Source of the DNA: Candidatus Poseidonia sp.
GTDB taxonomy: Archaea > Thermoplasmatota > Poseidoniia > Poseidoniales > Poseidoniaceae
Reading direction: 5' to 3'
DNA: 64,000 bases
Assembly (NCBI GenBank): GCA_030829545.1
Contig: JAURAI010000002.1
Location: 1 to 64,000 of the forward strand
The translations under genes were made by a program, and so were the position numbers. Positions 1 through 64,000 of this stretch are shown here, piece by piece. How positions within the stretch are numbered: the stretch's first letter is position 1; the number at the start of each line of letters is the position of its first letter. The notes beneath the pieces are model-generated. The model had not been told where the DNA came from. It did not search any database and saw only the letters and a list, made by a program, of their open reading frames with translations.

Positions 1-19
1 CTTATGGACTCTTCGAGGG

Positions 20-95
20 TGGTGGACGCTGGGGGATTTGAACCCCCGGCCTTCTGGTTGCAAACCAGACGCTCTTCCAACTGAGCTAAGCGCCC
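20..95 (-). tRNA. tRNA-Ala (anticodon UGC)
   Basis: Read on the minus strand this folds as a complete cloverleaf: 7-bp acceptor stem, D arm, TCTGG/CCAGA anticodon stem and a GGGGG/CCCCC T stem with loop TTCAAAT. The anticodon loop TTTGCAA gives anticodon TGC. The acceptor stem contains the G3:U70 wobble pair, the universal alanine identity element, so the assignment does not rest on the anticodon alone. The discriminator is A, and a CCA tail is encoded directly after it (positions 20-22). No intron is present. Mature ends without CCA would be 23-95. Confidence 0.97.
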
Positions 96-566
96 TTGTA
101 ATCCAAGCGGTGAGCCTCTCCCTTTTGAGCCTTCACCTCTGCAGATGATGCCATCAAAGCGATGACGGACACTAGCAAGGTAGATCCGGTCAATTTCGAA
201 TGAACACTGTAGGCCCGCTTGGAGTTGCTTGGCTCTTTGACTGGAGGCTGTAAAGTGTCAAGCACAATGTTCCGCAAACAAGTGGCGGCATCATCAGTGG
301 AATGAGGATGGCTAATGTTTGGCTAATTGCGATGATTGTTGCGCCCAGCAGCGCAATGAGGTAGGCTGCGATGTTCGTTGCTGAGAGCAATTTTCTGGTT
401 CCCGAGATGGTTCCGTTCATGGGGTTGAAATCGTAAGGGAGGTATATGACGCTGTGTAATCAAAACCAACCTGTGTGACTGGCCTGGTATTCTAGGTTCA
501 ACATCTTGCCACAGGTGTCCTCTCATCTCTAGAAACGTGACCCTGAGGGCAACTCAACGGAACCAT
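96..566. other. 471-base stretch with no confident gene
   Basis: Between tRNA-Ala and purA I find no protein I recognise. The minus strand holds two short overlapping reading frames with hydrophobic segments (190-420, listed separately, and one at 86-277 that runs into the tRNA). The plus strand shows nothing of note. One reading is a small membrane-protein gene; another is decayed sequence in which a single longer membrane protein has been split by a frameshift near 250-280. Confidence 0.5.
190..420 (-). CDS. possible small membrane protein (76 aa)
   Basis: Not recognised. The frame has an ATG start and two adjacent hydrophobic stretches (about residues 14-33 and 35-55), which could form a hairpin of two membrane helices, followed by a short polar tail. 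No ribosome-binding site precedes the ATG; the upstream bases are pyrimidine-rich on the coding strand. A second frame at 86-277 overlaps it and also carries a hydrophobic segment, so the two may be remnants of one gene. It could equally be a chance frame. Confidence 0.25.
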   Translation of the reverse strand: MNGTISGTRKLLSATNIAAYLIALLGATIIAISQTLAILIPLMMPPLVCGTLCLTLYSLQSKSQATPSGPTVFIRN

Positions 567-1868
567 TCAGACACAATCAATGGTAGCATCTCGGTCGGGA
601 CCGACCCCGACACTGGTGCAAGGAACGCCCACAAGGGTCTCTAATTTTGCAATGTATTGTTGGGCTGCTAACGGAAGCATTGAGATTCCTTTGCCGCTCT
701 TGTTGGCGGATGCTGCCATAGCCAGCCACTCGGGCAAGGAGAGGGAAGGGAATCCTGGCATAGTGATGTAGATGGGTTTGCAGCGGGCGATGGCAGAAGC
801 AGTCGAGGGAAGTTCGGTAATTTCCTTGCCGTCCAATTCGTATGCCACACAGATCTTCAATTCTTCAAGTCCCCCCAATACATCGAGCTTGGTTAACGCC
901 AGACCGGTAAATCCGTTGATTCGTTGAGCGTGACGCATGACCACCGCATCAAACCAACCACAGCGTCGTGGACGCCCGGTTGTTGTACCAAATTCGTGAC
1001 CGACCGTGCCCATGTGTTCACCAACCTCGTCGTTGAGTTCAGTTGGCATAGCACCGTGGCCAACACGGGTGATGTAGGCCTTGGTAATACCAATCACTTC
1101 CTCAACGTGGCCGGGGTGGATACCTGCACCGTGTGTGGCGTTTCCTCGGGATGTCACTGAGGAGGTCACGAAGGGGAAGGTACCCTGGTCGATATCCAAG
1201 AGGCACCCTTGGGCGCCTTCGAGAATGACATGTTCCCCAAGTTTGAGGGCATTGTCAAGCATCAAACCGGTGTTGGCAATGCAGTGATGATAGGTATCGT
1301 GAATCCATTGGATGTTTCCTGCTAAATTTTCGTGTGTAATACGGTCTTTTGCTCCAGCAGCTTCCAGCGATGCATTCATTCTCGCCACCGTAGCAGTTGT
1401 CCATGCATCATCCCCGAGCACCTCGGCTACATCACCGAATCGAAGACCAACACGGTTGATTTTGTCAGCATACGTGGGGCCGATGCCACGTCCTGTGGTT
1501 CCGATTTTTTTGTCAAGACTGTCCATGAACCGGTGATATGGCAGGATGATGTGGGCGCGTTCACTGATAAACAAACGGTCGCCTTTCGGATCTTCACCAG
1601 ACGATTCAAGCCAACCCTTCAATTCAGTATCAAGAACCCAAGGGTCAACGACCATACCGTCACCTAAGATGAGATGGCATTCCTTTCGAGTGATTCCCGA
1701 GGGCAAGAGATGGAATTTGAGGACTTGCTCGCCCAGAACAACCGTGTGGCCAGCGTTATTTCCTCCTTGGAATCTTGCCACCCATGTCGCCTGTTCTGCG
1801 AGACGGTCAACGAGTTTCCCTTTTCCTTCATCGCCCCATTGTGCACCGAGAATGACAGTAGCCGGCAT
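567..1868 (-). CDS. purA: adenylosuccinate synthetase
   Basis: Catalyses GTP-dependent condensation of IMP and aspartate to adenylosuccinate, the first committed step from IMP to AMP; cytoplasmic. The 433-aa length is normal for the family. The N-terminus carries the GAQWGDEGKGK phosphate-binding loop (residues 8-18) with the catalytic Asp, followed by NAGHTVV with the catalytic His. The IMP-binding segment TTGRGIGPTY and the C-terminal GVGPDRDATI region are present. The ATG at 1868 gives the standard N-terminus. It is divergent from the TFB gene across a 256-bp spacer and reads toward tRNA-Ala. A TATA-like GGTTATAAAC lies about 110 bp upstream on its strand. Nothing is unusual in the protein. 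Confidence 0.97.
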   Translation of the reverse strand: MPATVILGAQWGDEGKGKLVDRLAEQATWVARFQGGNNAGHTVVLGEQVLKFHLLPSGITRKECHLILGDGMVVDPWVLDTELKGWLESSGEDPKGDRLFISERAHIILPYHRFMDSLDKKIGTTGRGIGPTYADKINRVGLRFGDVAEVLGDDAWTTATVARMNASLEAAGAKDRITHENLAGNIQWIHDTYHHCIANTGLMLDNALKLGEHVILEGAQGCLLDIDQGTFPFVTSSVTSRGNATHGAGIHPGHVEEVIGITKAYITRVGHGAMPTELNDEVGEHMGTVGHEFGTTTGRPRRCGWFDAVVMRHAQRINGFTGLALTKLDVLGGLEELKICVAYELDGKEITELPSTASAIARCKPIYITMPGFPSLSLPEWLAMAASANKSGKGISMLPLAAQQYIAKLETLVGVPCTSVGVGPDRDATIDCV

Positions 1869-1977
1869 GTTCCTTCCTCAACCACTTGCCAAGGCAGACC
1901 GTCTTTGAACTCTGTGTTCCACGTCAATGAAGATGCATGGTGAATGCCGCGACGAATGTTCCTCGTTTTGGAACGAC

Positions 1978-1987
1978 CGTTTATAAC
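1978..1987 (-). promoter_or_regulatory. candidate TATA box upstream of purA
   Basis: On the minus strand the sequence reads GGTTATAAAC, resembling an archaeal TATA element. It sits about 110 bp before the purA ATG, so the implied leader would be about 80 nt, which is long for archaea. The assignment to purA is therefore tentative. It faces away from the TFB promoter in the same spacer. Confidence 0.35.
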
Positions 1988-2080
1988 CTCTCAAGTAGAG
2001 TAAAAGACAGTTGAGCAGAGGGGATAGAATCAGTAAACGGTCTATTGCGCCATATTAAGTGTATGCAATAAAACCTTGAA

Positions 2081-2088
2081 TTTAAATA
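2081..2088 (+). promoter_or_regulatory. TATA box of the TFB gene
   Basis: TTTAAATA lies 37-44 bases before the TTG start of the TFB gene, with purine-containing sequence just upstream that could serve as a BRE. A transcript starting about 25 bp downstream would carry a leader of about 15-20 nt containing the GGAG ribosome-binding site at 2112-2115. Confidence 0.6.
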
Positions 2089-2124
2089 CTACCTGCTTAC
2101 ACTACTAAACTAGGAGTTGAGAAA

Positions 2125-3138
2125 TTGAATCAGAAGAATCAGTCCCAAAATGCCGGAGATACCGAACGCGCAACGCCACGTCGAGGATTCGGGGGTGAGC
2201 GCCCGTCACGTCGAGTACTCGCCGGTCACACCCGACCATGTGAGGACTGTGGCACCGTGAATTGGGACTTCAACGTTACACGCGGAGAAATCACCTGCGG
2301 CGAGTGCGGTTTAGTCGTTGAGGAAAACGTACCAGACCCAGGTGCTGAATGGACCAATCGAGACAACGGCGTCGACCGCTCTCGTGTGGGGCGGCCGGCA
2401 ACCTACACTCTTGCCGACAAGGGACTCAATACCACCATTGACGTTCGAGATTTGAACACTGGCACTGCATCACGCCACGGCATGAGTTCACAGGCACGGC
2501 GAGATTGGCGACGACGTAGAGTCATTGACGAACGCTCAAAAACACGCAAGAGCAGAGAAAGGAATCTGGTTAAAGCAAATCAGTTCATTCGTGACCGTTC
2601 CGGACTTCCGTCCCCGCTACAAGAAGAAGCTGCACGTCTGTACCGACGACTGTCTGGAGAGGGCTTTGTTACCGGACGGTCCATCGCTGGTGTTACCGCA
2701 GCATGCACCTACCTCGTTGCACGACAGGAAGAATTACCACGACAAATTCCGGACATCGCATCGGCGTTCGAGATCACCGAAAAGGACCTCTCACGTCTTA
2801 TTCGCCAGGTATCCCGCCGCTTGAACTTGCACAAAATCACCGGGCCAAACGAATATTTTGACAAATTCATATCTGACCTTGCCCTTGAACCGAGTACCAG
2901 AAACCCATTGGACAGCCTCTGGCAGACCATTGAACCTCACGAAGATGTTTGGCAGGGCAAGAAACCGATGGGGGTCGCCGCTGCACTCATCTACAAAGCA
3001 TGTCAGGAAGCTGAAACACCACGAACGCAGTCCGAAGTGTGTGCTGTAGCCAATGTGTCCGAAGTCACCCTTCGCGGGTTGCTTCGCATCATTGATGGCT
3101 TGATTGCAAAAATTCAAGCCATGAAAGCAATGGAGTGA
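2125..3138 (+). CDS. tfb: transcription initiation factor IIB (TFB)
   Basis: Recruits RNA polymerase to the TBP-promoter complex and binds the BRE. The 337-aa protein has a basic N-terminal extension (about 1-37), a zinc ribbon with Cys39, Cys42, Cys58 and Cys61, the linker that contains the B-reader/B-linker, and two cyclin-fold repeats (about 140-235 and 240-335). The second repeat ends with a helix-turn-helix-like segment. The start is a TTG at 2125, preceded by GGAG at about 9 nt, which fits better than any internal ATG because it keeps the zinc ribbon. The Arg-rich extension before the ribbon is longer than in many TFBs. Archaea often have several TFB paralogues; whether this is the main one cannot be told here. 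Confidence 0.96.
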   Translation: MNQKNQSQNAGDTERATPRRGFGGERPSRRVLAGHTRPCEDCGTVNWDFNVTRGEITCGECGLVVEENVPDPGAEWTNRDNGVDRSRVGRPATYTLADKGLNTTIDVRDLNTGTASRHGMSSQARRDWRRRRVIDERSKTRKSRERNLVKANQFIRDRSGLPSPLQEEAARLYRRLSGEGFVTGRSIAGVTAACTYLVARQEELPRQIPDIASAFEITEKDLSRLIRQVSRRLNLHKITGPNEYFDKFISDLALEPSTRNPLDSLWQTIEPHEDVWQGKKPMGVAAALIYKACQEAETPRTQSEVCAVANVSEVTLRGLLRIIDGLIAKIQAMKAME

Positions 3139-3180
3139 ACAACGGCAACCTTGATGAATTACCTCTTCGAGCCAGTCAAC

Positions 3181-3459
3181 ATGGGATTCAAGGCCAATGC
3201 CAGGAAGCACCGCAGAGACAACGGTGACGATGAACAGATCACCACGACATCATCCAAAAAGGAAGGTGAACTTCCGTGCGGTATTCGCGATTGTGAAAAA
3301 TTCGCAGACAAGTCGATGGGCGGTCGTTCCCTGTCAATTGAAAATGCCATTGACGGATGGGGATCAAGTGGATATGAAGCGCGCAAAGGGCGTGTCCGAG
3401 TCTGCAAGTCCTGCTACCGTAAGTGGAAAAAGGAAAACAAGTCCGAGGACATGTATTGA
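3181..3459 (+). CDS. small zinc-binding protein next to TFB
   Basis: Not recognised as a named family. The 92-aa product is basic and hydrophilic, with one probable four-cysteine metal site: Cys33-x4-Cys38 and Cys75-x2-Cys78, the second pair followed by the basic sequence YRKWKKENK. Such a treble-clef or ribbon-like site with a basic tail would suit nucleic-acid or ribosome binding, but that is inference. It begins 42 bp after the TFB stop on the same strand and is probably cotranscribed. The ATG at 3181 was chosen; a TTG at 3151 or ATG at 3154 would add up to 10 residues. Confidence 0.7.
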   Translation: MGFKANARKHRRDNGDDEQITTTSSKKEGELPCGIRDCEKFADKSMGGRSLSIENAIDGWGSSGYEARKGRVRVCKSCYRKWKKENKSEDMY

Positions 3460-3526
3460 TTTCACTTTCACATTCACATTGGGGTCTGGCAAAAGACCCT
3501 CTACCGGCGGCGCACCATGAGCGTCT

Positions 3527-4090
3527 ATGAACCAACGAACTATTGTCCGAAGTCTCACGACAGAGGAAGGTACACTTGTGGGCATGAACGATGGGTTGAT
3601 CATGTGGAAACCCAATGAAGGTCGACCATTCCGTATGAATCTCGAGGCCTTGCCAACCGTTCTCCTCGTTGTCCGTGGGCCGATGGGAAACATCGATCTT
3701 GCTGCTATTGGGACGGCATCAGGTCATGTCAAATTACTGACCCTACCTCGTTTGGAACTGATCACAACATTTTCACTTCAGGAAGGAAGCGTCCGAGCCT
3801 TGGTCCTAGCCAATGAAGGAACATTGCAATTTCTTGCAGGGACTCAACGAGGAGGAGTATGGCGTTTGGATGATTCAAAGCAGACACGTGAAGAGCATTT
3901 GTTTGGCATTGAAGGCCCGGTGTCAAGTCTTCACTTGATCAATGGCAGTGTTCACATCCAGAGCGGGTGGTACCGCCACGAACGAAGCCTTGATGGTTCA
4001 TCGGTACGGGTCGAAAATACTGCTGAAACCTACACCGTTCGCCGTCAAAAGCGGCTTGACAGAAGTTACATTCTCCAAAGTCCGGCTTAA
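3527..4090 (+). CDS. hypothetical beta-propeller-like protein
   Basis: Not recognised by name. The 187-aa protein lacks a signal peptide and membrane helices. It is built of short beta-rich units with recurrent patterns such as GTASGHVKLLTLP, VRALVLANEG and RGGVWRLDDS, each suggesting one WD40/PQQ-like blade strand set. About four units fit, too few for a closed propeller, so it may dimerise or be a degenerate relative. Its TAA stop overlaps the stop of the convergent MBL-fold gene by four bases. It is the third gene of a possible TFB run, 67 bp after the zinc protein. Confidence 0.65.
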   Translation: MNQRTIVRSLTTEEGTLVGMNDGLIMWKPNEGRPFRMNLEALPTVLLVVRGPMGNIDLAAIGTASGHVKLLTLPRLELITTFSLQEGSVRALVLANEGTLQFLAGTQRGGVWRLDDSKQTREEHLFGIEGPVSSLHLINGSVHIQSGWYRHERSLDGSSVRVENTAETYTVRRQKRLDRSYILQSPA

Positions 4091-4854
4091 ACGCTCTCTT
4101 GTTCTTGAAGTGGCCATGGCGAAATCGGTGTTAGCCAGAGTGCTGTTGCAGCTGGACGATGCCATGAAGTTGGAGGTTGACCGTCGTTGTCAGCGGCTTT
4201 GAGGAAGAAATCAAGATGACGTGACAAAACATCCTGTATATGCTCATGTCCCCGAATAGCAGGGCCCTGGAGAGGAACGATCGATTTGAGATTCATTCGT
4301 TTCATACGTTGGAAACTTTCAATGATGTCCAAGAGAGAACCTCCCGGCAAATCCCAACGAGTAGGCCGGTCAGCACGAGGCAGAAGGGTTCCGACAATCA
4401 ACGTTGAGAGATGAGGAATCAGATAACCCAAGCCATCTGGACAATGACCAGGGAGGGATATCGCTTGCAATTCACCATCGCCCAAAGGTATGATCTCGTT
4501 TTCCTCAACCTCAACCGTCGGAGTTTGGGGCATGTCAGAATCAAATCGACTCGCCCACGTTGTGAAAAAATCACCAGTTTCTAATGCTGATTGACCGTCA
4601 AAGTGAATGTGAATCGGGACGCCATCAAAGGCTTGAGCGATGTGCAGAGCCCCACCAGAAACTGGAAAACGGCGTGAGGTCAACATGATGCGGTCAATAC
4701 TACCGTCATTGATCTGACCTCGTATGCGCTCAACTTGAAGGGATTGATACCAAGAAGTCCCTGCATCGACCAGAATATGGCCGAGTTCCCCAGATACAAG
4801 AACGGCATTCCCGTCATGATGAATCGCAGGAAGTCGAATCACCTTCATGGCCAA
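4087..4854 (-). CDS. metallo-beta-lactamase-fold protein lacking the metal site
   Basis: The 255-aa chain follows the MBL fold: ILVDAGT near residues 27-33, the core strand before the expected THxHxDH motif, a late GHCPDGLGYLI segment matching the second-His loop, and a GRTDLPGGS-like segment. In the first motif the metal ligands are replaced: residues 59-68 read TSRRFPVSGG, so the His, His, Asp and His positions are Ser, Arg, Pro and Val. The Asp expected in the GDTLF-like strand (GTLLPRAD here) also appears lost. Known active relatives include glyoxalase II and RNase Z-type hydrolases. This member is more likely a binding or structural protein, or uses a different chemistry. The frame is open and otherwise well formed, so it is not an obvious pseudogene. 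Confidence 0.75.
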   Translation of the reverse strand: MAMKVIRLPAIHHDGNAVLVSGELGHILVDAGTSWYQSLQVERIRGQINDGSIDRIMLTSRRFPVSGGALHIAQAFDGVPIHIHFDGQSALETGDFFTTWASRFDSDMPQTPTVEVEENEIIPLGDGELQAISLPGHCPDGLGYLIPHLSTLIVGTLLPRADRPTRWDLPGGSLLDIIESFQRMKRMNLKSIVPLQGPAIRGHEHIQDVLSRHLDFFLKAADNDGQPPTSWHRPAATALWLTPISPWPLQEQESV

Positions 4855-4900
4855 TGCAGGTCACGGCCGAACTTGAACATACCCAATCGTGGAGGTTGCG

Positions 4901-4908
4901 ATTAAATA
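4901..4908 (+). promoter_or_regulatory. TATA box of the L40e gene
   Basis: ATTAAATA sits 22-29 bases before the ATG of the L40e gene, so the transcript would start at or within a few bases of the start codon. This is the spacing of a leaderless archaeal mRNA, and no ribosome-binding site is visible. Confidence 0.6.
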
Positions 4909-4929
4909 GGGGGATTTGGTCGCAGAAGC

Positions 4930-5079
4930 ATGGCACGATTCCCTGAAGCAGAAGAACGCTTGCTCCGCGTGAAGATTTGCATGAAGTGCAATGCACGCAA
5001 TGCGTGGAAGGCTGCACGCTGCCGCAAGTGCAGTTACAAGGGCCTACGCCCTAAGAATGCTGAACGCAAGGGCAGCTGA
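4930..5079 (+). CDS. rpl40e: 50S ribosomal protein L40e
   Basis: A 49-residue basic zinc-finger protein of the large ribosomal subunit. It begins [20 protein letters not shown] and continues with a second pair CRKC, giving a Cys-x2-Cys (17, 20) and Cys-x2-Cys (31, 34) zinc site, then the conserved basic end [12 protein letters not shown]. Length and motif order match archaeal L40e, equivalent to the ribosomal part of eukaryotic ubiquitin-L40. The TGA stop abuts the stop of the convergent peptidase gene. The gene is short enough to be missed by length-filtered gene finders. Confidence 0.95.
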
Positions 5080-6072
5080 TCAAGCCAACCAGTTCAACAA
5101 TAATGCAGTTGGTTCACCCAATGCTACCAGTGGTAGAATTGCTGGGAACAAGAAAACCAACAACGGCATTTTGAAACTCACCCAAACATGTGTCAAGCCT
5201 TGCTCCTCCAAGCGTTGGATTTGCATCGCAAGTGAGGCTTCACTCGGTGTCTGTCGTGGCGCCCGAGCATGATGAACCACACGTGTCTCACCGTTAGGCA
5301 TCTCCATTGTATCACTCAACAACCAGACATGTCGTTTCGTGACTTGATCAATCGAGATAACGGAGGCGTGCCAGGCAAGACGAAGATCACCAAATGAGCG
5401 TAGATGGCCGTTTTTGACATTCAACGCGAGCATGATTGGCGGAATAAAGAGGAACGCAAAGCCACCCCAAATCAACAAAGCCACGCTGACTGGAAGGAGA
5501 ACCACCGCATCGGTAGTGGAAGAGAAGATCAGTGGCACGGTAGCCCACGACGGAATCAAAAGCGTCACCCACATGAGCGCTTTTGCATCAGCACCTCCGT
5601 GGAGCAGACGGAATCGCCAAGCCAAATCAATCACGAAAATCACAAGGAATACTGATGCAGTCTTCCACCAAAGCATGCCCAATGCGTCGCCGTCGCCCAA
5701 GAGAACCTCAATCGGCGTTGTGGTTTGGTACCGGACTGCACCTGCGACAAATCCGGCCATTGAAACCACATACCATATCAAGAAAATTCTGTCCATACCA
5801 GAACCTTTTCGAGCATCACTCCAAGTTGGTCTGCCGAAAACTGAGATGCTTGCGTATGCTATGACTCCTGAAGCAGTGAGGTAAATGGTCCAATCAGCGC
5901 CTTGATTCATGAGGTCGAGTGCCCAAATAAATATGGCAGGCTTTGACCATTCAATCCAATGTTCATTGGCCACACGCCTGTTCTTGTGGTCCATCCACGC
6001 TGCAATGCCCATTCCAAGCAGTAAAACCACAATACGAGTCCAGCCCAAGATGACCTCAGTCGTGACTTCCAT
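5080..6072 (-). CDS. archaeal prepilin/preflagellin peptidase (A24 family)
   Basis: Membrane aspartic protease that would cleave class III signal peptides of archaellins or type IV pilins. The first catalytic motif is AAWMDHKNRRVAN with Asp28, matching the D-x3-R-x2-N pattern. The second is the GxGD-type sequence GGADAK with Asp162. About six to seven hydrophobic segments fit a polytopic protein. At 330 aa it is longer than typical FlaK (about 230); the extra part is a C-terminal cytosolic segment (about 235-300) and a last membrane helix. No pilin or archaellin gene lies in the window. The ATG at 6072 gives a short N-terminus before helix 1. Confidence 0.88.
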   Translation of the reverse strand: MEVTTEVILGWTRIVVLLLGMGIAAWMDHKNRRVANEHWIEWSKPAIFIWALDLMNQGADWTIYLTASGVIAYASISVFGRPTWSDARKGSGMDRIFLIWYVVSMAGFVAGAVRYQTTTPIEVLLGDGDALGMLWWKTASVFLVIFVIDLAWRFRLLHGGADAKALMWVTLLIPSWATVPLIFSSTTDAVVLLPVSVALLIWGGFAFLFIPPIMLALNVKNGHLRSFGDLRLAWHASVISIDQVTKRHVWLLSDTMEMPNGETRVVHHARAPRQTPSEASLAMQIQRLEEQGLTHVWVSFKMPLLVFLFPAILPLVALGEPTALLLNWLA

Positions 6073-6146
6073 AAGCAGAGCAGTGAGGCCATCATCTTAA
6101 AGACGGCCACCGTTTGGTTGGTAATGCGTGCAATTTGGTGAGACCT

Positions 6147-6413
6147 ATGAATATCGAAGAACGACTCGAACAAGTGGCCTCAGTCATCAATCAAATTGAT
6201 GATCCAAAAGTACCCCGAAACATTCGCCGTCAAGCCAAAGAGGCTTGCGAACAATGGTTGCTCAACAAGGGCAAGAAACTTGATGTCCGTATTGCAATGT
6301 CCCAATCAAAATTGGAAGAACTCTACGAAGACCCGAACATTCCTCCCGAGTTTGGGACATTGATTCTTACCATCAATACTGAACTTGAACGAATCCTTCG
6401 TGAAGTTCTTTGA
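6147..6413 (+). CDS. UPF0147 family protein
   Basis: Small helical archaeal protein of unknown function. The 88-aa sequence begins MNIEERLEQVASVINQIDDP and continues with VPRNIRRQAKEACEQWL, a nearly invariant stretch of the family, and ends in a long Glu-rich helix. The ATG at 6147 gives the family-standard N-terminus and length; the in-frame start 33 bases earlier would add a non-conserved extension. It is convergent with the AI-2E-type transporter, with one base between the stops. Confidence 0.93.
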   Translation: MNIEERLEQVASVINQIDDPKVPRNIRRQAKEACEQWLLNKGKKLDVRIAMSQSKLEELYEDPNIPPEFGTLILTINTELERILREVL

Positions 6414-6414
6414 T

Positions 6415-7854
6415 TCATTCTTCCTCATCATCATCATCATCGAGAGCGAAGATGAGTTTGCCAATGAACAGGCGTTCCATGACACTGAGTTTTCCTTCTG
6501 TGACAATGTCCTCGAATTGCCCACCCCAAGCACGAGGCTGCTCCATCATTGAGATACCAACGCGGATCAATTGTATTTGATCGATGCTCAAACGGCCACG
6601 TCGTAGAGCATATTCCGCAGCAATTCTCGCAGAGATGAGTTTCACTTGTTGGTCAGAATATCCAAGAACATCCTGTAATTCTCGGAGCATCCGTTCTTCA
6701 TAGGCAGTAATCCTGCCGTCCTTGATGGCTTCTCGCCAGGCATCTTCAAGCGTTGGTGCCCGTTCGGAGAGGAGAATTGCCAACGGTCGAGTGGCCTCAA
6801 TGTTCTCAAGAACGATCTTCAAGATGACGATGAGCGGGATGGAAAGAATCATTCCAACAATGCCCCAAACCCAGAAGGAAAAGGCCGTCACAACCAACAA
6901 GAGCACCGGGGAGATGTCAAGTGCTCGACCAGCCCATCGAGTTTCAATCACATTACCCCAGAGTTGCTGGTTGCCCAGCAACAACACAGACATCACGATC
7001 AGCATGCTGGGATCGAGAAGAATAAAACCGAGAATAAGTGGAGGTATGGTGGCCAAAAGTGAGCCGATATAGGGGACATAATTGAGCAAAAAGGTGAGCA
7101 AGGCCCACGTGAACCACAAATCAATACCAAAGAGGAGCATCAGAATACCTGCACAGACTCCCGTACCAAAACCAACCCCTGTCTTGACAACAACGTAGGT
7201 GTTGACACTGGCTTCAATTTGGTCCCGTATCATATGAACTCGTTCACTCGCACCTCCGGGGTAAGCCCGTTCAATTCGGCCCGGCAAGAGACTTGCTTCA
7301 AAAATGATGAACAGCAAAAAGAACAACACGGTGATGCCCATGATGAAGAGAGAGCCCATGCTTGCGAGCAAACTGCTCATCGCATCCTGTACGCCCGAAT
7401 CGTCGGAAAGTACACCCATGCTGGCCAGGTCTTGATCGACGGTGCCGTTCTCAGTAGCTCCTGAATCAAGCAAACTTTGCCCGATGATGGGCATGTTCTT
7501 GACCTCATCCCAGCGCACATCCAATTGATCCATGTACTCGTCCATTCGGTCTTCGTCGTCCAGCAATGTTGCTGCTTGTTGGTAGGCAAAGAATCCAGCA
7601 CTCAACACGATTAAGATGGCTAAGAGCAGCATTGTGATGTAGGAAAGCATGAGAGGGAATCCCTTTTTCGACATGTAGTCTGCACCGGGTTTCAAAACGA
7701 AATAGGTGCCCAGTGCAATGAACAGAGGTTGGAGTACATCAATCAGATAAACCAACCAAATCGTGACCAGGGTCATGATGATGGCGGCGTGAGATAGAAC
7801 CGTAAGACGATGACGGAATTGGGACCCATCCCAGACGCGCTTTTTTGTCTCCAT
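6415..7854 (-). CDS. AI-2E family (UPF0118/PerM) membrane transporter
   Basis: A 479-aa polytopic membrane protein. It has an N-terminal hydrophobic pair, a soluble stretch rich in acidic residues (about 100-160), then the conserved membrane core including LLFGIDLWFTWALLTFLLNYVPYIGSLLA-type sequence (residues about 250-300; Tyr-Val-Pro-x-Ile-Gly is the family signature) and LGNQQLWGNVIETRWAGR. The C-terminal 120 residues are cytosolic and end in a run of Asp/Glu. The family includes AI-2 exporters and Na/H antiporters, so the substrate is unknown. The ATG at 7854 was chosen because the earlier in-frame start (7935) would overlap the MFS gene. Confidence 0.9.
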   Translation of the reverse strand: METKKRVWDGSQFRHRLTVLSHAAIIMTLVTIWLVYLIDVLQPLFIALGTYFVLKPGADYMSKKGFPLMLSYITMLLLAILIVLSAGFFAYQQAATLLDDEDRMDEYMDQLDVRWDEVKNMPIIGQSLLDSGATENGTVDQDLASMGVLSDDSGVQDAMSSLLASMGSLFIMGITVLFFLLFIIFEASLLPGRIERAYPGGASERVHMIRDQIEASVNTYVVVKTGVGFGTGVCAGILMLLFGIDLWFTWALLTFLLNYVPYIGSLLATIPPLILGFILLDPSMLIVMSVLLLGNQQLWGNVIETRWAGRALDISPVLLLVVTAFSFWVWGIVGMILSIPLIVILKIVLENIEATRPLAILLSERAPTLEDAWREAIKDGRITAYEERMLRELQDVLGYSDQQVKLISARIAAEYALRRGRLSIDQIQLIRVGISMMEQPRAWGGQFEDIVTEGKLSVMERLFIGKLIFALDDDDDEEE

Positions 7855-7897
7855 ACGCCCCCGAAGGCAAATGCCCTCTTGAATACATCTCCGAACA

Positions 7898-9241
7898 TTA
7901 TTCTGCTTCTTGAGGGGTTTTTGAGGGTTCTTCAAGCGTGGGCAGACGGAGTGTAAGAAGTGCAGATATGACCATCAAAGCGCCACACAAGTGGAAGGAA
8001 GTGTGGTAATCCCACGGAAATTCACCACGGTAGGAGAGTTCCCAAACAATGCCACCTGTAAGAGGGCCAAGGATACGAGCGAAAGCACCCAGTGATTCCT
8101 GAGCACCCATGACAACGCCCAATTCATAGCCCTCTTTGCGGGCAATCCTTGTCAGATAGGTTGACGATGATGGTTGAAAAATACCGTTTCCAATGGCAAT
8201 GCAGGAGACGACGGCGAAGAGTTGGATCCAAGCCATTGAGGCTTGTGTATACGGTACAAGAGTCAGGCCGATACCAGTGATGACGATGGAAATTGGAATC
8301 AAACGACGCGTTCCAAAGCGCCGAGTTAATGGACCGATGAGCGCCCCTTGAGTCAAAATACCAAGCAGACCAATCATGGCGAATACACGACCGTTATCTT
8401 GTTCTGAAAAGGAGAGGCCACCAAGGTCAACATTCATCTCAGTGTAGAGAATGAACACTGCATGCATGACGGTGAAGCCAAGGGTGAAGAGCATGGTGAC
8501 CCAAATCATGGCTCCGATGCTGCCCTTGCCCAACATCGAGAAGGAATTGGACATCATGGATGACATTCGTTGCGACCAACTTCGCTCATCCTCAGGCCTT
8601 GCTCGCTCAGTATCCACGGATTCTGGTAATTTGTAATAGGCGAGAATCAAGGAACCGGTTGAAAGAATACTCGCAATTACGCACGGAAGCAGATAGGGAT
8701 AGTTCTCAAAGACAGTGCCTACAAAGAAATCCCACCGCTCTGCTGGACTTGAGAACTCACCGCCGAGGAAAGGTCCAATTGTAAAACCAAGGCCGAATGC
8801 TGCTCCGATAAGACCCATTCGTGTAGCAAGTTGCTGAGGTGTGCTGACGTCACCAATGTAGGCCCGTGCCACTGCGATGTTGCCGTTGAAAACACCTGCA
8901 AGGAAGCGAGCCCCAAGTGCGAACATGAGCGTATTCGAGAAGCCAAAAGCCGTGAAGAAGACCGTGTTGCCTAACAAGCCAATCATCAACACAGGACGCC
9001 GTCCAATTCGGTCAGAAAGCGAACCCCATAAGGGTGAGAACAAGAATTGAGCAACTGAATACGAGGTCATCAACAGACCGACCCACAGGCCAATCTCAAC
9101 GATACCCTGTTCCTGAGCAAGATCTTTGACGAGATAGGTGAGAAAAGGTATGATGATACCAAAGCCAATCATGTCGATCATGGTGACCATAAAGAGCACA
9201 AAGAGTGCTGCTTTTCCGGCGTCCTGCTGCTGAGTTGACAT
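7898..9241 (-). CDS. MFS transporter, TetA-like drug/metabolite exporter
   Basis: A 447-aa major facilitator with twelve predicted helices. The loop 2-3 signature GSLSDRIGRRPVL is intact, and the first half contains DMIGFGIIIPFL, typical of the TetA/DHA1 group, where Asp in helix 1 is conserved. The second half has the related loop GPLTRRFGTRRL. The substrate cannot be inferred. The ATG at 9241 is preceded by AGGTGGAT at about 6 nt; an alternative TTG at 9322 overlapping the LonB stop would add 27 polar residues. It lies 77 bp after LonB and 43 bp before the AI-2E-type transporter, so the three minus-strand genes may form an operon. Confidence 0.9.
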   Translation of the reverse strand: MSTQQQDAGKAALFVLFMVTMIDMIGFGIIIPFLTYLVKDLAQEQGIVEIGLWVGLLMTSYSVAQFLFSPLWGSLSDRIGRRPVLMIGLLGNTVFFTAFGFSNTLMFALGARFLAGVFNGNIAVARAYIGDVSTPQQLATRMGLIGAAFGLGFTIGPFLGGEFSSPAERWDFFVGTVFENYPYLLPCVIASILSTGSLILAYYKLPESVDTERARPEDERSWSQRMSSMMSNSFSMLGKGSIGAMIWVTMLFTLGFTVMHAVFILYTEMNVDLGGLSFSEQDNGRVFAMIGLLGILTQGALIGPLTRRFGTRRLIPISIVITGIGLTLVPYTQASMAWIQLFAVVSCIAIGNGIFQPSSSTYLTRIARKEGYELGVVMGAQESLGAFARILGPLTGGIVWELSYRGEFPWDYHTSFHLCGALMVISALLTLRLPTLEEPSKTPQEAE

Positions 9242-9318
9242 GGGATATCCACCTGTCCTACTGGAACTCACTTTTTGTAGTGCGCGATGGGAACTCAACA
9301 AAGGAGCGCCTTTGCGAT

Positions 9319-11379
9319 TCAAACGAGTGAAATCTTACTCTGTACTTCGGGTGTCAAGCGGTCGATGACCGCTTCAAGGCGTTCAACCAGACCTGCTTTG
9401 TGTTCGTGCTTGATGAGGGCGTATTTCATCACTTCATCGAGCGTGTCAACAGCGACCACTTCAACCATCTTTTCAAACCGGTCGTCGAGGAGAACATCCT
9501 GAATATTTGCTCGTGGCACGACGATGGTCTTGACGCCCGAACGAGCTGCCGCTTCGATCTTAGCAGTCACTCCGCCGATGGGAAGGACTTCTCCACGAAC
9601 GGAGAGAGAGCCTGTCATGGCCAAATCCTGACGAATCGGGATGCTCTCGAGGGCTGAGATAATCGCCGTAGCGATGGTAATGGAGGCTGAATCGCCATCA
9701 ACACCGTGGGTGTCAACGAATTGAATGTGGATATCATAATCCGAGATGTCTTTCCCCGTTAATTTCTTGATGACTGCACTCACGTTGGTGACACTTTCCT
9801 TGGCCAAATCCGACAGACCACCCGTAGCGTGAATCTTACCTCCGCCACCTTGTGAAGGCGTTACAAGGGCTTCAACGGGAAGCATGATTCCACTGAAGTC
9901 AGAAAGACCTGAGTTCGCTCCAAGCACTGCCAATCCGTTGACACGGCCGATACGTTCCCCTGAATTCACCAGCATGGCATAATCTTGGCGTCGCTCGATC
10001 ATCCGGTCTGCAACTTGTTGCTCGAGCGGTTTGGCGATGTTACGAGCACCGAGTACATGTTCTGCAGAAGTGAACGGTGCTCCTGCTTCCACTGCAAGGT
10101 CGCCAGCAATGCGGACCAATCCGCCGAGTTCACGAAGTCGGAGTGATAATTTGCCGCGACGTCCGGAACGACGCTGAGCTTCACGAAGGATGATGGATAC
10201 GGCACTCTTATCGAAGTGAGGGATTTCACGAGCAGTATCGATGTCGCGGAGAACTTCCTGCGCAATGAAGCGAATCAAGCGGCGTCGGTTACGGGAGGTG
10301 TCAGGCATCTCGGAGTTGACATAAACTTCGTACCCGTAACCACGAATACGGCTTCGGAGTGCTGGGTGCATACCCTGAATCGCATCGAGGTTACCCGCTG
10401 CGATGAGAATGAAGTCGCAAGGCACAGGTTCGGTCTTGGTCAGTGCGCCAGAGGAACGTTCTGAGCGACCCGAAATCGGGAAGGCTCGCTCCTGCATGGC
10501 GGTGAGCAGTGCTTGTTGCTCTTCAAGACGCAAGAGGTTGACTTCGTCAATGTAGAGGACACCTTTGTGAGCACGGTGAATAGCACCGGGCTCCACACGG
10601 TCGTGAGCGGGTGTTTCCATACCACCGGATTGGAACGGGTCGTGGCGTACATCACCCAATAAGGAACCAGAGAGTGTTGCAGTCGCGTCGATGAAGGGTG
10701 GCAATGTATTGAGGTCATGCTTGACCAGTACTTTGGGAACACGACTGTCATCAACTGCGCCTAAGCGACTGCGAATAAACATGTATCCAAAGACGAGAAG
10801 GAAACCGCCAAAGAGCAAGGTGAAGAGGTCTCCGCTTTGCAATGCTGCAATGAGCAAGAGGAAACCGATGGCTGCGAAAGCGATGAAGAGCATGCGCTGG
10901 GATTTTTCACGTTGCTGGCGAATCGCTTCTTTTTGCACTTTGACGATGCGCTCGGCTCGCCCTGCTGGAACGGTGCGAACTCGTGGAACGTTTTCGTCAT
11001 CCTCGTTGGGATACACCAATACATCTTCGAGTGCATCTCTGGGGAGCAAATCAGTCATCGAACGAGCAAGCATCGATTTTCCAGTACCTGGGTCTCCGAT
11101 CATCAGCATGTGACGGCGTTGTTCAGCGGCTTTCTTAATGACGACCGAACCGGCTTCTTGGCCGATGACTTGGTCGACCAAACGGTCAGGGATTGGTACA
11201 TCTGCAGTTGATTCAAATTCAACGCCTGCAATCCATTCCTCAATGGATGCGGTGAGGACATCATCGGCTCCAGTAGGTTCTGGAGCCCAGACGGTGACTT
11301 CGGTTGCGTCCGCATCCTCTTGGAGTGAGGATTCAGAGCCAACAGGGGGCTCTTCTGAATCTGGCGCTTCATCCGACAC
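9319..11379 (-). CDS. lonB: membrane-anchored archaeal Lon protease (LonB)
   Basis: ATP-dependent serine protease at the cytoplasmic membrane. The 686-aa order is: acidic N-terminal extension (1-60), AAA+ domain with Walker A GDPGTGKS (95-102), two hydrophobic helices inserted in the AAA+ domain (about 155-200) that anchor it, Walker [11 protein letters not shown], then the protease domain. The catalytic dyad is Ser564 in DGDSAS and Lys607 in VTAKIEAA, at the family-standard spacing of 43. The start is a GTG at 11379, preceded by a GGAGAGG ribosome-binding site. In archaea LonB substitutes for FtsH. The acidic Ser/Glu-rich extension of about 60 residues is longer than in Thermococcus LonB. 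Confidence 0.97.
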
Positions 11380-11453
11380 AATCTTTCCTCTCCACGCTCC
11401 TCTTTAGGGCTATGCTTTCGCACAAGCCTGTTGAGGTATCATAAATGCTGGCT

Positions 11454-14400
11454 TTATTGTAGGTTCATTTGGTCAAGGTATTGCTGCCCGTAGTACATCC
11501 ATTGGTCCATGGTCCACCCTGCTGGAAGCCCACCTGGCGGGAGGGGAGGTCCAGCTTGGGTAGCGGGAGCAAGCGGAGCTGGTGCAACTGCTGTGACCGG
11601 CGGAACTGCTGCTACAGGTTGCTGGAAGATCTCTTGGGCTCCTCCATACATTGAATTGGCAACGCTATCTTGGACGGGTAGAGTGGCTTGGTCCCACTTG
11701 ACATCTTCTAGGTCGCTACCTCGGCCGCCTCGCATGAACATCACACCGAGTAATGCTGCGAGAATGAGAACGCCCAGAATGATGAAGACGAGGGTTGTAT
11801 CAAGGCCTGAACTTTCTGTCTCTGCGGAACTGCTGGCTTGTTCTTCGGGGCAGTCAGCACGAGGGTCATCGCATGCGATGTCGAGGTTGGTGTTGAGGCT
11901 TGTCAATTCTTGGCTGAGTGCAGTCGTATCGCCTTCAGACGAAGCAATGGTCTCCTCAAGCGCAGCAATATCTGCGAGAAGGTCATCTACGTAGGATGTG
12001 AGCATCTCGTCATCCATGTCAACAGGAGCGGGCATGACTTCAGTGATGGTAAACTTCAGGCCATCGCCGAGCGTTTTGTAGTCGTTACCGTCTTCGTCGA
12101 CAGCTGCTGTTATTTTGAAATCATAGTAGTCTTGGTACTGAGAGCCAGAGTTACGCATGTCGAGGGTAAGTGCCCATCCGACATTGGACTTGGCGACATC
12201 AAGAGATTCTGCCATTGTGGCGAAGCAAACACCAGTAAGAGCGCTGCAGAGGTTGATGCTGAGGTCAATACTCGTCATCACAGGTGCATCATCAGTGAGC
12301 ATCAAAGTAGCAGTTGGCGTTTGGCCGACATAGGTATCCTCCAAGTGGACGTACATGTGCCCGCTGCCATCATTGTCTGGTGAGAGGTAGAAGGGCAACG
12401 CGTCGAATACATCAACCGTCATGGTGTAGGAGTTGGTTGCGAATCCATCGGTTGCTGAAATAGTCACTGTTTGTTCTCCAGTTTCCTCAAAGAGCAAAAT
12501 CATGTTTCCGTCAAGGATGTTGTAACGTGCTGCACCTGGTTCTGAAGGCGTGACGGTGATGAAAGCCTGCTCAATTGGGTTGTCAACATCGACCATACGG
12601 GCCTTGAGGTTGACGACCATTTGCTTGTTACGCTTGAGAGAGAACTCTTCAATTTCCGTCATGTCAATGCGAGGTGCATCGTTGATTGGGTTGATACGAA
12701 TGGTCACTGTTTGATCGGAGGATTGCTCACCGTCGCTGGCACGAAGAGTCACGGTTGTTTCTCCGTTGACATCATCGTCAACAGCCTCAAAGGAGAGCAT
12801 TGAATTCTTCAATTCAACAAATACGACTTCTGGATTGCTGTTGCTCATCACTTGAAGTGAGAGTGTGGATGAATCTACAGAAGCACCGGTGTCATCGGTA
12901 TCGCTGAGGAAGGTGGCGAGTGAAAGCAGGCCACTGCCACCTTCGTCAATCATTTGAATGGGCAAGCCTTGCCATCGGGGTTGGCCGTTTTCAATGACGT
13001 TGAAAAGAAGTGTTCCATAAGGCAATTCACCGGTTTCACTGTAATCTCCACCGTCATCAACTTTGACTTCAATGCCCTTTTGTCCATCAGGACAACCGTT
13101 GTCATAGGGGAAGAGAACTTCAATCTCTTCTGTATCAGCATGCCACGCAATGAAATTTGCACTGTCGGAAGTGACGACGAGATCGCCGAGTGAAGTTTCA
13201 GGGTCAGCGATGTGGCCAACCATGCTCACCTTGGTGGTCGTATCGCACATCACGGTAGGAATGGGGTTTGCGGTGATGGTTGGGCGACCGTTCGCCAATT
13301 CAAATCCGTCTTGAGCAACAGCCCAGTTGCTGACTTGGTTACGACTGTCAACGGTTCGAGAGCGGATGTCGTAACTTCCCGCTGACATCTCCATCGACGG
13401 GGTAACAATGTATTCTCGTCCTTCAGAAGGAGAATCACGGTATACGATGTTCTCGCCACCTGTCACGTCGCTGCCGTCCCATGCGTTTTGGCCAGCGGGT
13501 GAGATTTCGACTTCAAAGGTCATCGTGTCAATGGTATCGACGTTGTCGTCAGCATCGCCCTTTGAAAGGACAGAGAGGTATTCACCTCGCTGAACAACAT
13601 CCGACCCCAAAACCTGTGGTGTCTTCGCCAATGGAGGACGGTCGTGGTCGATTTGAACGTCTTTGTTATTGTTTGAATTTGCCATGTCCCCAGTGATTCC
13701 AGTCAAGCGGGCTCCAAAAGTGGTAGACCAAGCATTGCTTGGAAGATTTGAGGTGTCATAGGTGGTGCTGGCTGTCAGGTATGATGAGCCAGCTGCCGCA
13801 TTGAGAGTTGGTACATTCACGGTATTGATTGGCGTGATGGTTGCACCGTTCTTGTAGTAGAATTCGAGAGAACCACCATCGGTGTAGTCGAGGTCACCAA
13901 GGTTCTTCACGTCTGCTTCGAGAGTGAGCGAATCACCGATCATGTAGGACGATGTCCCGGTGGGGTTCGTGGCTTTCACATCGGTGACTCCGATGTCCAT
14001 CTTCGGTCCCATCGATGAATCGGTTGCGTGGTAGACGTGAGGGGTAGAGCCACCAAGAGAAACTGTGTTGCCAGACATCAGGACTGCAACTACCATTGCG
14101 TTACTGGAACCTCCTTGTATGAGTGAAGTGGGCACCATGTTCCATGATTCAGTCTGCTGTGCAGAGGAAGGCGATACTTGAGCGAATGATGTTCCGGAGC
14201 CTCCTGAAGCTGTCTTGTAGGTGTTGCCTGAAGTGAGCCATCCCATCCAGCAATTATAGCCATGTGGAAGAGAACTACCACTGCTTGAATAGGTGTAAGT
14301 CGTGCATTCTTCCTCAACGATTGCGGCGTAGAGTTTCATGTTTGAAGCGGCAGATCCCGAGCCTGTGTATCTGTATGAGATATCGATGTCAAAGGAGGTT

Positions 14401-14912
14401 CCTGAAGTTGAAATTGCTGCGGTCATACTGTAGTCGTTGGTCGTTGAGTGCATTCCGCCACCAGCAGTGAAGATGGAGTCGTAATTTGTTCCCGAGGCAT
14501 CAGCGCCACCTTTGGAGTTGGCTGCATCGGTGCGGTCTCCGAAGTGAGCTTGAGGAGCACCGGAAGTCGACCACGCCCAGTTGTACGGGTTGACATTTCC
14601 GGCCCTTGCTGTTGCAGTGCTGCCATATGAGGCGGACATGTATGTGATGTAGACAAACTCATCACCGTTTGTGCCTTTCAAGTTGTGAAGAGAGTCTGAC
14701 CCACCACCTGCTTTGTAGCAGTGAGGGCAATTATCAGATGAGATGTATTGGCCAAAAACTACGTGTCCGGGAGAGGTCGCTGCCTTCACGACGGGTTCTT
14801 CATCGAGAATTTCAACAGGATTATGATAAAGATTTGTCATCATTCCGGTGGCAAGACTGCCCAAGAAAATCGCAACAATCGCAAAAGCAATACTACGGGT
14901 GGTGTTGTTCAT
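11454..14912 (-). CDS. large surface protein with thioredoxin-like N-terminal domain
   Basis: An 1152-aa secreted, C-terminally anchored protein. Residues 8-28 form a signal or anchor helix. Residues about 45-250 resemble a thioredoxin/Omp28-like fold, with redox motif Cys62-Pro-His-Cys65 and a probable cis-proline in SGAPQ (Pro120). Then come Ig/CARDB-like and cadherin-like beta domains (about 300-980; repeated DGEQSSDQTVTIRINPINDAP-like elements), a coiled-coil-prone segment (about 985-1030), a transmembrane helix (about 1040-1062) and a cytoplasmic Pro/Ala-rich tail ending in GLPAGWTMDQWMYYGQQYLD. The role is inferred to be extracellular thiol-disulfide exchange or disulfide formation at the cell surface. 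It has its own upstream spacer shared with divergent trmI. Confidence 0.82.
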   Translation of the reverse strand: MNNTTRSIAFAIVAIFLGSLATGMMTNLYHNPVEILDEEPVVKAATSPGHVVFGQYISSDNCPHCYKAGGGSDSLHNLKGTNGDEFVYITYMSASYGSTATARAGNVNPYNWAWSTSGAPQAHFGDRTDAANSKGGADASGTNYDSIFTAGGGMHSTTNDYSMTAAISTSGTSFDIDISYRYTGSGSAASNMKLYAAIVEEECTTYTYSSSGSSLPHGYNCWMGWLTSGNTYKTASGGSGTSFAQVSPSSAQQTESWNMVPTSLIQGGSSNAMVVAVLMSGNTVSLGGSTPHVYHATDSSMGPKMDIGVTDVKATNPTGTSSYMIGDSLTLEADVKNLGDLDYTDGGSLEFYYKNGATITPINTVNVPTLNAAAGSSYLTASTTYDTSNLPSNAWSTTFGARLTGITGDMANSNNNKDVQIDHDRPPLAKTPQVLGSDVVQRGEYLSVLSKGDADDNVDTIDTMTFEVEISPAGQNAWDGSDVTGGENIVYRDSPSEGREYIVTPSMEMSAGSYDIRSRTVDSRNQVSNWAVAQDGFELANGRPTITANPIPTVMCDTTTKVSMVGHIADPETSLGDLVVTSDSANFIAWHADTEEIEVLFPYDNGCPDGQKGIEVKVDDGGDYSETGELPYGTLLFNVIENGQPRWQGLPIQMIDEGGSGLLSLATFLSDTDDTGASVDSSTLSLQVMSNSNPEVVFVELKNSMLSFEAVDDDVNGETTVTLRASDGEQSSDQTVTIRINPINDAPRIDMTEIEEFSLKRNKQMVVNLKARMVDVDNPIEQAFITVTPSEPGAARYNILDGNMILLFEETGEQTVTISATDGFATNSYTMTVDVFDALPFYLSPDNDGSGHMYVHLEDTYVGQTPTATLMLTDDAPVMTSIDLSINLCSALTGVCFATMAESLDVAKSNVGWALTLDMRNSGSQYQDYYDFKITAAVDEDGNDYKTLGDGLKFTITEVMPAPVDMDDEMLTSYVDDLLADIAALEETIASSEGDTTALSQELTSLNTNLDIACDDPRADCPEEQASSSAETESSGLDTTLVFIILGVLILAALLGVMFMRGGRGSDLEDVKWDQATLPVQDSVANSMYGGAQEIFQQPVAAVPPVTAVAPAPLAPATQAGPPLPPGGLPAGWTMDQWMYYGQQYLDQMNLQ

Positions 14913-15043
14913 GCGTTTTGCACGTCACGGACAGTATATGAAACACTCGCTTTGTGGACTGGGGGCGTTTTTTGAACGGTATAGAGAATATCTGAGAAGA
15001 TGTCAAGATATCCTTATGACAAAACGATGCCCCCCTTTTAGCA

Positions 15044-15829
15044 ATGAGCAGTGAACAGTGGGCAGTTCTCATGGAAGAAAGCGGAAAAGTTCACGTGGTC
15101 GAAATAACCAGCGGTTCTACGAAAATCAAGGGATTAGGCGTCTTTGACCCCGAAAAGAAACTCTCCAATGTTGCCATTGGGGAAGGCGTTACCATCGGTC
15201 AGAAAGAACTCCGACGTTTGCCAGCACGACTGCCTGAACTGAGCAAAGGAATGCTTCGTAGGGCCCAGACCATCAGTGCAAAAGATGCGGGGTTTTTCAT
15301 CGCCCGTTTGGGCATAGGCTCTGGTGACGCCGTACTTGAAGCAGGCATTGGAAGTGCAGGCCTCTCCTTGCACATAGCCCGAGCCCTTGGAGGCAGTGGA
15401 ATACACACCACTGTTGAACCTCGTATGGAACACGCAGAAGTCGGTCTTGAAAATCTGCGACGTGCAAAGAGTGTCTGGCAGGAATTCCCGCAACACCATC
15501 ATGTTGAAGGCAACATTGAGGATTTAATCGAGGCCGTCACAGCCATCCACCCTTCCTATGATGCGATCATTCTCGACCTCCCTGACCATCCACCTGCCAT
15601 TTCAGCTGTTGCTGAATGCCTTTCCATGGGCGGCCGATTGGCCTGTTATTGCCCCGTCACATCCCAACTCGAGGCAGCCTGGGTCGCTTGTGAATCCGCA
15701 AGATTGCAGGTTGAATGGGCTGGAGAATTGATGGAACGGGAATGGGGCAGAGCATCTCGAGGAGGGATGCGTCCCGTCAACGGACCCTTTGGTCACACGG
15801 CCTTTCTTCTCATCGCCCAGCGTTTGTGA
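15044..15829 (+). CDS. trmI: tRNA (adenine-N1)-methyltransferase, TrmI type
   Basis: SAM-dependent enzyme that forms m1A at position 58 (57/58 in archaea) in the T loop of tRNAs. The 261-aa protein has the small N-terminal beta domain (about 1-65), then the Rossmann methyltransferase domain with motif I EAGIGSAGLSLHIA, the acidic residue at the end of strand 2 (TTVEPR), and the catalytic-loop motif ILDLPDHP, where family members have D-[ML/LP]-P. The C-terminus has VNGPFGHTAFLLIAQR, matching the conserved GHTAFL-type end. Archaeal TrmI is usually a tetramer. It is convergent with the next surface-protein gene, with one base between stops. Confidence 0.9.
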   Translation: MSSEQWAVLMEESGKVHVVEITSGSTKIKGLGVFDPEKKLSNVAIGEGVTIGQKELRRLPARLPELSKGMLRRAQTISAKDAGFFIARLGIGSGDAVLEAGIGSAGLSLHIARALGGSGIHTTVEPRMEHAEVGLENLRRAKSVWQEFPQHHHVEGNIEDLIEAVTAIHPSYDAIILDLPDHPPAISAVAECLSMGGRLACYCPVTSQLEAAWVACESARLQVEWAGELMEREWGRASRGGMRPVNGPFGHTAFLLIAQRL

Positions 15830-15830
15830 T

Positions 15831-18800
15831 TCACTCAACGACACGAATCTTATTGCTGCACTTCGGGCAAGTAAAGCGGAACGGTGGCTCACTCCCGCGT
15901 GGCACACCCAAGCGTGCCTCACATGTCGGACAGTTGACCTTGTTGTCACCATCAAGCCTGCATTCATTGTAACCGAGTTCCTCTTCCTCTTCTTCATCCT
16001 CTCCCTCTTCTTCGGAGGGTTCAGTGAGGTCGACATGATCTTTCTTCGTCGAGGAACGACGGCGAAGTTGCAGCAGCACCAAAGCAGCAAGCCAACCAAA
16101 ACCCATCACCCCGAGCGTCACAGGTTGGCCGACCGAGACGCCGAGAGGCAACGCCAGTCCATTTGGTGGAAGAGCCGGGCCTTCGATATTGATTTGAAGC
16201 GGCACGGATTCGTCACTTGTAATCACGCCCGCAGCAGATGATGTTGCTCGAACGGTAAGGTCTGCACTGCCTGTTCGGGCTGTATTCGAAATGATTGTGA
16301 GTTTGAAATCAATGCTCGAGCCAGCCGTCAGCGTGTAGTCGGTGGTCGCTTCTTGGTCGGAAAGACGCATCCATTCAAGCAACACCAGACCCATGTCTTT
16401 CCCGACTGCGTCCAGCGTTCCAGTAACTTCGGTATTGCCGAGGTTCTGTACTGTCAGGACCGTGGTGGTTGAACTGTCAACTCCAAGACTGATTGTTGCT
16501 TCATCAAAACTCAGTGCGACCAGTGTATTGGCTGGCCAATCAGCCTCAACGGTGTAGAGCACTGAATATTCCTCAGCAACATTGCTCCGCATGCTGCTCA
16601 CGGCTCGGAAGGTGATGGCTTGTTGACCTGCTGGAGCATCGCTGGGAAGGGTACAGGACCATCCCAACGGGGAAGATGACAGGCCTGCTCCCAACGTGAT
16701 GTTGGCATCAAGGCCACAATCAGCACCGACGGTTGAGATTGAAAGCGTGTCCTCAACATTGCCAGTATTGGTCAGGGTCACGGTCCCAGAAACAGTTTGT
16801 CCAGGGCGCGCTTCACCGTTCTCAACCAGCGCCGTGATGTTGGCACCGGCGGTGGCAGGTTGCACCGTGACGTCTAGAGAATCGGTATTGCTCGGGTTGG
16901 TACTCGAGGTCACTGAAAAGGTGTAAACGACTCCTTCAGCAGGCGCACCTGGAGAGGCCTCGATAACACTCAATTCAACGGTCTGCGAAGCACCTGCTGC
17001 AAGTGTCAAGGATGAATATGTGCGAGTAAATTCAAACCACGATGAACTTGAGACGGACGACCAATCGACAACAAATACTTCCGTCGCCGTTCCCAAATTG
17101 ATCACTTCGACGCTCATGGTTTCTGTCGTCAAAGGATGAGCAAAGAGGTGGGATTGCAAACTCGTCACCAGTACGTCTTCTCTGTCCACCACAATGAGGT
17201 CAAGAAGGAGTGATTCTGAACGGCCCTGTTGGGCCACATGGAGTTCGATTTCAGTGGTGGAGGCCACTGCGCCTGTCTGAGCGGTAAAGGTGAGGTTCAG
17301 TACCTGAGAGTCACCATGTCCGAGGGAAACCGTTGTTTCTGACATCATGACCGACACATCTGCTGGGAGATTCAACAAGGATACAGAGAGCGATAGATTG
17401 CTCGTCCCCGTATTGGTGACGTTGACTTCCATCGTTTCGCTCTGGCCGGGTTGAATGAGCAAACGGTCTTCGGAACCACCCGAAACAGTGAATGACGCCA
17501 CCTCAAGGAGATTGACTTTAACATCGAGGACCTCGGTATGACCACCGTAGGTCACCGAGAAGGTTTGTATGAGGAGGCCAGAAAGCGACACGTCACCTTC
17601 AGTATGAACCGTCCACGTACCTACATCACCTGGTCCAATGCTCACGCCGGAGGCCGTAACGAGGACGGTGTCGAGACCAAGACTTTCGTTCACGTCAAGG
17701 AAAAACAGGGCCTGATCACTGCCGTGATTGGACAGGCGTATCTCGTAATTTTTGCCCTCTGAAGGAACGATATCAACCGTGTTGATTGGCCCAGCAAGTG
17801 AAAAATTGACTGCTTCGTCAATTTCAACGATGAAATTCAATTCCTCAAGCACGGAACTTACACCGTTATCGTGAACTGTTGCAGTGAGGGTTAACGAGCA
17901 CTGATCCGAACTGTCTGCTGATTCATGAACGTCGACCATGAAGGAAACATTGGTGACCCCACCAGGTGAGAGACCCTGCGTTTCAGCAGTCACGAGAGAG
18001 GCCGTGCACATGGACCCTGTAGAGGGAGAAGTGGTGACATCCCAACTCACATCCATGTTGGTATTGCCGGTATTGGTGACTTGAACGGCGCTTACCGTAC
18101 TTCCACCGGGGAGGAAGGCATCTGCCTGTTGAAGGAACGCGAGGGAAAGTGCTGGCTCTGCCACAACCTCAATCACAATAATTGTGGAGGTCGTGATGTT
18201 GCCGTTGGTTGAACCCATTGTCAATCGATACCCGTAGAAATCAGGGTCTGCGTCAGCGGGTACTGTCACTGAAAGTGTGGCAATCTCACTGCTTCCTGCT
18301 GGCATTTGGCTCAGTTCATCATCCCCCCATTGAAGGTACCAGCCGTTTGGAATACTGGACCCCATTCCGAAGGCTGATGTCCCACTGACTTCCCAAGGGT
18401 AATAGGACATCCCTGCAGTTTGGTTGAAGACCGTGTCGTCGGCTGCCTCCTGAAGCGCGAGTTTGACGTTGGCACTCAAGGCGACGGTGTCGTTACTCCC
18501 GACACATGTCTCACCAGTGGTTGTTGAATGCATAACGCACGCAGAGAGGTAGGAGCCTGCCAACGATGGATGACTTCCGTCCGAGGTGTAGAGGTCGTAG
18601 AAGAGATTGCCTGACGCTGTCGGGTCATTGCCCGCTGCAACCACGTTGTCGTGAACGGTTTTGAACGCAAGGCCAACTGGAGCAATCCAAACCGTATTTC
18701 CTGCCGTCGAGATGTTTTCAGCATATCTCGTATACCCTTCAGCGAGCCGTTCTTGCATGTCGGTGAAGTTTTGATTGATGTTGTTGTACTGATGCCATTG

Positions 18801-19844
18801 GGAGCCAGATTCTCCACTTCGTCGGCCCCAGGTCATGAACAGGACCGTTTCAGAGCCCTCGGCTTCGATTTCGTTGCTGAGGGAAACGGAGGCATTTTTG
18901 CTCTCCTGCCAAAGAGAGTCGTTGGTGGGCAAGGAAGGTACCTGGCTTTGGTCTTGGAGGATGACAAAGTCCCACGCGTCGTTGCGTAAGGTAGTGTTCC
19001 ACTGGTTGCCAGAGGTGTTGAGGTTCTGCCAGTGGTCATCCAGCACCAAGCCGCCGCCGGTAAGCGACGAGACGGTTCCGTTGTAGCCACCTGCATCGAT
19101 CACGGATTCAACCAACGAGGCCAAATTATTGGCTGAAGTGTAGCTGTTGCCGTACATGAGCAGGCTCAAATTGGAGGCAGTTCCGTTGGATGAGGTATTG
19201 TCCCCTGTCCCGTTATCTGAGGAATTTCCACCAGAATTATTTCCAGTGGTACTGTTCGAGTGGTTCGCCCACCATGCTGCGAGGTCCGGTTGAACTTCGA
19301 CATCGAGCAGGAAGGTATCCGTAACGGTTCCGAGATTGGATGCATCAAAGGTGAGATTGGTGCTGCCCCCAGCGAGCATCTGTGTCAATCCGTTGCCCGT
19401 CGGATGAAGCGAGGGGTGGTATGCTGGAGCTACGGTGACATAGACGGTGAGAGAGGTGGAAACGTTGGCATCTGGTTCGGTTGCAGTGATGGTAAATTCA
19501 CCGCTATCGCTGACGGTAGCACCTTCGTTCAGTCGGACGATGATCGTTGTATTCTTGGACCATGTTGGAAAGACATTGCTGACTTCGGCGTCGGTGGCAA
19601 TAATCTCCCAGTACACGGACAGGCTGCTATCGTCAACAGTGATGTTGTATGATTCAATGCTCGAGGCATTGTTCTCAATGGAGAGCGTGATATTGGCAGA
19701 TTCACCAGGAGACATCACCACGTGATTGGTATCGACGCTCAACAGGATGGAGGAATGAGCAGAAGCCGTTGACAGGAGCGGTGAGGCACTCATCAAGAGC
19801 AGGAGGGCGAAACAGGTTATGGCCCGAACAGGTTGCCTCGTCAT
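15831..19844 (-). CDS. giant surface protein with SGNH hydrolase domain and zinc-ribbon tail
   Basis: A 1337-aa secreted protein. A signal peptide ends in STASAHS (about residue 30). An Ig-like domain and a low-complexity Asn/Ser/Thr linker (about 195-225, likely glycosylated) are followed by an SGNH/GDSL-like hydrolase domain (226-453): GNSYT with Ser234, FVILQDQSQVP, and SDGSHPS giving the Asp422-x2-His425 pair, so the catalytic set looks intact. About eight CARDB/NEW3-like beta repeats follow (about 530-1220), then one transmembrane helix (about 1245-1270). The cytoplasmic tail is acidic and ends in a zinc ribbon with CPTC and CPKC. Probable role: esterase or deacetylase on polysaccharide or glycoprotein outside the cell. 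The ATG at 19844 starts directly before the signal peptide; an upstream in-frame start at 19910 exists. Confidence 0.85.
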   Translation of the reverse strand: MTRQPVRAITCFALLLLMSASPLLSTASAHSSILLSVDTNHVVMSPGESANITLSIENNASSIESYNITVDDSSLSVYWEIIATDAEVSNVFPTWSKNTTIIVRLNEGATVSDSGEFTITATEPDANVSTSLTVYVTVAPAYHPSLHPTGNGLTQMLAGGSTNLTFDASNLGTVTDTFLLDVEVQPDLAAWWANHSNSTTGNNSGGNSSDNGTGDNTSSNGTASNLSLLMYGNSYTSANNLASLVESVIDAGGYNGTVSSLTGGGLVLDDHWQNLNTSGNQWNTTLRNDAWDFVILQDQSQVPSLPTNDSLWQESKNASVSLSNEIEAEGSETVLFMTWGRRSGESGSQWHQYNNINQNFTDMQERLAEGYTRYAENISTAGNTVWIAPVGLAFKTVHDNVVAAGNDPTASGNLFYDLYTSDGSHPSLAGSYLSACVMHSTTTGETCVGSNDTVALSANVKLALQEAADDTVFNQTAGMSYYPWEVSGTSAFGMGSSIPNGWYLQWGDDELSQMPAGSSEIATLSVTVPADADPDFYGYRLTMGSTNGNITTSTIIVIEVVAEPALSLAFLQQADAFLPGGSTVSAVQVTNTGNTNMDVSWDVTTSPSTGSMCTASLVTAETQGLSPGGVTNVSFMVDVHESADSSDQCSLTLTATVHDNGVSSVLEELNFIVEIDEAVNFSLAGPINTVDIVPSEGKNYEIRLSNHGSDQALFFLDVNESLGLDTVLVTASGVSIGPGDVGTWTVHTEGDVSLSGLLIQTFSVTYGGHTEVLDVKVNLLEVASFTVSGGSEDRLLIQPGQSETMEVNVTNTGTSNLSLSVSLLNLPADVSVMMSETTVSLGHGDSQVLNLTFTAQTGAVASTTEIELHVAQQGRSESLLLDLIVVDREDVLVTSLQSHLFAHPLTTETMSVEVINLGTATEVFVVDWSSVSSSSWFEFTRTYSSLTLAAGASQTVELSVIEASPGAPAEGVVYTFSVTSSTNPSNTDSLDVTVQPATAGANITALVENGEARPGQTVSGTVTLTNTGNVEDTLSISTVGADCGLDANITLGAGLSSSPLGWSCTLPSDAPAGQQAITFRAVSSMRSNVAEEYSVLYTVEADWPANTLVALSFDEATISLGVDSSTTTVLTVQNLGNTEVTGTLDAVGKDMGLVLLEWMRLSDQEATTDYTLTAGSSIDFKLTIISNTARTGSADLTVRATSSAAGVITSDESVPLQINIEGPALPPNGLALPLGVSVGQPVTLGVMGFGWLAALVLLQLRRRSSTKKDHVDLTEPSEEEGEDEEEEEELGYNECRLDGDNKVNCPTCEARLGVPRGSEPPFRFTCPKCSNKIRVVE

Positions 19845-20007
19845 GGATTGACCAACAGGACACCGTTCAAGAGATTTCGGGACAATTGGCCACAAGGGGG
19901 ATTCTTCCACAACCCTTCATTATCGTATGAACCAACTTGCAATTCAGAACCAATGAAGGAGCAGAAGGCAGCGAATCCTTCATGTTCTCCACCGTGGCCC
20001 CAAGGCT

Positions 20008-21414
20008 ATGACCACTTGGCATCCTACCGCCTACAGAACACATACCATGGGCGAAATTCAACGCTTGGGTGCCGATTTAATCGACCAAGAAGTCACCATC
20101 GCTGGCTTCATGGAAGCAAACCGTGGAAAAGGAGCCATCTGCTTTGTTGACCTGCGCGACGGAACGGGGACAACACAGGTCTTTCTCAAAGGCGGCAATG
20201 TTGGCGAGGAAGCACTTGACATGGTTCAGCGCATGACCCGTGAGTCAACCTTGCAGTTCACGGGTACCGTGTCACAAAAGCGACCCCCCAAGACCAAAGA
20301 GGGCGAGCCTACACCGCCTCCTGCTTACGAAGTCGTTGCCTCCTCCGTAACCGTCATCGCACGGGCAGAAGCACCGCTTCCTCTCGGAGTTACCGATACC
20401 GTCCATGTCGCACTTGACACCCGTTTAGACAACCGATTCCTTGACCTACGAAGAGGACAGGTGAACGCCATGTTCCGCCTGCGAGGCAAGGTGCTGCAAT
20501 ACGGAAGAGAAGCCTTGATTGCGGAAGGATTCTTTGAAACGCATACTCCAAAGATTGTGGCAACCGCCACCGAAGGAGGTACAGACCTCTTCCCAATGAT
20601 GTACTTTGAAACGCCCGCTTTCCTGAACCAATCTCCACAATTGTACAAGCAACTCTGCATGTCAGGTGGACTGGAACGCGTCTTCGAGGTTGGACCAGCG
20701 TTCAGAGCAGAAAAACACGACACGTACCGTCACCTCAACGAATTCATTTCCTTTGATATTGAATGCTCATGGGCCAACGATGATGACGTCATGGGAGTCC
20801 TTGAGCGAATGATTCACCACATCTGGAAGTCCGTTGCAGAAGACGATGCTTGCATGGCCCACATCGATACAATCAACGCCTACCGAGCCACGCAAGAAGA
20901 AGAACCCATTGAGGTCATTGTTCCGGAACTTCCCTTCCCAAGACTTTCGTATTGCGATGCGATTGCTACCATCAAAGCAAAAGGTGGAAGCATTGAATGG
21001 GGCGATGATATTGACGCAGAGAATTCAGACCTCCTTGCCGAAGACTTGCCGCAATTTTACTTCCTTCCACGCTGGCCAATGGACCTCAAACCCTTCTACA
21101 TCCATCAGGTTGAAGGCGAAATGGGTTCTACTGGAAAGCAACTCAGTCGCGGCTTTGATCTGAATTTTGGAAGGGATGAACTGACATCGGGTGGACAACG
21201 CGAGCATAGAATGGACGTCCTCATTGAAAACCTCAAAGACATGGATTTGGACCCAGAGGAGTTTGAATTCTATGTTGCTGGATTCCGTCACGGTGTCCCA
21301 CCACACGCTGGATGGGGGCTTGGCGTCGAACGCATCTTGATGAAACTCACTGGAGCAAAGAACGTTCGAGAAACGGTCCTCTTCCCTCGCGACCGTCGAC
21401 GCGTCAGTCCCTGA
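20008..21414 (+). CDS. aspS: aspartyl-tRNA synthetase, archaeal type
   Basis: Class II synthetase charging tRNA-Asp, possibly also tRNA-Asn. The 468-aa chain has an N-terminal OB-fold anticodon-binding domain (about 10-120) and the catalytic domain: DTRLDNRFLDLRR, ATATEGGTDLFPM, motif 2 FRAEKHDTYRHLNEF, and motif 3 GWGLGVERILMKL with the terminal FPRDRRR. It lacks the bacterial GAD insertion. At the position after AGF in the OB fold, where discriminating archaeal enzymes carry Trp26 and non-discriminating ones His, this protein appears to have Glu, so specificity cannot be read off. The ATG at 20008 was used; a second ATG at 20047 would remove the conserved start YRTH. Confidence 0.97.
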   Translation: MTTWHPTAYRTHTMGEIQRLGADLIDQEVTIAGFMEANRGKGAICFVDLRDGTGTTQVFLKGGNVGEEALDMVQRMTRESTLQFTGTVSQKRPPKTKEGEPTPPPAYEVVASSVTVIARAEAPLPLGVTDTVHVALDTRLDNRFLDLRRGQVNAMFRLRGKVLQYGREALIAEGFFETHTPKIVATATEGGTDLFPMMYFETPAFLNQSPQLYKQLCMSGGLERVFEVGPAFRAEKHDTYRHLNEFISFDIECSWANDDDVMGVLERMIHHIWKSVAEDDACMAHIDTINAYRATQEEEPIEVIVPELPFPRLSYCDAIATIKAKGGSIEWGDDIDAENSDLLAEDLPQFYFLPRWPMDLKPFYIHQVEGEMGSTGKQLSRGFDLNFGRDELTSGGQREHRMDVLIENLKDMDLDPEEFEFYVAGFRHGVPPHAGWGLGVERILMKLTGAKNVRETVLFPRDRRRVSP

Positions 21415-21444
21415 ACTGGTCAACACCGTGGGCACTTGGTTCAC

Positions 21445-22131
21445 TCAACCAAAGATGAGCACATAGCCCACACCGAAAACCACAACATCGCACATGGCGT
21501 GAGTGATGTATGGAATCCAAATGCTACGGTAGCGTACGTAGAGCCAACTGAAGGCTGCACCTCCTACGAAAAGCCCCAGGCATGCCAGCAGGATTGCAGA
21601 GAGCGAGAATCCCAAGAACCAAAGCGCGAAGAAGTGGTGCAGGACGAAGATAGCGGCGGAGAGTGAAATGGTGGCCCAACCGGGTCCGAAGAGAACTTCG
21701 CCTTTCTCGACTAAGAACCAACGAAATACATATTCTTCAAGCACAGAATTTCCAACCGTCCAAAAGATGGCTGCTGCGATGTAGGTGCTTGCAACGGTCA
21801 GCCCAAAGGGCTCAAGTGTGGAGCGAAATGCTGCTTGGTCAACTCGAGATTGACCAAAGAGAAACCATGCGAGGATCATGATGACAGCAAAGAGGATGCC
21901 AATGCCAAATGCCATTCGATACCCCCCTTGAGTTGGTTTTGACCACGACCATGGTTGCTTATCGATGGACAAATGCCAAAGCATTGGCAGCCCCAACATC
22001 CAGACTTTTGACCCGAACCAAGCGAGTTGGCCAAGGAACCCATCTCCTGAGCCAAACGAGGACAAAATTGACGCAGTAGGGGCGAGACCAACCAAGACCA
22101 ACGCGATGATAGCGAGTCTTTTCTCAGACAT
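21445..22131 (-). CDS. CPBP family intramembrane metalloprotease
   Basis: A 228-aa polytopic membrane protein of the CAAX-prenyl protease 2 / bacteriocin-processing (Abi/Rce1) family. The conserved motifs are EEYVFRW with Glu132, Glu133 and Arg137, FVLHHF with His165/His166, and HAMCDVVVF with His211 and Asp215, matching the EExxxR, FxxxH and HxxxN/D signature. About seven hydrophobic helices are predicted. Substrates in archaea are largely unknown. The ATG at 22131 is preceded by GAGGT at about 9 nt; upstream GTG 22170 and ATG 22149 are in frame. It is convergent with aspS. Confidence 0.88.
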   Translation of the reverse strand: MSEKRLAIIALVLVGLAPTASILSSFGSGDGFLGQLAWFGSKVWMLGLPMLWHLSIDKQPWSWSKPTQGGYRMAFGIGILFAVIMILAWFLFGQSRVDQAAFRSTLEPFGLTVASTYIAAAIFWTVGNSVLEEYVFRWFLVEKGEVLFGPGWATISLSAAIFVLHHFFALWFLGFSLSAILLACLGLFVGGAAFSWLYVRYRSIWIPYITHAMCDVVVFGVGYVLIFG

Positions 22132-22281
22132 CAAATCAAACCTCAGCATCTCCAATATTCGTCCAATCACCCTCGGCAGCAGGAGGGGGTGGTCAAAGGA
22201 ATCCTCGACCTTGGTCTATGAAAGTCCTTTGGCTGCAGTTGACATCACAATCGTGATAGAGCCCACCCTTGTGTTCACATC

Positions 22282-23028
22282 ATGGCCGTTGATCGGATGC
22301 AATGGGGTGCAGAGCCATGGCAATTTGCTGACCTCTACATGCCCGACGATTCTTCTGCCTTCCAAAAAGACGAGGGCATACCTTGCGTCATGCTCATTCA
22401 CGGTGGCTTTTGGAAAAAGGAGTACGGTCTTGAATTGATGCAGCCCATCGCTCAAGACCTTGCCGAGGCAGGCATCGCTGCTTGGAATATCGAATTCAAG
22501 CGTTGGTCGAAAGGTGACGAAGGAGTTTGGATGGACACACTCTCAGACGTGATGAGAGCTTGGGGTCAACTCGCCCTTCTGCCAGGCATTGACATCATTC
22601 GTTCCATGGTCATGGGGCATTCCGCTGGAGGGCAGTTGGCTTTGCTGATGAGCGCAAAGGCAGAACGAAAACCATGGCTCTCGATTGCCCAAGCCCCCCT
22701 CACGGACCTCATCGGAGCCGACCACGCACGGCTGTCTGATGACGGAGACGCTGTCCGATGTTGGATTGGGGCTGCACCCGAGGAAGCATCGGCAATTTGG
22801 GATCAACTGAATCCTGTCAATCACCCCCCCGCCACCTCGGTGTTGTTATTTCATGGTGAAGCCGACAAGGACGTTCCCCTTGAACAATCCGAAACTTACG
22901 CACGTGTCATGAAAGCAAAAGGCTGCGATGTGCAGAAAGTTTGGCTTCCCGGCAATCATTACGACATCATCGATGTTGCCAGTGATGACTGGTTGGTTCA
23001 ACTCAACGCCATTCTTGACTGGTTGTAG
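22282..23028 (+). CDS. alpha/beta hydrolase, kynurenine-formamidase/BD-FAE-like
   Basis: A 248-aa cytosolic hydrolase. The HGGFW oxyanion-hole motif (residues 40-44), the nucleophile elbow GHSAGG with Ser114, the acid in HGEADKDVP (Asp195) and the catalytic His226 in GNHYD are all present. HGGxW with GHSAGG and a short cap is the pattern of arylformamidases and feruloyl-esterase-like (BD-FAE) proteins. Kynurenine formamidase activity would fit the aromatic-amine genes 7-10 kb downstream, but the family is broad and other esters or amides are possible. It is the first gene of the plus-strand metabolic region and ends 9 bp before the SDR gene. Confidence 0.82.
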   Translation: MAVDRMQWGAEPWQFADLYMPDDSSAFQKDEGIPCVMLIHGGFWKKEYGLELMQPIAQDLAEAGIAAWNIEFKRWSKGDEGVWMDTLSDVMRAWGQLALLPGIDIIRSMVMGHSAGGQLALLMSAKAERKPWLSIAQAPLTDLIGADHARLSDDGDAVRCWIGAAPEEASAIWDQLNPVNHPPATSVLLFHGEADKDVPLEQSETYARVMKAKGCDVQKVWLPGNHYDIIDVASDDWLVQLNAILDWL

Positions 23029-23037
23029 CGAAGGGCT

Positions 23038-23880
23038 ATGATGGAGAGCCGCGTGGCGGTCTACATGGACCTCTTGGGCAATGACTTCCCCTATGCAACA
23101 ACAGCGCTTTCGGGAAAGCATGCATTGGTCTGCGGCGCAAGCAAAGGCATCGGTGCTGCTACCGCAAAAATGATGGCAAAGGCAGGCGCTAACGTCACGC
23201 TTTGCGCTCGTAATGAAACCAGCCTCGGCGAGGTCCTTGCTGAACTCAAAACCCTCGGAACAGGCGACCACTCAATTCTCGTTTTGGACCTTGAAAAGAC
23301 TGAGAATATTATCAAGGCTGCACAGACATTGCTCGATGAGCGTGGCCCTGTTCACATCCTCATCAACAATGCTGGTGGCCCTCCTGGTGGGCCGCTCATG
23401 AACAATGAAGTGGCAGATTTTGAGGCTCCATTCAAGCGCCATCTCCATGCGGCCCATACGCTTGTCCAAGCACTTGCTCCTTCGATGGAGACGGAAGGAT
23501 ATGGACGAATTATTCAGATCATCTCAACCTCTGTCAAAGAGCCCATCCCCAACATCGGTTTGTCCAATACACTGCGAGGAGCCATGGCTTCATGGGCCAA
23601 ATCACTGTCCAACGAATTAGCGCCGTGCATTACCATCAACAATGTCTTACCTGGTTTCACAGAAACCTCTCGCCTCGCATCTCTGGCCAACTCCATCCAG
23701 CAACGTACCGGTCAGTCCGCAGATGAAGTTCAACAAAACTGGCTCAACCAAGTCCCCATTCGTCGACTGATTGACCCATTGGAAACAGCCAGCGCCATCA
23801 CCTTCCTTGCACTTCCAGCATCCGGTGGAATTCGTGGCGTCAGCCTTGCCGTAGACGGCGGACGATTACGCTCAATTTGA
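23038..23880 (+). CDS. atypical short-chain dehydrogenase/reductase (BKR-like)
   Basis: A 280-aa Rossmann protein with the nucleotide-binding motif GASKGIG (33-39), NNAGG near 110-114, and a C-terminal GVSLAVDGG. The active-site segment departs from the family: where classical SDRs have Y-x3-K, residues 176-180 read SNTLR, so Tyr is Ser and Lys is Arg. The upstream Ser pair (163/165) and VKEPIPNI match a known atypical subgroup resembling 3-oxoacyl-ACP reductase that lacks a full catalytic tetrad. Cofactor binding is likely; oxidoreductase activity is uncertain. It follows the hydrolase by 9 bp and precedes the TPR gene by 9 bp, so an operon is likely. Several ATGs (23038, 23041, 23065) are possible starts. 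Confidence 0.85.
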   Translation: MMESRVAVYMDLLGNDFPYATTALSGKHALVCGASKGIGAATAKMMAKAGANVTLCARNETSLGEVLAELKTLGTGDHSILVLDLEKTENIIKAAQTLLDERGPVHILINNAGGPPGGPLMNNEVADFEAPFKRHLHAAHTLVQALAPSMETEGYGRIIQIISTSVKEPIPNIGLSNTLRGAMASWAKSLSNELAPCITINNVLPGFTETSRLASLANSIQQRTGQSADEVQQNWLNQVPIRRLIDPLETASAITFLALPASGGIRGVSLAVDGGRLRSI

Positions 23881-23889
23881 GGTGATGAT

Positions 23890-24738
23890 ATGCAGAGCGA
23901 TGTAACTCCTGAACGCGCACGCCAAATACTGGCCATGCTGACCGATGGAAGCTCGATGGACCACATCAATACATCACTCGCTCTCCGTCTGATTCCAATG
24001 GCCAGTGAATTGGAAGATGAAGCTCTGGTTGAACGACTTTTGAATCACGCCATGACCGTTGCCCAAAACGACAGCGAACGTGGATGGGCTCGTTTTGAAA
24101 GCCTGAAATTAATCACTGCCTCTGTCAAGAGTTTCCTCCATCTCGCGGAGGAGGCCGAGAACATGGAAGACGGTTCTGCATTGGCTGCTGCCGTCCATCA
24201 TTACATCGCTTTGGTCCAACTTGCAGAGGATAATTTGGACGAGGCGAGAACATCTGCTCAACGCGCCCTACGCCTGCGGGAATCACGAAAAGACATGGAA
24301 GGGACAACCTATGGATTGGCCCTGTTGATGACCGTGACCAAGCGCCAGCATGATTACGATACTGCGATTGCCATTGGAACCGAACGGCTTGAACTTCTTA
24401 CTCGGCTTCGTGACGAAGTGGGGCAAATGGAAGCGGTTGCTGAACTCGCTCACTGTCAAGCCACCATTGGAGAATTCAATACGGCCCGAGACTTGTACAA
24501 CGATTCGCTGGAACGAGCAAACGACCTCGAAAGCATCACTGGCCAACTCGTGGCCCGGTGGGGACTGGCAGACATTGCTGAGATTCAGGAAGATTATGAG
24601 TCGGCTATGTTGGTTCTCTCCGACAGTTTGCATGCCTTCATCGCAGCAAATGTCCCAGCCCCTGCCCAAGTCCGTCAGCGAATTCACGACTTAACGGTCC
24701 TCAACAACGCCCCTAAGGGCTCAAAGGAGTCGAACTGA
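23890..24738 (+). CDS. TPR-repeat protein
   Basis: A 282-aa all-helical cytosolic protein. Helical pairs with the TPR spacing of small and aromatic residues are seen from about residue 75 to 265, for example ALAAAVHHYIALVQLAEDNL, ARTSAQRALRLRE, YDTAIAIGTERLELL and FNTARDLYNDSLERA, giving about five repeats. Such proteins act as scaffolds; the partner is not identifiable. GGTGATG directly upstream serves as ribosome-binding site for the ATG at 23890. It lies between the SDR and the luciferase-like monooxygenase in the same orientation. Confidence 0.8.
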   Translation: MQSDVTPERARQILAMLTDGSSMDHINTSLALRLIPMASELEDEALVERLLNHAMTVAQNDSERGWARFESLKLITASVKSFLHLAEEAENMEDGSALAAAVHHYIALVQLAEDNLDEARTSAQRALRLRESRKDMEGTTYGLALLMTVTKRQHDYDTAIAIGTERLELLTRLRDEVGQMEAVAELAHCQATIGEFNTARDLYNDSLERANDLESITGQLVARWGLADIAEIQEDYESAMLVLSDSLHAFIAANVPAPAQVRQRIHDLTVLNNAPKGSKESN

Positions 24739-24791
24739 CACGCCATACGGATTATGTGCCAAGGCGTCATGGAGAGGAACGGTGCGTGAAA

Positions 24792-26042
24792 ATGGAGCAT
24801 GACATTTTCTTTTCTATTTCCCAAACCCCTGACGGTCATGGCCATATCCCAAGTGAGTCGGTCATGCTCAACAATTATTTCGAACAATTGGCCTGTGCAG
24901 ATCAACTCGGTTTTGGCGTGGGATGGATTGCTCAAGCCCACCTCTCGACGGAAACTCAAAAATCGAATTCAAAACCAGTGGTGCCTCATTGGCAGGGTGA
25001 AGTCGGCTTGTGTACAGACTTCCCTCAGTTGGCCCTTGAGTCCTTTCGACGCACGAATTCCATTGAGATAGGGAGTGCCGTCGTCTCCATCCTCGCCTCA
25101 GGAGGACCCATTGCTCAAGCCGAGCGAATGGCCAACCTCTTGATCCTTCATGGCCTTGATCCATCTGAAATGCGACGTCTCCACGTTGGCTTTTCCGCAG
25201 GCCGTTTTGAATTCATGGCGCGCCCCTATGGGATTGTTCCACGCAATGCTATCGAAGAAGCAGCATGGCCTGCCCTCCGTGGTCAAATTTTCATGGAAGC
25301 CGCTGAAATTTTCCTCCGATTATTGCGAGGAGATACCATCAATTCGACACTCATCAGAGATACTGTCCTCACCCGTGCAAATTTCCGGAGTGATGAAGAT
25401 TGGTCTGCTGTTCAAGAGGCTGCAATCGAATTTGAGGCACTCAGTGAACGACCTGATTCGATAACCATACCACATCGCTATGTCTTTGAAGATTTGAAAA
25501 TCATTCCCACTGAATTCCGAAAGGAATTGCTACAACTTGTTGCGGGCACCCATGACCCGAGGGCTCAAACCTTCGTCAATTCCATCTTACCCGTAAAGGT
25601 GTTCAATCTCTCCATTACATCACCTGAAGTGATTGATGCCACCCACGAACGAATGGCAGAAGTCTTTCATCCAAGCGGCGGTACTTGGGTCAGAGGTGAC
25701 ATGCCCAGGACGAGTTTTGTCTTCATCAATGCAGAAGACGGATTGAGTGCTGAAGAACAGTCAGCGGCGGCCCACCGAGAAGCAGACATCGCCCTGGGAG
25801 CATATTGGAACGCGCTGGAAGGAACCATCGATCCGGACAAAGTCACCAAGGCTGCCAACAATGCATTGATTGGAAATGTCGAAGAAGTAGCCAACCAAAT
25901 GATTGAACGATTCCACCCCGACGACCGTATCATGGCTTGGTTTGATTTCTTCAATCACGACTCTGCGAGGGTCTGCCGCAACATGACCGCTTACATGCAG
26001 CAGGTCGTCCCGCGAGTTGAAGCGCTCCTTCGAGAGGTGTGA
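24792..26042 (+). CDS. luciferase-like flavin-dependent monooxygenase
   Basis: A 416-aa protein of the bacterial-luciferase-like (LLM) TIM-barrel family, which uses FMNH2 or F420. Recognisable elements are the N-terminal strand DIFFSISQTPDGHG, EQLACADQLGFGVGWIAQAHL (the ADxLGFxxxWxxEHH-type signature with His), IEIGSAVVSILASGGPIAQAERMA and LHVGFSAGRFEFMARPYG. The C-terminal part (about 230-416) diverges from the luciferases I know. Members hydroxylate or oxidise aromatics, alkanes and amines with a separate reductase, which is absent here. ATG 24792 was chosen at the conserved N-terminus; the preceding GTG at 24786 is also possible. Its stop overlaps the next start by four bases (GTGA). Confidence 0.83.
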   Translation: MEHDIFFSISQTPDGHGHIPSESVMLNNYFEQLACADQLGFGVGWIAQAHLSTETQKSNSKPVVPHWQGEVGLCTDFPQLALESFRRTNSIEIGSAVVSILASGGPIAQAERMANLLILHGLDPSEMRRLHVGFSAGRFEFMARPYGIVPRNAIEEAAWPALRGQIFMEAAEIFLRLLRGDTINSTLIRDTVLTRANFRSDEDWSAVQEAAIEFEALSERPDSITIPHRYVFEDLKIIPTEFRKELLQLVAGTHDPRAQTFVNSILPVKVFNLSITSPEVIDATHERMAEVFHPSGGTWVRGDMPRTSFVFINAEDGLSAEEQSAAAHREADIALGAYWNALEGTIDPDKVTKAANNALIGNVEEVANQMIERFHPDDRIMAWFDFFNHDSARVCRNMTAYMQQVVPRVEALLREV

Positions 26043-27166
26043 AGATGGGCGTCAACCACGATACCTTCTCCGCAGTTGAACCGGGAAAGCCCGGGTCTGC
26101 GATGTACCCCACGTCCCCTCTTGGCGAGCAGGTAGAGGGAATTCCAACCGGCCGTGAAGTCGATTGGGAACCCCTGGTTGATTACCGACGAAACGGTGTG
26201 TCTGAGACGACCATTCACGGCGCTGTTGCATGGGCACACGGAGATGAAGTCATCCATTCATTTGGAGGCAATGTGCTGTGCTATGGCCGTTCGATGATGA
26301 AGCCCTTCATGCTCAAGGCATTCACCGAAGAGTTGGAAGATTGTTCTTGGGAACAAAAGTCCATTGCCGTCGCCTCCCACAACGGTGATACCGAACACGT
26401 GGCTGCTGCCCAATCCTTGCTTGCAGAAGCAGAATGGCCATTGATGCTCACGCCCCTTGATGTCCCTTTGATTCAATTTGGCCGACAAGTCCGACGCCCT
26501 CGTCGTTGGTACCACACCTGCTCGGGAGAACACGCCGCCATCTTGAGAGGGTGTCGAAAGAAAGGCTGGAACCGAGCGGGCTACACCCTTCCAAGCCACG
26601 AGGTCTTTCACGCGTACATGGAACAGTTGAGAACATACTTGGGCAAGGATTGGACACCGCTTCGTGTGGCCAAGGACGGATGTGGTCTGCCAACAGTGTC
26701 CAATACCGTCTCAGAACTCGCTCAGATATACGCAGGGTTGGTTCGTGACAAAGACGATGATTGGATTTGGGAAGCGATGGTTCGCCATCCTGATCTTGTC
26801 GGTGGATTCAATCGACTTGATTCAACAATTCTCAAAGCAGGTGCGGGTAGAGTCATCGCCAAGGAAGGGGCTGATGGCCTGTTGGGAATGGCAATTGAGC
26901 ATCCAGACTACCCCAAGGGTTTGGGTATCGTCGTCAAAATCGCTCACGGATGGAATTCACAAGCCACGTGGTATGTGGCACGCGCCCTCTTGGGTGTGTT
27001 GGGAATCAAGTTGAGAAATCCATATCCACTTCACCGTCAAAAAGCATTCATTGTTCCGGGCATCGTCCCTGAACGCTACATCGAAATTTTGGAAACCGTT
27101 CCCACGTGGGATGAATGGGACCCTGACCAAGACCGGTGGCACTTCGAAGTGGAGGTGCAGGATTGA
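26039..27166 (+). CDS. asparaginase II family amidohydrolase
   Basis: A 375-aa protein of the Rhizobium-etli-type asparaginase II family, unrelated to E. coli AnsB. Family landmarks visible are VDYRRNGVSETTIHGAVAW, the YGRSMMKPF segment (usually PRSxxKPxQ), VASHNGDTEHV, CSGEHAAILRGC (usually CSGKHxGML) and KDGCGLPTVS. It lacks a signal peptide and is cytosolic. It would hydrolyse asparagine or another small amide, releasing ammonia. The start is the GTG at 26039 inside the GTGA overlap with the monooxygenase stop, or the ATG at 26045, indicating translational coupling. The Lys-to-Glu change in the CSGKH motif makes the substrate uncertain. Confidence 0.85.
   Translation: MKMGVNHDTFSAVEPGKPGSAMYPTSPLGEQVEGIPTGREVDWEPLVDYRRNGVSETTIHGAVAWAHGDEVIHSFGGNVLCYGRSMMKPFMLKAFTEELEDCSWEQKSIAVASHNGDTEHVAAAQSLLAEAEWPLMLTPLDVPLIQFGRQVRRPRRWYHTCSGEHAAILRGCRKKGWNRAGYTLPSHEVFHAYMEQLRTYLGKDWTPLRVAKDGCGLPTVSNTVSELAQIYAGLVRDKDDDWIWEAMVRHPDLVGGFNRLDSTILKAGAGRVIAKEGADGLLGMAIEHPDYPKGLGIVVKIAHGWNSQATWYVARALLGVLGIKLRNPYPLHRQKAFIVPGIVPERYIEILETVPTWDEWDPDQDRWHFEVEVQD
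27151..27157 (+). promoter_or_regulatory. ribosome-binding site for the TTG-initiated ALDH gene
   Basis: GGAGGTG ends 5 bases before the TTG at 27163, within the end of the asparaginase-like gene. It decides the start of the aldehyde dehydrogenase, because the TTG overlaps the upstream TGA stop (TTGA) and yields the standard ALDH N-terminus, whereas the first in-frame ATG lies much further downstream. Confidence 0.75.
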
Positions 27167-28611
27167 ATCCAGTTCTCAATTACATCGACGGTCAATTCGT
27201 TGAAGCACAATCAGGGACAAAATTCGCAACCATCAACCCTGCAACAGGAACAATCATTGCCCAAGTAGCCCGTTCAAACGGAGATGATGTCGAAGCTGCA
27301 ACCCAAGCCGCTATCAAAGCGTCAAAGGCTTGGGCTGCGACGAGCCTTGAACAACGGGTGGCATGGTTGAATACCATCGCTGACGCTCTTGAGGCAAAAT
27401 CTGAAGCCATTGCCCACTTGGAATCATTGGATACTGGAAAGCCAATCTCACTCGCCCGCCGCGTGGATGCGAATCGCTCTGTCAGTAATTTCCGATTCTT
27501 TGCGAGCATGGGGGCCGACGACGAAGTTCCGATCTTTTCGGCTAACGGCGCTATCAATCACGTGCATCGAACACCCGTTGGCTGTGTTGGTCTCATCACA
27601 CCGTGGAACCTACCCTTGTATCTCCTCACGTGGAAAGTCGCACCTGCGCTGTTGATGGGCAATACCATCGTTGCAAAACCTTCAGAGTTAACACCCCTCA
27701 CCGCACACCTTCTCGCACAAACACTTGACGAACTTGAATTCCCAAAAGGTGTCTTCAACCTCGTTCATGGCTACGGTCCCGAAGTTGGCCAAGCGATTGT
27801 TGAGCACCCTTCCATCGGTGGAATATCGTTCACTGGAGGAACGTCCACCGGCAAGATCGTCGCCGCTACTGCAGCCCCCATGTTCAAAAAATTGTCATTG
27901 GAACTCGGTGGAAAAAACGCGACGATTCTTCTCGATGATGCGCCCCTCGAATCCATCATGGACGACGTCGTCCGTGCATCGTTCACCAATTCAGGCCAAG
28001 TGTGTTTGTGCGGTTCCCGTATCCTGGTTCACGAAAGCATCTATGAGAAATTCATTGATTCCTTTACTGCGAAAGTGAGTGCTTTGAACGTGGGTGACCC
28101 GATGGACGAAACCACGCAAATGGGTTCAGTCATCTCGATGGATCATCGTAACAAAGTCGAGGCCTACATCAAATTGGGTCTTGAAGAAGGGGGAAAAATC
28201 CTCACCGGCGGCACGAGCAGCGACGCACCAGTAGCCAACATGCCCGAAGACGGAGCATTCCTGCGTCCAACGGTTTTTGCAAACCTCTCAACGTCGTCTC
28301 GTACAGCGACCGAAGAAATTTTTGGACCTGTTGTCACCGTTCATTCCTTTGCCACCGATGAAGAGGCTATAGCCATGGCCAACGCCACTGATTATGGATT
28401 AGCCGGCTCTGTTTGGACTGCAGATATTGAACGCGGCCATGCATTCGCCAGAGAGATTGAAAGCGGCATCGTATGGGTGAATACATGGCTCAACCGAGAC
28501 CTTCGCACACCCTTTGGTGGCGTCAAACAATCCGGTGTTGGACGTGAAGGTGGAAGATGGTCAATGGACTTCTTTTCTGAATTAACCAACATATGTATTC
28601 GTCAACCTTGA
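27163..28611 (+). CDS. aldehyde dehydrogenase, 2-aminomuconate/2-hydroxymuconate semialdehyde type
   Basis: NAD-dependent oxidation of a semialdehyde to the acid. The 482-aa protein has the ALDH landmarks: PWN with Asn149, the NAD-binding segment FTGGTSTG, general base Glu247 in LELGGKN, and nucleophile Cys281 in NSGQVCLCGSR. ITPWNLPLYLLTWKVAPAL (145-163) and the end GREGGRWSMDFFSELTN resemble AmnC/NbaE/XylG-type muconate semialdehyde dehydrogenases. This subfamily call fits the AmnBA-like dioxygenase and RidA domain encoded 2-5 kb downstream. It starts at a TTG overlapping the asparaginase-like stop and is preceded by a strong ribosome-binding site. Other aliphatic aldehydes remain possible substrates. 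Confidence 0.9.
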   Translation: MNPVLNYIDGQFVEAQSGTKFATINPATGTIIAQVARSNGDDVEAATQAAIKASKAWAATSLEQRVAWLNTIADALEAKSEAIAHLESLDTGKPISLARRVDANRSVSNFRFFASMGADDEVPIFSANGAINHVHRTPVGCVGLITPWNLPLYLLTWKVAPALLMGNTIVAKPSELTPLTAHLLAQTLDELEFPKGVFNLVHGYGPEVGQAIVEHPSIGGISFTGGTSTGKIVAATAAPMFKKLSLELGGKNATILLDDAPLESIMDDVVRASFTNSGQVCLCGSRILVHESIYEKFIDSFTAKVSALNVGDPMDETTQMGSVISMDHRNKVEAYIKLGLEEGGKILTGGTSSDAPVANMPEDGAFLRPTVFANLSTSSRTATEEIFGPVVTVHSFATDEEAIAMANATDYGLAGSVWTADIERGHAFAREIESGIVWVNTWLNRDLRTPFGGVKQSGVGREGGRWSMDFFSELTNICIRQP

Positions 28612-28649
28612 GAACACATATTCAAAAGCCCTCAGATGATGCTTTGGGC

Positions 28650-29381
28650 ATGGACGAAGATGTGCTACCACTCTTCGTGCTCCCCATGGTACTCTTCCCG
28701 GGTGAAATCCAAGAATTACGAGTCTTTGAGCCCCGCTACCGTCAAATGCTGGACACCTGCATACTCGATGAACGGCCGTTTGGCCTGGTGCTCAACGATT
28801 CTTTCAGCCCTGCTAACGGGTGGGACGGGCCACGGCGACATGGTTGTGAAGCAGAGATTGTTCATCATGAAACCCGTGGAGTTCATCATTTTATCACCAT
28901 CACTGGAGGGCGACGCTTCTTCGTTGACGAAGTCATTGAACCGGCTTTGCCGCCTTTCAGTGACCCGAGTATGACCGAACTCTTGGGGGAAGAAGGCATG
29001 CTTCCGGACGTACACACCCTCATGGAACACGTTCCAGAAGACCACCCGAACCCATCACTCTACATCTCGGGCAAGGTTACCTATCTTCATGAAGAGGGCC
29101 TTCTCGATGAAGCTACACAAGATTACCTCAAAGACATCGTAAGGAAAGTCGTCGCTCGTGCAGGGGAGAACATGAGCATCAACGAAACAATGCTGTCGGA
29201 ATGGATCGAAACGATATGCGAAGAAAACGTGACTGATTCCGTTCAATCCATCTACAATATTGCCTCACTGTGCCTTGATGGACTTGAGGCACGTCAGCAA
29301 TTATTGGCCTCGTCAACGGTTGAAGAAATGATGAACGAATTCAATGAACACCTTCCTGTCTTCATTCGCGAATGGGAATAA
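28650..29381 (+). CDS. stand-alone LON substrate-binding (N-terminal) domain protein
   Basis: A 243-aa cytosolic protein matching the N-terminal domain of Lon without ATPase or protease parts: [28 protein letters not shown] is the classic LAN-domain start (residues about 5-33), followed by beta-rich sequence with GLVLND and ITGGRRFFV, then a helical C-terminal half. In bacteria and eukaryotes such proteins act as peptide or polypeptide binding adaptors, as in cereblon-like proteins. It is unrelated in sequence to LonB encoded at 9.3-11.4 kb. ATG 28650 was chosen just before the domain; an ATG at 28593 overlapping the ALDH gene by 19 bp is also in frame. Confidence 0.82.
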
Positions 29382-29424
29382 AGCCGGGGGAGCCTTTGAA
29401 AACACCGCTCCGCTTGGAACGGTC

Positions 29425-30246
29425 ATGTCGGTTCACGGCAATGCACGCAAGGTCACAACCCACACGCTTCAGGAAATGAAGCGAGCTGGTGAAAAAATCA
29501 CCATGCTCACCGCCTATGACTATTCCCTCGCACGTCTTGTTGACCAAGCGGGAATCGATGTCATTCTGGTCGGCGATTCAGCCTCCAATGTCATGGCAGG
29601 ACAGGCGACCACCGTTCCTATGACCCTCGAACACATGATCTATCACGCTCAATGTGTTGAACGGGCCGTTGACCGAGCATTGTTGGTCGTCGACATGCCC
29701 TTTGGAACATATCAGGGAAATTCCCGTCAAGCGCTTGATTCGGCGATTCGAATCATGAAAGAGGCCAGTGGTCACGCAGTGAAACTCGAGGGAGGCAGCG
29801 AAATTGTCGAATCCGTGGAGCGTATTCTCACTGCGGGCATACCTGTCATGGGCCACCTTGGTCTAACGCCTCAATCCATCTACAAATTCGGGACCTACTC
29901 CGTGCGGGCAAAAGACGACACGGAAGCGGATAAATTGATTGAAGATGCAAAATTGCTCGAAGCGGCTGGTTGTTTTGCCATCGTCCTTGAAAAAATTCCT
30001 CGTGAGTTAGCCAAGAGAGTAGCACAATCCATCAATATCCCAACCATTGGAATCGGCGCAGGACCCGACGTTGACGGTCAAGTTCTGGTGCTCCATGATT
30101 TACTGGGCATCACCATGGATTTTTCTCCCCGCTTTTTGCGACGCTATCTCAACCTCGCTGAGGAAATTGATGGTGCCTTGAAGTCCTATTGCGATGACGT
30201 CCGAAGCGGTGATTTCCCTAATGATGAGGAATCCTATACCTCGTGA
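29425..30246 (+). CDS. panB: 3-methyl-2-oxobutanoate hydroxymethyltransferase
   Basis: Transfers a hydroxymethyl group from methylene-tetrahydrofolate to 2-oxoisovalerate, giving ketopantoate for pantothenate and CoA. The 273-aa protein has [30 protein letters not shown] (metal and substrate site), [27 protein letters not shown] and [15 protein letters not shown], all family hallmarks. Archaea often make CoA by other routes with PoK/PPS, but PanB occurs in several. No panE or panC neighbour is present. The ATG at 29425 was chosen; an upstream ATG at 29344 lies inside the LON-domain gene. A folate-dependent enzyme fits with formate-tetrahydrofolate ligase at the end of the window. Confidence 0.95.
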
Positions 30247-30251
30247 CCAAC

Positions 30252-30740
30252 CTACCAAAAGAACACGAGAAAAGCGCCGCCAAAGGCGCCCATGTTCACG
30301 CCGAGTGTATGCCACAGGGCTGAGCGAAAGGGTGGGAGATGAAATCGCCACCACGACGTGCTGATCGCCACCCAAACAATCGCAGCAATGTATCCACCAC
30401 AGACGAAACCTCCGACACCCATGAGCCAAACGACAATAAAAAATCCACCAAGTATGGCAACGCCAAGAGCATATTCAGTCCAACGGTTCATCGGTTGGTC
30501 GGTCAAAAAATAATGAAACAGAGGGGAGAGAAGAAGCATCACAAGAAGTGCTCCTTGAATTGGATTGGGCAAACCCCAAGGGAGCATGGATTGTATTTTC
30601 CACTGCCAAATTCCAGCGACAATCAAACCGAAAAGGGCTGGCGCAGTCACATTGATCCAGGTCTCTTCCCAGGTCGCCGAACGAACGATAGGAGGCACGA
30701 GTTCATCGACCACAGGGCCTGCATCGCTTGCTTCGCTCAC
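30252..30740 (-). CDS. hypothetical membrane protein (four helices)
   Basis: Not recognised. The 162-aa protein has a short acidic N-terminal region, then four hydrophobic helices (about 30-50, 60-82, 88-112 and 112-128) and a final hydrophobic stretch ending at the C-terminus (about 140-162) that may be a fifth. It is the only minus-strand gene inside the 22-35 kb region and is convergent with panB, five bases between stops. It is divergent from the dioxygenase gene, sharing a 98-bp spacer. Confidence 0.7.
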   Translation of the reverse strand: MSEASDAGPVVDELVPPIVRSATWEETWINVTAPALFGLIVAGIWQWKIQSMLPWGLPNPIQGALLVMLLLSPLFHYFLTDQPMNRWTEYALGVAILGGFFIVVWLMGVGGFVCGGYIAAIVWVAISTSWWRFHLPPFRSALWHTLGVNMGAFGGAFLVFFW

Positions 30741-30810
30741 GATGGACCCAAGTATTGGTGGTGTTTGAGACTTAGCCTTTGTAAGAGATGATGTGGAGTG
30801 TCCGATGATG

Positions 30811-30818
30811 ACTTAAAC
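30811..30818 (+). promoter_or_regulatory. candidate TATA box of the dioxygenase operon
   Basis: ACTTAAAC lies 21-28 bases before the ATG of the AmnB-like gene, the right spacing for a leaderless or near-leaderless archaeal transcript covering the two dioxygenase genes. The match to consensus is moderate. Confidence 0.4.
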
Positions 30819-30838
30819 CTCGGCGGGATGGCAGAAAC

Positions 30839-31741
30839 ATGGTGAAGGGAAAAATCGTTGCAGGTTGCATCGCCCCACATCCGCCACATTTGGTATATGC
30901 AGAAAACCCTCCTCAAAACGAGCCCGTCGCAGAAGGGGGATGGGAGCAACTCAGATGGGGATACGAACGCTTGCGAGCCTCACTCGCCGACATTGAATAC
31001 GATGCAATCGTCGTCCTCTCTCCACATTGGCAGACCTACATCGGCACCCATTTCCTCGGCCTCCCCCATTTTGAAGGCTTATCGGTCGACCCTATCTTCC
31101 CAAATTTATTCCGATATCACTACGACTTGAACATCGATGTTGAATTGGCCAAAGCCATTCATGACGAGGCAGCATCGGCTGGTTTGCCCGTGAAAATGAT
31201 GGAGAATCCAGACTTCCGCGTCGATTACGGTACCATTACGACCGGACACTTGTTCAACCCTGAATGGGACAAACCCATGGTGGTGCTTTCGAGTAACCGC
31301 TCCACCGCATATTATTCGGTTGAAGTCATGCAAGAAATCATGATTGAATTGGGTCGGGTCACTCGCCGAGCCATTGAGGCAAGTGGCAAGCGAGTGGTAG
31401 TTTTAGCGAGCAATTCTCTTTCCCATCGCCACTTCACGACCGAATCAGAAGTACCCGAGGATATGAGCAAAGAACACATCACCAGCCATGCCATGCATTT
31501 GTGGGACATGCGAATCATTGACTACATGCGAACCGGGCAAGCACAGCGAATCCTTGATGAAATGCCGGAATTCACTGAACAAGCCATCGCTGAAAGTGAT
31601 GGAGGAGGCCTTTCATGGCTTCTTTCCACCCTTGACGTCCCAGACTACCCTGCGATTCTCCACGGCTATGGAACCATCATTGGAACCGGCAATGCTGTTG
31701 TGGAATGGCCCTGCCACGCACACGAGGAGGCAGATGCATGA
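30839..31741 (+). CDS. class III extradiol dioxygenase, catalytic subunit (2-aminophenol 1,6-dioxygenase beta-like)
   Basis: A 300-aa LigB-fold ring-cleavage dioxygenase. The probable Fe(II) ligands are His14 (APHPPH), His63 (SPHW) and Glu252 (AESDGGG), with catalytic His196 (SLSHRH) and Tyr130 (VDYGT). Each of these is one residue beyond the positions I recall for Pseudomonas AmnB (13, 62, 251, 195, 129), a near co-linear match in a protein of the same length. AmnB opens 2-aminophenol to 2-aminomuconate 6-semialdehyde. Other LigB enzymes cleave protocatechuate, gallate or homoprotocatechuate, so the substrate needs proof. The ATGA overlap with the next gene couples the two subunits. Confidence 0.85.
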   Translation: MVKGKIVAGCIAPHPPHLVYAENPPQNEPVAEGGWEQLRWGYERLRASLADIEYDAIVVLSPHWQTYIGTHFLGLPHFEGLSVDPIFPNLFRYHYDLNIDVELAKAIHDEAASAGLPVKMMENPDFRVDYGTITTGHLFNPEWDKPMVVLSSNRSTAYYSVEVMQEIMIELGRVTRRAIEASGKRVVVLASNSLSHRHFTTESEVPEDMSKEHITSHAMHLWDMRIIDYMRTGQAQRILDEMPEFTEQAIAESDGGGLSWLLSTLDVPDYPAILHGYGTIIGTGNAVVEWPCHAHEEADA

Positions 31742-33156
31742 CCGAAGGGAGTGTTGTAGGTTCCTTCGTGGTTCCCGTCCATCCACACACCGTTCTTGCT
31801 CCTGACCAAAACGAGGGTTGGCAACGCTTGAGGGATGCGTTTGATACCGCAGCTCAAACCATCAAGGAATTGGATGCCGACCTCCTGGTCATCTACTCCA
31901 CCACCTGGCCGTCGATTATTGGGCACCAAATCCAATCCGACCCAAATCCAGAATGGGTGATGGTCGACCATGATTTTCACGATTTGGGTTCCATTGAATA
32001 CTCATTCAACATTGACCAAGATTTTGCTCATGCTTGGGATGATGCCAACCGGAAACGCGGACTCCAGAGTCGTTGCGTGAACTACAAGGGATTCCCTATC
32101 GACGTGGGCTCGGTTGTTGCCCTCACCCTCCTCAATCCCGACAATGCCATACCTGCCGTGATTGTTTCATCCAACATGTATGCAAATCGTAGCGAGACAA
32201 CGGTTCTTGCTAAATCCTGCCTCGATGTAATCAAGGCACAAGGTCGCCGTGCTGTAGCGATCACTGCGATGTCCCTTTCCAACCGTATGTTCACTGATTT
32301 TATCAAGCCAGAAGAGGATAAAATCCATTCACTGAAGGACGATGAGTGGAATCTGAAAATACTTGAATTCCTCAAACAAGGAAGGTTGGAGGATGTCGGC
32401 CAACTCTCCCGGACCATTCAACGACAGATTCGGGTGCAGAAGGTTGTGGCATTCAAACCCATGTGGTGGCTATCAGCAATGAACGGGAACAGAAACGATC
32501 TGACCGGTCAGGTGCTTGCGTACGAACCAATTCACGGCGCAGGTGGAGCCGTGGTTTCCATTGACCCGACACCATCTGGGGCTGGTGACAAAGAATACGA
32601 TGAGGACGATATTGAGTATTTCCACGGCGAACGGGGTGTGCTGGACACTGTTGATGAAATTGATGAAGGTGGAGAAGAAGCCCCTGCGGTCGAACAAGCG
32701 TCATCTGGTCCCGGACTTTGGGAGCCCACAGAGGCTGAAGGTTCTGTCAACACCGATGCTGCTCCCAAGCCCGTCGGCGCATATCCTCATGCACGCAAGG
32801 TTGGAAACATGCTCTTCCTTTCTGGCGTCGGCCCACGTCAACCGGGTACCAATGCCATTCCGGGAGGGCCAATTCACGATGAGAACGGTGAACCGTTGGA
32901 TTACGACATTGAAGCACAAACACATGCGGTGGTCAACAATGTCAAACGAATCGTAGAGGAGGCAGGTGCCTCAATGGACCAAGTCGTTGACGTGACAACA
33001 TTCCTTGTTGACATGAAGCGCGACTTCAAAGGATACAACGATGTTTGGGCACAAACATTGGGTAAGATCGGCCCCACTCGCACGACACTTGCCATTGATG
33101 CACTCCCAACCCCCATTGCCGTTGAAATGAAAGTGATTGTTCATTTGGGCGAATGA
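31738..33156 (+). CDS. dioxygenase alpha-like subunit fused to RidA (2-aminomuconate-deaminase-like) domain
   Basis: A 472-aa fusion. Residues 1-275 are a LigB-fold domain paralogous to the preceding subunit but without its iron site: the SPHW position reads TTWP (56-59) and no acidic ligand precedes the late WWLSAM segment, as in the non-catalytic AmnA subunit. Residues 276-343 are an acidic flexible linker. Residues 344-472 form a complete RidA/YjgF domain: GAYPHARKVGNMLFLSGVGPR-type start, VVNNVKRIVEEAGASMDQVV, and PTRTTL with Arg448. RidA proteins include the 2-aminomuconate deaminases AmnD and NbaF. The start at 31738 lies in an ATGA overlap. Inferred role: partner of the dioxygenase plus a downstream deaminase step in one chain. 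Confidence 0.85.
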   Translation: MTEGSVVGSFVVPVHPHTVLAPDQNEGWQRLRDAFDTAAQTIKELDADLLVIYSTTWPSIIGHQIQSDPNPEWVMVDHDFHDLGSIEYSFNIDQDFAHAWDDANRKRGLQSRCVNYKGFPIDVGSVVALTLLNPDNAIPAVIVSSNMYANRSETTVLAKSCLDVIKAQGRRAVAITAMSLSNRMFTDFIKPEEDKIHSLKDDEWNLKILEFLKQGRLEDVGQLSRTIQRQIRVQKVVAFKPMWWLSAMNGNRNDLTGQVLAYEPIHGAGGAVVSIDPTPSGAGDKEYDEDDIEYFHGERGVLDTVDEIDEGGEEAPAVEQASSGPGLWEPTEAEGSVNTDAAPKPVGAYPHARKVGNMLFLSGVGPRQPGTNAIPGGPIHDENGEPLDYDIEAQTHAVVNNVKRIVEEAGASMDQVVDVTTFLVDMKRDFKGYNDVWAQTLGKIGPTRTTLAIDALPTPIAVEMKVIVHLGE

Positions 33157-33184
33157 AATTTTCCGGATACCGGACAATTACATG

Positions 33185-33240
33185 GGATTTAATACAAATA
33201 ACTAATATCATCTTAAGGTATAACCGATTTAAGAACGAAT
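33185..33240 (+). promoter_or_regulatory. AT-rich promoter region of the permease gene
   Basis: The 110-bp spacer before the permease is markedly AT-rich compared with its surroundings. It holds TATA-like elements ATTTAATA (about 33187-33194) and GATTTAAG (about 33226-33233). The second is about 34-41 bases before the ATG at 33267 and could give a short leader. Which one is used is not determined. Confidence 0.4.
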
Positions 33241-33266
33241 TTTCTGCCGGATTTCGGGGATGCATC

Positions 33267-34928
33267 ATGGCAAAAAAAACTGTAGAAAAGATACTGAAGG
33301 GCGTTGCCACGGGCGATGTGAAAGTTGTTTCTGAAGAAATCAAAGGTACGCTCTCCCGAACAATAGGGCTCGCAACCCTGGTGATTCTTTCCTTGTCATC
33401 CATGCTGGGATCTGGCCTGTTCATTCTCCCTGCCTTCGCTCAAGAAGTCGCAGGAGACGGCATGTGGTTTGCATTCGCACTGGCTGCTTCTGTGGTCTTA
33501 ACGGGTGCTTTTTCAAAGTCAGAACTCGCCAGTGCTATGCCAGAGTCCGGTGGCGTTTACATCTACATGGAACGGACTTATGGTTCGCTCATGGGCACCA
33601 TCAGTGGACTGGGGCTATTCGCCTCGTTCATGCTCAAATCTGCCTTTGCACTGATTGGTTTTGCGGCCTATCTCGAAGTGGTGACGGCCGCCCTCGATGT
33701 AGAAGTCAACCCGATTACTATGGCGCTCGTCCTCCTCACCTTCATCGTCATCATCAACATCACTGGCGTCAAGAAAATCAAGAAGGTGCAAACGCCGATT
33801 GTAGGTACCGCCGTTCTTTTCCTCTTGGTACTGTGCATCATGGCTTTGTTGAGCGGTGATGCTGATTTATCCAAGCCCGTCACCAACGTAGACTACTTCA
33901 GCCCAGAAATGGGTACGGCCGCAGCACTCGTATTTGTCGCCTATTCTGGGGCTATCAAGGTCGGAGCTATTGGCGGAGAGGTCATGGACCCGGAGAAGAA
34001 CATTCCACGCGGCATGTTTGCTTCACTTTTGGTCGCCACGATTCTCTATGCCGGTGTGGCCTTTGTCATGGTCTCCGTCCTCCCAACTGGCTGGCACATG
34101 GAGGACCCCACCCACGCGATTGAGAATCCAATCTACGTATTTGCAGATGAAGTTGCAGGGAGCACCGTCGGTGTCATCGCTGCCCTGTTAGCCATCATCA
34201 CCATGGCATCAATGGCTCTTGCTGGCGTCTTATCTGCCTCTCGATTCTTATTTGCGATGGCAAGAGACAACCTCCTTCCTTCAAAACTTGAAGACCTGAA
34301 TCCAACATATGAAACGCCGCATTGGCCGATCATTATCACTGGAGTGATGATGGCGACTGCCATCTTGACCATCGACGTCCATGCCATTGCAGAACTCGCA
34401 TCGGGATTCAACATCATGGTCTTCGTTGCCATTAACGCATCTGTGGTTGTCATGCGTCACGCAGGACCCCACCATAGTTGGAACCCTCCCTACAAATCTC
34501 CTCTCTATCCACTGCCCCAAATTTATGGAGCAGGAACTGGAATTATCCTGCTCTGGCTCATCGGGATGAATGCACTCATCGGCGCAGCAGGTGCAATTGG
34601 TCTCGGAGTTTTTGTTTGGCTGGCATACGGTCGGCGACACGTCCTCGAAGAAGCCCGAGTTACACCCTTCGCCGCGTTCAAAGCGAGGTTCAGGAACCCA
34701 ACCCCCGAAGCCACCGAACGTTTCTACACGGCTTTCCGTGCCGCTGATGTGGGCCGGAAAAACCATTTGACCTTGAGTGAATTTAGGTCCGCTCTTGTCC
34801 AAGGTCTCGGCCTTGATTTGACCCCCATGGAAGTCAGGACATATTTCCACAACGCCGATGAGAACGGACATGGAGTTGTCGATATCGATGAATTCTTGAC
34901 CATCATGCAGAGCGATGAAGAAGAATAA
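33267..34928 (+). CDS. APC-superfamily amino-acid permease with C-terminal EF-hand
   Basis: A 553-aa protein. Residues about 28-430 are a twelve-helix amino acid-polyamine-organocation transporter with the family start LSSMLGSGLFILPAFAQEVAG, the FSKSELASAMPESGGVYIY segment of helix 2, and GVLSASRFLFAMARDNLLP with the typical loop 8-9. After a basic linker, residues about 480-553 form an EF-hand pair. The second loop (531-542) reads DENGHGVVDIDE, fitting the 12-residue Ca2+ loop (D1, N3, G6, V8, D9, E12). The first (494-505) is degenerate. I infer a calcium-responsive cytoplasmic module. The ATG at 33267 was preferred over one at 33153 that overlaps the dioxygenase stop and adds a non-conserved polar extension. 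Confidence 0.87.
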   Translation: MAKKTVEKILKGVATGDVKVVSEEIKGTLSRTIGLATLVILSLSSMLGSGLFILPAFAQEVAGDGMWFAFALAASVVLTGAFSKSELASAMPESGGVYIYMERTYGSLMGTISGLGLFASFMLKSAFALIGFAAYLEVVTAALDVEVNPITMALVLLTFIVIINITGVKKIKKVQTPIVGTAVLFLLVLCIMALLSGDADLSKPVTNVDYFSPEMGTAAALVFVAYSGAIKVGAIGGEVMDPEKNIPRGMFASLLVATILYAGVAFVMVSVLPTGWHMEDPTHAIENPIYVFADEVAGSTVGVIAALLAIITMASMALAGVLSASRFLFAMARDNLLPSKLEDLNPTYETPHWPIIITGVMMATAILTIDVHAIAELASGFNIMVFVAINASVVVMRHAGPHHSWNPPYKSPLYPLPQIYGAGTGIILLWLIGMNALIGAAGAIGLGVFVWLAYGRRHVLEEARVTPFAAFKARFRNPTPEATERFYTAFRAADVGRKNHLTLSEFRSALVQGLGLDLTPMEVRTYFHNADENGHGVVDIDEFLTIMQSDEEE

Positions 34929-34938
34929 TTCGAGCTGC

Positions 34939-35358
34939 TCAAGCAAGAATCAAGCGAAGGCTTTCCAAACTACGTAGCTCAGCAAAGTAAATCTGTTCGA
35001 TTGAATCGTACATTTCTTGGTCACCGACTTCATCCAGCAATTTGATGATTCCATCGTATACCTCTGCTGCCTTGGTTTCTGTTTCCAAAGAGCGCTCAAG
35101 CATGGTGGTGAAATCCGTGGCGTGGACGATTGCATGAGGATTGCGTTCTGTGACAGGGACACCGCCCAACTTCACGATAGCACGACGAACAACATCGGCA
35201 TGGGCAAGTGATTCACTCGCTTCTTCAGTGAACATTGGGTCAAGTTGCAAACGATGAATTCCTTGGATGTTAGCGGCGTAGTGCGCATACATATTCATGG
35301 CTCTAAGTTCCCAACCCAATGCTTCATTCAGGCGTTCAATCAGTACATCCTTGCTCAT
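34939..35358 (-). CDS. ferritin-like (bacterioferritin-type) protein
   Basis: A 139-aa four-helix-bundle protein. Helix 1 has NEALGWELRAMNMYAHYA with Glu17, helix 2 has EEASESLAHADVV with His53, helix 3 has LETETKAAEVYDGI and helix 4 EQIYFAELRSLESL. The pattern is that of bacterioferritin and Dps-like proteins. However, the canonical E-x2-H in helix 2 reads S-x2-H (50-53) and that in helix 4 reads E-x2-S (127-130), so the diiron centre may be incomplete or rearranged. Possible roles are iron storage or oxidative-stress protection. ATG 35358 gives the standard start; an in-frame start at 35418 is less likely. Convergent with the permease. Confidence 0.8.
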   Translation of the reverse strand: MSKDVLIERLNEALGWELRAMNMYAHYAANIQGIHRLQLDPMFTEEASESLAHADVVRRAIVKLGGVPVTERNPHAIVHATDFTTMLERSLETETKAAEVYDGIIKLLDEVGDQEMYDSIEQIYFAELRSLESLRLILA

Positions 35359-35418
35359 GCTATCAAGGATGCCAAAACGCCCACAGATATGAACCTCGGG
35401 ATTGAATCCTACCACCAA

Positions 35419-38037
35419 TCATTCGTGACGAATCCATTCACCATCTGGAGTGACTTCCCAGTATTGCAGTTCCTCTGAGACATCGACATACCAACCCGTT
35501 TCTCCTTGGGTTGTTGACGGTGTAGCCTGCATCACTCCGATTTCGCCCGCTTGAACGGCGAGTTCTTTCATCGATTCTTCAGTTAATCCGTGCCGCTCGT
35601 GCACTGGCGTGGTATCGAGGACATCAGGGCCTGAACCTTCCAGTTCTTCGCCCTCCTCGTCCGAATCATCCTCATCATCAAAGGCCTCATCCATCCAATC
35701 CTCTTGTGCAACTTGGGACGCTTTCCGATTAAGCACAATCAACACCGCCAGAATAAGGAAGAGAAGGATTGCAGCCATCGTCATGGCCGTATTGGTCGAT
35801 CCGACGGCACCGCCAAGGAGAACTTCGTCAACATCAAAGAAAGTCTGTGCGAGAAGCCCATTCCATCGAATGGTGCAGGAACGGTCGGTTCCTCCCTCAC
35901 TGACATCAATTTCCCACGTACCATTTGTAACGAAGGATGAATCTCCTGCTGTGCAGGTCACCGAAGTGTTTTCTTTGGGAATTGAAATCGAGTTCCCATA
36001 GGCATCAGTACCGATGGCTCCCACCAGGACAACATCTCCCTCGGCAAGGTTTTCGCGGCTAAGGGTGGCCTGTATCCGGATGGGGTCACCTGAACCTACG
36101 GTGACTTCAATGGAGTGCTGTGCATCACCTTCCTGTAAATCAAGCGTGTATACTCCGACTTGCTTGCCCGTAAAGGACCAGTAACCAAGTCCAGTGGGTG
36201 AAGCGATTAATTCACCAAAACTTGTGTTGATTGATGTGGTCACCTGGTTGGCCTCAGCGAGGTTACCATGGACGTCAACAACCTGAACAAAGACATCGGT
36301 TGGGATTCCGGCACGTACGTACAGTCCATCATCAGCATCCGTTACCAAGGCATGCGGAGCACCCGCTATCACCGTCAATCGGACGGTTGCAAACACACCA
36401 TCAGCGTTGACTCGTAATTCGTGACCGCCCAGTGTGGTTGCCACCCATCGACCATCGTTGAGCAGCATGTCAAGGGTGATGTCGTTGCCATCCAGGGTCC
36501 AATTCAATACAATGTCTGGGAGTTGATTGCCGTGGGCATCAAGAAATTGTGGGTCCAAGTCCAACTCGCCGTCCGCAGGGACGAGGCTTCCCTCACCTTG
36601 CAAGGTAATGAACGCAAGCCTACCAACACCCACATCAAATGCTATGTCAGTGATGAATTGCGCCCCGGTTGAATTGTCAAACCAATTCCCCTCGAAACGC
36701 CACGAGCGCGCCTCTGCGGCTTGAATAATCCAGTAGGAAGGGGATTGGGTTAATTCGTCAGCATTTCCAATCTCCATCGTCGCCGTTCCGTTGACGGCCC
36801 AAGTATTTCCTTTGACGTCAACGGCACGCAATACCAATACAACTTGGTCTCCTGCAGAAGGTACGCTTGGAGTTATATCAAAAAAGACATCGATGGCTCG
36901 ACCGTGAACGACTGTAACTGTTTTTTGTGTCATGAACGTACCGTCTTGGCCTGAAATTGTAGCAGGACCCGTCGTTGAAGGGTTCCAATACACCCTCAAT
37001 TCATCATCAACCGATAAACCGCCTGAATCAACACTCAGTGATTGTATGGGCGGTGATACGAAGCCGATGTAGCCACTCTCGTCTCTTCGCTCGTAAACCA
37101 GCTCATAGGATTCTCCTGCCCTGTATTCAAGTGGTTGGTCCAAGAAAACAAGTTCTAATGCAACAGCATCACCCGGATTCACCTGAATTGTACCTGTCCC
37201 GGTGACGTTACCGGAAGTTGCACTCACGACCCACCGTCCCGTGTTGGTCGCTAAATATTCACCTTGTGCGTTAAAAGATCCGTTTTCAGCGTACCAAGCG
37301 ATTGATGGTACCGTTGCAAGTGGCATTTCATAGCCGTTAACGTCAACCAGTGTGGGTCGTATTTGTGTGAGACTCCCTGCACGTACTTGGAGTAGATCGG
37401 GGAATACAAAGGCGTGAGGACTTCCCGCACCTACGGTGAGATGGGTCTCATCCTGGAGTTGGTTGTAGCGAACCTTTGCACTGAATGCTCCCGTTGTTTC
37501 AGGTGTCCATGCAGGTGAGCCATGCCCGATGTATTCTCCATCAATATCCCAAACGAGGTTCGGGCCACCCGCCATGCGGTTGCCCCTTCCGTCCAAGATG
37601 TCGGCGGTGAGATTACCACTGACTTGTGCCATGAAATGAAGACTTGTAATCTCGATTGCTGTAGCAACTCCTGGGGTCACGGAAATATTGTGCGTGGCTT
37701 GTAGGCCGTTATGTTCAGCAGTGATTTCAATCAAGCCTGAAGACCAAGGGAAAAACAATCCATCTGAAGTAATGGAACCGTTGGAGGAACTCCACGTGAT
37801 ATCTCCTGAAACGATGTTGTTGACTGGATCGTAAATCACAGCATCAAAATCAACCACTTCATCCGCAGACATTGAAGGTGGGGGAGTGTCGATGACAACC
37901 CGGTCAGCCGTGCCAGAAAACAGCGGTTGCGATGATTCATCAAGACTGCTCTGGTGACTCATAGGCACCGCTGCAAGGACCATGCTCACTACCAAAAAAA
38001 TGGCTAAAGTCGTGCGTTGGTGCATCGTATCACCCAT
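35419..38037 (-). CDS. surface protein with tandem Ig-like (BIG) domains
   Basis: An 872-aa secreted protein with a signal peptide (TTLAIFLVVSMVLAAVP, about 8-24), about seven to eight bacterial Ig-like/invasin-type repeats (about 35-760), a transmembrane helix (TAMTMAAILLFLILAVLIVL, about 765-785) and an acidic cytoplasmic tail ending in Trp-rich sequence with GWYVDV and YWEVTPDGEWIRHE. The repeat pattern, with D-x2-GN turns such as DVHGNL and DAHGNQ, is the same as in the C-terminal third of the 3066-aa protein encoded upstream, so it looks like a paralogue of that part. The ATG at 38037 shares one base with the upstream stop (TGATG), indicating translational coupling. Confidence 0.83.
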   Translation of the reverse strand: MGDTMHQRTTLAIFLVVSMVLAAVPMSHQSSLDESSQPLFSGTADRVVIDTPPPSMSADEVVDFDAVIYDPVNNIVSGDITWSSSNGSITSDGLFFPWSSGLIEITAEHNGLQATHNISVTPGVATAIEITSLHFMAQVSGNLTADILDGRGNRMAGGPNLVWDIDGEYIGHGSPAWTPETTGAFSAKVRYNQLQDETHLTVGAGSPHAFVFPDLLQVRAGSLTQIRPTLVDVNGYEMPLATVPSIAWYAENGSFNAQGEYLATNTGRWVVSATSGNVTGTGTIQVNPGDAVALELVFLDQPLEYRAGESYELVYERRDESGYIGFVSPPIQSLSVDSGGLSVDDELRVYWNPSTTGPATISGQDGTFMTQKTVTVVHGRAIDVFFDITPSVPSAGDQVVLVLRAVDVKGNTWAVNGTATMEIGNADELTQSPSYWIIQAAEARSWRFEGNWFDNSTGAQFITDIAFDVGVGRLAFITLQGEGSLVPADGELDLDPQFLDAHGNQLPDIVLNWTLDGNDITLDMLLNDGRWVATTLGGHELRVNADGVFATVRLTVIAGAPHALVTDADDGLYVRAGIPTDVFVQVVDVHGNLAEANQVTTSINTSFGELIASPTGLGYWSFTGKQVGVYTLDLQEGDAQHSIEVTVGSGDPIRIQATLSRENLAEGDVVLVGAIGTDAYGNSISIPKENTSVTCTAGDSSFVTNGTWEIDVSEGGTDRSCTIRWNGLLAQTFFDVDEVLLGGAVGSTNTAMTMAAILLFLILAVLIVLNRKASQVAQEDWMDEAFDDEDDSDEEGEELEGSGPDVLDTTPVHERHGLTEESMKELAVQAGEIGVMQATPSTTQGETGWYVDVSEELQYWEVTPDGEWIRHE

Positions 38038-41000
38038 CACTCGGTCCATTCTTGCCAGTCTTCTTCACCTTCGAGACGGAACCACCAGGTTCCTTCGTCG
38101 TCTTCCCACCACGCAGTACCATCTTCATCTACACGGTAACTTTCATCGTCTTCTACAGAGGATTCCTCTGCTTCAACAACTTCTTCCTGTACGGGGGCTG
38201 GGCCGCTTGGGCCGGGAGCAGGACCTGATGGCCCCGGAGCCGGTCCGCTTGGACCAGGAGCCGGTCCGCTTGGGCCAGGAGCCGGTCCTGTCGGTCCAGA
38301 GGTTGGACCACGTGGGCTGTCTTCGTCTTCATCGTCGTCGTCATAATCATCGTCGTCCCAATCATCACTGCCGTTTGAACGGAAGAACATGACTGCGAGA
38401 CCAAGAAGGACAATCGCTACCAAACCAAGGAGACCTGCGCCGACGTAATAGATGGTGCCACCGGCTTCAAAGAATCCTTCAATATTGCCAATAACATTGA
38501 TCTCACTGTTGACGCGCACTGAACCAACACTGACCGTAATGGTTTGAGGACCATCGTCCAGTGTTGTAATCGTCCACTGGTCGGAAGCGAACATGGTTGT
38601 CGTCGCACGTCCAGTAGCCTCTACCTTGATGCTGGAAGGCACAGAAATCTCGTTGTCAAAGGCATCAAAGGCGCGGATTGTAACCTCTAAACTTTCAAGT
38701 TGCTCAAGTGAATCCGTTGTCAAATTCACCTCAAGTCGAGCCACAGTACTCTGAGCCTCAACCGTCACTTCTACCGTGGACACAGCGCCACCTGCGGCAT
38801 ACTGCAGTGTGTGAACTCCTGCGATTTGTGCCTCGTAGGTATAGGACCCGGTTTCAGTTGTTAAGACGCTGAGTGTTGCAACAGGTGAACCGTCTTCGGT
38901 CCATTGCACGTTTTGGTCAAATTCATTTCCATCACTGTCTGTCCCTCGGACTTGGATTTCAACGATTTGACCAGCAACAGGGTTGCTCTCGGTCAAGGTC
39001 GCATCGACGACCACGGCTACACCGTTGTAAACGGTGATGGTGATACTGTCTGAGATGTTGAAGCCTGTTCCACTTACGCTGTATGCAGCGATGGTCCACT
39101 CTCCGACTTCGGTAGCGTCCCATCGCATGTTGTTGAGAAGAAGTTCGGTCGTGATGTCACGTACATCTCCGCTCGCCTCATTGATTTCAATCCAAACGAG
39201 TTCGCCTGAATCGATTCGATTGTTATCTGCATCGTACAAATCCGACAGGAAATCAACGGAGTAATCCGCTGACATCTCAAAGGTTGCTCCCGTGTCATGG
39301 TCGGGGTTGTTGGCAGTTCCTGTGATGTCCACTGTGTGAAGGAAACCGTGGTCAACCGTTACGTTAATGGATACTGTAAACGATTGTATGCCATCAAAAT
39401 AAGTGGCAGAAAGCATGTACGGGTCATCGCTTGCAAAGTAGGGTGAGAACGTCGTAGCGTCACCGACCATTGTCTCAAGGAAGGCTGAGGAGTCGCCCAT
39501 GGTTGGATGGTCAATGCTCCAGTTGGCTTGTACCACCCATTGGTTGCCCTTTCCGTCTCTTGCGAAGATTTCAGCTTCAATGGTATCATCCGCAGTCAAA
39601 TCGAAGTGCTGCCAAGTTGAAACTTCATCATCAACTTCAAGCAAAAGATTCTGGATGGCACCTCTGCTTACATCGATGGTCACTTGAGCAAGCGTGGTCT
39701 CATAACGCGCTTCAATCGTCTTTTCGCCCTTGGAAACTGGGTCCCAAATCGCAGGTGCTCCAGGTGTCAACTGACCGTCTGCAATCTTGGTCCAATTATC
39801 AGATGGAAGGAGGACTGGCAGGCGGTTACCACGAACATCGACCCGAGTTGTGTTAATCCAAACACGGTCGTCTGCTGTGATCGATGTGCTCGAGACATTG
39901 AGGTCAAGGTAGGCCATTTCACCGTGCCCGACTGTGATCATCAATTCATCTGAGGCACCAGAAACGGAGGTGAGGTTGAGCCACCATACCCCGATGTGGT
40001 CTGGGAAATACTCCTGATTGATTTCAGAATAATTACCGTTGGTGGTGGTCCATGTCAAATTTCCTGCAGATGAGCTATCAAGCGTATTGCCGAATTGGTC
40101 GTAGAGGTCTGCCGTGATGCCACACCATTCGCCTGCAGGTACCGTTCCTTCACAGCCACTGAGTTCGAAATAGGATGGAGCACCCGCTTCAACAGTGATA
40201 CTCACATCAACAAATTCTCCTGAAGCAACATCATGTTGCACCCTTACGACGTGTGTGCCGACTGCATAGGGCTGGAAGACATGAGGCATCACAGCACTCA
40301 TCGAGCCGTTGGTTGGTGTGTAGGTGAGGGCTTCTCCCGCCACGATGTTCCCGTGTTGGTCAACCAAGTGGGCGGAGATGGTAAGCGTCTCATCAGCACT
40401 GATAGTAGCGCTGAGTGGTGTAACGACCAAGTCGGTTGGTGCACCGGCCGTAACGGTGATGTTCTGCGTACCACAAACAAGTCCAAAGCAGGCTGAGATG
40501 ACATGAGTGCCCGTCGTACTCGGCGTGTACAATCCGTTGCTACCGATGTTTCCTGCTGTTGCTGACCATGTTGTAGGTGGGCTCTGAACCATGCCTGTGT
40601 GATCGTAGGATGCAAAGTTGAAGTTGACCGAAGTATCAGCATCGGTGGTAAGAATACCCGAAGGAGTAATGTCAATGGTCGTAATGTTGGTCGTGTTGAA
40701 TTGGACTTGAGGTCGATAAGCCGTCGTCGTCGCTTCACCAGAATAAAACGAAGCATGACCGTAGCCGCTGTTTGGAGTTGCCATGATCACCCATGCCTGT
40801 TGGCTGTTGATGGTGAGCCCCGGTGTACTGATGTCAAACCAAATCCAGCCTGTTGTGTCAACATTGACCACGGTCGTGGAAACAGCATCGCCGTAATCAA
40901 TACCGGCTTGCATTCCGGGCGCAGACCAATTCGCACCCGATGTCGAGCCGTTGAAAGTAGCACTGGATTGGCTCCACCCTGTGGCCAAAATCGGATGGAC

Positions 41001-44000
41001 ACTGAATGAAATTGATGTAGCACCCTGTGCAATTGTCCATGATTCAGCGTAAAGTCCGAGGGAAGCAGAATGGACCTTTTGGTAGGCTGGGAACGGTACT
41101 TGCCCAGAATTGAAACCAACGGTGAGCGAGCAATTGTCCGCCCAAAGCGTTCCGCAGAAGGTACCTGCGCTCATGGTCGAATCATCTCCGAAGTTTTGGT
41201 CAGGGTATTCACTGTACAAACTCGTGTCCTGAATGTTGGTATGTCCGTAAGCAGCGACCTCGTTGCCAGTTTGCATGAGGTAAGTGTACGTGTAATCGTT
41301 GTTGTAGACATGGTTTGGTGAACCGATTGCAAAGCTCCATCGTGACGATGAAGGTCCTGGAATCGACTGATTCACACCTTGAACCCACCAGGTGTAAAGC
41401 GAGCCAGCGGTGAGGTTTGTCTCAAATCGGAAGGTGGTGTTGGTAATCTCAGAATCTTCCCAAGACTTGTATTTGTAGACACCAGTTTGATTTGCGATGG
41501 TCACGATGTAACCATCGGCAGCTGCAAGAGGAGTCCAAGACAGCATCGGTTGAGTTTCGGGAGACAAAATACCATTGCTTTCGTCGTACAATACCTCTCC
41601 ATCATTGGGGAAGGTGAGTGAGGGCTGTGCTGGTGGGACAATACCGTTGGTGTTGTCCACATAATCCAGTACGAGATGAGGGTCGAAACTCGAATTCCCG
41701 TTTTCCGATGAGAAGAAGGAATGCGATGAACCAGTCGTGCCGATTTGTTGAATCATAACGGTCATGGTCGTATTTCCGTTGGCGATGTTGTCCTGAGCAA
41801 GGCTGGTCAAATCCCAGTCCATCCATCCGATTGGAGTGGACAGAGTGAGGGTTGAACGCGTAATCTCTGTTGAAGAGCATGTTGGAGCGCTGGTCCAAAC
41901 CACCGTTGATTCTGAGAATCCACCGCAAGGGTAGACACCGAAAGTGGTGGATGATGTTCCAACAACGCTTGTTTGATACATGCGCAGCATCATCTGTGTG
42001 GGTGTCATAGCTGCTGGCCAAGGCATGGCCGAAAGGTCAAATTCCAAGAGAATTCGGCTTTCACCACTTCCACCTGAAGAGGTCCCAAGCACCATCGTAG
42101 TGGCGGAACCTTTGTTGGTAACTGAGCCAGATGCGATTTCAACATCGGGCACAAGTGGAAGAGTTCCTGTCAAATCAAAGACTGAGCCCCGTGAAATATT
42201 GACGGTATGGTTGCCGTTTCCGTCGTCGCTTCCTTGGTCGGAGGGGTTACGGAATTTGTGAACAGACGACCATTCACCGATTCGGTCACCTTGATCTGCA
42301 CGAATTCTCCAGTATGTCCAGAAATCACCTTTGCTCATGTTGCTTTCCGTGACGGTTCGGTTAAGTGCATCGTAAACCACATCGCTGATGCTGCCATCGG
42401 AAATTTCGGTAGTTGTGGTGCAGATGTCTTCATTTGAAACAAATCGTGGATCATAGGAAAAGCAGCCGACGAGTTGGGTTTGATTGGTGATTGTTGAGTT
42501 CCATGAATAGGTCGTTGTATCCTGTCCGGATGGGCGAGGTTGAGATGTGTCCCAAAGTGTTGCACCATCGGCAGGAACCAAGCCCGTGGGTCCGGGCACC
42601 GCCCATGGCGTTACCAAACGGTAGGTCAGATTCAAGCGTGGACGGGTATCGATGTTGGAGGCTTCACTGCTCGCAAATTGAACACGTCCTGCAACAACTC
42701 CCGCAATTTCTTCGGGCTGCACAATGACATTGATTCCAGTTTGTCCCGCTGCCAAAGCATGCTGAACAATCGAGGTAACATTGAGGGCAACTGTTCCGGT
42801 TGTGTTGACCCACACTCCCTCGGTTTCAGGGATTTCTGAGTCTGTGGAATGATAGGCTCCGACACCTTGCCAAGAAGAAGTATTTCCAGCTGGATAAGCC
42901 CACGAAGAAGATTCACTCCAAGCGGTGATCATTTCTGAAACGGTCATGAAGACTTCATTGTTGGAATTCACGGCGGTCATTTCAAGACTCGCGTTGACGA
43001 CTTCGTACGTGCCTGGCATTGGCAAGGATGAGAAATCAATGTCGATAAGTGAACTCGCACGTAGGCTTGGATTGGAAGTTGATACCTGACTACGTCCGAC
43101 ATAAAGATAGGATGAACTGCCTTGGTTCGCATAGATATTCCCGCTGTCAAGATAGGTATCAGCAGTGACACTTGGGTAGGACAGTGACGGCACAAATGCA
43201 CCTTCTTGAATCATAAGAGTGGCATGCGTCGAATTCAATTCTTCACCAAGATCATTGGGCAGGTAAAAGGTCGTTGCATTGCTTCTTGGACCGAGCATTC
43301 CGTTGTTGATGGGTTGTACCATCCAACGGATTTCCTGTGCGAAGGTCAGGTCGGAATTTGGATTGAACGTAAGGTTCGTCACATCAAATGATGTTGTATT
43401 TACCCGAGAATCGTAGACATAGAGGCCAGCCATATCGTCAGAGGCATCTTCTTGGATGAACAAACGCCAATCAGTCGCAGCGGTTGTGCCGCTGTACGAC
43501 CAGGAAAAGGTCGGCATGCGGTCAGCGATAAGGGCATGCGATGTCGTATCCCAAACCAATTGGCTTTGAGTTGGTGCAGTATTCACTCCACCCACCGTGG
43601 GTGTAGCGACAGCTCCATCTTCCCATGTAAGCGTAAGGTAAGGCCGTTCGGTGGAACTGCCTTCGGTAGATGTGAACGTGATGAGGTCGTCGGTATTGCT
43701 GGAAGTGTATATCATCAATGAGAGATGGGTCTGTCCGTTTGCAAGAGCTGCTTGCACGGCTTCAGTAACATCGAAATCCATCCAATCATCATTGACACTT
43801 TCAACGAGATCAACATAACCCCCGATGTCCACCCCAATGGCGCGTCCACCTGCTTGTGACCAATTATTGACGCCATCATAGGTAGTGGCATTGGCAGCAG
43901 TCGTCCAACTTTGCAAGACCGGGCGAACAGCCACAGGTTCACCGGAGACGGAGGCGTATTCAGAGAAGAGACTGAGTTCAGCATCGGTGACCCGTGCCGC

Positions 44001-47000
44001 AGATGGTTGAGGCACTTCGCTCAGTGGAATACGAAGAAGGGCAGCGGACTGATAGCCAGTGCTGGTTTCCCCTACCAAAAGTGTGGATGAATTCTCGTAG
44101 GTGTCGTCTGAGCCCGAACCGTTTTCGATGACGTAGGTGTCTCCGAAATTCGGCAAATTAAGGTGAGGAAGAGCCCCTCGGTGTTGAAGTTCAACCGAGG
44201 CTTTTGTGGCGTTGTAGACCACGGTGGTGAGATCCGGTAGGTGGAAGTGGAAGGCATTTGACCAGTTACCAATTTGGTTGGTTGAGGAAACGGTTCGTAC
44301 ACGCCAGAAGTAGGTGGCTCCCTCGTCCAGATCAGTGCTGGGTGTGAAGGTGCGATTGGTGACATCAAAGCCAACGTCATTCCATGAGGTGTAGGTTTCT
44401 GCATTTACTGACCCGAAATCGGATTGAGTGTCCGTTTGTACAATGAAGCCTGTAATCGGTAAGGATGAATTGAATCCCCAATTGAGTTCGGGTTGGGTGA
44501 TGGGAGTCATGTCCACGCCAGTACCAATACTCCATGAACCGTTGAGCGGTGTTGTTGGGACTGGGTCGTTTGGAATGGCATCAGAACCAGGCACGTAAAC
44601 AAAGGAGAGTTCGGGGCGATTGCTGGCTGAATCTTCTGCAGTGCTAAAGTACGCTGTTCGGGCTGAACCTGAACCAACACCGAGCATTCCTGCGATGAAA
44701 TCGACACGGCGGTCTTCACGCATCGCATTTTGAACAGCAAGCGTCACGTTCCATTCCACTTCATCGCCCTCGAAATAGGACGAGCCGATAGTAACACTGT
44801 CGAGAAGCGAAGAACGTTCACTTCCCTTGGCACCTGCGGTGTCCCATGAGTTGCTTCCGTCGTAACTGGACCATGTTGCATCTTCTGCACTCCAACCGTG
44901 TTCTGTGCTTTCCCATACTGCTACTGTTGGGTTACCAAAAGTCGATGAAGTCAAAGTCATCTTCAGGTGGGCGGATTCAACTGCGTAACCGTTTGGAAGG
45001 AGATTTGAAACGAGGTTGCATCCAAGCAATGCTGCGATTTCAGTTCCTCCGTTGAAGGTATTGTAATCGATGGTCATTTCTGAATCACCGTCGAAATTAT
45101 CGTTGGTAGCGCTGCTGTCGATGTAGGTATCCATGCACTCAGGATATTGATTGTCATTGGAACCATTGCCGTGCTTCAGTCGGAACTCGTAACGGTCGCC
45201 ACCAAGCCACGTCGTTTCAAGAGCAGAAACAAAGAAGCTTGAAGAAGTCCATTCTCCATAATGGTCGTCACTGTCCACGGTGGCCATGCGCCAGAAGTAC
45301 ATGTTTCCAACCTCTAGGGTGAGTGATCCGGTCATGTCAAGTGTACCGTCGCTCGGAGAGAAATCGTTGTCCGTTCGGGTATCGACCCGAAGTTCGCGCA
45401 GACGGAAATCTTCGTCGGTGGCCAGTTCAAATATGATTTCGTCAGACGTCGTCGGTGCTGTCCAATTCAATGTGGGCTGAGTATTTCCTGAAAGGTTGTG
45501 GCCTGTTTGATTCCAAACTGCAAGAGCATCCTCGGGTGCGGTAAGTGAAACGGGTGCGGGTGCAGATCCGCTTCCCCATTCATACGTAATGCTGAACGAA
45601 GGCGCATCGGTAGCAACAACGGCCTCGGCTGAATGGAAAACAATCCCTTCACCATTGGTGTAGGATTCGTACTTACCACGAACGGCCAACATCATGTCCA
45701 AGGGCGACTGGTCACCGTTGTCAAGGTAATTCTGTACGGCATGGTCGAGGTCAAAGGTGAAAGAGTCTGAGGTTTGATTTCCATCTGCGAGGGCAATGGT
45801 AGCCGTTCCTTTGGAACGTCCACCGTCGTACCATTGGAAGCCATTAGCAGCCATTTCGTTCCATGTCACGTCATCTTCAACCCACAATCCAGATTCTTCC
45901 ATGCCGTGGAGGGAGATTACGGGATCTCCGGAGTAGGATGACCGTGTGAGTTTCAATTCAGCATTGACGATGGTAAGGTTGTCGTGGAGGCCGAGTTGAT
46001 TGAGAGATGTGCGCAGATGTATCAGGCGCTCTTTCGACGAGGTCATGCTTGATTCAAGGGTGGTATCATCGCCGTAGGTGATTGTTTTGCTTGTTTCACT
46101 GACAAAACTGTCCTGGAAGAAGTCCTCTGAAAGACCGGTATCTACTGGATCGAACGTCATCGTTGCTGTACCATCGCCGTTGTCAACGACATTGAGGGTC
46201 GGGAGCATGAATGATGTTGTGTCCCACGAACCCCACTGGTCGTTACTATCAACGGCTCTGATTCTCATTTGCATGGTTGTTCCGTTGACCAAAGCGAGAG
46301 AGGTAGGAACATCAAATGCACCGGTCGTCCCCGTTGATACGAAGGTGTCCCAAAGGGTCGAGAAGTGCCAGTCTTCATCGGTCGAGGAACGCCAATCATC
46401 GCTGTTGCTCAGTTGGATTTCTACGTCTTGACCAGAATTGTTGGCGTAGGTAAGGCGCGGTGTTGTGACCGGCTTGAGAAGGAAGTCGCTTTCCATCCAA
46501 GGGGCGCCGTCTGCAATCGGCAGATCGGCCTCAACGCTTGCACCTGCAGAGGCAGCACCCGCAGTGGTATCCAATACAAAGGCCGGTTCATTCCCACTGG
46601 TCGTTGTTTCAGAAAGGTCGCATGTGTAGGTAGCACCCAGTGATGAAACGATGATGGAGAGGTAGGAGGCATTCGAACGCGCAGCATGTTGTGCGAGACT
46701 GGTCACGTTCAGACTGAGTGTTCCGTTGCTTGACAACAAAGCAGGGGGCTCCCAAATGCCCCGGTCTGAACTTGATTCTGCACCCATCGTGGTCCAAAGC
46801 TGATTGCTCGCAAAAGAAGTCCAGGACACATAAGAACCATTCCACATGCGATCCATGCTAGCGACATAGGCATGCATGTCAGTCGAACCCAAATCGGTGG
46901 TGGTGCATTGGAGATTCACCGTAGCCGAATGAATGGTATCCGAGGCGGTATAATTCATCGGGAAGCGGAGCAAAAGACGTGATTCTTGCAACATCTCGTT

Positions 47001-47237
47001 GCTTAGCATGCCCGTCGCCGAGGTATTGTAGGAGTTGGTAGGATTATTTTCTGAGATGTAAGAGTCGGCGTGAATGGCATGCGTAGAAACGGCTCGTTCG
47101 GGAGATTGCTCGTCTTCGAGCATCTTCCATCCTTCCATGGTTTGTGGAAGGGCCATGTCTGCAAAAATAAACATCACGGCCAGCAGAAGTGCTGTGGCTC
47201 GTGGACGGTTGAAAGAGAGGCTACGCATGGGACTCAT
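38037..47237 (-). CDS. giant surface adhesin with seven DNRLRE-like modules (3066 aa)
   Basis: The largest gene in the window. A signal peptide (about 14-31) precedes about 2000 residues in which DNRLRE/CBM96-like beta modules alternate with fibronectin-III-like domains. I count seven DNRLRE-like starts, such as HADSYISENNPTNSYN, ADTYLDSGNIYANQG and QDTSLYSEYPDQNFGD, each followed by an LLRFPM-like strand. The fibronectin-like units carry W-R-V-R or Y-F-W-R motifs. About eight Ig-like repeats follow (about 2150-2900), then one membrane helix (about 2925-2945), a GPSGPAP repeat linker and a Trp-rich acidic tail. DNRLRE domains are associated with polysaccharide-degrading or binding proteins, so adhesion to polysaccharide or cells is a reasonable inference. 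No catalytic domain was found. Confidence 0.85.
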   Translation of the reverse strand: MSPMRSLSFNRPRATALLLAVMFIFADMALPQTMEGWKMLEDEQSPERAVSTHAIHADSYISENNPTNSYNTSATGMLSNEMLQESRLLLRFPMNYTASDTIHSATVNLQCTTTDLGSTDMHAYVASMDRMWNGSYVSWTSFASNQLWTTMGAESSSDRGIWEPPALLSSNGTLSLNVTSLAQHAARSNASYLSIIVSSLGATYTCDLSETTTSGNEPAFVLDTTAGAASAGASVEADLPIADGAPWMESDFLLKPVTTPRLTYANNSGQDVEIQLSNSDDWRSSTDEDWHFSTLWDTFVSTGTTGAFDVPTSLALVNGTTMQMRIRAVDSNDQWGSWDTTSFMLPTLNVVDNGDGTATMTFDPVDTGLSEDFFQDSFVSETSKTITYGDDTTLESSMTSSKERLIHLRTSLNQLGLHDNLTIVNAELKLTRSSYSGDPVISLHGMEESGLWVEDDVTWNEMAANGFQWYDGGRSKGTATIALADGNQTSDSFTFDLDHAVQNYLDNGDQSPLDMMLAVRGKYESYTNGEGIVFHSAEAVVATDAPSFSITYEWGSGSAPAPVSLTAPEDALAVWNQTGHNLSGNTQPTLNWTAPTTSDEIIFELATDEDFRLRELRVDTRTDNDFSPSDGTLDMTGSLTLEVGNMYFWRMATVDSDDHYGEWTSSSFFVSALETTWLGGDRYEFRLKHGNGSNDNQYPECMDTYIDSSATNDNFDGDSEMTIDYNTFNGGTEIAALLGCNLVSNLLPNGYAVESAHLKMTLTSSTFGNPTVAVWESTEHGWSAEDATWSSYDGSNSWDTAGAKGSERSSLLDSVTIGSSYFEGDEVEWNVTLAVQNAMREDRRVDFIAGMLGVGSGSARTAYFSTAEDSASNRPELSFVYVPGSDAIPNDPVPTTPLNGSWSIGTGVDMTPITQPELNWGFNSSLPITGFIVQTDTQSDFGSVNAETYTSWNDVGFDVTNRTFTPSTDLDEGATYFWRVRTVSSTNQIGNWSNAFHFHLPDLTTVVYNATKASVELQHRGALPHLNLPNFGDTYVIENGSGSDDTYENSSTLLVGETSTGYQSAALLRIPLSEVPQPSAARVTDAELSLFSEYASVSGEPVAVRPVLQSWTTAANATTYDGVNNWSQAGGRAIGVDIGGYVDLVESVNDDWMDFDVTEAVQAALANGQTHLSLMIYTSSNTDDLITFTSTEGSSTERPYLTLTWEDGAVATPTVGGVNTAPTQSQLVWDTTSHALIADRMPTFSWSYSGTTAATDWRLFIQEDASDDMAGLYVYDSRVNTTSFDVTNLTFNPNSDLTFAQEIRWMVQPINNGMLGPRSNATTFYLPNDLGEELNSTHATLMIQEGAFVPSLSYPSVTADTYLDSGNIYANQGSSSYLYVGRSQVSTSNPSLRASSLIDIDFSSLPMPGTYEVVNASLEMTAVNSNNEVFMTVSEMITAWSESSSWAYPAGNTSSWQGVGAYHSTDSEIPETEGVWVNTTGTVALNVTSIVQHALAAGQTGINVIVQPEEIAGVVAGRVQFASSEASNIDTRPRLNLTYRLVTPWAVPGPTGLVPADGATLWDTSQPRPSGQDTTTYSWNSTITNQTQLVGCFSYDPRFVSNEDICTTTTEISDGSISDVVYDALNRTVTESNMSKGDFWTYWRIRADQGDRIGEWSSVHKFRNPSDQGSDDGNGNHTVNISRGSVFDLTGTLPLVPDVEIASGSVTNKGSATTMVLGTSSGGSGESRILLEFDLSAMPWPAAMTPTQMMLRMYQTSVVGTSSTTFGVYPCGGFSESTVVWTSAPTCSSTEITRSTLTLSTPIGWMDWDLTSLAQDNIANGNTTMTVMIQQIGTTGSSHSFFSSENGNSSFDPHLVLDYVDNTNGIVPPAQPSLTFPNDGEVLYDESNGILSPETQPMLSWTPLAAADGYIVTIANQTGVYKYKSWEDSEITNTTFRFETNLTAGSLYTWWVQGVNQSIPGPSSSRWSFAIGSPNHVYNNDYTYTYLMQTGNEVAAYGHTNIQDTSLYSEYPDQNFGDDSTMSAGTFCGTLWADNCSLTVGFNSGQVPFPAYQKVHSASLGLYAESWTIAQGATSISFSVHPILATGWSQSSATFNGSTSGANWSAPGMQAGIDYGDAVSTTVVNVDTTGWIWFDISTPGLTINSQQAWVIMATPNSGYGHASFYSGEATTTAYRPQVQFNTTNITTIDITPSGILTTDADTSVNFNFASYDHTGMVQSPPTTWSATAGNIGSNGLYTPSTTGTHVISACFGLVCGTQNITVTAGAPTDLVVTPLSATISADETLTISAHLVDQHGNIVAGEALTYTPTNGSMSAVMPHVFQPYAVGTHVVRVQHDVASGEFVDVSITVEAGAPSYFELSGCEGTVPAGEWCGITADLYDQFGNTLDSSSAGNLTWTTTNGNYSEINQEYFPDHIGVWWLNLTSVSGASDELMITVGHGEMAYLDLNVSSTSITADDRVWINTTRVDVRGNRLPVLLPSDNWTKIADGQLTPGAPAIWDPVSKGEKTIEARYETTLAQVTIDVSRGAIQNLLLEVDDEVSTWQHFDLTADDTIEAEIFARDGKGNQWVVQANWSIDHPTMGDSSAFLETMVGDATTFSPYFASDDPYMLSATYFDGIQSFTVSINVTVDHGFLHTVDITGTANNPDHDTGATFEMSADYSVDFLSDLYDADNNRIDSGELVWIEINEASGDVRDITTELLLNNMRWDATEVGEWTIAAYSVSGTGFNISDSITITVYNGVAVVVDATLTESNPVAGQIVEIQVRGTDSDGNEFDQNVQWTEDGSPVATLSVLTTETGSYTYEAQIAGVHTLQYAAGGAVSTVEVTVEAQSTVARLEVNLTTDSLEQLESLEVTIRAFDAFDNEISVPSSIKVEATGRATTTMFASDQWTITTLDDGPQTITVSVGSVRVNSEINVIGNIEGFFEAGGTIYYVGAGLLGLVAIVLLGLAVMFFRSNGSDDWDDDDYDDDDEDEDSPRGPTSGPTGPAPGPSGPAPGPSGPAPGPSGPAPGPSGPAPVQEEVVEAEESSVEDDESYRVDEDGTAWWEDDEGTWWFRLEGEEDWQEWTE
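38195..38298 (-). repeat. 21-bp tandem repeat encoding GPSGPAP
   Basis: About five near-identical 21-bp units in the 3' part of the giant gene encode the heptapeptide GPSGPAP between the membrane anchor and the Trp-rich tail. The units differ by a few silent changes, implying selection on the peptide. Length variation between strains by slippage would be expected. Confidence 0.8.
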
Positions 47238-47329
47238 GCTTTACATAACTCCCCATTATAGGGACTTTTCCCTTCCAAGCACTGAAATCCCGGTTCAGAC
47301 CTGCTGCATTGCATCTCTTCCTCGTCGCA

Positions 47330-48331
47330 ATGGATGCCAATGTTGAAGGAGGCTCGTCATCGTGGGCTGATAGCATGAGCGAACTTTGGGTTGAGAAACA
47401 CCGGCCACAGTCGGTGAATCAAATTCGCGGTCAAGCGGCCGTCGTTCAACGCTTAGGCACCTATGCTGGGAGCAAAAATTTCCCCCATCTGCTCTTCGCC
47501 GGACCACCAGGGACGGGGAAAACAACTGCAGCGATGGCCCTTACCAAGGATATTTTTGGCGTAGAATTCCGTCAAAACCTTCTCGAAATGAACGCCTCAG
47601 ATGAACGGAAGTTGGAGAGTATCCGGACCAAAGTCAAGCAATTTGCTCGCACGCAGCCCTATGGCGGAGCAGCCTTCAAAATCATCTTCCTCGACGAGGC
47701 TGATGCATTGACCAATGATGCACAGGGAGCACTTCGCCGAATCATGGAGCAGTATGCTGAAACTTGCCGCTTTATCCTCTCCTGCAATTATTCGTCAAAA
47801 ATCATCGAACCAATTCAATCGAGATGCGCTGTCTTCCGCTTCCGCCCGCTCTCAGACGCCGATGTATCATCGCAAGTGATTCACGTCGCGGAACTTGAGC
47901 AACTGGAACTTGGAGATGGCGCCGTTGAAGCACTGACTCGGATCTCTCAAGGCGACCTGCGTAAAGCGCTCACTGCCCTCCAGGTGGCGGCCGCACTGAA
48001 CACAACGGTAAGCCGAGAGCTGGTGTATGAGACTTCAGCTACCGCGCCTCCTGAAGCCCTGCATCAATACTTGATGGCCTGCAGGAGTGATGGCTTCCAC
48101 GTCGCTCGTCGAAGACTGCGTGAACTGCTCGACCAATTCGGCCTCGCTGGAACTGACTTTGTGAATCAATTGCACCGTGAACTCTACAGTGCTGACTTCC
48201 TCGAAGAGGCTTCAAAACTCGCCCTCACCGAATGGATGGCTGAGATTGATTACCGACTTGTTGAAGGTGGAGGCGAACAAATCCAATTGGACGCACTGAC
48301 CGCACAAATCGTCAAGCATCTACGACCTTGA
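47330..48331 (+). CDS. rfcS: replication factor C small subunit
   Basis: AAA+ clamp-loader subunit that loads PCNA onto DNA. The protein (333 aa) has the RFC box at SELWVEKHRP, Walker A GPPGTGKT (58-65), Walker B FLDEADAL, sensor 1 FILSCNYSSKII, the arginine-finger motif IQSRCAVFRF (SRC) and sensor 2 GDLRKALTALQ, then the C-terminal collar domain. It ends without a PIP-like tail. The ATG at 47330 is tentative: an ATG at 47375 would give the most typical start MSELWVEKHRP, and one at 47309 is also in frame. It is divergent from the giant adhesin gene. The large subunit is not in the window. Confidence 0.95.
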   Translation: MDANVEGGSSSWADSMSELWVEKHRPQSVNQIRGQAAVVQRLGTYAGSKNFPHLLFAGPPGTGKTTAAMALTKDIFGVEFRQNLLEMNASDERKLESIRTKVKQFARTQPYGGAAFKIIFLDEADALTNDAQGALRRIMEQYAETCRFILSCNYSSKIIEPIQSRCAVFRFRPLSDADVSSQVIHVAELEQLELGDGAVEALTRISQGDLRKALTALQVAAALNTTVSRELVYETSATAPPEALHQYLMACRSDGFHVARRRLRELLDQFGLAGTDFVNQLHRELYSADFLEEASKLALTEWMAEIDYRLVEGGGEQIQLDALTAQIVKHLRP

Positions 48332-48562
48332 AATCACATTCACTTTTCGTGAAGGGTGCCCGTCATCTATGGGGATGAGTTTCGGTTCGATGAATACATG
48401 CGAACCATTACTTCACGATTGGAATTGGCTCTTTGCTGGACTGTATTTGCACCCTTGGTCCGTTCCTTACGTCAGCGTCGAATGGCCCGTAGTGCCAGTT
48501 ATGTTTACGATTGCCAACGCATTGATGTCCTCTTGTCGAGCATCATTGCTGACCACGAAGAT

Positions 48563-49501
48563 TTACTCAGTTGAAGCCACAACGGGGGGTTCGACCGAGA
48601 AGGTCCAAGAATAGGTTCGCGTGTTCGTCCAAGGGTCGCCTTCTTCTGAAATTTCGATGGAAATCTCATGGTCACCAACTGCGAGATTGTAACCCAAAAA
48701 GATGGCAAAGGGTTGATCTTGTTCACCATGTGGAAGCAAGATCGGAGCCGAGCGGTTGTCAACGGTACGCCACGTACCAACATCCTCGCCGTGAGTGGTC
48801 CAAAATGATTCATTGGCATTCAGCGGAGTATCGGTATTCTGGAACCGATGCACCACGGTTATGTTGGCACCTTCATTGTCAACGTTGTCTGCCAGGCCGA
48901 AAAGAATCCAGGTTCCTCCTTCAACGTATTCGCCCTCTGACAGAGTCCAGCTATGCAGTCCATCTTTTCCACTTCCATCAGCGAACGTAAAGATGCCTTC
49001 ATGTTCCACGACCACTCCCCAATCATTCGATAGTTGGGGGGCTACAATATCGCCAAAAGGAGGATTGACAAGCAAGAAAGAAAGTGAAAGGAAGGTGAAG
49101 GTGTAAAGGAAGAACGATTTGAACCATGTTCCCTTTGTATAATGCTCTTTGAAACGCTCTGGCATCACCATTCGGTGTATTTGGGGAATAAGAATGATCA
49201 TCGAGAGAGGAAGGAGGTAGAGGACATCCGTTTTGTCAAGGGTCGTGGAAGGCATCAAAACGTAGCGCATCAAACACGTTGCGATGACGGCGTACGTGAT
49301 GACGAGCCACATTGAAGCGGTGTCCGCTCGTTCTTTGTTGACGTACTTCACCGGGTCAAATGGCTCAATGCCCAAATCTGCCCCGCTGCGACGCTTTTTC
49401 TTCTCGTCACCACCGTCACGCCCCTCTCGCTTTCTGCGTTCGGTTTGCGCCGCCGCCATGGCCGTTTTGAGGTCCACCATACAGCGAGGGCAGACGAGCA
49501 A
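48563..49501 (-). CDS. hypothetical membrane protein with C-terminal extracytoplasmic beta domain
   Basis: Not recognised. The 312-aa protein begins with MLVCPRCMVDL, a possible single Cys-x2-Cys, followed by a strongly charged Arg/Lys segment (about 20-40). Three hydrophobic helices (about 63-82, 90-107 and 127-147) lead to a C-terminal domain of about 160 residues rich in Trp, Gly and Asp with beta character (GGTWILFGLADNVDN, GTWRTVDN, HEISIEISEEGDPW), probably outside the cell. The ATG at 49501 keeps the CPRC; starts at 49480 or 49459 would remove it. Confidence 0.7.
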   Translation of the reverse strand: MLVCPRCMVDLKTAMAAAQTERRKREGRDGGDEKKKRRSGADLGIEPFDPVKYVNKERADTASMWLVITYAVIATCLMRYVLMPSTTLDKTDVLYLLPLSMIILIPQIHRMVMPERFKEHYTKGTWFKSFFLYTFTFLSLSFLLVNPPFGDIVAPQLSNDWGVVVEHEGIFTFADGSGKDGLHSWTLSEGEYVEGGTWILFGLADNVDNEGANITVVHRFQNTDTPLNANESFWTTHGEDVGTWRTVDNRSAPILLPHGEQDQPFAIFLGYNLAVGDHEISIEISEEGDPWTNTRTYSWTFSVEPPVVASTE

Positions 49502-49603
49502 GTGTTAGAATACTACGGTTGATTTTTCTGACTTCAATTCATCACTGAAGCGATGTAACTTGTCCGATTTGTTCAAAGAGGGAATGGCTCACCCACGGTT
49601 AAG

Positions 49604-49733
49604 GCCGGGGTGGCGTAGTTGGTAGCGCGTCGGACTCATAGGGCAGCCTCCAAGGCAATCGTATGACGTGCAAGCCCCTTGTGGTGTCTGAGACATCCGA
49701 AGGTCGCGGGTTCGAGCCCCGCTCCCGGCACCA
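49604..49733 (+). tRNA. elongator tRNA-Met (CAU) with intron
   Basis: Exons 49604-49640 and 49695-49730 form a complete cloverleaf with acceptor GCCGGGG/TCCCGGC, anticodon stem TCGGA/TCCGA and loop CTCATAA, anticodon CAT; an encoded CCA follows at 49731-49733. The acceptor and body resemble archaeal elongator tRNA-Met; initiator features (three G:C pairs at the base of the anticodon stem) are missing. A tRNA-Ile2 with modified CAU is a less likely alternative. The 54-nt intron lies at the canonical position 37/38. Confidence 0.93.
49641..49694 (+). other. tRNA-Met intron with bulge-helix-bulge motif
   Basis: The 54-nt insert interrupts the anticodon loop after position 37. Exon CTCA (49635-49638) pairs with intron TGAG (49689-49692), giving a 4-bp central helix flanked by three-base bulges TA|G and AC|A; each cut falls after the second base. 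The intron side is closed by GGCA (49642-49645) pairing with TGTC (49685-49688). This is the canonical hBHBh' substrate of archaeal splicing endonuclease. Confidence 0.9.
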
Positions 49734-49792
49734 TTCACGGTTCGCAACATGCCTTTGATGGAAGATCAAAGGGGGCTGCCGCGTAACAATCA

Positions 49793-49800
49793 TTAAATTA
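49793..49800 (+). promoter_or_regulatory. TATA box of the TetR/ABC operon
   Basis: TTAAATTA lies 28-35 bases before the TetR-family gene's ATG, so transcription would begin within a few bases of the start codon (leaderless or nearly so). It sits directly upstream of the palindromic operator. Confidence 0.6.
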
Positions 49801-49806
49801 GACCAC

Positions 49807-49823
49807 CCAGTCCGACCGACTGG
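49807..49823. promoter_or_regulatory. palindromic operator, probable TetR-family site
   Basis: CCAGTC-N5-GACTGG is a perfect 6+6 inverted repeat centred at 49815. It lies between the TATA box and the ATG of the regulator gene, covering the predicted transcription start. A dimeric TetR-type repressor bound there would block initiation. The assignment to this regulator is inferred from position and symmetry. Confidence 0.65.
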
Positions 49824-49827
49824 TATA

Positions 49828-50451
49828 ATGCCTCTTGCACGCTATGAATCCATTGATGAATCCCTCAAAACGAGGATTCTCGACGTGTCCAAGGAAGAGT
49901 TCGGAGCACATGGCTATGAAGGGGCATCGTACAACAAAATCATCCAGAAAATAGGCATATCAAAAGGTTCGATGTACTATTACTTTGAAAATAAAGAAGA
50001 TCTCTTCCTTACATGTTTCCTCGATGAGGCTCGTTCGGCTGGAATGTTATCGTTCGAAATGAACAAGTTATCAGAAGTTGTTGATCACGATGTGTATTGG
50101 GATTCAATCAAGATGATTTCATCACAGCAATGGAATGATGTTCTTCATCATCCACTGTTCATGTCCCTGATGCGTCAATTGGTTTCACTGGGATCAGATC
50201 ATCCCATCTTCCGTAAGTTGAACGCCGAATGTGAAGGCTTGAGTGAGTATGGTGAACTCATGTCCCTTCTCGAACATGGAGTGCAGATTGGGGCAATCCG
50301 TGATGATGTTCCTCTCAATGTGCTCATTCGTATGAACACCGAATATGAGGTTTGGCTGTTGCAAGAAATACAGGAAGGCCGCTTGAATGAACAACAAGTG
50401 GTTGACAAATTCTTTGAGATGTTTAAACAACTCTTTGAAATAAGAAGGTGA
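49828..50451 (+). CDS. TetR/AcrR family transcriptional regulator
   Basis: A 207-aa dimeric repressor-type protein. The N-terminal helix-turn-helix is typical: ILDVSKEEFGAHGYEGASYN, KIIQKIGISKGSMYYYF and NKEDLF (residues about 17-63). The remaining all-helical ligand-binding domain is not similar to one I recognise. It is the first gene of an operon with an ABC ATPase (4 bp gap) and an FtsX-type permease, and a perfect palindrome overlaps its promoter, so it probably represses its own operon until an effector binds. TetR regulators are less common in archaea than in bacteria, and the coding sequence is more AT-rich than its surroundings, which may indicate transfer from bacteria. Confidence 0.92.
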   Translation: MPLARYESIDESLKTRILDVSKEEFGAHGYEGASYNKIIQKIGISKGSMYYYFENKEDLFLTCFLDEARSAGMLSFEMNKLSEVVDHDVYWDSIKMISSQQWNDVLHHPLFMSLMRQLVSLGSDHPIFRKLNAECEGLSEYGELMSLLEHGVQIGAIRDDVPLNVLIRMNTEYEVWLLQEIQEGRLNEQQVVDKFFEMFKQLFEIRR

Positions 50452-50455
50452 AAAG

Positions 50456-51151
50456 ATGAACAGATTATTGCAAATGGAAAACCTAGAACGTCATTATGAA
50501 ACCCCTGCTGGTGTAGTCAAAGCACTTGATGGCGTTGGCTTTGAAATCCAAGAAGGGGAGCGCGTGATTCTGCTCGGCCCGTCCGGTTCAGGAAAAACAA
50601 CCTTGCTCAACTGCTTATCTGCTCTAGACAGCCCTACTGGGGGCTCCTATTCTTTCCTCGGTGAGGAAGTACCTCGGAATCATTCAGAGAAAATGACCTC
50701 GTTTCGCAGAGATAACATTGGATATGTATTCCAATTCTTCAATCTCCTGCAAGACCTGACCGTGCTTGAAAATATCCTCTTGATTCAGGAATTGGCCGGC
50801 AAGAAAGACCCTGCTCGTGCCAAAGAATTACTCCGACTTGTTGGGTTGGATGCCGAAATCAATCGATTCCCAGGTGAGATCAGCGGCGGTCAACAACAAC
50901 GTGTCGCTATCGCACGAAGCATCGCAAAGCGACCCACGCTCCTTCTGGGCGATGAGTTGACGGGTAACCTGGACACGGAAACCTCGAATAAAGTAATGGA
51001 GGCCTTGGTCAGTGCCTGCAAGCAAGAAAACATCACCTCGATATTTGTCACCCACGATGAAGGGCTTGTGCGGTATGCCACACGTGTCATTCGAATTGAC
51101 AGCGGGAAAATCGTGTCTGATGAACAGGTCAACAGTACCGAAAGCGAGTGA
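50456..51151 (+). CDS. ABC transporter ATPase, MacB/LolD/FtsE-like
   Basis: A 231-aa nucleotide-binding subunit. Walker A GPSGSGKT (41-48), Q-loop FQFFNLL, signature ISGGQQQR, Walker B LLLGDELTGNLD and the switch His in FVTHDEGL are all intact. The LTGNLD segment and short length are typical of the MacB/LolD exporter group (LolD has PTGNLD). The ATG is 4 bp after the regulator stop with GGTG upstream, and the permease follows after 9 bp. It should energise the FtsX-like permease, in mechanotransmission rather than classic solute transport. Confidence 0.95.
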   Translation: MNRLLQMENLERHYETPAGVVKALDGVGFEIQEGERVILLGPSGSGKTTLLNCLSALDSPTGGSYSFLGEEVPRNHSEKMTSFRRDNIGYVFQFFNLLQDLTVLENILLIQELAGKKDPARAKELLRLVGLDAEINRFPGEISGGQQQRVAIARSIAKRPTLLLGDELTGNLDTETSNKVMEALVSACKQENITSIFVTHDEGLVRYATRVIRIDSGKIVSDEQVNSTESE

Positions 51152-51160
51152 GGTGAACTC

Positions 51161-53602
51161 ATGTCAGCCCTACTCAACAAACGTCTCGCACGAAGCCTCT
51201 GGCGAACGAAATTACGACTTTTGGCCGTGGTATTGATGGTTTCAGTAGGCGTCTTTGCTGGAATCACCTTTGGCGGATATTCGCATAACCTTGACACCAT
51301 GTATGAGACCATGCAGGCTGATGACGCTGAGGGGTCAAATCTAGCAGACCTTTGGATTGACAACCAAAGTTCAACATGGACGACCGAACAAAGTGCCTCG
51401 TTTTGCGCAAGCCTCCAAGAGTCATGGCCTACAGATACTCAACCGCTTGATTCATGCGAGGCACGTAGAGTCGTTCAAGGCACCATGTTCCACACCAATG
51501 AATCAGGTGAATACATCATCAATTCAATGTGGCATGGCATTCCTGCTGACGCCAATGCAGACCGTGTGTGGATGCCCGATGGTCACTCGGAGGGTCGAGT
51601 TGCATCAGCTGCAGATGAAATTGTAATCGACGCTCACGTCGTTGATGCACTTGACCTCAATCTCGGAGATACGGTGAGTATCGGGGCTGGTGCAGCCGCT
51701 ACGGACTTCACCTTGGTGGGTATTGGCTACCATCCATTGCATGTATTTATGGCTCCAGAAGGATCCATCTTCCCTCCAGAAACAGGACAGTATGTCGTAG
51801 GCTACCTCTCGGATGCTGGCATGGCGCGTTTAACCAATACAAGCTTGGGCACGAACAATATCATTCTCCTCGACGTCGACGGCACGCCGTCCTACGACCT
51901 TCCAGATACTGAACGCTACGAAGGTGATGAAATCGATGCAGTAAAGGCCTCAGTCTCCAGTGCACTCGATGAAAACGAAATGGACGGGCGAATCCGTGAC
52001 AGGGGACAAAACCAACCTGTAGAAATCATGCGACAAGATTTGGAAAGTTCCAAGCGAATCACCATGCCTTTCACCATCATGATTGCAGCCATTGCCTCCA
52101 TTACCATCGTACTCAGCCTCCAGCGTTTGGTTCAAAGCCAAGCGAAGGAAATTGCTGTGTTGCGTACGCTTGGTGTTGAACGCTCATCGCTGATGACGGG
52201 CTATCTGGTTGCACCTTTGGTGATTGGAGCTGTCGGATGTGCATTAGGTGGATTGGCTGGGCCAACTGGCGTCAACGGGATGCTCAACTTTTACGAAGAC
52301 ATTGTCGGATTGCCAATTATTGAACGAGAAATCCCTCCTTCCATGTACACATCGGTCATGATTCCAACCATGTTGGTGGTCTTCATTTCAGGCGCTTTTC
52401 CTGCATGGAAAGCGAGCCGCCTTGACCCTCTGGAAGTCTTGAGTGGTCAAAATGAGATGCGTGTCGGTTCAAATCTATTACGAACACTCACGGCTTGGAT
52501 GCCTACGACCATGGGCTTGTCCATTCGCTCAAGTGTTCGCAAACCGATTCGCCTTACTATGACATTTGTCGCCGTTGGAATCTCTCTCATGTTGTTCGGT
52601 TCTGTTCAAATGATGTCTGCAGGTATCCAAGAAACCATTGTCGGGGGTCTCGAGGACCAACAAAGTTGGGACGCCCAAGTATACATTTCCGAGGGAGGGG
52701 AGGAGGCCGTCATCGCTTGGTCAGAAGAGCGGTCAGCAAGCTGGGAACCCTTGATTGAAACGCCGCTTGGTTCAGTAATTGACACTGAAAATTTGGAGCG
52801 CGTGTTCACCCTCATCGGCTATGATTCATATGAACAAGGAATGCGTTCAGTTGTGGTGATCGAGGGTGAAAAACCTGCTGCACAGAGCGCTGTCAATGAA
52901 GTGATGATGGACGAAGGTTCCATGGTATTCCTTGGCTGGAACGTTGGTGAAGAACATAGCATCTTCATCAACGGAGGAGAACAGGATGTCAAGGTGGTGG
53001 GGGTTACTCGGGGAGAACTCGCTCGAACCATGTACTTCCTGCGGGCAGACCTCGGAGCATTATTGGGCGTTAATGCAACCTCAATTTACCTTGAACTACC
53101 CGAGGGAGTTGAGGTTGACGAATCCCTCGCTGAAATCTCAATGGGCGTTGTGGAACGCCAAACGCTCATCAACGGCATGAACAGCCTCATTGATCAGCAA
53201 ACGCAAATCTTCCAGGCCATGATGTATCTCGGACTCTTGTTCACCATTGCAGTGATGTTCAATACCATGATTATGAACGTCGCAGAACGCGACTTTGAAC
53301 TCGCTACCCTTCGGGTTCTTGGGGCTTCAACAAAGAGCCTCGGACTGATGCTCCTCTTCGAGAGCCTCTTAATCGGCATCATCGGCGGCTTGGTTGGCGT
53401 TGTCTTCGCCTACGGCGGTGCGGTTGGACTTGCCTCGTCCTTCTCGTCATGGCAATTCTACGTGGCGATTGTCATCGTACCAAGTGTTGCCTTCCAGTTG
53501 CTGATTGGCGTGGTGATCATCGCCATCGCAATGACTCCAATTGGCATATGGCGATTGCGACGAATGGATCTGGTTGAGAAGGTCAAAGACTTGTCTCAGT
53601 GA
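51161..53602 (+). CDS. FtsX/MacB-like ABC permease
   Basis: An 813-aa membrane protein with a duplicated FtsX arrangement. Helix 1 (about 17-37) precedes a large extracytoplasmic domain (about 40-300; MacB-PCD-like), then an FtsX core of three helices (about 305-420) containing SLQRLVQSQAKEIAVLRTLGV. A second half repeats it: helix near 455-475, another extracytoplasmic domain (about 480-690) and a final FtsX core (about 700-800) with NVAERDFELATLRVLGAS. This topology is that of lipoprotein/peptide exporters or cell-envelope mechanotransmitters. The substrate is unknown. The last gene of the TetR operon, it ends 12 bp before gatD. Confidence 0.9.
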   Translation: MSALLNKRLARSLWRTKLRLLAVVLMVSVGVFAGITFGGYSHNLDTMYETMQADDAEGSNLADLWIDNQSSTWTTEQSASFCASLQESWPTDTQPLDSCEARRVVQGTMFHTNESGEYIINSMWHGIPADANADRVWMPDGHSEGRVASAADEIVIDAHVVDALDLNLGDTVSIGAGAAATDFTLVGIGYHPLHVFMAPEGSIFPPETGQYVVGYLSDAGMARLTNTSLGTNNIILLDVDGTPSYDLPDTERYEGDEIDAVKASVSSALDENEMDGRIRDRGQNQPVEIMRQDLESSKRITMPFTIMIAAIASITIVLSLQRLVQSQAKEIAVLRTLGVERSSLMTGYLVAPLVIGAVGCALGGLAGPTGVNGMLNFYEDIVGLPIIEREIPPSMYTSVMIPTMLVVFISGAFPAWKASRLDPLEVLSGQNEMRVGSNLLRTLTAWMPTTMGLSIRSSVRKPIRLTMTFVAVGISLMLFGSVQMMSAGIQETIVGGLEDQQSWDAQVYISEGGEEAVIAWSEERSASWEPLIETPLGSVIDTENLERVFTLIGYDSYEQGMRSVVVIEGEKPAAQSAVNEVMMDEGSMVFLGWNVGEEHSIFINGGEQDVKVVGVTRGELARTMYFLRADLGALLGVNATSIYLELPEGVEVDESLAEISMGVVERQTLINGMNSLIDQQTQIFQAMMYLGLLFTIAVMFNTMIMNVAERDFELATLRVLGASTKSLGLMLLFESLLIGIIGGLVGVVFAYGGAVGLASSFSSWQFYVAIVIVPSVAFQLLIGVVIIAIAMTPIGIWRLRRMDLVEKVKDLSQ

Positions 53603-53614
53603 AGCGAACCCTTC

Positions 53615-54997
53615 ATGGAGCGTCTTGGCCTCCATAAGTGCATGGGCAAGGTGCCTGAGGCTGGCCAACGCGTGACGGCCACAGTGTCAACGCACAACGG
53701 AGAAGTGGTCCATGAAGGCTTGGTCCTCCCGCCATCATCTCCAAAACACATCACGTTGAAGTTGGACAACGGCTACAATGTGAGTTATCCTGAAGCAGAC
53801 CTGATCTCCATCGAAATGCTCGACCAACCTGCTGTTGCAACAAGGCCAGCAATTCCCACCGTCAAGGCTTCTTCAGACCTCCCCAGAATTCGGCTCATCC
53901 ACACGGGAGGCACCATCGCCTCAAAAGTGGATTACGCAACGGGTGCTGTCGAAGCAAAGTTTGAACCTGAAGAATTGCTCAATGCCATACCGGAACTCGC
54001 TGCAATCGCTCAACTTGATTCGGTCAAAATAGGGAATATGTTCAGTGATGACATCAGGCCACAACACTGGAACATCATGTCAAAAGCATGCACTGAGGCA
54101 TTTGAAGACGGATGCGCTGGTGTTGTCATCGCCCATGGAACCGACACCTTGCACATGACTTCTTCAGCCCTTAATTTTGCATTTGCAGGCAACGGTGAAC
54201 GCCCGCCGGGAGTCATTGCCATGGTTGGCTCCCAACGCTCAAGCGACCGAGGGTCATCAGACGCAACAGAAAATCTCCTTGCCGCCGTTTACTGGGCTGC
54301 CAATGCACCCCAACCGACTGGTGGAGCAGGGGACAGCGTTGTCGTCGTCATGCACGACACGCAGAGCGACGGCATCATGGCCGTTCACTCTGGACTAGCA
54401 GTTCGCAAAATGCATTCGTCGCGCCGGGACGCTTTTCAAGCCGTCAACGCTCAACCTTTGGCCAAACTCAAACTTGATGGTTCCACCTTTTCAGCCACGC
54501 TCACACCATATTACGAAGCCGCCCGTGAGGCTGCTAATGAGCGACCCGTCTCATCAACGTCAAGTACATACGAACCCGGTCAACGCTTGGCTCAATTTAT
54601 CGCAGGCCCGTGGTTGCATGCCGAACAGGTCGAGGCCGTGGTGAATACAGGCGTCCAGGGTGTCGTCTTCCACGGAACAGGACTCGGCCACCTGCCCATT
54701 GATGACCCTCAAGGAGATGCTCCCGAAAATACCAGCCTTTGGCGCTCGCTCACACGTTGCATTAACCGTGAACTTCCCGTTCTTATCATCAATCAGTGCA
54801 TCAACGGACCTGTTGATTTGAATGTCTACTCCAAAGGGCGAAAACAGCAAGCAATGGGCTTGCTGGGTCACGGAGTGAGTTCAACTCCAGAAGCCATGAT
54901 TGCAAAATTGCACTGGTGCCTTTCTCAAAACAAAGATATTGCCAAGGCCATGAGTGAAAACCTCTGTGGAGAACACCGCGAAAACCTGTATGAGTAA
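53615..54997 (+). CDS. gatD: glutamyl-tRNA(Gln) amidotransferase subunit D
   Basis: Asparaginase-like subunit that releases ammonia from Gln for GatE in the archaeal GatDE transamidosome making Gln-tRNA(Gln). The 460-aa chain has the GatD-specific N-terminal beta domain (about 10-80), then the type I asparaginase domain: HTGGTIASKVDY with the catalytic Thr, GNMFSDDIRPQHW, IAHGTDTLHMT with the second Thr and Asp, and MVGSQRSSDRGSSDA with the conserved Lys position shifted to Gln/Arg. The C-terminal lobe has NQCINGPVDLNVYSKGR, typical of GatD. GatE is not adjacent. The ATG at 53615 was used; 53642 is an alternative. It ends 37 bp before the carboxyltransferase gene. Confidence 0.95.
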   Translation: MERLGLHKCMGKVPEAGQRVTATVSTHNGEVVHEGLVLPPSSPKHITLKLDNGYNVSYPEADLISIEMLDQPAVATRPAIPTVKASSDLPRIRLIHTGGTIASKVDYATGAVEAKFEPEELLNAIPELAAIAQLDSVKIGNMFSDDIRPQHWNIMSKACTEAFEDGCAGVVIAHGTDTLHMTSSALNFAFAGNGERPPGVIAMVGSQRSSDRGSSDATENLLAAVYWAANAPQPTGGAGDSVVVVMHDTQSDGIMAVHSGLAVRKMHSSRRDAFQAVNAQPLAKLKLDGSTFSATLTPYYEAAREAANERPVSSTSSTYEPGQRLAQFIAGPWLHAEQVEAVVNTGVQGVVFHGTGLGHLPIDDPQGDAPENTSLWRSLTRCINRELPVLIINQCINGPVDLNVYSKGRKQQAMGLLGHGVSSTPEAMIAKLHWCLSQNKDIAKAMSENLCGEHRENLYE

Positions 54998-55034
54998 GCG
55001 CTTGAATGAAGAACCGTGAAGGAGTGGGAAGGTC

Positions 55035-56597
55035 ATGGATGGAAACGCTGGTCACCGTCTTGAAGAACTTCGTGGGAAACGCGAAGCCGCTCGCCTCGGT
55101 GGCGGGCTCAAGCGTCAAGAAGCCATTCGAACAAGCGGACGAGGGACTGCTCGTGACAGAATTTCACTCCTTCTTGACGAAGGCTCATTCCTCGAATTGG
55201 ACGCCTTCGTCACCCACCGAACCGATGACCACGACATGTTCCTCCACAAAACGCTCGGTGACGGCGTCGTCACGGGCCAAGGTACCATCGAGGGACGTCG
55301 CGTCTACTGCTTTGCTCAAGACTTCAGTGTTCACGGCGGCAGCATGGGCGAAATGCACGCCCTCAAAATCGCCAAGGTTGTTGAGATGGCTGAGCGAGCC
55401 AAGGCTCCACTCATTGCCATGTGGGACGGTGGTGGACAACGAGCTCAAGACGGAGTTAACGCACTCGCTGGAACGGGAGAATTACTCGACCGAATTGTCC
55501 AGTGTAGTGGTCGGATTCCCATGATCAGCGTGGTACTGGGTCCAGTAGTGGGTGCTTCTGCACTTGCGGCTTCCGTATCCGACTTCACCATCTTGGGCGA
55601 AGAAAACGGACAACTCTTCCTGTCTTCGCCCTTGGAAACACCCGAGGTCATCAGCGGAGAAGTGGATGCAGCTGGATTGGGTGGAGCCAACCTTCATGCC
55701 TCGAGGTCAGGTATTGCCTCGTTGATTGCTGAAGACGAGGAAGATGCGTGTGAATTAGCAGCGACCTTGCTGTCCTATTTACCAGACCACAACATGGCTG
55801 ACCCACCTTTGGTTCCAACCGCAGACCCCATGACTCGCGTCAACGAACACCTTCAGGATCTTGTCCCTGACAATCCCAACAAACCCTATGACATGGTCAG
55901 CGTGGTCGAAGAGGTCGTCGATGACGGTGTCTTCATGGAATTATTTCCAGCTTATGCGGACAACATCATCATCGGTTTTGCTCGTCTGGGTGGTGCCACG
56001 ATTGGTGTCGTAGGAAATCAGCCGAAGGTTCTCGCAGGATGCCTTGACATTGACGCATCCATCAAAGCAGCCCGATTTATCCGCACCTGTGACGCATTCA
56101 ATATCCCCCTCGTGACCTTTGAGGACGTCCCAGGATTCCTTCCGGGAGTGGTTCAGGAATGGGGCGGTATCATCCGCCATGGCGCAAAGTTGCTCTTCGC
56201 CTACGCTGAAGCGACCGTACCAAAACTTACCTTGGTCACACGAAAAGCCTACGGCGGAGCATATCTCGCCATGTCATGCAAGCACTTGCAAAGCGATTAC
56301 AATGTAGCATGGCCAACCGCTGAGTTGGCTGTGATGGGCGCAGAAGGGGCGGTCAACATCATCCACAGGAGAGAAATTCAGGCCGTTCCTGATGAAGAGA
56401 AAGAAGACGTCCGACTGCGCCTTGTTGATGAATACAAAGCTAAATTTGGAGACCCCTATGTCGCTGCTCGTAACGGATGGCTGGATGATGTCATCGAGCC
56501 ACAGGAAAGTCGTCTCCGTTTGTGCCGTGCACTCAACATATTGAAGTCAAAGCGGGAATGGTCACCACCTAAAAAGCACGGAAATATACCGCTGTGA
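55035..56597 (+). CDS. acyl-CoA carboxylase carboxyltransferase (PccB/MmdA-like)
   Basis: A 520-aa carboxyltransferase that moves CO2 between biotin and an acyl-CoA such as propionyl- or acetyl-CoA. Two crotonase-like halves are seen: the N-half has RISLLLDEGSFLELD, GDGVVTGQGTIEGR, FSVHGGSMGEMHALKI and the oxyanion GGGQRAQDGVNALAG. The C-half has FEDVPGFLPGVVQEWGGIIRHGAKLLFAYAEAT (glycine-rich hole) and AVMGAEGAVNIIHR. The FTVxGG-type motif reads FSVHGGS and is conserved. The biotin carboxylase and carrier are not in the window. Possible pathways are propionyl-CoA degradation or carboxylation. Length matches the family. Confidence 0.93.
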   Translation: MDGNAGHRLEELRGKREAARLGGGLKRQEAIRTSGRGTARDRISLLLDEGSFLELDAFVTHRTDDHDMFLHKTLGDGVVTGQGTIEGRRVYCFAQDFSVHGGSMGEMHALKIAKVVEMAERAKAPLIAMWDGGGQRAQDGVNALAGTGELLDRIVQCSGRIPMISVVLGPVVGASALAASVSDFTILGEENGQLFLSSPLETPEVISGEVDAAGLGGANLHASRSGIASLIAEDEEDACELAATLLSYLPDHNMADPPLVPTADPMTRVNEHLQDLVPDNPNKPYDMVSVVEEVVDDGVFMELFPAYADNIIIGFARLGGATIGVVGNQPKVLAGCLDIDASIKAARFIRTCDAFNIPLVTFEDVPGFLPGVVQEWGGIIRHGAKLLFAYAEATVPKLTLVTRKAYGGAYLAMSCKHLQSDYNVAWPTAELAVMGAEGAVNIIHRREIQAVPDEEKEDVRLRLVDEYKAKFGDPYVAARNGWLDDVIEPQESRLRLCRALNILKSKREWSPPKKHGNIPL

Positions 56598-56600
56598 CCT

Positions 56601-59402
56601 TCACTTTAGACGCTCTGCTCGGGCCAGTAATCCACCAGGAGAGGCGTTACGTTCATCCTGATTCGTGACATGTTCGTCAAGTCCTGACGGGTCACTTTCT
56701 TCTCCACCACGACGCCTGGCGAGAAGAGCGAGCAGGACGAGGAGAACAAGAAGGCCTCCGCCGATGAGAACTGGTGGCAGAAGCCCTGATGTTGAGTCCT
56801 CTTGGGAATTTGAATCGGTCACCCCTCCCCCTTGTTGCGTATCTTCGAAGATATAACTCACCACAATGTCTCGATCCAGTTCGTCATCGTGGAGTTTGAG
56901 TTTGAAGTCCATTGTAACGGATTGAGAGTCTGGAAGTGGTATGATGGTGACGCATTGAGCCGTCGTGGGTGACTCAAACAAACAGGAATGGTTGGTAGGT
57001 ATCTCCACACCGTTGATGGTCAACATACCGCTCGTGTTCAGTGCCTCATCAATGTCGAGCATGGACCACTGCATGGTAGCAGAATTGCTCTCCGAAAGAC
57101 GCTGTACTGCGTGTATCGATGCGACGGGCATATCACCTACTGGCGTGACAACGAGAGTGAACTGATGGCTGTGGATGCTCGTACCGTCAGTCACATTGAG
57201 CCACAGGTTGTCAAATGGGCCGTTGATGTCTGGCGCAGGAGTGAGCGTGAAGGACTCGTTGCTTTGGTCAACTTGCAACTGGCTGTGTTCGTGTTCAAGT
57301 GTCCACTGAAGAACATCACCGTCGACATCGTACGCCAGTTGGCTAAGCAATAAGGTGAACACGCCGTCTTCCTCAACCGTGTGATTCACCCATGCAGAGG
57401 TATTGATGACAACAGGGTCATCCCTCGCTTCGACCACGACAGGAATTTCAAGTTCAACCAAGGGGTTCGCTCCATCAGAGACCGTGGCGGTGATGACAAC
57501 AGCACCGTTGGCGTTTTCCAAGGGCGTGAGTGTGATGAGCTCGCCTTCAATGAAATATCGGACTGGTCCCTGAGTCCCAGATGCCATGCCGTCAACTCGA
57601 ATCAAGAGTTGTTCACCTTCAGGGTCAGAAACGACCTCTCCCAAATCATAAGCGATGCTTTGGCCGTCCTCAATCAATTGCTGAATGGGGACTGTCCCTG
57701 TTTTTTCGACAGGGTCGTCCACGGGCGTAAGATAAACTCTCAATCTTGTATTCTTCTCATCAAGAACTTCTCCATCACTGCGAAGTTGAACCTCGAGCAT
57801 GCACTCACCCTGCCACTCTTCATCGAGTGCATGGGCCACGGTAAACGATGCACCGTCTGCTGCAAGTTCAACTGAAAAGTGATTGGCATCCTCACCGGTC
57901 AGGATGGCAGAAACCACCCGAACGGGTTGTCCATCAGGGTCAAGAGCAACGTCGCTGATGTTCAGGGACGTAGAACCGTGCTGTGGAAGGTAAACTCCCG
58001 GCTGAGGAAAGACCAATTCCATGGGAGTATTGGTGCGCTCCACAACTGCTCCCGTGGTGCTGGGCGCTCCTTCAACACTCACTCGCAACCAAGCCTTGTG
58101 CGTCCCTGGGGAAACTGGGGCCATCGGATAGGTGCACGAAGCGGTGGCATTGGCGTGTAAACTTCCGTTGGCCTGCCACGGCTGACCTTCCCAACCACAG
58201 GTCACATCAACGGCCCAAGAGGTGTTTAATTCTCCAAATGTATCTCCGTTCCTGAGCGTCCAATTTGTGGACAATACCAATTGCTGCGACCCGTTGAGAG
58301 GGGTTGAGAGATTGTGGGAAGAAGTGAAATTGGTGAGCAATAAGAAGTTACTTGGCTCGAGGAATTCGTCGATGTAGGCATTTTCATCTCCAACTGTTTG
58401 AGGCCCTTGCTCCCGATTGAAAGCATCTCGGAAACGCTCGTGATCTCCATGAACGACCGTATCAAGATAGGCGATCAAATGGTCCGAACTCAGTTCAATT
58501 TGCGCTGACTGACTCATTGTAGGAGTACCGTCATTCTCAAAAAAGGATGTTGAATCTTGGAATTGATAGTGATCCGCCCCCAGCAGGTGCATCCAATGCC
58601 AGGCAATGCCCCCAGTCTGCTCAACCCGCTCCATCATCTCTTGTGAGGGTGCGACTTCATCGACCGTTCCCGTGATGAAAAAGCCAGTATTGGGACGGGT
58701 AAATTCGACCTCGCTGGCAAGTTTATTCCAATCAAAGTCCTCGGAGAACTCTGTGAGGTCCAGTCCCACTCCGAAGAGTGCTCGTGGGGGTTGGAAAGCT
58801 TCGCTTTGGGAAGTCAAACCCCATAGCGGGTAGGCCCCGTAGGCTGCAGCAGCCCCTTTTCCGTGCCCTCCGATACCCCAATGAGCAAGGTCAATATTAC
58901 CGGCTGAACCAAGAATGTTGATGTTGCTTTGATTTTGCTGGACCATGGCATCCGCAATGTCGGTCAACCGCTCAAGTGTCTCTTCAACATCGGTTTCATC
59001 GTTCATGGGTGTGCTTACGACCACGATGAAGCCCCGTTGAGCAAAGGATTCAGTGAGCAACATGTAATCATCGATGGACTCACCTGAATCGCCAATGAAA
59101 ACGAGCCAAGAAAAAGGACCGTTCCCCGCCATGTCTTTGTCTTCACCATCGAACATAGCAGGGTAAACCATACGAACTTGCGGTGAAAATGGGCCGCCGA
59201 GGTTGAAATCTGTCCAGCCTACGGGAAAATCTACGCCATCATGGGTGGGTTGGAAATCTGGGTCTTCTTCCATGAGTGCCATTGCATTGGGAAGAAGGAG
59301 AAGACTGCACAAGAACAGCACGAGGCGCTCTGCTTGGGTCACGACCTCATCATCTCCATTTGTTGCCTTGTGAGGTGGGAATCTTAGAGGCTTCCCTATC
59401 AT
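56601..59402 (-). CDS. surface-anchored hydrolase-like protein with a Ser-less active site
   Basis: A 933-aa secreted protein. A signal peptide (about 26-43) is followed by an alpha/beta-hydrolase fold of the chlorophyllase/PAF-acetylhydrolase type (about 60-330), cadherin-like and Ig-like domains (about 400-860), one membrane helix (about 875-895) and a short cytoplasmic tail. In the nucleophile elbow the expected GHSxG reads GGHGKG (178-183), so Ser is Gly at 181, while the acid Asp248 (GTVDEVAP) and His278 (ADHYQ) are retained. It is thus probably a binding or scaffold domain, or uses another nucleophile. The ATG at 59402 overlaps the AroE-like stop in an ATGA, implying coupling. Confidence 0.8.
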   Translation of the reverse strand: MIGKPLRFPPHKATNGDDEVVTQAERLVLFLCSLLLLPNAMALMEEDPDFQPTHDGVDFPVGWTDFNLGGPFSPQVRMVYPAMFDGEDKDMAGNGPFSWLVFIGDSGESIDDYMLLTESFAQRGFIVVVSTPMNDETDVEETLERLTDIADAMVQQNQSNINILGSAGNIDLAHWGIGGHGKGAAAAYGAYPLWGLTSQSEAFQPPRALFGVGLDLTEFSEDFDWNKLASEVEFTRPNTGFFITGTVDEVAPSQEMMERVEQTGGIAWHWMHLLGADHYQFQDSTSFFENDGTPTMSQSAQIELSSDHLIAYLDTVVHGDHERFRDAFNREQGPQTVGDENAYIDEFLEPSNFLLLTNFTSSHNLSTPLNGSQQLVLSTNWTLRNGDTFGELNTSWAVDVTCGWEGQPWQANGSLHANATASCTYPMAPVSPGTHKAWLRVSVEGAPSTTGAVVERTNTPMELVFPQPGVYLPQHGSTSLNISDVALDPDGQPVRVVSAILTGEDANHFSVELAADGASFTVAHALDEEWQGECMLEVQLRSDGEVLDEKNTRLRVYLTPVDDPVEKTGTVPIQQLIEDGQSIAYDLGEVVSDPEGEQLLIRVDGMASGTQGPVRYFIEGELITLTPLENANGAVVITATVSDGANPLVELEIPVVVEARDDPVVINTSAWVNHTVEEDGVFTLLLSQLAYDVDGDVLQWTLEHEHSQLQVDQSNESFTLTPAPDINGPFDNLWLNVTDGTSIHSHQFTLVVTPVGDMPVASIHAVQRLSESNSATMQWSMLDIDEALNTSGMLTINGVEIPTNHSCLFESPTTAQCVTIIPLPDSQSVTMDFKLKLHDDELDRDIVVSYIFEDTQQGGGVTDSNSQEDSTSGLLPPVLIGGGLLVLLVLLALLARRRGGEESDPSGLDEHVTNQDERNASPGGLLARAERLK

Positions 59403-60379
59403 GCATAATGAGCAAGCATCAATTCAGCCTCGACGAGTCGCGTCAGCAAGAGGGGGAGAGAGGGCAATTGTTGAGCCATTTCAGGAGCCCAAAGTTGTGA
59501 CCAACAGGCCAAATGTTGAGCCGCCAGCATCCACCTTCCGTTGAGAGAAGGGCCGATGAGCGACTCGATGCGGGCATCATAATCACCATCCATTGGCTGG
59601 TACGTAGCATTGAGGACGAGCATATCCCCACCCCCCTCCCAGGTTCCGTCAAAATCAACGATGACGTCGGGTTCTTCCTCCGTCAACGACTCGTCCCAAG
59701 GCCCGCTTTCAAGGACCCGTTTGCTTTTGAGTGGATGGATGCGCCCTCCGTTGCGCGCCCAAACCGATGCGGTAGAGCGTGCAGCCCCTCCTCCACCAAC
59801 AAGACCCAAAACATGCTGCTTGGGGTCGATGCCGTGATGGAGGAGAACTGAAAGAATTCCTTCCCCGTCAACCCCACAACACCACCATCCTTTGCCGTCC
59901 CAACGCAAGGCATTGACACTTTTTGTTGCCATGGAATCGTCAAGGCACATCACGGCACTTGAATCCAATTGATGCTTCAACGGAGCCGTCAGGTTAACCC
60001 ATATTTCCTCATTGAACATGCGCGTTGGTAAGCCATTCAGTGGAAGAGGTGAGTGTTCTGCCAGAAGAGGGGAATCCGTTGTGAGATGTGGATCCTCAAC
60101 TTCAACCGAAGCAGCGGCTTTGATTGCCTTTTCGAGCAGTGCCTTGGTTCTGAATTTTCCGAAGACTGCTTGAGTATACACCCAGTCAATCGGCGAAGGA
60201 ACTGCTCCGGCATATCCCCAAGCGAGCGCATCATGAATTGATGCGACGTCCAAAAGTTCCATTGAGAGCATGTTTCCTGAGCGATTCAACCCGAGGTGGT
60301 CGGCCACCAAAGCCGTCAACAGCGGAGATAAACTGTGTTCTACCGGGGTGCCAGCAATCCCGTAACGTATTGCTGCCAT
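59399..60379 (-). CDS. aroE: divergent shikimate dehydrogenase homologue
   Basis: A 326-aa NAD(P)-dependent AroE-family protein. The start RYGIAGTPVEHSLSPLLTAL matches the shikimate-binding YGxxGxPxxHSxSP motif. WVNLTAPLKH is the catalytic Lys segment (VNVTxPxK), SVNALRWDGKGWWCCGVDGEGI carries the Asp of the NTDGxG motif, and GLVGGGGAARSTASVWAR is the dinucleotide loop. The key Lys and Asp are therefore present. It is longer than typical AroE (about 270), with an insert of about 50 residues around 60-120. The role would be 3-dehydroshikimate reduction, or quinate-type chemistry. Coupled by a 4-bp overlap to a surface-protein gene. ATG 60379 was chosen at the family start. Confidence 0.85.
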   Translation of the reverse strand: MAAIRYGIAGTPVEHSLSPLLTALVADHLGLNRSGNMLSMELLDVASIHDALAWGYAGAVPSPIDWVYTQAVFGKFRTKALLEKAIKAAASVEVEDPHLTTDSPLLAEHSPLPLNGLPTRMFNEEIWVNLTAPLKHQLDSSAVMCLDDSMATKSVNALRWDGKGWWCCGVDGEGILSVLLHHGIDPKQHVLGLVGGGGAARSTASVWARNGGRIHPLKSKRVLESGPWDESLTEEEPDVIVDFDGTWEGGGDMLVLNATYQPMDGDYDARIESLIGPSLNGRWMLAAQHLACWSQLWAPEMAQQLPSLPLLLTRLVEAELMLAHYA

Positions 60380-60459
60380 AGTCCGTGGAGAGTGGCACAA
60401 CCCAAAAAGGCGACGAATGGAGGCTTAACCTTCAAGAGGGAGGAAGGAATGGTCAGATT

Positions 60460-60774
60460 ATGAGCAGAGCAGTTGGAATGATGACGACCACACTGGGCGC
60501 ATACATGACATTCAAAATGTGGGCTGAATTTCAAGACGCCCTCGGTATTGTATTCGGGGGCTCATGGGCTGTGATTATCGCAACGATTACCTTTCTCATC
60601 TATCAGTCCAACAAGAACGACCTCGCCTACGAATCCTCAATGGGAGAAATCAACGGCTCTCCAAACCTCACAAAAAAGGCAATGGAAGCAGAAAACCCTC
60701 AACCTTTGATGTTCATCGCTGGAGCCTACGTCTTTATCCTCGTCATCTTTGAACTTCTTCTCAGCCTTGTCTGA
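60460..60774 (+). CDS. small membrane protein (104 aa)
   Basis: Not recognised. Two hydrophobic helices are seen (about 28-46 and 83-103), separated by a polar stretch with NKNDLAYESSMGEINGSPNL. It starts at an ATG after the Arg/Gly-rich leader; upstream in-frame starts at 60385 would add 25 residues. It is the first gene in a same-strand run of membrane proteins that ends with the flotillin gene, 11 bp before the next one, and may be part of that module. Confidence 0.65.
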   Translation: MSRAVGMMTTTLGAYMTFKMWAEFQDALGIVFGGSWAVIIATITFLIYQSNKNDLAYESSMGEINGSPNLTKKAMEAENPQPLMFIAGAYVFILVIFELLLSLV

Positions 60775-60785
60775 CTGGTGTTGGC

Positions 60786-61055
60786 ATGGCCGGCTTGATG
60801 GATATCTTCCTCCTCAAAGAGCGCGTGAACGGCGAGCGGGACAATATTTTCATGATCCTGTTTGAAAAGGCATCTATTCTGCTCGCCCTCCTCCTCATCA
60901 CGCTGATTGGCGTCGCCTTAGAATTACCAGGATGGGGCGTTGCGGTTTTACTTGGGGCCTCATTGGGCCCGGTCGTCTACGGGCATTATTACTTCATTTA
61001 CATCCGTCCAGTCAAAAAGAAGCAGAACCTTGATGACGACGGAAAGAGAGCGTAA
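60786..61055 (+). CDS. small membrane protein (89 aa)
   Basis: Not recognised. The N-terminus is amphipathic (LKERVNGERDNIF), followed by two hydrophobic helices (about 24-45 and 49-73) and a basic tail KKKQNLDDDGKRA. It lies 11 bp after the preceding small membrane gene and 16 bp before the NfeD-like gene, on the same strand. Probably an accessory component of the flotillin module or an unrelated small membrane protein in the same transcript. Confidence 0.65.
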   Translation: MAGLMDIFLLKERVNGERDNIFMILFEKASILLALLLITLIGVALELPGWGVAVLLGASLGPVVYGHYYFIYIRPVKKKQNLDDDGKRA

Positions 61056-61071
61056 GAATAGGGGAAGCAGT

Positions 61072-61704
61072 ATGGTATTGGGATTTGGAACAATTTTGGA
61101 GTACTTTGGACTCGGAGACATTACAGGCGTTGACGTCTTTTTCGCTGCGATGGCAGTGATTGGAACAATTCTTTTCATCATTTATTTCCTCCTTGTCATG
61201 ATCGGGGGCGTAGCAGACGGAATCGCAGATTCCATTCCATTCCTTGACATCAATTTAGAGATGGATGCTGAAGGCGTATTCCACATGCTGACGATTCAAG
61301 GATTGCTCAGTTTCATGATGATGTTTGGCATCTTCGGGCTTGCAGCCTCGCAAGCTGACCAAAATGCCATCATTGCGATTCTTGCTGGTAGCATTGCGGG
61401 TGTCGCCTCAATGTGGATTGTTGGAAAAGTATTCCAAGCTGTGGCCAGCCTCGAAACGGATGGTACGGTCGTTCACAGCGAAGCAATCGGTGCCAAAGGT
61501 ACAGTATATCGGCGCATTGAACCAGGTCAAACTGGACAGGTTCAAGTTGAATTCCAGTCTGCTCTGCGTACGTGCAACGCAGTAGCAGAAGATGATACAA
61601 TGCGACTTGACACAGGCAAATTCGTGACGGTCGTAGGTAATATTTCGGAGATGTTAATCGTTCGCCCCCTCAGTATTTCTGACGCAGTTGTCCAAGAAGA
61701 GTAA
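61072..61704 (+). CDS. NfeD/YuaF-like membrane protein (flotillin partner)
   Basis: A 210-aa protein with three to four hydrophobic helices in the N-terminal part (about 20-45, 65-85 and 90-120), followed by a soluble C-terminal domain of about 80 residues (residues about 130-205) with beta character: VVHSEAIGAKGTVYRRIEPG and GQVQVEFQSALRTC resemble the OB-fold of NfeD/YuaF-type proteins. Such proteins are encoded next to flotillins and help organise membrane domains. It precedes the flotillin gene by 50 bp on the same strand. The GTG/ATG at 61072 starts at the first helix; the frame extends upstream through the previous gene. Confidence 0.75.
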   Translation: MVLGFGTILEYFGLGDITGVDVFFAAMAVIGTILFIIYFLLVMIGGVADGIADSIPFLDINLEMDAEGVFHMLTIQGLLSFMMMFGIFGLAASQADQNAIIAILAGSIAGVASMWIVGKVFQAVASLETDGTVVHSEAIGAKGTVYRRIEPGQTGQVQVEFQSALRTCNAVAEDDTMRLDTGKFVTVVGNISEMLIVRPLSISDAVVQEE

Positions 61705-61754
61705 CATCCAGTGCCGTGTTAACTCTCTTAAAGGAGAACACCTGTCCTGCGTTC

Positions 61755-63149
61755 ATGGCAGATACTGGAGCAACGCTTGTATTGATTGGAATCGCGCTTT
61801 TCGTTGCGGTTGTACTGGGAACCGTTTATGTGGCAACAAGCCGATACAAACTCGCACCAGCGAACAAGATTCTCGTCGTGTACGGTAATACAAAAGGCGC
61901 AGGTGCGGCAAAATGTTACCACGGCGGTGGAAAAATCGTCTGGCCACTGGTTCAGAACTACGCCTTCCTTGACCTCAAACCGATGACCATCAACATCAAC
62001 CTTGAGCACGCACTCTCACTTCAAAACATCCGAATCAACGTTCCATCGACCTTTACCATCGGTGTGTCGACTGAACCATCCGTGATGCAGAATGCGGCTG
62101 TTCGCCTTCTCAACTTGGGCCAAACCGAGATTGAAGACATGGCCAAGGAAATCATCTTCGGTCAACTCCGTTTGACGGTTGCTTCCCTTACCATTGAAGA
62201 AATCAACAACGACCGTGAGGCCTTTTTGGGTATGGTCGTTAACAATGTTGACGCTGAATTGCACAAGATTGGGCTCTACCTCATCAACGTCAACATCACC
62301 GACATCACTGACGAGGCAGACTACATCAAGTCCATCGGTGCCAAGGCTGCTGCAGAAGCCATCGCATCTGCTGATGTTGACCGTGCCAATGCAACACGCC
62401 AAGGTGCTGTTGGACAAGCCGTCGCAGACCGTGACCGTGAAATCGAAGTCGCAAAGAACGAGGCTCAATCTGACAAAGGACAGAAAGAAGCAGAAGCTGA
62501 CCGACGTGTTTTCGTTCAACAACAAGAATCCAAAGCGGTTGAAGGTGAGAACCTTTCACGTGCTGAAATCGCACGATACAACGCTGACCTCGCAGAAAAA
62601 GAAGCAGAGGCTCACAAGCGTTCGGAAGTCGCCAAGCGTAATGCACAAGTCGAAATTGAAAAGGCTCAATATGAATTTGAAGGTCAACGCTTGCGTGCTG
62701 AAGAAATCGCTCGTGAGGAAATCTCCAAGCAACAAATCGAAATCGCTGCAGAAGCTGAGGCAGAACGCCAACGCCGTATCGCACGAGGTCATGCAGATGC
62801 AACCCTCGCAGCATACAATGCAGAAGCAGAAGGTCAGCGTGCCGTTCTTGAAGCCAAGGCAGAAGGATATGCCAAGCTGGTGAAGAGTGCTGGAGGCGAT
62901 GCAAAAGCAGCCGCAACTCTGTTGATGGTTGAGAAGATCGAAGAACTCGTTGCTCGTCAAACTGAGGCCATTGCCAACTTGAAGATTGACAAGATTACGG
63001 TGTGGGACTCCGGTAACAACAGGGAAGGCGGTGGTTCGACGTCCAATTTCGTTTCATCCCTCATGCAGAGTCTTCCGCCTGTTCATGACGTCGCCAAGAT
63101 GGCTGGCATCGAACTCCCTGAGTATTTGGGTGAAATGAAAGACGATTGA
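61755..63149 (+). CDS. floT: flotillin family protein
   Basis: A 464-aa SPFH protein scaffolding membrane microdomains. One N-terminal membrane helix (about 6-27) leads to the SPFH/PHB domain (about 40-200) with KILVVYGNTKGAGAAKCYHGGG and DMAKEIIFGQLR, and then the flotillin coiled-coil region of Ala/Glu repeats (about 205-390), where AEAEAERQRR and AEGYAKLVKSAGGDAKAAATLL are typical. The C-terminus is polar with a Gly/Ser stretch and a short hydrophobic end. It is encoded with an NfeD-like protein and two small membrane proteins, a known bacterial arrangement less documented in archaea. The ATG at 61755 was chosen before the anchor. Confidence 0.95.
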   Translation: MADTGATLVLIGIALFVAVVLGTVYVATSRYKLAPANKILVVYGNTKGAGAAKCYHGGGKIVWPLVQNYAFLDLKPMTININLEHALSLQNIRINVPSTFTIGVSTEPSVMQNAAVRLLNLGQTEIEDMAKEIIFGQLRLTVASLTIEEINNDREAFLGMVVNNVDAELHKIGLYLINVNITDITDEADYIKSIGAKAAAEAIASADVDRANATRQGAVGQAVADRDREIEVAKNEAQSDKGQKEAEADRRVFVQQQESKAVEGENLSRAEIARYNADLAEKEAEAHKRSEVAKRNAQVEIEKAQYEFEGQRLRAEEIAREEISKQQIEIAAEAEAERQRRIARGHADATLAAYNAEAEGQRAVLEAKAEGYAKLVKSAGGDAKAAATLLMVEKIEELVARQTEAIANLKIDKITVWDSGNNREGGGSTSNFVSSLMQSLPPVHDVAKMAGIELPEYLGEMKDD

Positions 63150-63242
63150 GTCGCTCCGCTGGCTTGACAGGGTGTGAAAACAGCCCTTCACCACAGAGAT
63201 GAAGCGAGGGTTTCAAAGACTCCGTGACACGCAAAGTGCTTC

Positions 63243-64000
63243 ATGGCGTCCGACCTTGAGATTGCTCGCTCGGCAAAAATGGAACCCATAGAGGCCATTG
63301 CATGGAAGTTGGGCATCTCAGCCCATGAGATTGTGCCCATGGGACAGGGTGTTGCAAAAATCACATGGCAAGCACTCAAAGAACGCTTTTCCAAGCCACA
63401 GGGAAATCTCGTCCTCGTGACATCAGTGAACCCAACGCCCTTTGGAGAAGGCAAGACGGTGACCACCATCGGACTCACCCAAGCACTGTGCCACATCGGC
63501 CAATCGGCTACATGTGTGATTCGAGAACCATCAATGGGGCCTGTCTTTGGTATCAAAGGAGGAGCCGCTGGCGGTGGGCACTCCCAGGTCCTGCCAATGG
63601 AGGACATCAACCTGCACCTCACCGGTGACTTGCACGCAGTGACTTCCGCACACAATCTTCTCTCAGCCTTGATTGATAATCACATCAAGCATGGAAATGA
63701 GGCGAAACTTGACCCAACTCGAATTTCATGGCCCCGTGTGATGGACATGAACGATCGCTCTCTCCGACAGATTGTCATCGGAATGGGAGGGCCAGCGAAC
63801 GGGCACGTTCGAGAAGACCGTTTTGACATCACTGCTGCCAGCGAGGTCATGGCCATTCTCGTTCTTGCCAAAGATTACGCCGACCTACGAACACGTTTGG
63901 GTGAAATCGTCGTCGGCACGTCCACCGATGGAAATCCTGTGAAAGCGAGTGAAATCGGAGGGGCGGGCGCAATGGCTTTGCTGCTGCGACAGGCATTCCT
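63243..64000 (+). CDS. fhs: formate-tetrahydrofolate ligase (partial, 3' end cut off)
   Basis: ATP-dependent formation of 10-formyl-tetrahydrofolate from formate. The visible 252 residues include SDLEIARSAKMEPIEAIA at the N-terminus, the nucleotide-binding loop TPFGEGKTVTTIGL and REPSMGPVFGIKGGAAGGGHSQV, NLHLTGDLHAV, and MDMNDRSLRQIVIGMGG. The gene runs off the window end; the family is about 550-640 aa, so less than half is seen. Archaea with a folate-type C1 pool carry it; panB and this gene both point to methylene-tetrahydrofolate use. Begins 93 bp after the flotillin gene. Confidence 0.95.
   Translation, partial: MASDLEIARSAKMEPIEAIAWKLGISAHEIVPMGQGVAKITWQALKERFSKPQGNLVLVTSVNPTPFGEGKTVTTIGLTQALCHIGQSATCVIREPSMGPVFGIKGGAAGGGHSQVLPMEDINLHLTGDLHAVTSAHNLLSALIDNHIKHGNEAKLDPTRISWPRVMDMNDRSLRQIVIGMGGPANGHVREDRFDITAASEVMAILVLAKDYADLRTRLGEIVVGTSTDGNPVKASEIGGAGAMALLLRQAF

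Follow-up and report, generated by a model that had tools for sequence, protein, structure and literature searches.

A conserved AmnBA-type gene cassette in Marine Group II archaea and its possible role in tryptophan degradation

The gene cassette and its distribution

The window (the whole stretch of 64,000 nucleotides that was analysed), from a Poseidonia-like Marine Group II archaeon, carries a gene cassette whose features are collected in Table 1. The initial annotation had described three consecutive enzymes of the 2-aminophenol/2-aminomuconate route within 6 kb. All three are present, and the sequence comparisons support an AmnBA/AmnC/AmnD-type module in an archaeon, but the genes are not strictly consecutive: three others, a LON-domain gene, panB and an opposite-strand ORF, separate ALDH from AmnB in the window. 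The conserved set is also wider, comprising SDR, LLM, AsnII, ALDH, AmnB, AmnA and RidA. The LON-domain gene and panB were considered as pathway members and rejected, because in the sister order and in two genomes from outside the class (G216 and G246) neither was found between the ALDH and AmnB genes.

Table 1 Features of the cassette and its surroundings in the window
Feature	Position	Strand	Evidence
BD-FAE alpha/beta hydrolase	22282..23028	+	PF20434 62 bits; near cassette in MGIIa loci
SDR-family dehydrogenase (SDR), conserved cassette member	23038..23880	+	PF00106 130 bits
Luciferase-like flavin monooxygenase (LLM), proposed kynurenine Baeyer-Villiger monooxygenase	24756..26042	+	Fold, orthologue PF00296
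Asparaginase-II family protein (AsnII), proposed aspartyl aminophenol ester/amide hydrolase	26039..27166	+	PF06089 163.5 bits
ALDH, 2-aminomuconate/2-hydroxymuconate-semialdehyde dehydrogenase family	27136..28611	+	PDB match, tree, TIGR03216
AmnB-type catalytic subunit, aminophenol dioxygenase (LigB-1)	30839..31741	+	PDB match, bacterial identity, tree
Iron ligand His14 codon, AmnB	30878..30880	+	Alignment
Iron ligand His63 codon, AmnB	31025..31027	+	Alignment
Iron ligand Glu252 codon, AmnB	31592..31594	+	Alignment
AmnA-type non-catalytic subunit + fused RidA domain (LigB-2)	31705..33156	+	PDB match, tree
RidA domain, 2-aminomuconate deaminase (AmnD) type	32755..33144	+	PDB match, tree
APC-family amino acid permease, C-terminal EF-hand pair	33153..34928	+	Domain scan

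Within its class, the cassette is present in both families of the order Poseidoniales and in the sister order; beyond the class, it occurs in two further families of the phylum. AmnB matches were obtained in 177/193 genomes of the order, including all 34 good genomes, and LLM was found in 20/20 genomes searched. Among the best 80 of 190 candidate loci, AmnA directly follows AmnB in every case and RidA follows AmnA in 78, the other two ending at a contig end, while AsnII adjoins LLM in all 64 of these loci that hold LLM. SDR adjoins LLM in both Poseidoniales families, the sister order and G216, and in G246 it comes after the KynB gene described below. Contamination of the genome bin was rejected as a source of the cluster, which is order-wide and has archaeal neighbours such as replication factor C and lysyl-tRNA synthetase. 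The APC permease, which often adjoins RidA in Poseidoniales, is a possible importer.

Enzyme families of the cassette

The two LigB-fold proteins had been annotated as an AmnB/AmnA-like pair with an iron triad intact in one and lost in its partner, which the alignment confirms. AmnB keeps His14, His63, Tyr130, His196 and Glu252, and these five active-site residues (the His/His/Glu iron site, the catalytic His and Tyr) are intact in 29/29 AmnB rows; at the same columns the window AmnA has V, T, V, N and Q, and none of the 29 AmnA rows has a complete iron site. By sequence, the top PDB matches are AmnB 8ihg_A (369 bits) and the AmnA-type 3vsg_A (138 bits). Identity of AmnB to bacterial aminophenol dioxygenases is 53–57%; the window protein, with its iron site intact, is 53% identical to CnbCb. 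A phylogeny, which the initial annotation had suggested as a check, places the pair with AmnB and AmnA: the AmnB clade (support 99/98) stands apart from HpaD-type extradiol enzymes, a separation obtained with 4 outgroup rows and to be read with long-branch caution, and archaeal AmnA joins bacterial AmnA (100/98). The true start of AmnA may be the ATG at 31738, which overlaps the AmnB stop.

The RidA domain, residues 351–480 of LigB-2, had likewise been assigned correctly to the aminomuconate-deaminase type. Its best PDB match is 2-aminomuconate deaminase 6izh (92.6 bits, versus 75.5 for the runner-up), and the tree unites 18 archaeal and 8 bacterial AmnD-type rows with support 100/99, leaving outside 8 other archaeal and 5 other bacterial RidA proteins; of 11 such archaeal candidates, three (L196, L199 and L200) had been removed before the tree was built. 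The fusion of AmnA to the deaminase, seen in many of these archaea, may channel unstable ring-fission products.

For the ALDH, the muconate-semialdehyde type proposed initially holds at the level of the family, but amino- and hydroxymuconate substrates are not told apart by the tree, in which the archaeal clade is sister to a mixed clade of AmnC, 3-hydroxyanthranilate-type and one catechol-type enzyme. The best PDB match by sequence is 2-aminomuconate-semialdehyde dehydrogenase 4u3w (479 bits), and the TIGR03216 score is 551 bits, below the cut-off of 693. The annotated Cys281 and Glu247 are present and become Cys290 and Glu256 when numbered from the start at 27136, alongside Asn158, Arg114 and Arg457. 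Cys, Glu, Asn and the two Arg are found in 12/13 archaeal rows, G246 having Ala in place of one Arg. The same residues also occur in HpaE and in enzymes of the catechol type and are thus not specific to AmnC.

A Pfam scan of the window LLM protein gave no match, and PF00296 was found in all three archaeal orthologues scanned and in a Streptomyces homologue. The predicted LLM model (pLDDT 84.7) resembles luciferase-family structures; it matches many monooxygenases and F420 enzymes at 12–16% identity, with 4uwm at rank 39. The predicted fold agrees with that of type II Baeyer-Villiger monooxygenases, luciferase-like flavoenzymes whose substrates are ketones, and it also fits F420-dependent reductases. 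The LLM profile gave only two matches among PDB sequences, both weak. As the orthologues begin near residue 13, the true start of LLM may be at about 24792.

In AsnII, Ser85, Lys88, Ser113 and Lys275 are invariant in 21 rows and line up with the Ser/Lys pairs that act in catalysis in class 3 asparaginases; these pairs are thereby retained in 21/21 rows. The R. etli-type class 3 L-asparaginase ReAV belongs to the same family, PF06089 (PMC8602277), and its type is marked by Ser48, Lys51, Ser80 and Lys263, with zinc ligands Cys135, Lys138 and Cys189; both Ser/Lys pairs are shared with AsnII. At the position of Lys138, AsnII has Glu or Gln in 21/21 rows, and both zinc-ligand Cys are replaced in the two sister-order rows; the best plasmid-borne relative is 32% identical. 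We therefore regard AsnII, from its alignment, as a homologue of class 3 asparaginases and do not class it as an asparaginase.

Tryptophan linkage and the proposed pathway

Tryptophan 2,3-dioxygenase (TDO) was found in 15/16 chosen genomes. Across 292 genomes, AmnB and TDO occur together in 80, AmnB only in 3, TDO only in 13 and neither in 196, counts that overstate the evidence because the genomes are related; outside the class, the only independent cases are G216 and G246. TDO lies inside the cluster in four sister-order genomes, with a 13-base gap to SDR, and also in G246. In the Poseidoniales loci read it lies away from the cassette among unrelated genes, and in the window genome it is on a separate contig (G000:C7) and retains the motifs of PDB TDO structures; its 179 bits are below the TDO equivalog cut-off of 391. 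In both outside genomes the gene after RidA encodes a KynB-type arylformamidase (196 bits against TIGR03035, cut-off 223, in G246; 50% identical in G216), and a KynB query of the scanned loci from Poseidoniales and the sister order found none. In this family, the BD-FAE hydrolase is a candidate formamidase, though a weak one.

Kynureninase exceeds the cut-off in only 1/292 genomes, G013, where it is full-length (425 bits) and the cassette is also present. A sister-order genome (G270) gave a match of 62 bits, and no match was obtained in the window genome at its completeness of 73.7%. Of the eight genomes outside the class with TDO and no AmnB, five carry a kynureninase-like gene or fragment close to TDO; in a sixth, such a gene or fragment lies on another contig.

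Conserved linkage to TDO, arylformamidase, LLM and AsnII points to tryptophan/kynurenine breakdown. Kynurenine is a beta-aryl ketone of aspartate; inserting an oxygen and hydrolysing the product would therefore give precisely aspartate and the substrate of AmnBA, 2-aminophenol. Building on the observed families, key residues, linkage and co-occurrence, we propose, with a probability of roughly 0.5, that the cassette degrades L-tryptophan via kynurenine and 2-aminophenol, without kynureninase, in reactions all of which we infer. TDO would form N-formylkynurenine (step 1), and a formamidase, KynB in G216 and G246, would release kynurenine (step 2). LLM would then put an oxygen between ring and ketone in a Baeyer-Villiger reaction (step 3). 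The product would be the 2-aminophenyl beta-ester of aspartate, and this is expected to rearrange to N4-(2-hydroxyphenyl)asparagine; AsnII would hydrolyse the ester or the amide, releasing L-aspartate and 2-aminophenol (step 4). Ring opening by AmnBA would yield 2-aminomuconate 6-semialdehyde (step 5), which ALDH would oxidize to 2-aminomuconate (step 6), and the RidA domain would deaminate this to 2-oxohex-3-enedioate and ammonia (step 7). Steps 3 and 4 are those that we infer most freely. It seems to us evenly balanced whether LLM and AsnII take the place of kynurenine 3-monooxygenase and kynureninase, which would make this a new pathway of tryptophan catabolism that is core to Marine Group II and III archaea. 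The sub-cut-off TDO and its position apart from the cassette in Poseidoniales, the co-existence of cassette and kynureninase in G013, the 62-bit match in G270, the fit of the LLM fold to F420-dependent reductases, the Ala in the G246 ALDH and an SDR without a step weigh against the pathway.

The initial annotation had the archaeon open an aminophenol or 3-hydroxyanthranilate-like ring. The amn module agrees with this, but the reading was incomplete, and the kynurenine linkage favours 2-aminophenol, which fits better because the ring-fission product of 3-hydroxyanthranilate would need a decarboxylase and no ACMS decarboxylase was seen within the clusters. Nevertheless, LLM could hydroxylate the ring like kynurenine 3-monooxygenase, with AmnBA opening 3-hydroxykynurenine or 3-hydroxyanthranilate and AsnII otherwise employed. 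The TDO and KynB linkage is compatible with any kynurenine route, and bacterial relatives of the ALDH and RidA domain also occur in 3-hydroxyanthranilate operons. We consider this unlikely, as neither kynureninase nor the decarboxylase was seen in the clusters, kynureninase exceeds its cut-off in only 1/292 genomes, and AsnII, always beside LLM, would have no obvious step.

It is less likely still that the genes form a plain Pseudomonas-style route for 2-aminophenol or a derivative from an outside aromatic, with LLM and AsnII preparing another precursor. TDO and KynB are linked in separate lineages, the cassette is near-universal in an order of small genomes, and the usual amnG-type aldolase is above cut-off in 0/16 genomes, but also in 0/14 controls, which makes this a weak point; such a route would suit the closeness of AmnB to bacterial enzymes, and the natural 2-aminophenol precursor of the ARO loci discussed below is likewise unknown (PMC10470539). 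AsnII belongs to an amide-hydrolase family and could itself be the N-formylkynurenine formamidase where the KynB query had no match, LLM alone or with SDR leading to the AmnBA substrate; G216 and G246 hold both KynB and AsnII in one cluster, making this highly improbable. A RutABC-like pyrimidine route was rejected: LLM and RidA resemble RutABC, but such a route has no place for the LigB pair and TDO.

Comparison with known systems

Compared with the proteobacterial amn/cnb operons (Comamonas CNB-1 pCNB, Pseudomonas veronii T1 and Ensifer adhaerens M8), the archaeal set has the same clustered AmnB, AmnA and AMSDH-type ALDH, and shares a clustered AmnD-clade RidA with the P. veronii and Ensifer operons. 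It differs in the fusion of AmnA to RidA in MGIIa, in the addition of SDR, LLM and AsnII, and in clusters without fumarylacetoacetate-hydrolase (FAH), aldolase and acetaldehyde dehydrogenase genes; the complete lower path of the proteobacterial operon, with decarboxylase, hydratase, aldolase and acetaldehyde dehydrogenase, is not clustered here. One FAH-family copy is located away from the cassette in 15/15 MGII genomes, and the DmpG_comm model gave a match in 0/20 genomes, its control being silent as well. The kynureninase-type kynurenine pathway has TDO and KynB-type arylformamidase in common with the cassette genomes, nearly all of which lack kynureninase and have LLM and AsnII in its place. 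The ARO bacterial microcompartment loci of Actinobacteria share AmnBA and a 2-aminophenol-route ALDH, but have shell proteins, which the archaeal clusters do not show; in the accessible part of that paper, the words monooxygenase and amidase do not occur (PMC10470539).

To our knowledge, little is known of the diet of the abundant, uncultured Marine Group II archaea. If the proposed pathway is true, they would turn tryptophan into aspartate and ammonia by a near-universal route that depends on oxygen. This would inform their diet and oxygen use, and testable functions would be gained for a luciferase-like enzyme and an asparaginase relative that are both orphans. The pathway would also suggest a natural source of 2-aminophenol, the ARO precursor being stated as unknown in PMC10470539. 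The initial annotation knew of no description of the aminophenol route in Marine Group II, and none of the proposed pathway was found in open papers; neither of two large genome surveys of MGII (PMC6336850 and PMC6461757) has any of the words tryptophan, dioxygenase, aromatic and aminophenol in its main text. Plasmid-borne LLM homologues were found only in Streptomyces clavuligerus (3 records), with no asparaginase or AmnB nearby, and the viral contigs searched gave no relative of LLM.

Enzyme families and gene order of the cassette

The lower half of the cassette is an AmnBA/AmnC/AmnD-type module within an order-wide archaeal core set, which is firm at the level of families. The dioxygenase pair of the aminophenol-type meta-cleavage pathway proposed in the initial annotation is real, and the closest solved relatives by sequence are AmnB and AmnA, the catalytic and non-catalytic subunits of aminophenol dioxygenase. 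In a maximum-likelihood tree built from 29 AmnB, 29 AmnA and four outgroup rows (62 in all), the archaeal catalytic subunits join bacterial AmnB (99/98), their partners join bacterial AmnA (100/98), and the two halves branch similarly; the tree program warned of long branches meeting, and the deepest splits are therefore less sure. The assignment of the RidA domain to the deaminase type was also borne out. Its closest solved relative by sequence is 2-aminomuconate deaminase (AmnD), and in a tree of 39 rows, before which three of the 11 other archaeal RidA sequences considered had been set aside, 18 archaeal cassette rows cluster with eight bacterial AmnD-type rows (100/99). Eight other archaeal and five other bacterial RidA fall outside this clade, the latter including the RidA beside cnbCb in CNB-1. 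A second RidA is present in 10 of 12 genomes, and the linked copy is the only one in G004 and in G000, the source genome of the window (1.63 Mb, 28 contigs, 73.7% complete). For the aldehyde dehydrogenase (ALDH), kinship to the muconate-semialdehyde type stood, and its closest solved relative is 2-aminomuconate-semialdehyde dehydrogenase (AmnC), but the substrate is not readable from the tree, because the archaeal sequences form a clade (100/98) whose neighbour mixes AmnC with 3-hydroxyanthranilate-type enzymes and one catechol-type enzyme. Against TIGR03216, the ALDH scored 551 bits, below the cut-off of 693.

In the window, LLM (luciferase-like monooxygenase), AsnII (asparaginase-II protein), ALDH, the LON-domain gene and panB form one run of genes with overlaps of 4 to 38 bases, and AmnB, AmnA-RidA and the permease form another, suggesting transcription as two units. 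The GatD-domain gene, unrelated to AsnII, means that AsnII is not the sole asparaginase-like gene here. The 3066-aa ORF adjoins an 876-aa ORF, beside which related stretches are found in other loci.

Features of the cassette locus and other genes of the window
Feature	Position	Strand	Remark
BD-FAE hydrolase	start 22282	+	
SDR	start 23038	+	
TPR protein	start 23890	+	
LLM	start 24756	+	
AsnII	start 26039	+	
ALDH	start 27136	+	
LON-domain gene	start 28593	+	
panB	start 29344	+	
ORF between panB and AmnB	30252-30740	opposite to cassette	
AmnB	start 30839	+	
AmnA-RidA	start 31705	+	
APC permease	33153-34928	+	C-terminal EF-hand pair, an unusual combination
Large ORF	38037-47237	-	3066 aa, single ORF
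Second asparaginase-type gene	53615-54997		GatD N-terminal domain

Distribution and linkage

The cassette is core to the order. An AmnB protein search matched 177 of 193 genomes of the order, including all 34 good ones and all 21 genera; the match is weak in four (G120, G131, G151 and G179), and 16 genomes gave none. In the phylum sample, 87 of 292 genomes matched; in four of these the E value was no better than about 1e-4, and the 83 strong ones comprise 77 MGII, four MGIII, and G216 and G246 from two other families. The window's AmnB shares 99% identity with one from a bin titled Poseidonia sp. (L001), and on this basis its family is here called MGIIa; MGIIb denotes the second family of the order and MGIII the sister order. 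We presume these designations and that of the phylum, Thermoplasmatota, since kinship alone was computed.

Among the best 80 of 190 AmnB loci, AmnB and AmnA are neighbours in all 80 and AmnA and RidA in 78, the other two being cut off; AmnA and RidA form one reading frame in 78 of 78 testable loci. In the same set, LLM adjoins AsnII in 64/64 LLM-bearing loci, AsnII adjoins ALDH in 67/67 AsnII-bearing loci, and a same-strand ALDH lies upstream of AmnB in 66 of the 71 loci with both. In further loci, AmnA and RidA are separate in ten and fused in two (one genus) of MGIIb, separate in 4/4 of MGIII, and fused in G216 and G246. Many MGIIb carry the cassette split into SDR-LLM-AsnII-ALDH and AmnB-AmnA-RidA, and LLM and the ALDH orthologue are both present in 20 of 20 genomes searched.

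A contig titled uncultured Rhodobiaceae bacterium (L041), probably mis-binned, encodes an AmnB 86% identical to that of the window, and plasmid-borne AmnB/AmnA homologues (L133:10001-11783 and L134:12001-13856) are annotated, probably wrongly, as 'tRNA U-34 5-methylaminomethyl-2-thiouridine biosynthesis protein'. A Streptomyces clavuligerus plasmid (L170:15022-16263) encodes a 48% identical LLM whose neighbours are a DUF389 protein and an eCIS-core protein, with no other cassette gene in the 31 kb read.

Probable link to tryptophan breakdown

The cassette likely belongs to tryptophan breakdown. Tryptophan 2,3-dioxygenase (TDO) is present in 15 of 16 chosen genomes, being missing from G030. In four MGIII genomes (G270, G321, G326 and G400), TDO sits immediately upstream of SDR-LLM, separated from it by 13 bases, and in G246 it lies upstream of LLM. 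The contig of the fifth MGIII locus (G260) begins inside AsnII, and TDO was not found in that genome. Both G246 and G216 encode a KynB-type arylformamidase after RidA; the G246 copy scores 196 bits against TIGR03035, below the cut-off of 223, and the G216 copy is 50% identical to it. In MGII, TDO had no cassette neighbour in the five stretches scanned by Pfam or blast.

Across the 292 genomes of the phylum sample, 80 have both AmnB and TDO, three have AmnB without TDO (G009, G030 and G260), 13 have TDO without AmnB and 196 have neither (Fisher's test, p 1e-53, not a true probability since the genomes are related). Five of the 13 TDO-alone genomes are MGII or MGIII (G032, G050, G054, G075 and G326), and the contig of G326 stops inside AsnII. 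Kynureninase-like genes, all scoring below the kynureninase cut-off, were found among the eight other TDO-alone genomes: immediately beside TDO in G221 and G234, 2.2 kb from it in G213, as a weak match beside it in G256, as a fragment at a contig edge in G309, and beside KynB on a contig other than that of TDO in G226. The 13.5 and 14 kb stretches analysed in G205 and G352 contained none. Kynureninase above the cut-off occurs in one of 292 genomes, the MGIIb genome G013 (L226, G013:C29:6106-7323; 425 bits), which also has the cassette, and we regard this gene as transfer or contamination.

No description of the route was found in excerpts of PMC10703444, PMC9535955 and PMC7842363, nor among the matches listed from open-licence literature on MGII/Poseidoniales, archaeal kynureninase, kynurenine, 2-aminophenol, 2-aminomuconate, tryptophan dioxygenase and Baeyer-Villiger chemistry; as this covers open-licence papers only, the absence is weak evidence. 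Literature that mentions both MGII and 2-aminophenol lists, in the part available, pathways predicted for a community, without assigning them to MGII.

A candidate path from kynurenine to 2-aminophenol

Kynurenine is usually converted to 2-aminomuconate semialdehyde by four enzymes, kynurenine 3-monooxygenase, kynureninase, 3-hydroxyanthranilate dioxygenase and ACMS decarboxylase. Here, LLM, AsnII and SDR could stand between KynB and AmnBA. Chemically, a Baeyer-Villiger reaction would insert one oxygen between the ring and the ketone of kynurenine, and hydrolysis of the product would give aspartate and 2-aminophenol, which AmnBA would convert to 2-aminomuconate semialdehyde in a single step. 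The intermediate would be an ester of aspartate or, once the acyl group has moved to the adjacent amine, an amide; such an asparagine analogue would explain an asparaginase relative in the cassette. We consider the Baeyer-Villiger and asparaginase-like steps about as likely as not. SDR has no step in this proposed route.

All 21 AsnII rows keep Ser85, Lys88, Ser113 and Lys275, which correspond in the alignment to the catalytic Ser/Lys pairs of class 3 asparaginases; in ReAV these are Ser48, Lys51, Ser80 and Lys263 (PMC8602277). At the position of the Zn ligand Lys138 of ReAV, 19 rows have Glu and the other two have Gln. The predicted structure of LLM (pLDDT 84.7) resembles luciferase-family monooxygenases but also F420-dependent enzymes; the type II Baeyer-Villiger enzyme 4uwm ranks 39th. 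A flavin-reductase family member is present in 14 of 16 genomes, in G000 on the window's contig, far outside the window.

For the lower path, an aldolase model scored above the cut-off in 0/16 genomes and also in 0/14 controls, so this result shows little. FAH-family proteins are single-copy in all 15 MGII genomes and are encoded apart from the cassette. Near the G246 cassette lie genes for an acyl-CoA dehydrogenase and an enoyl-CoA hydratase, and for an HpcH/HpaI lyase and a MaoC dehydratase near that of G216, perhaps pointing to a CoA-dependent end of the route.
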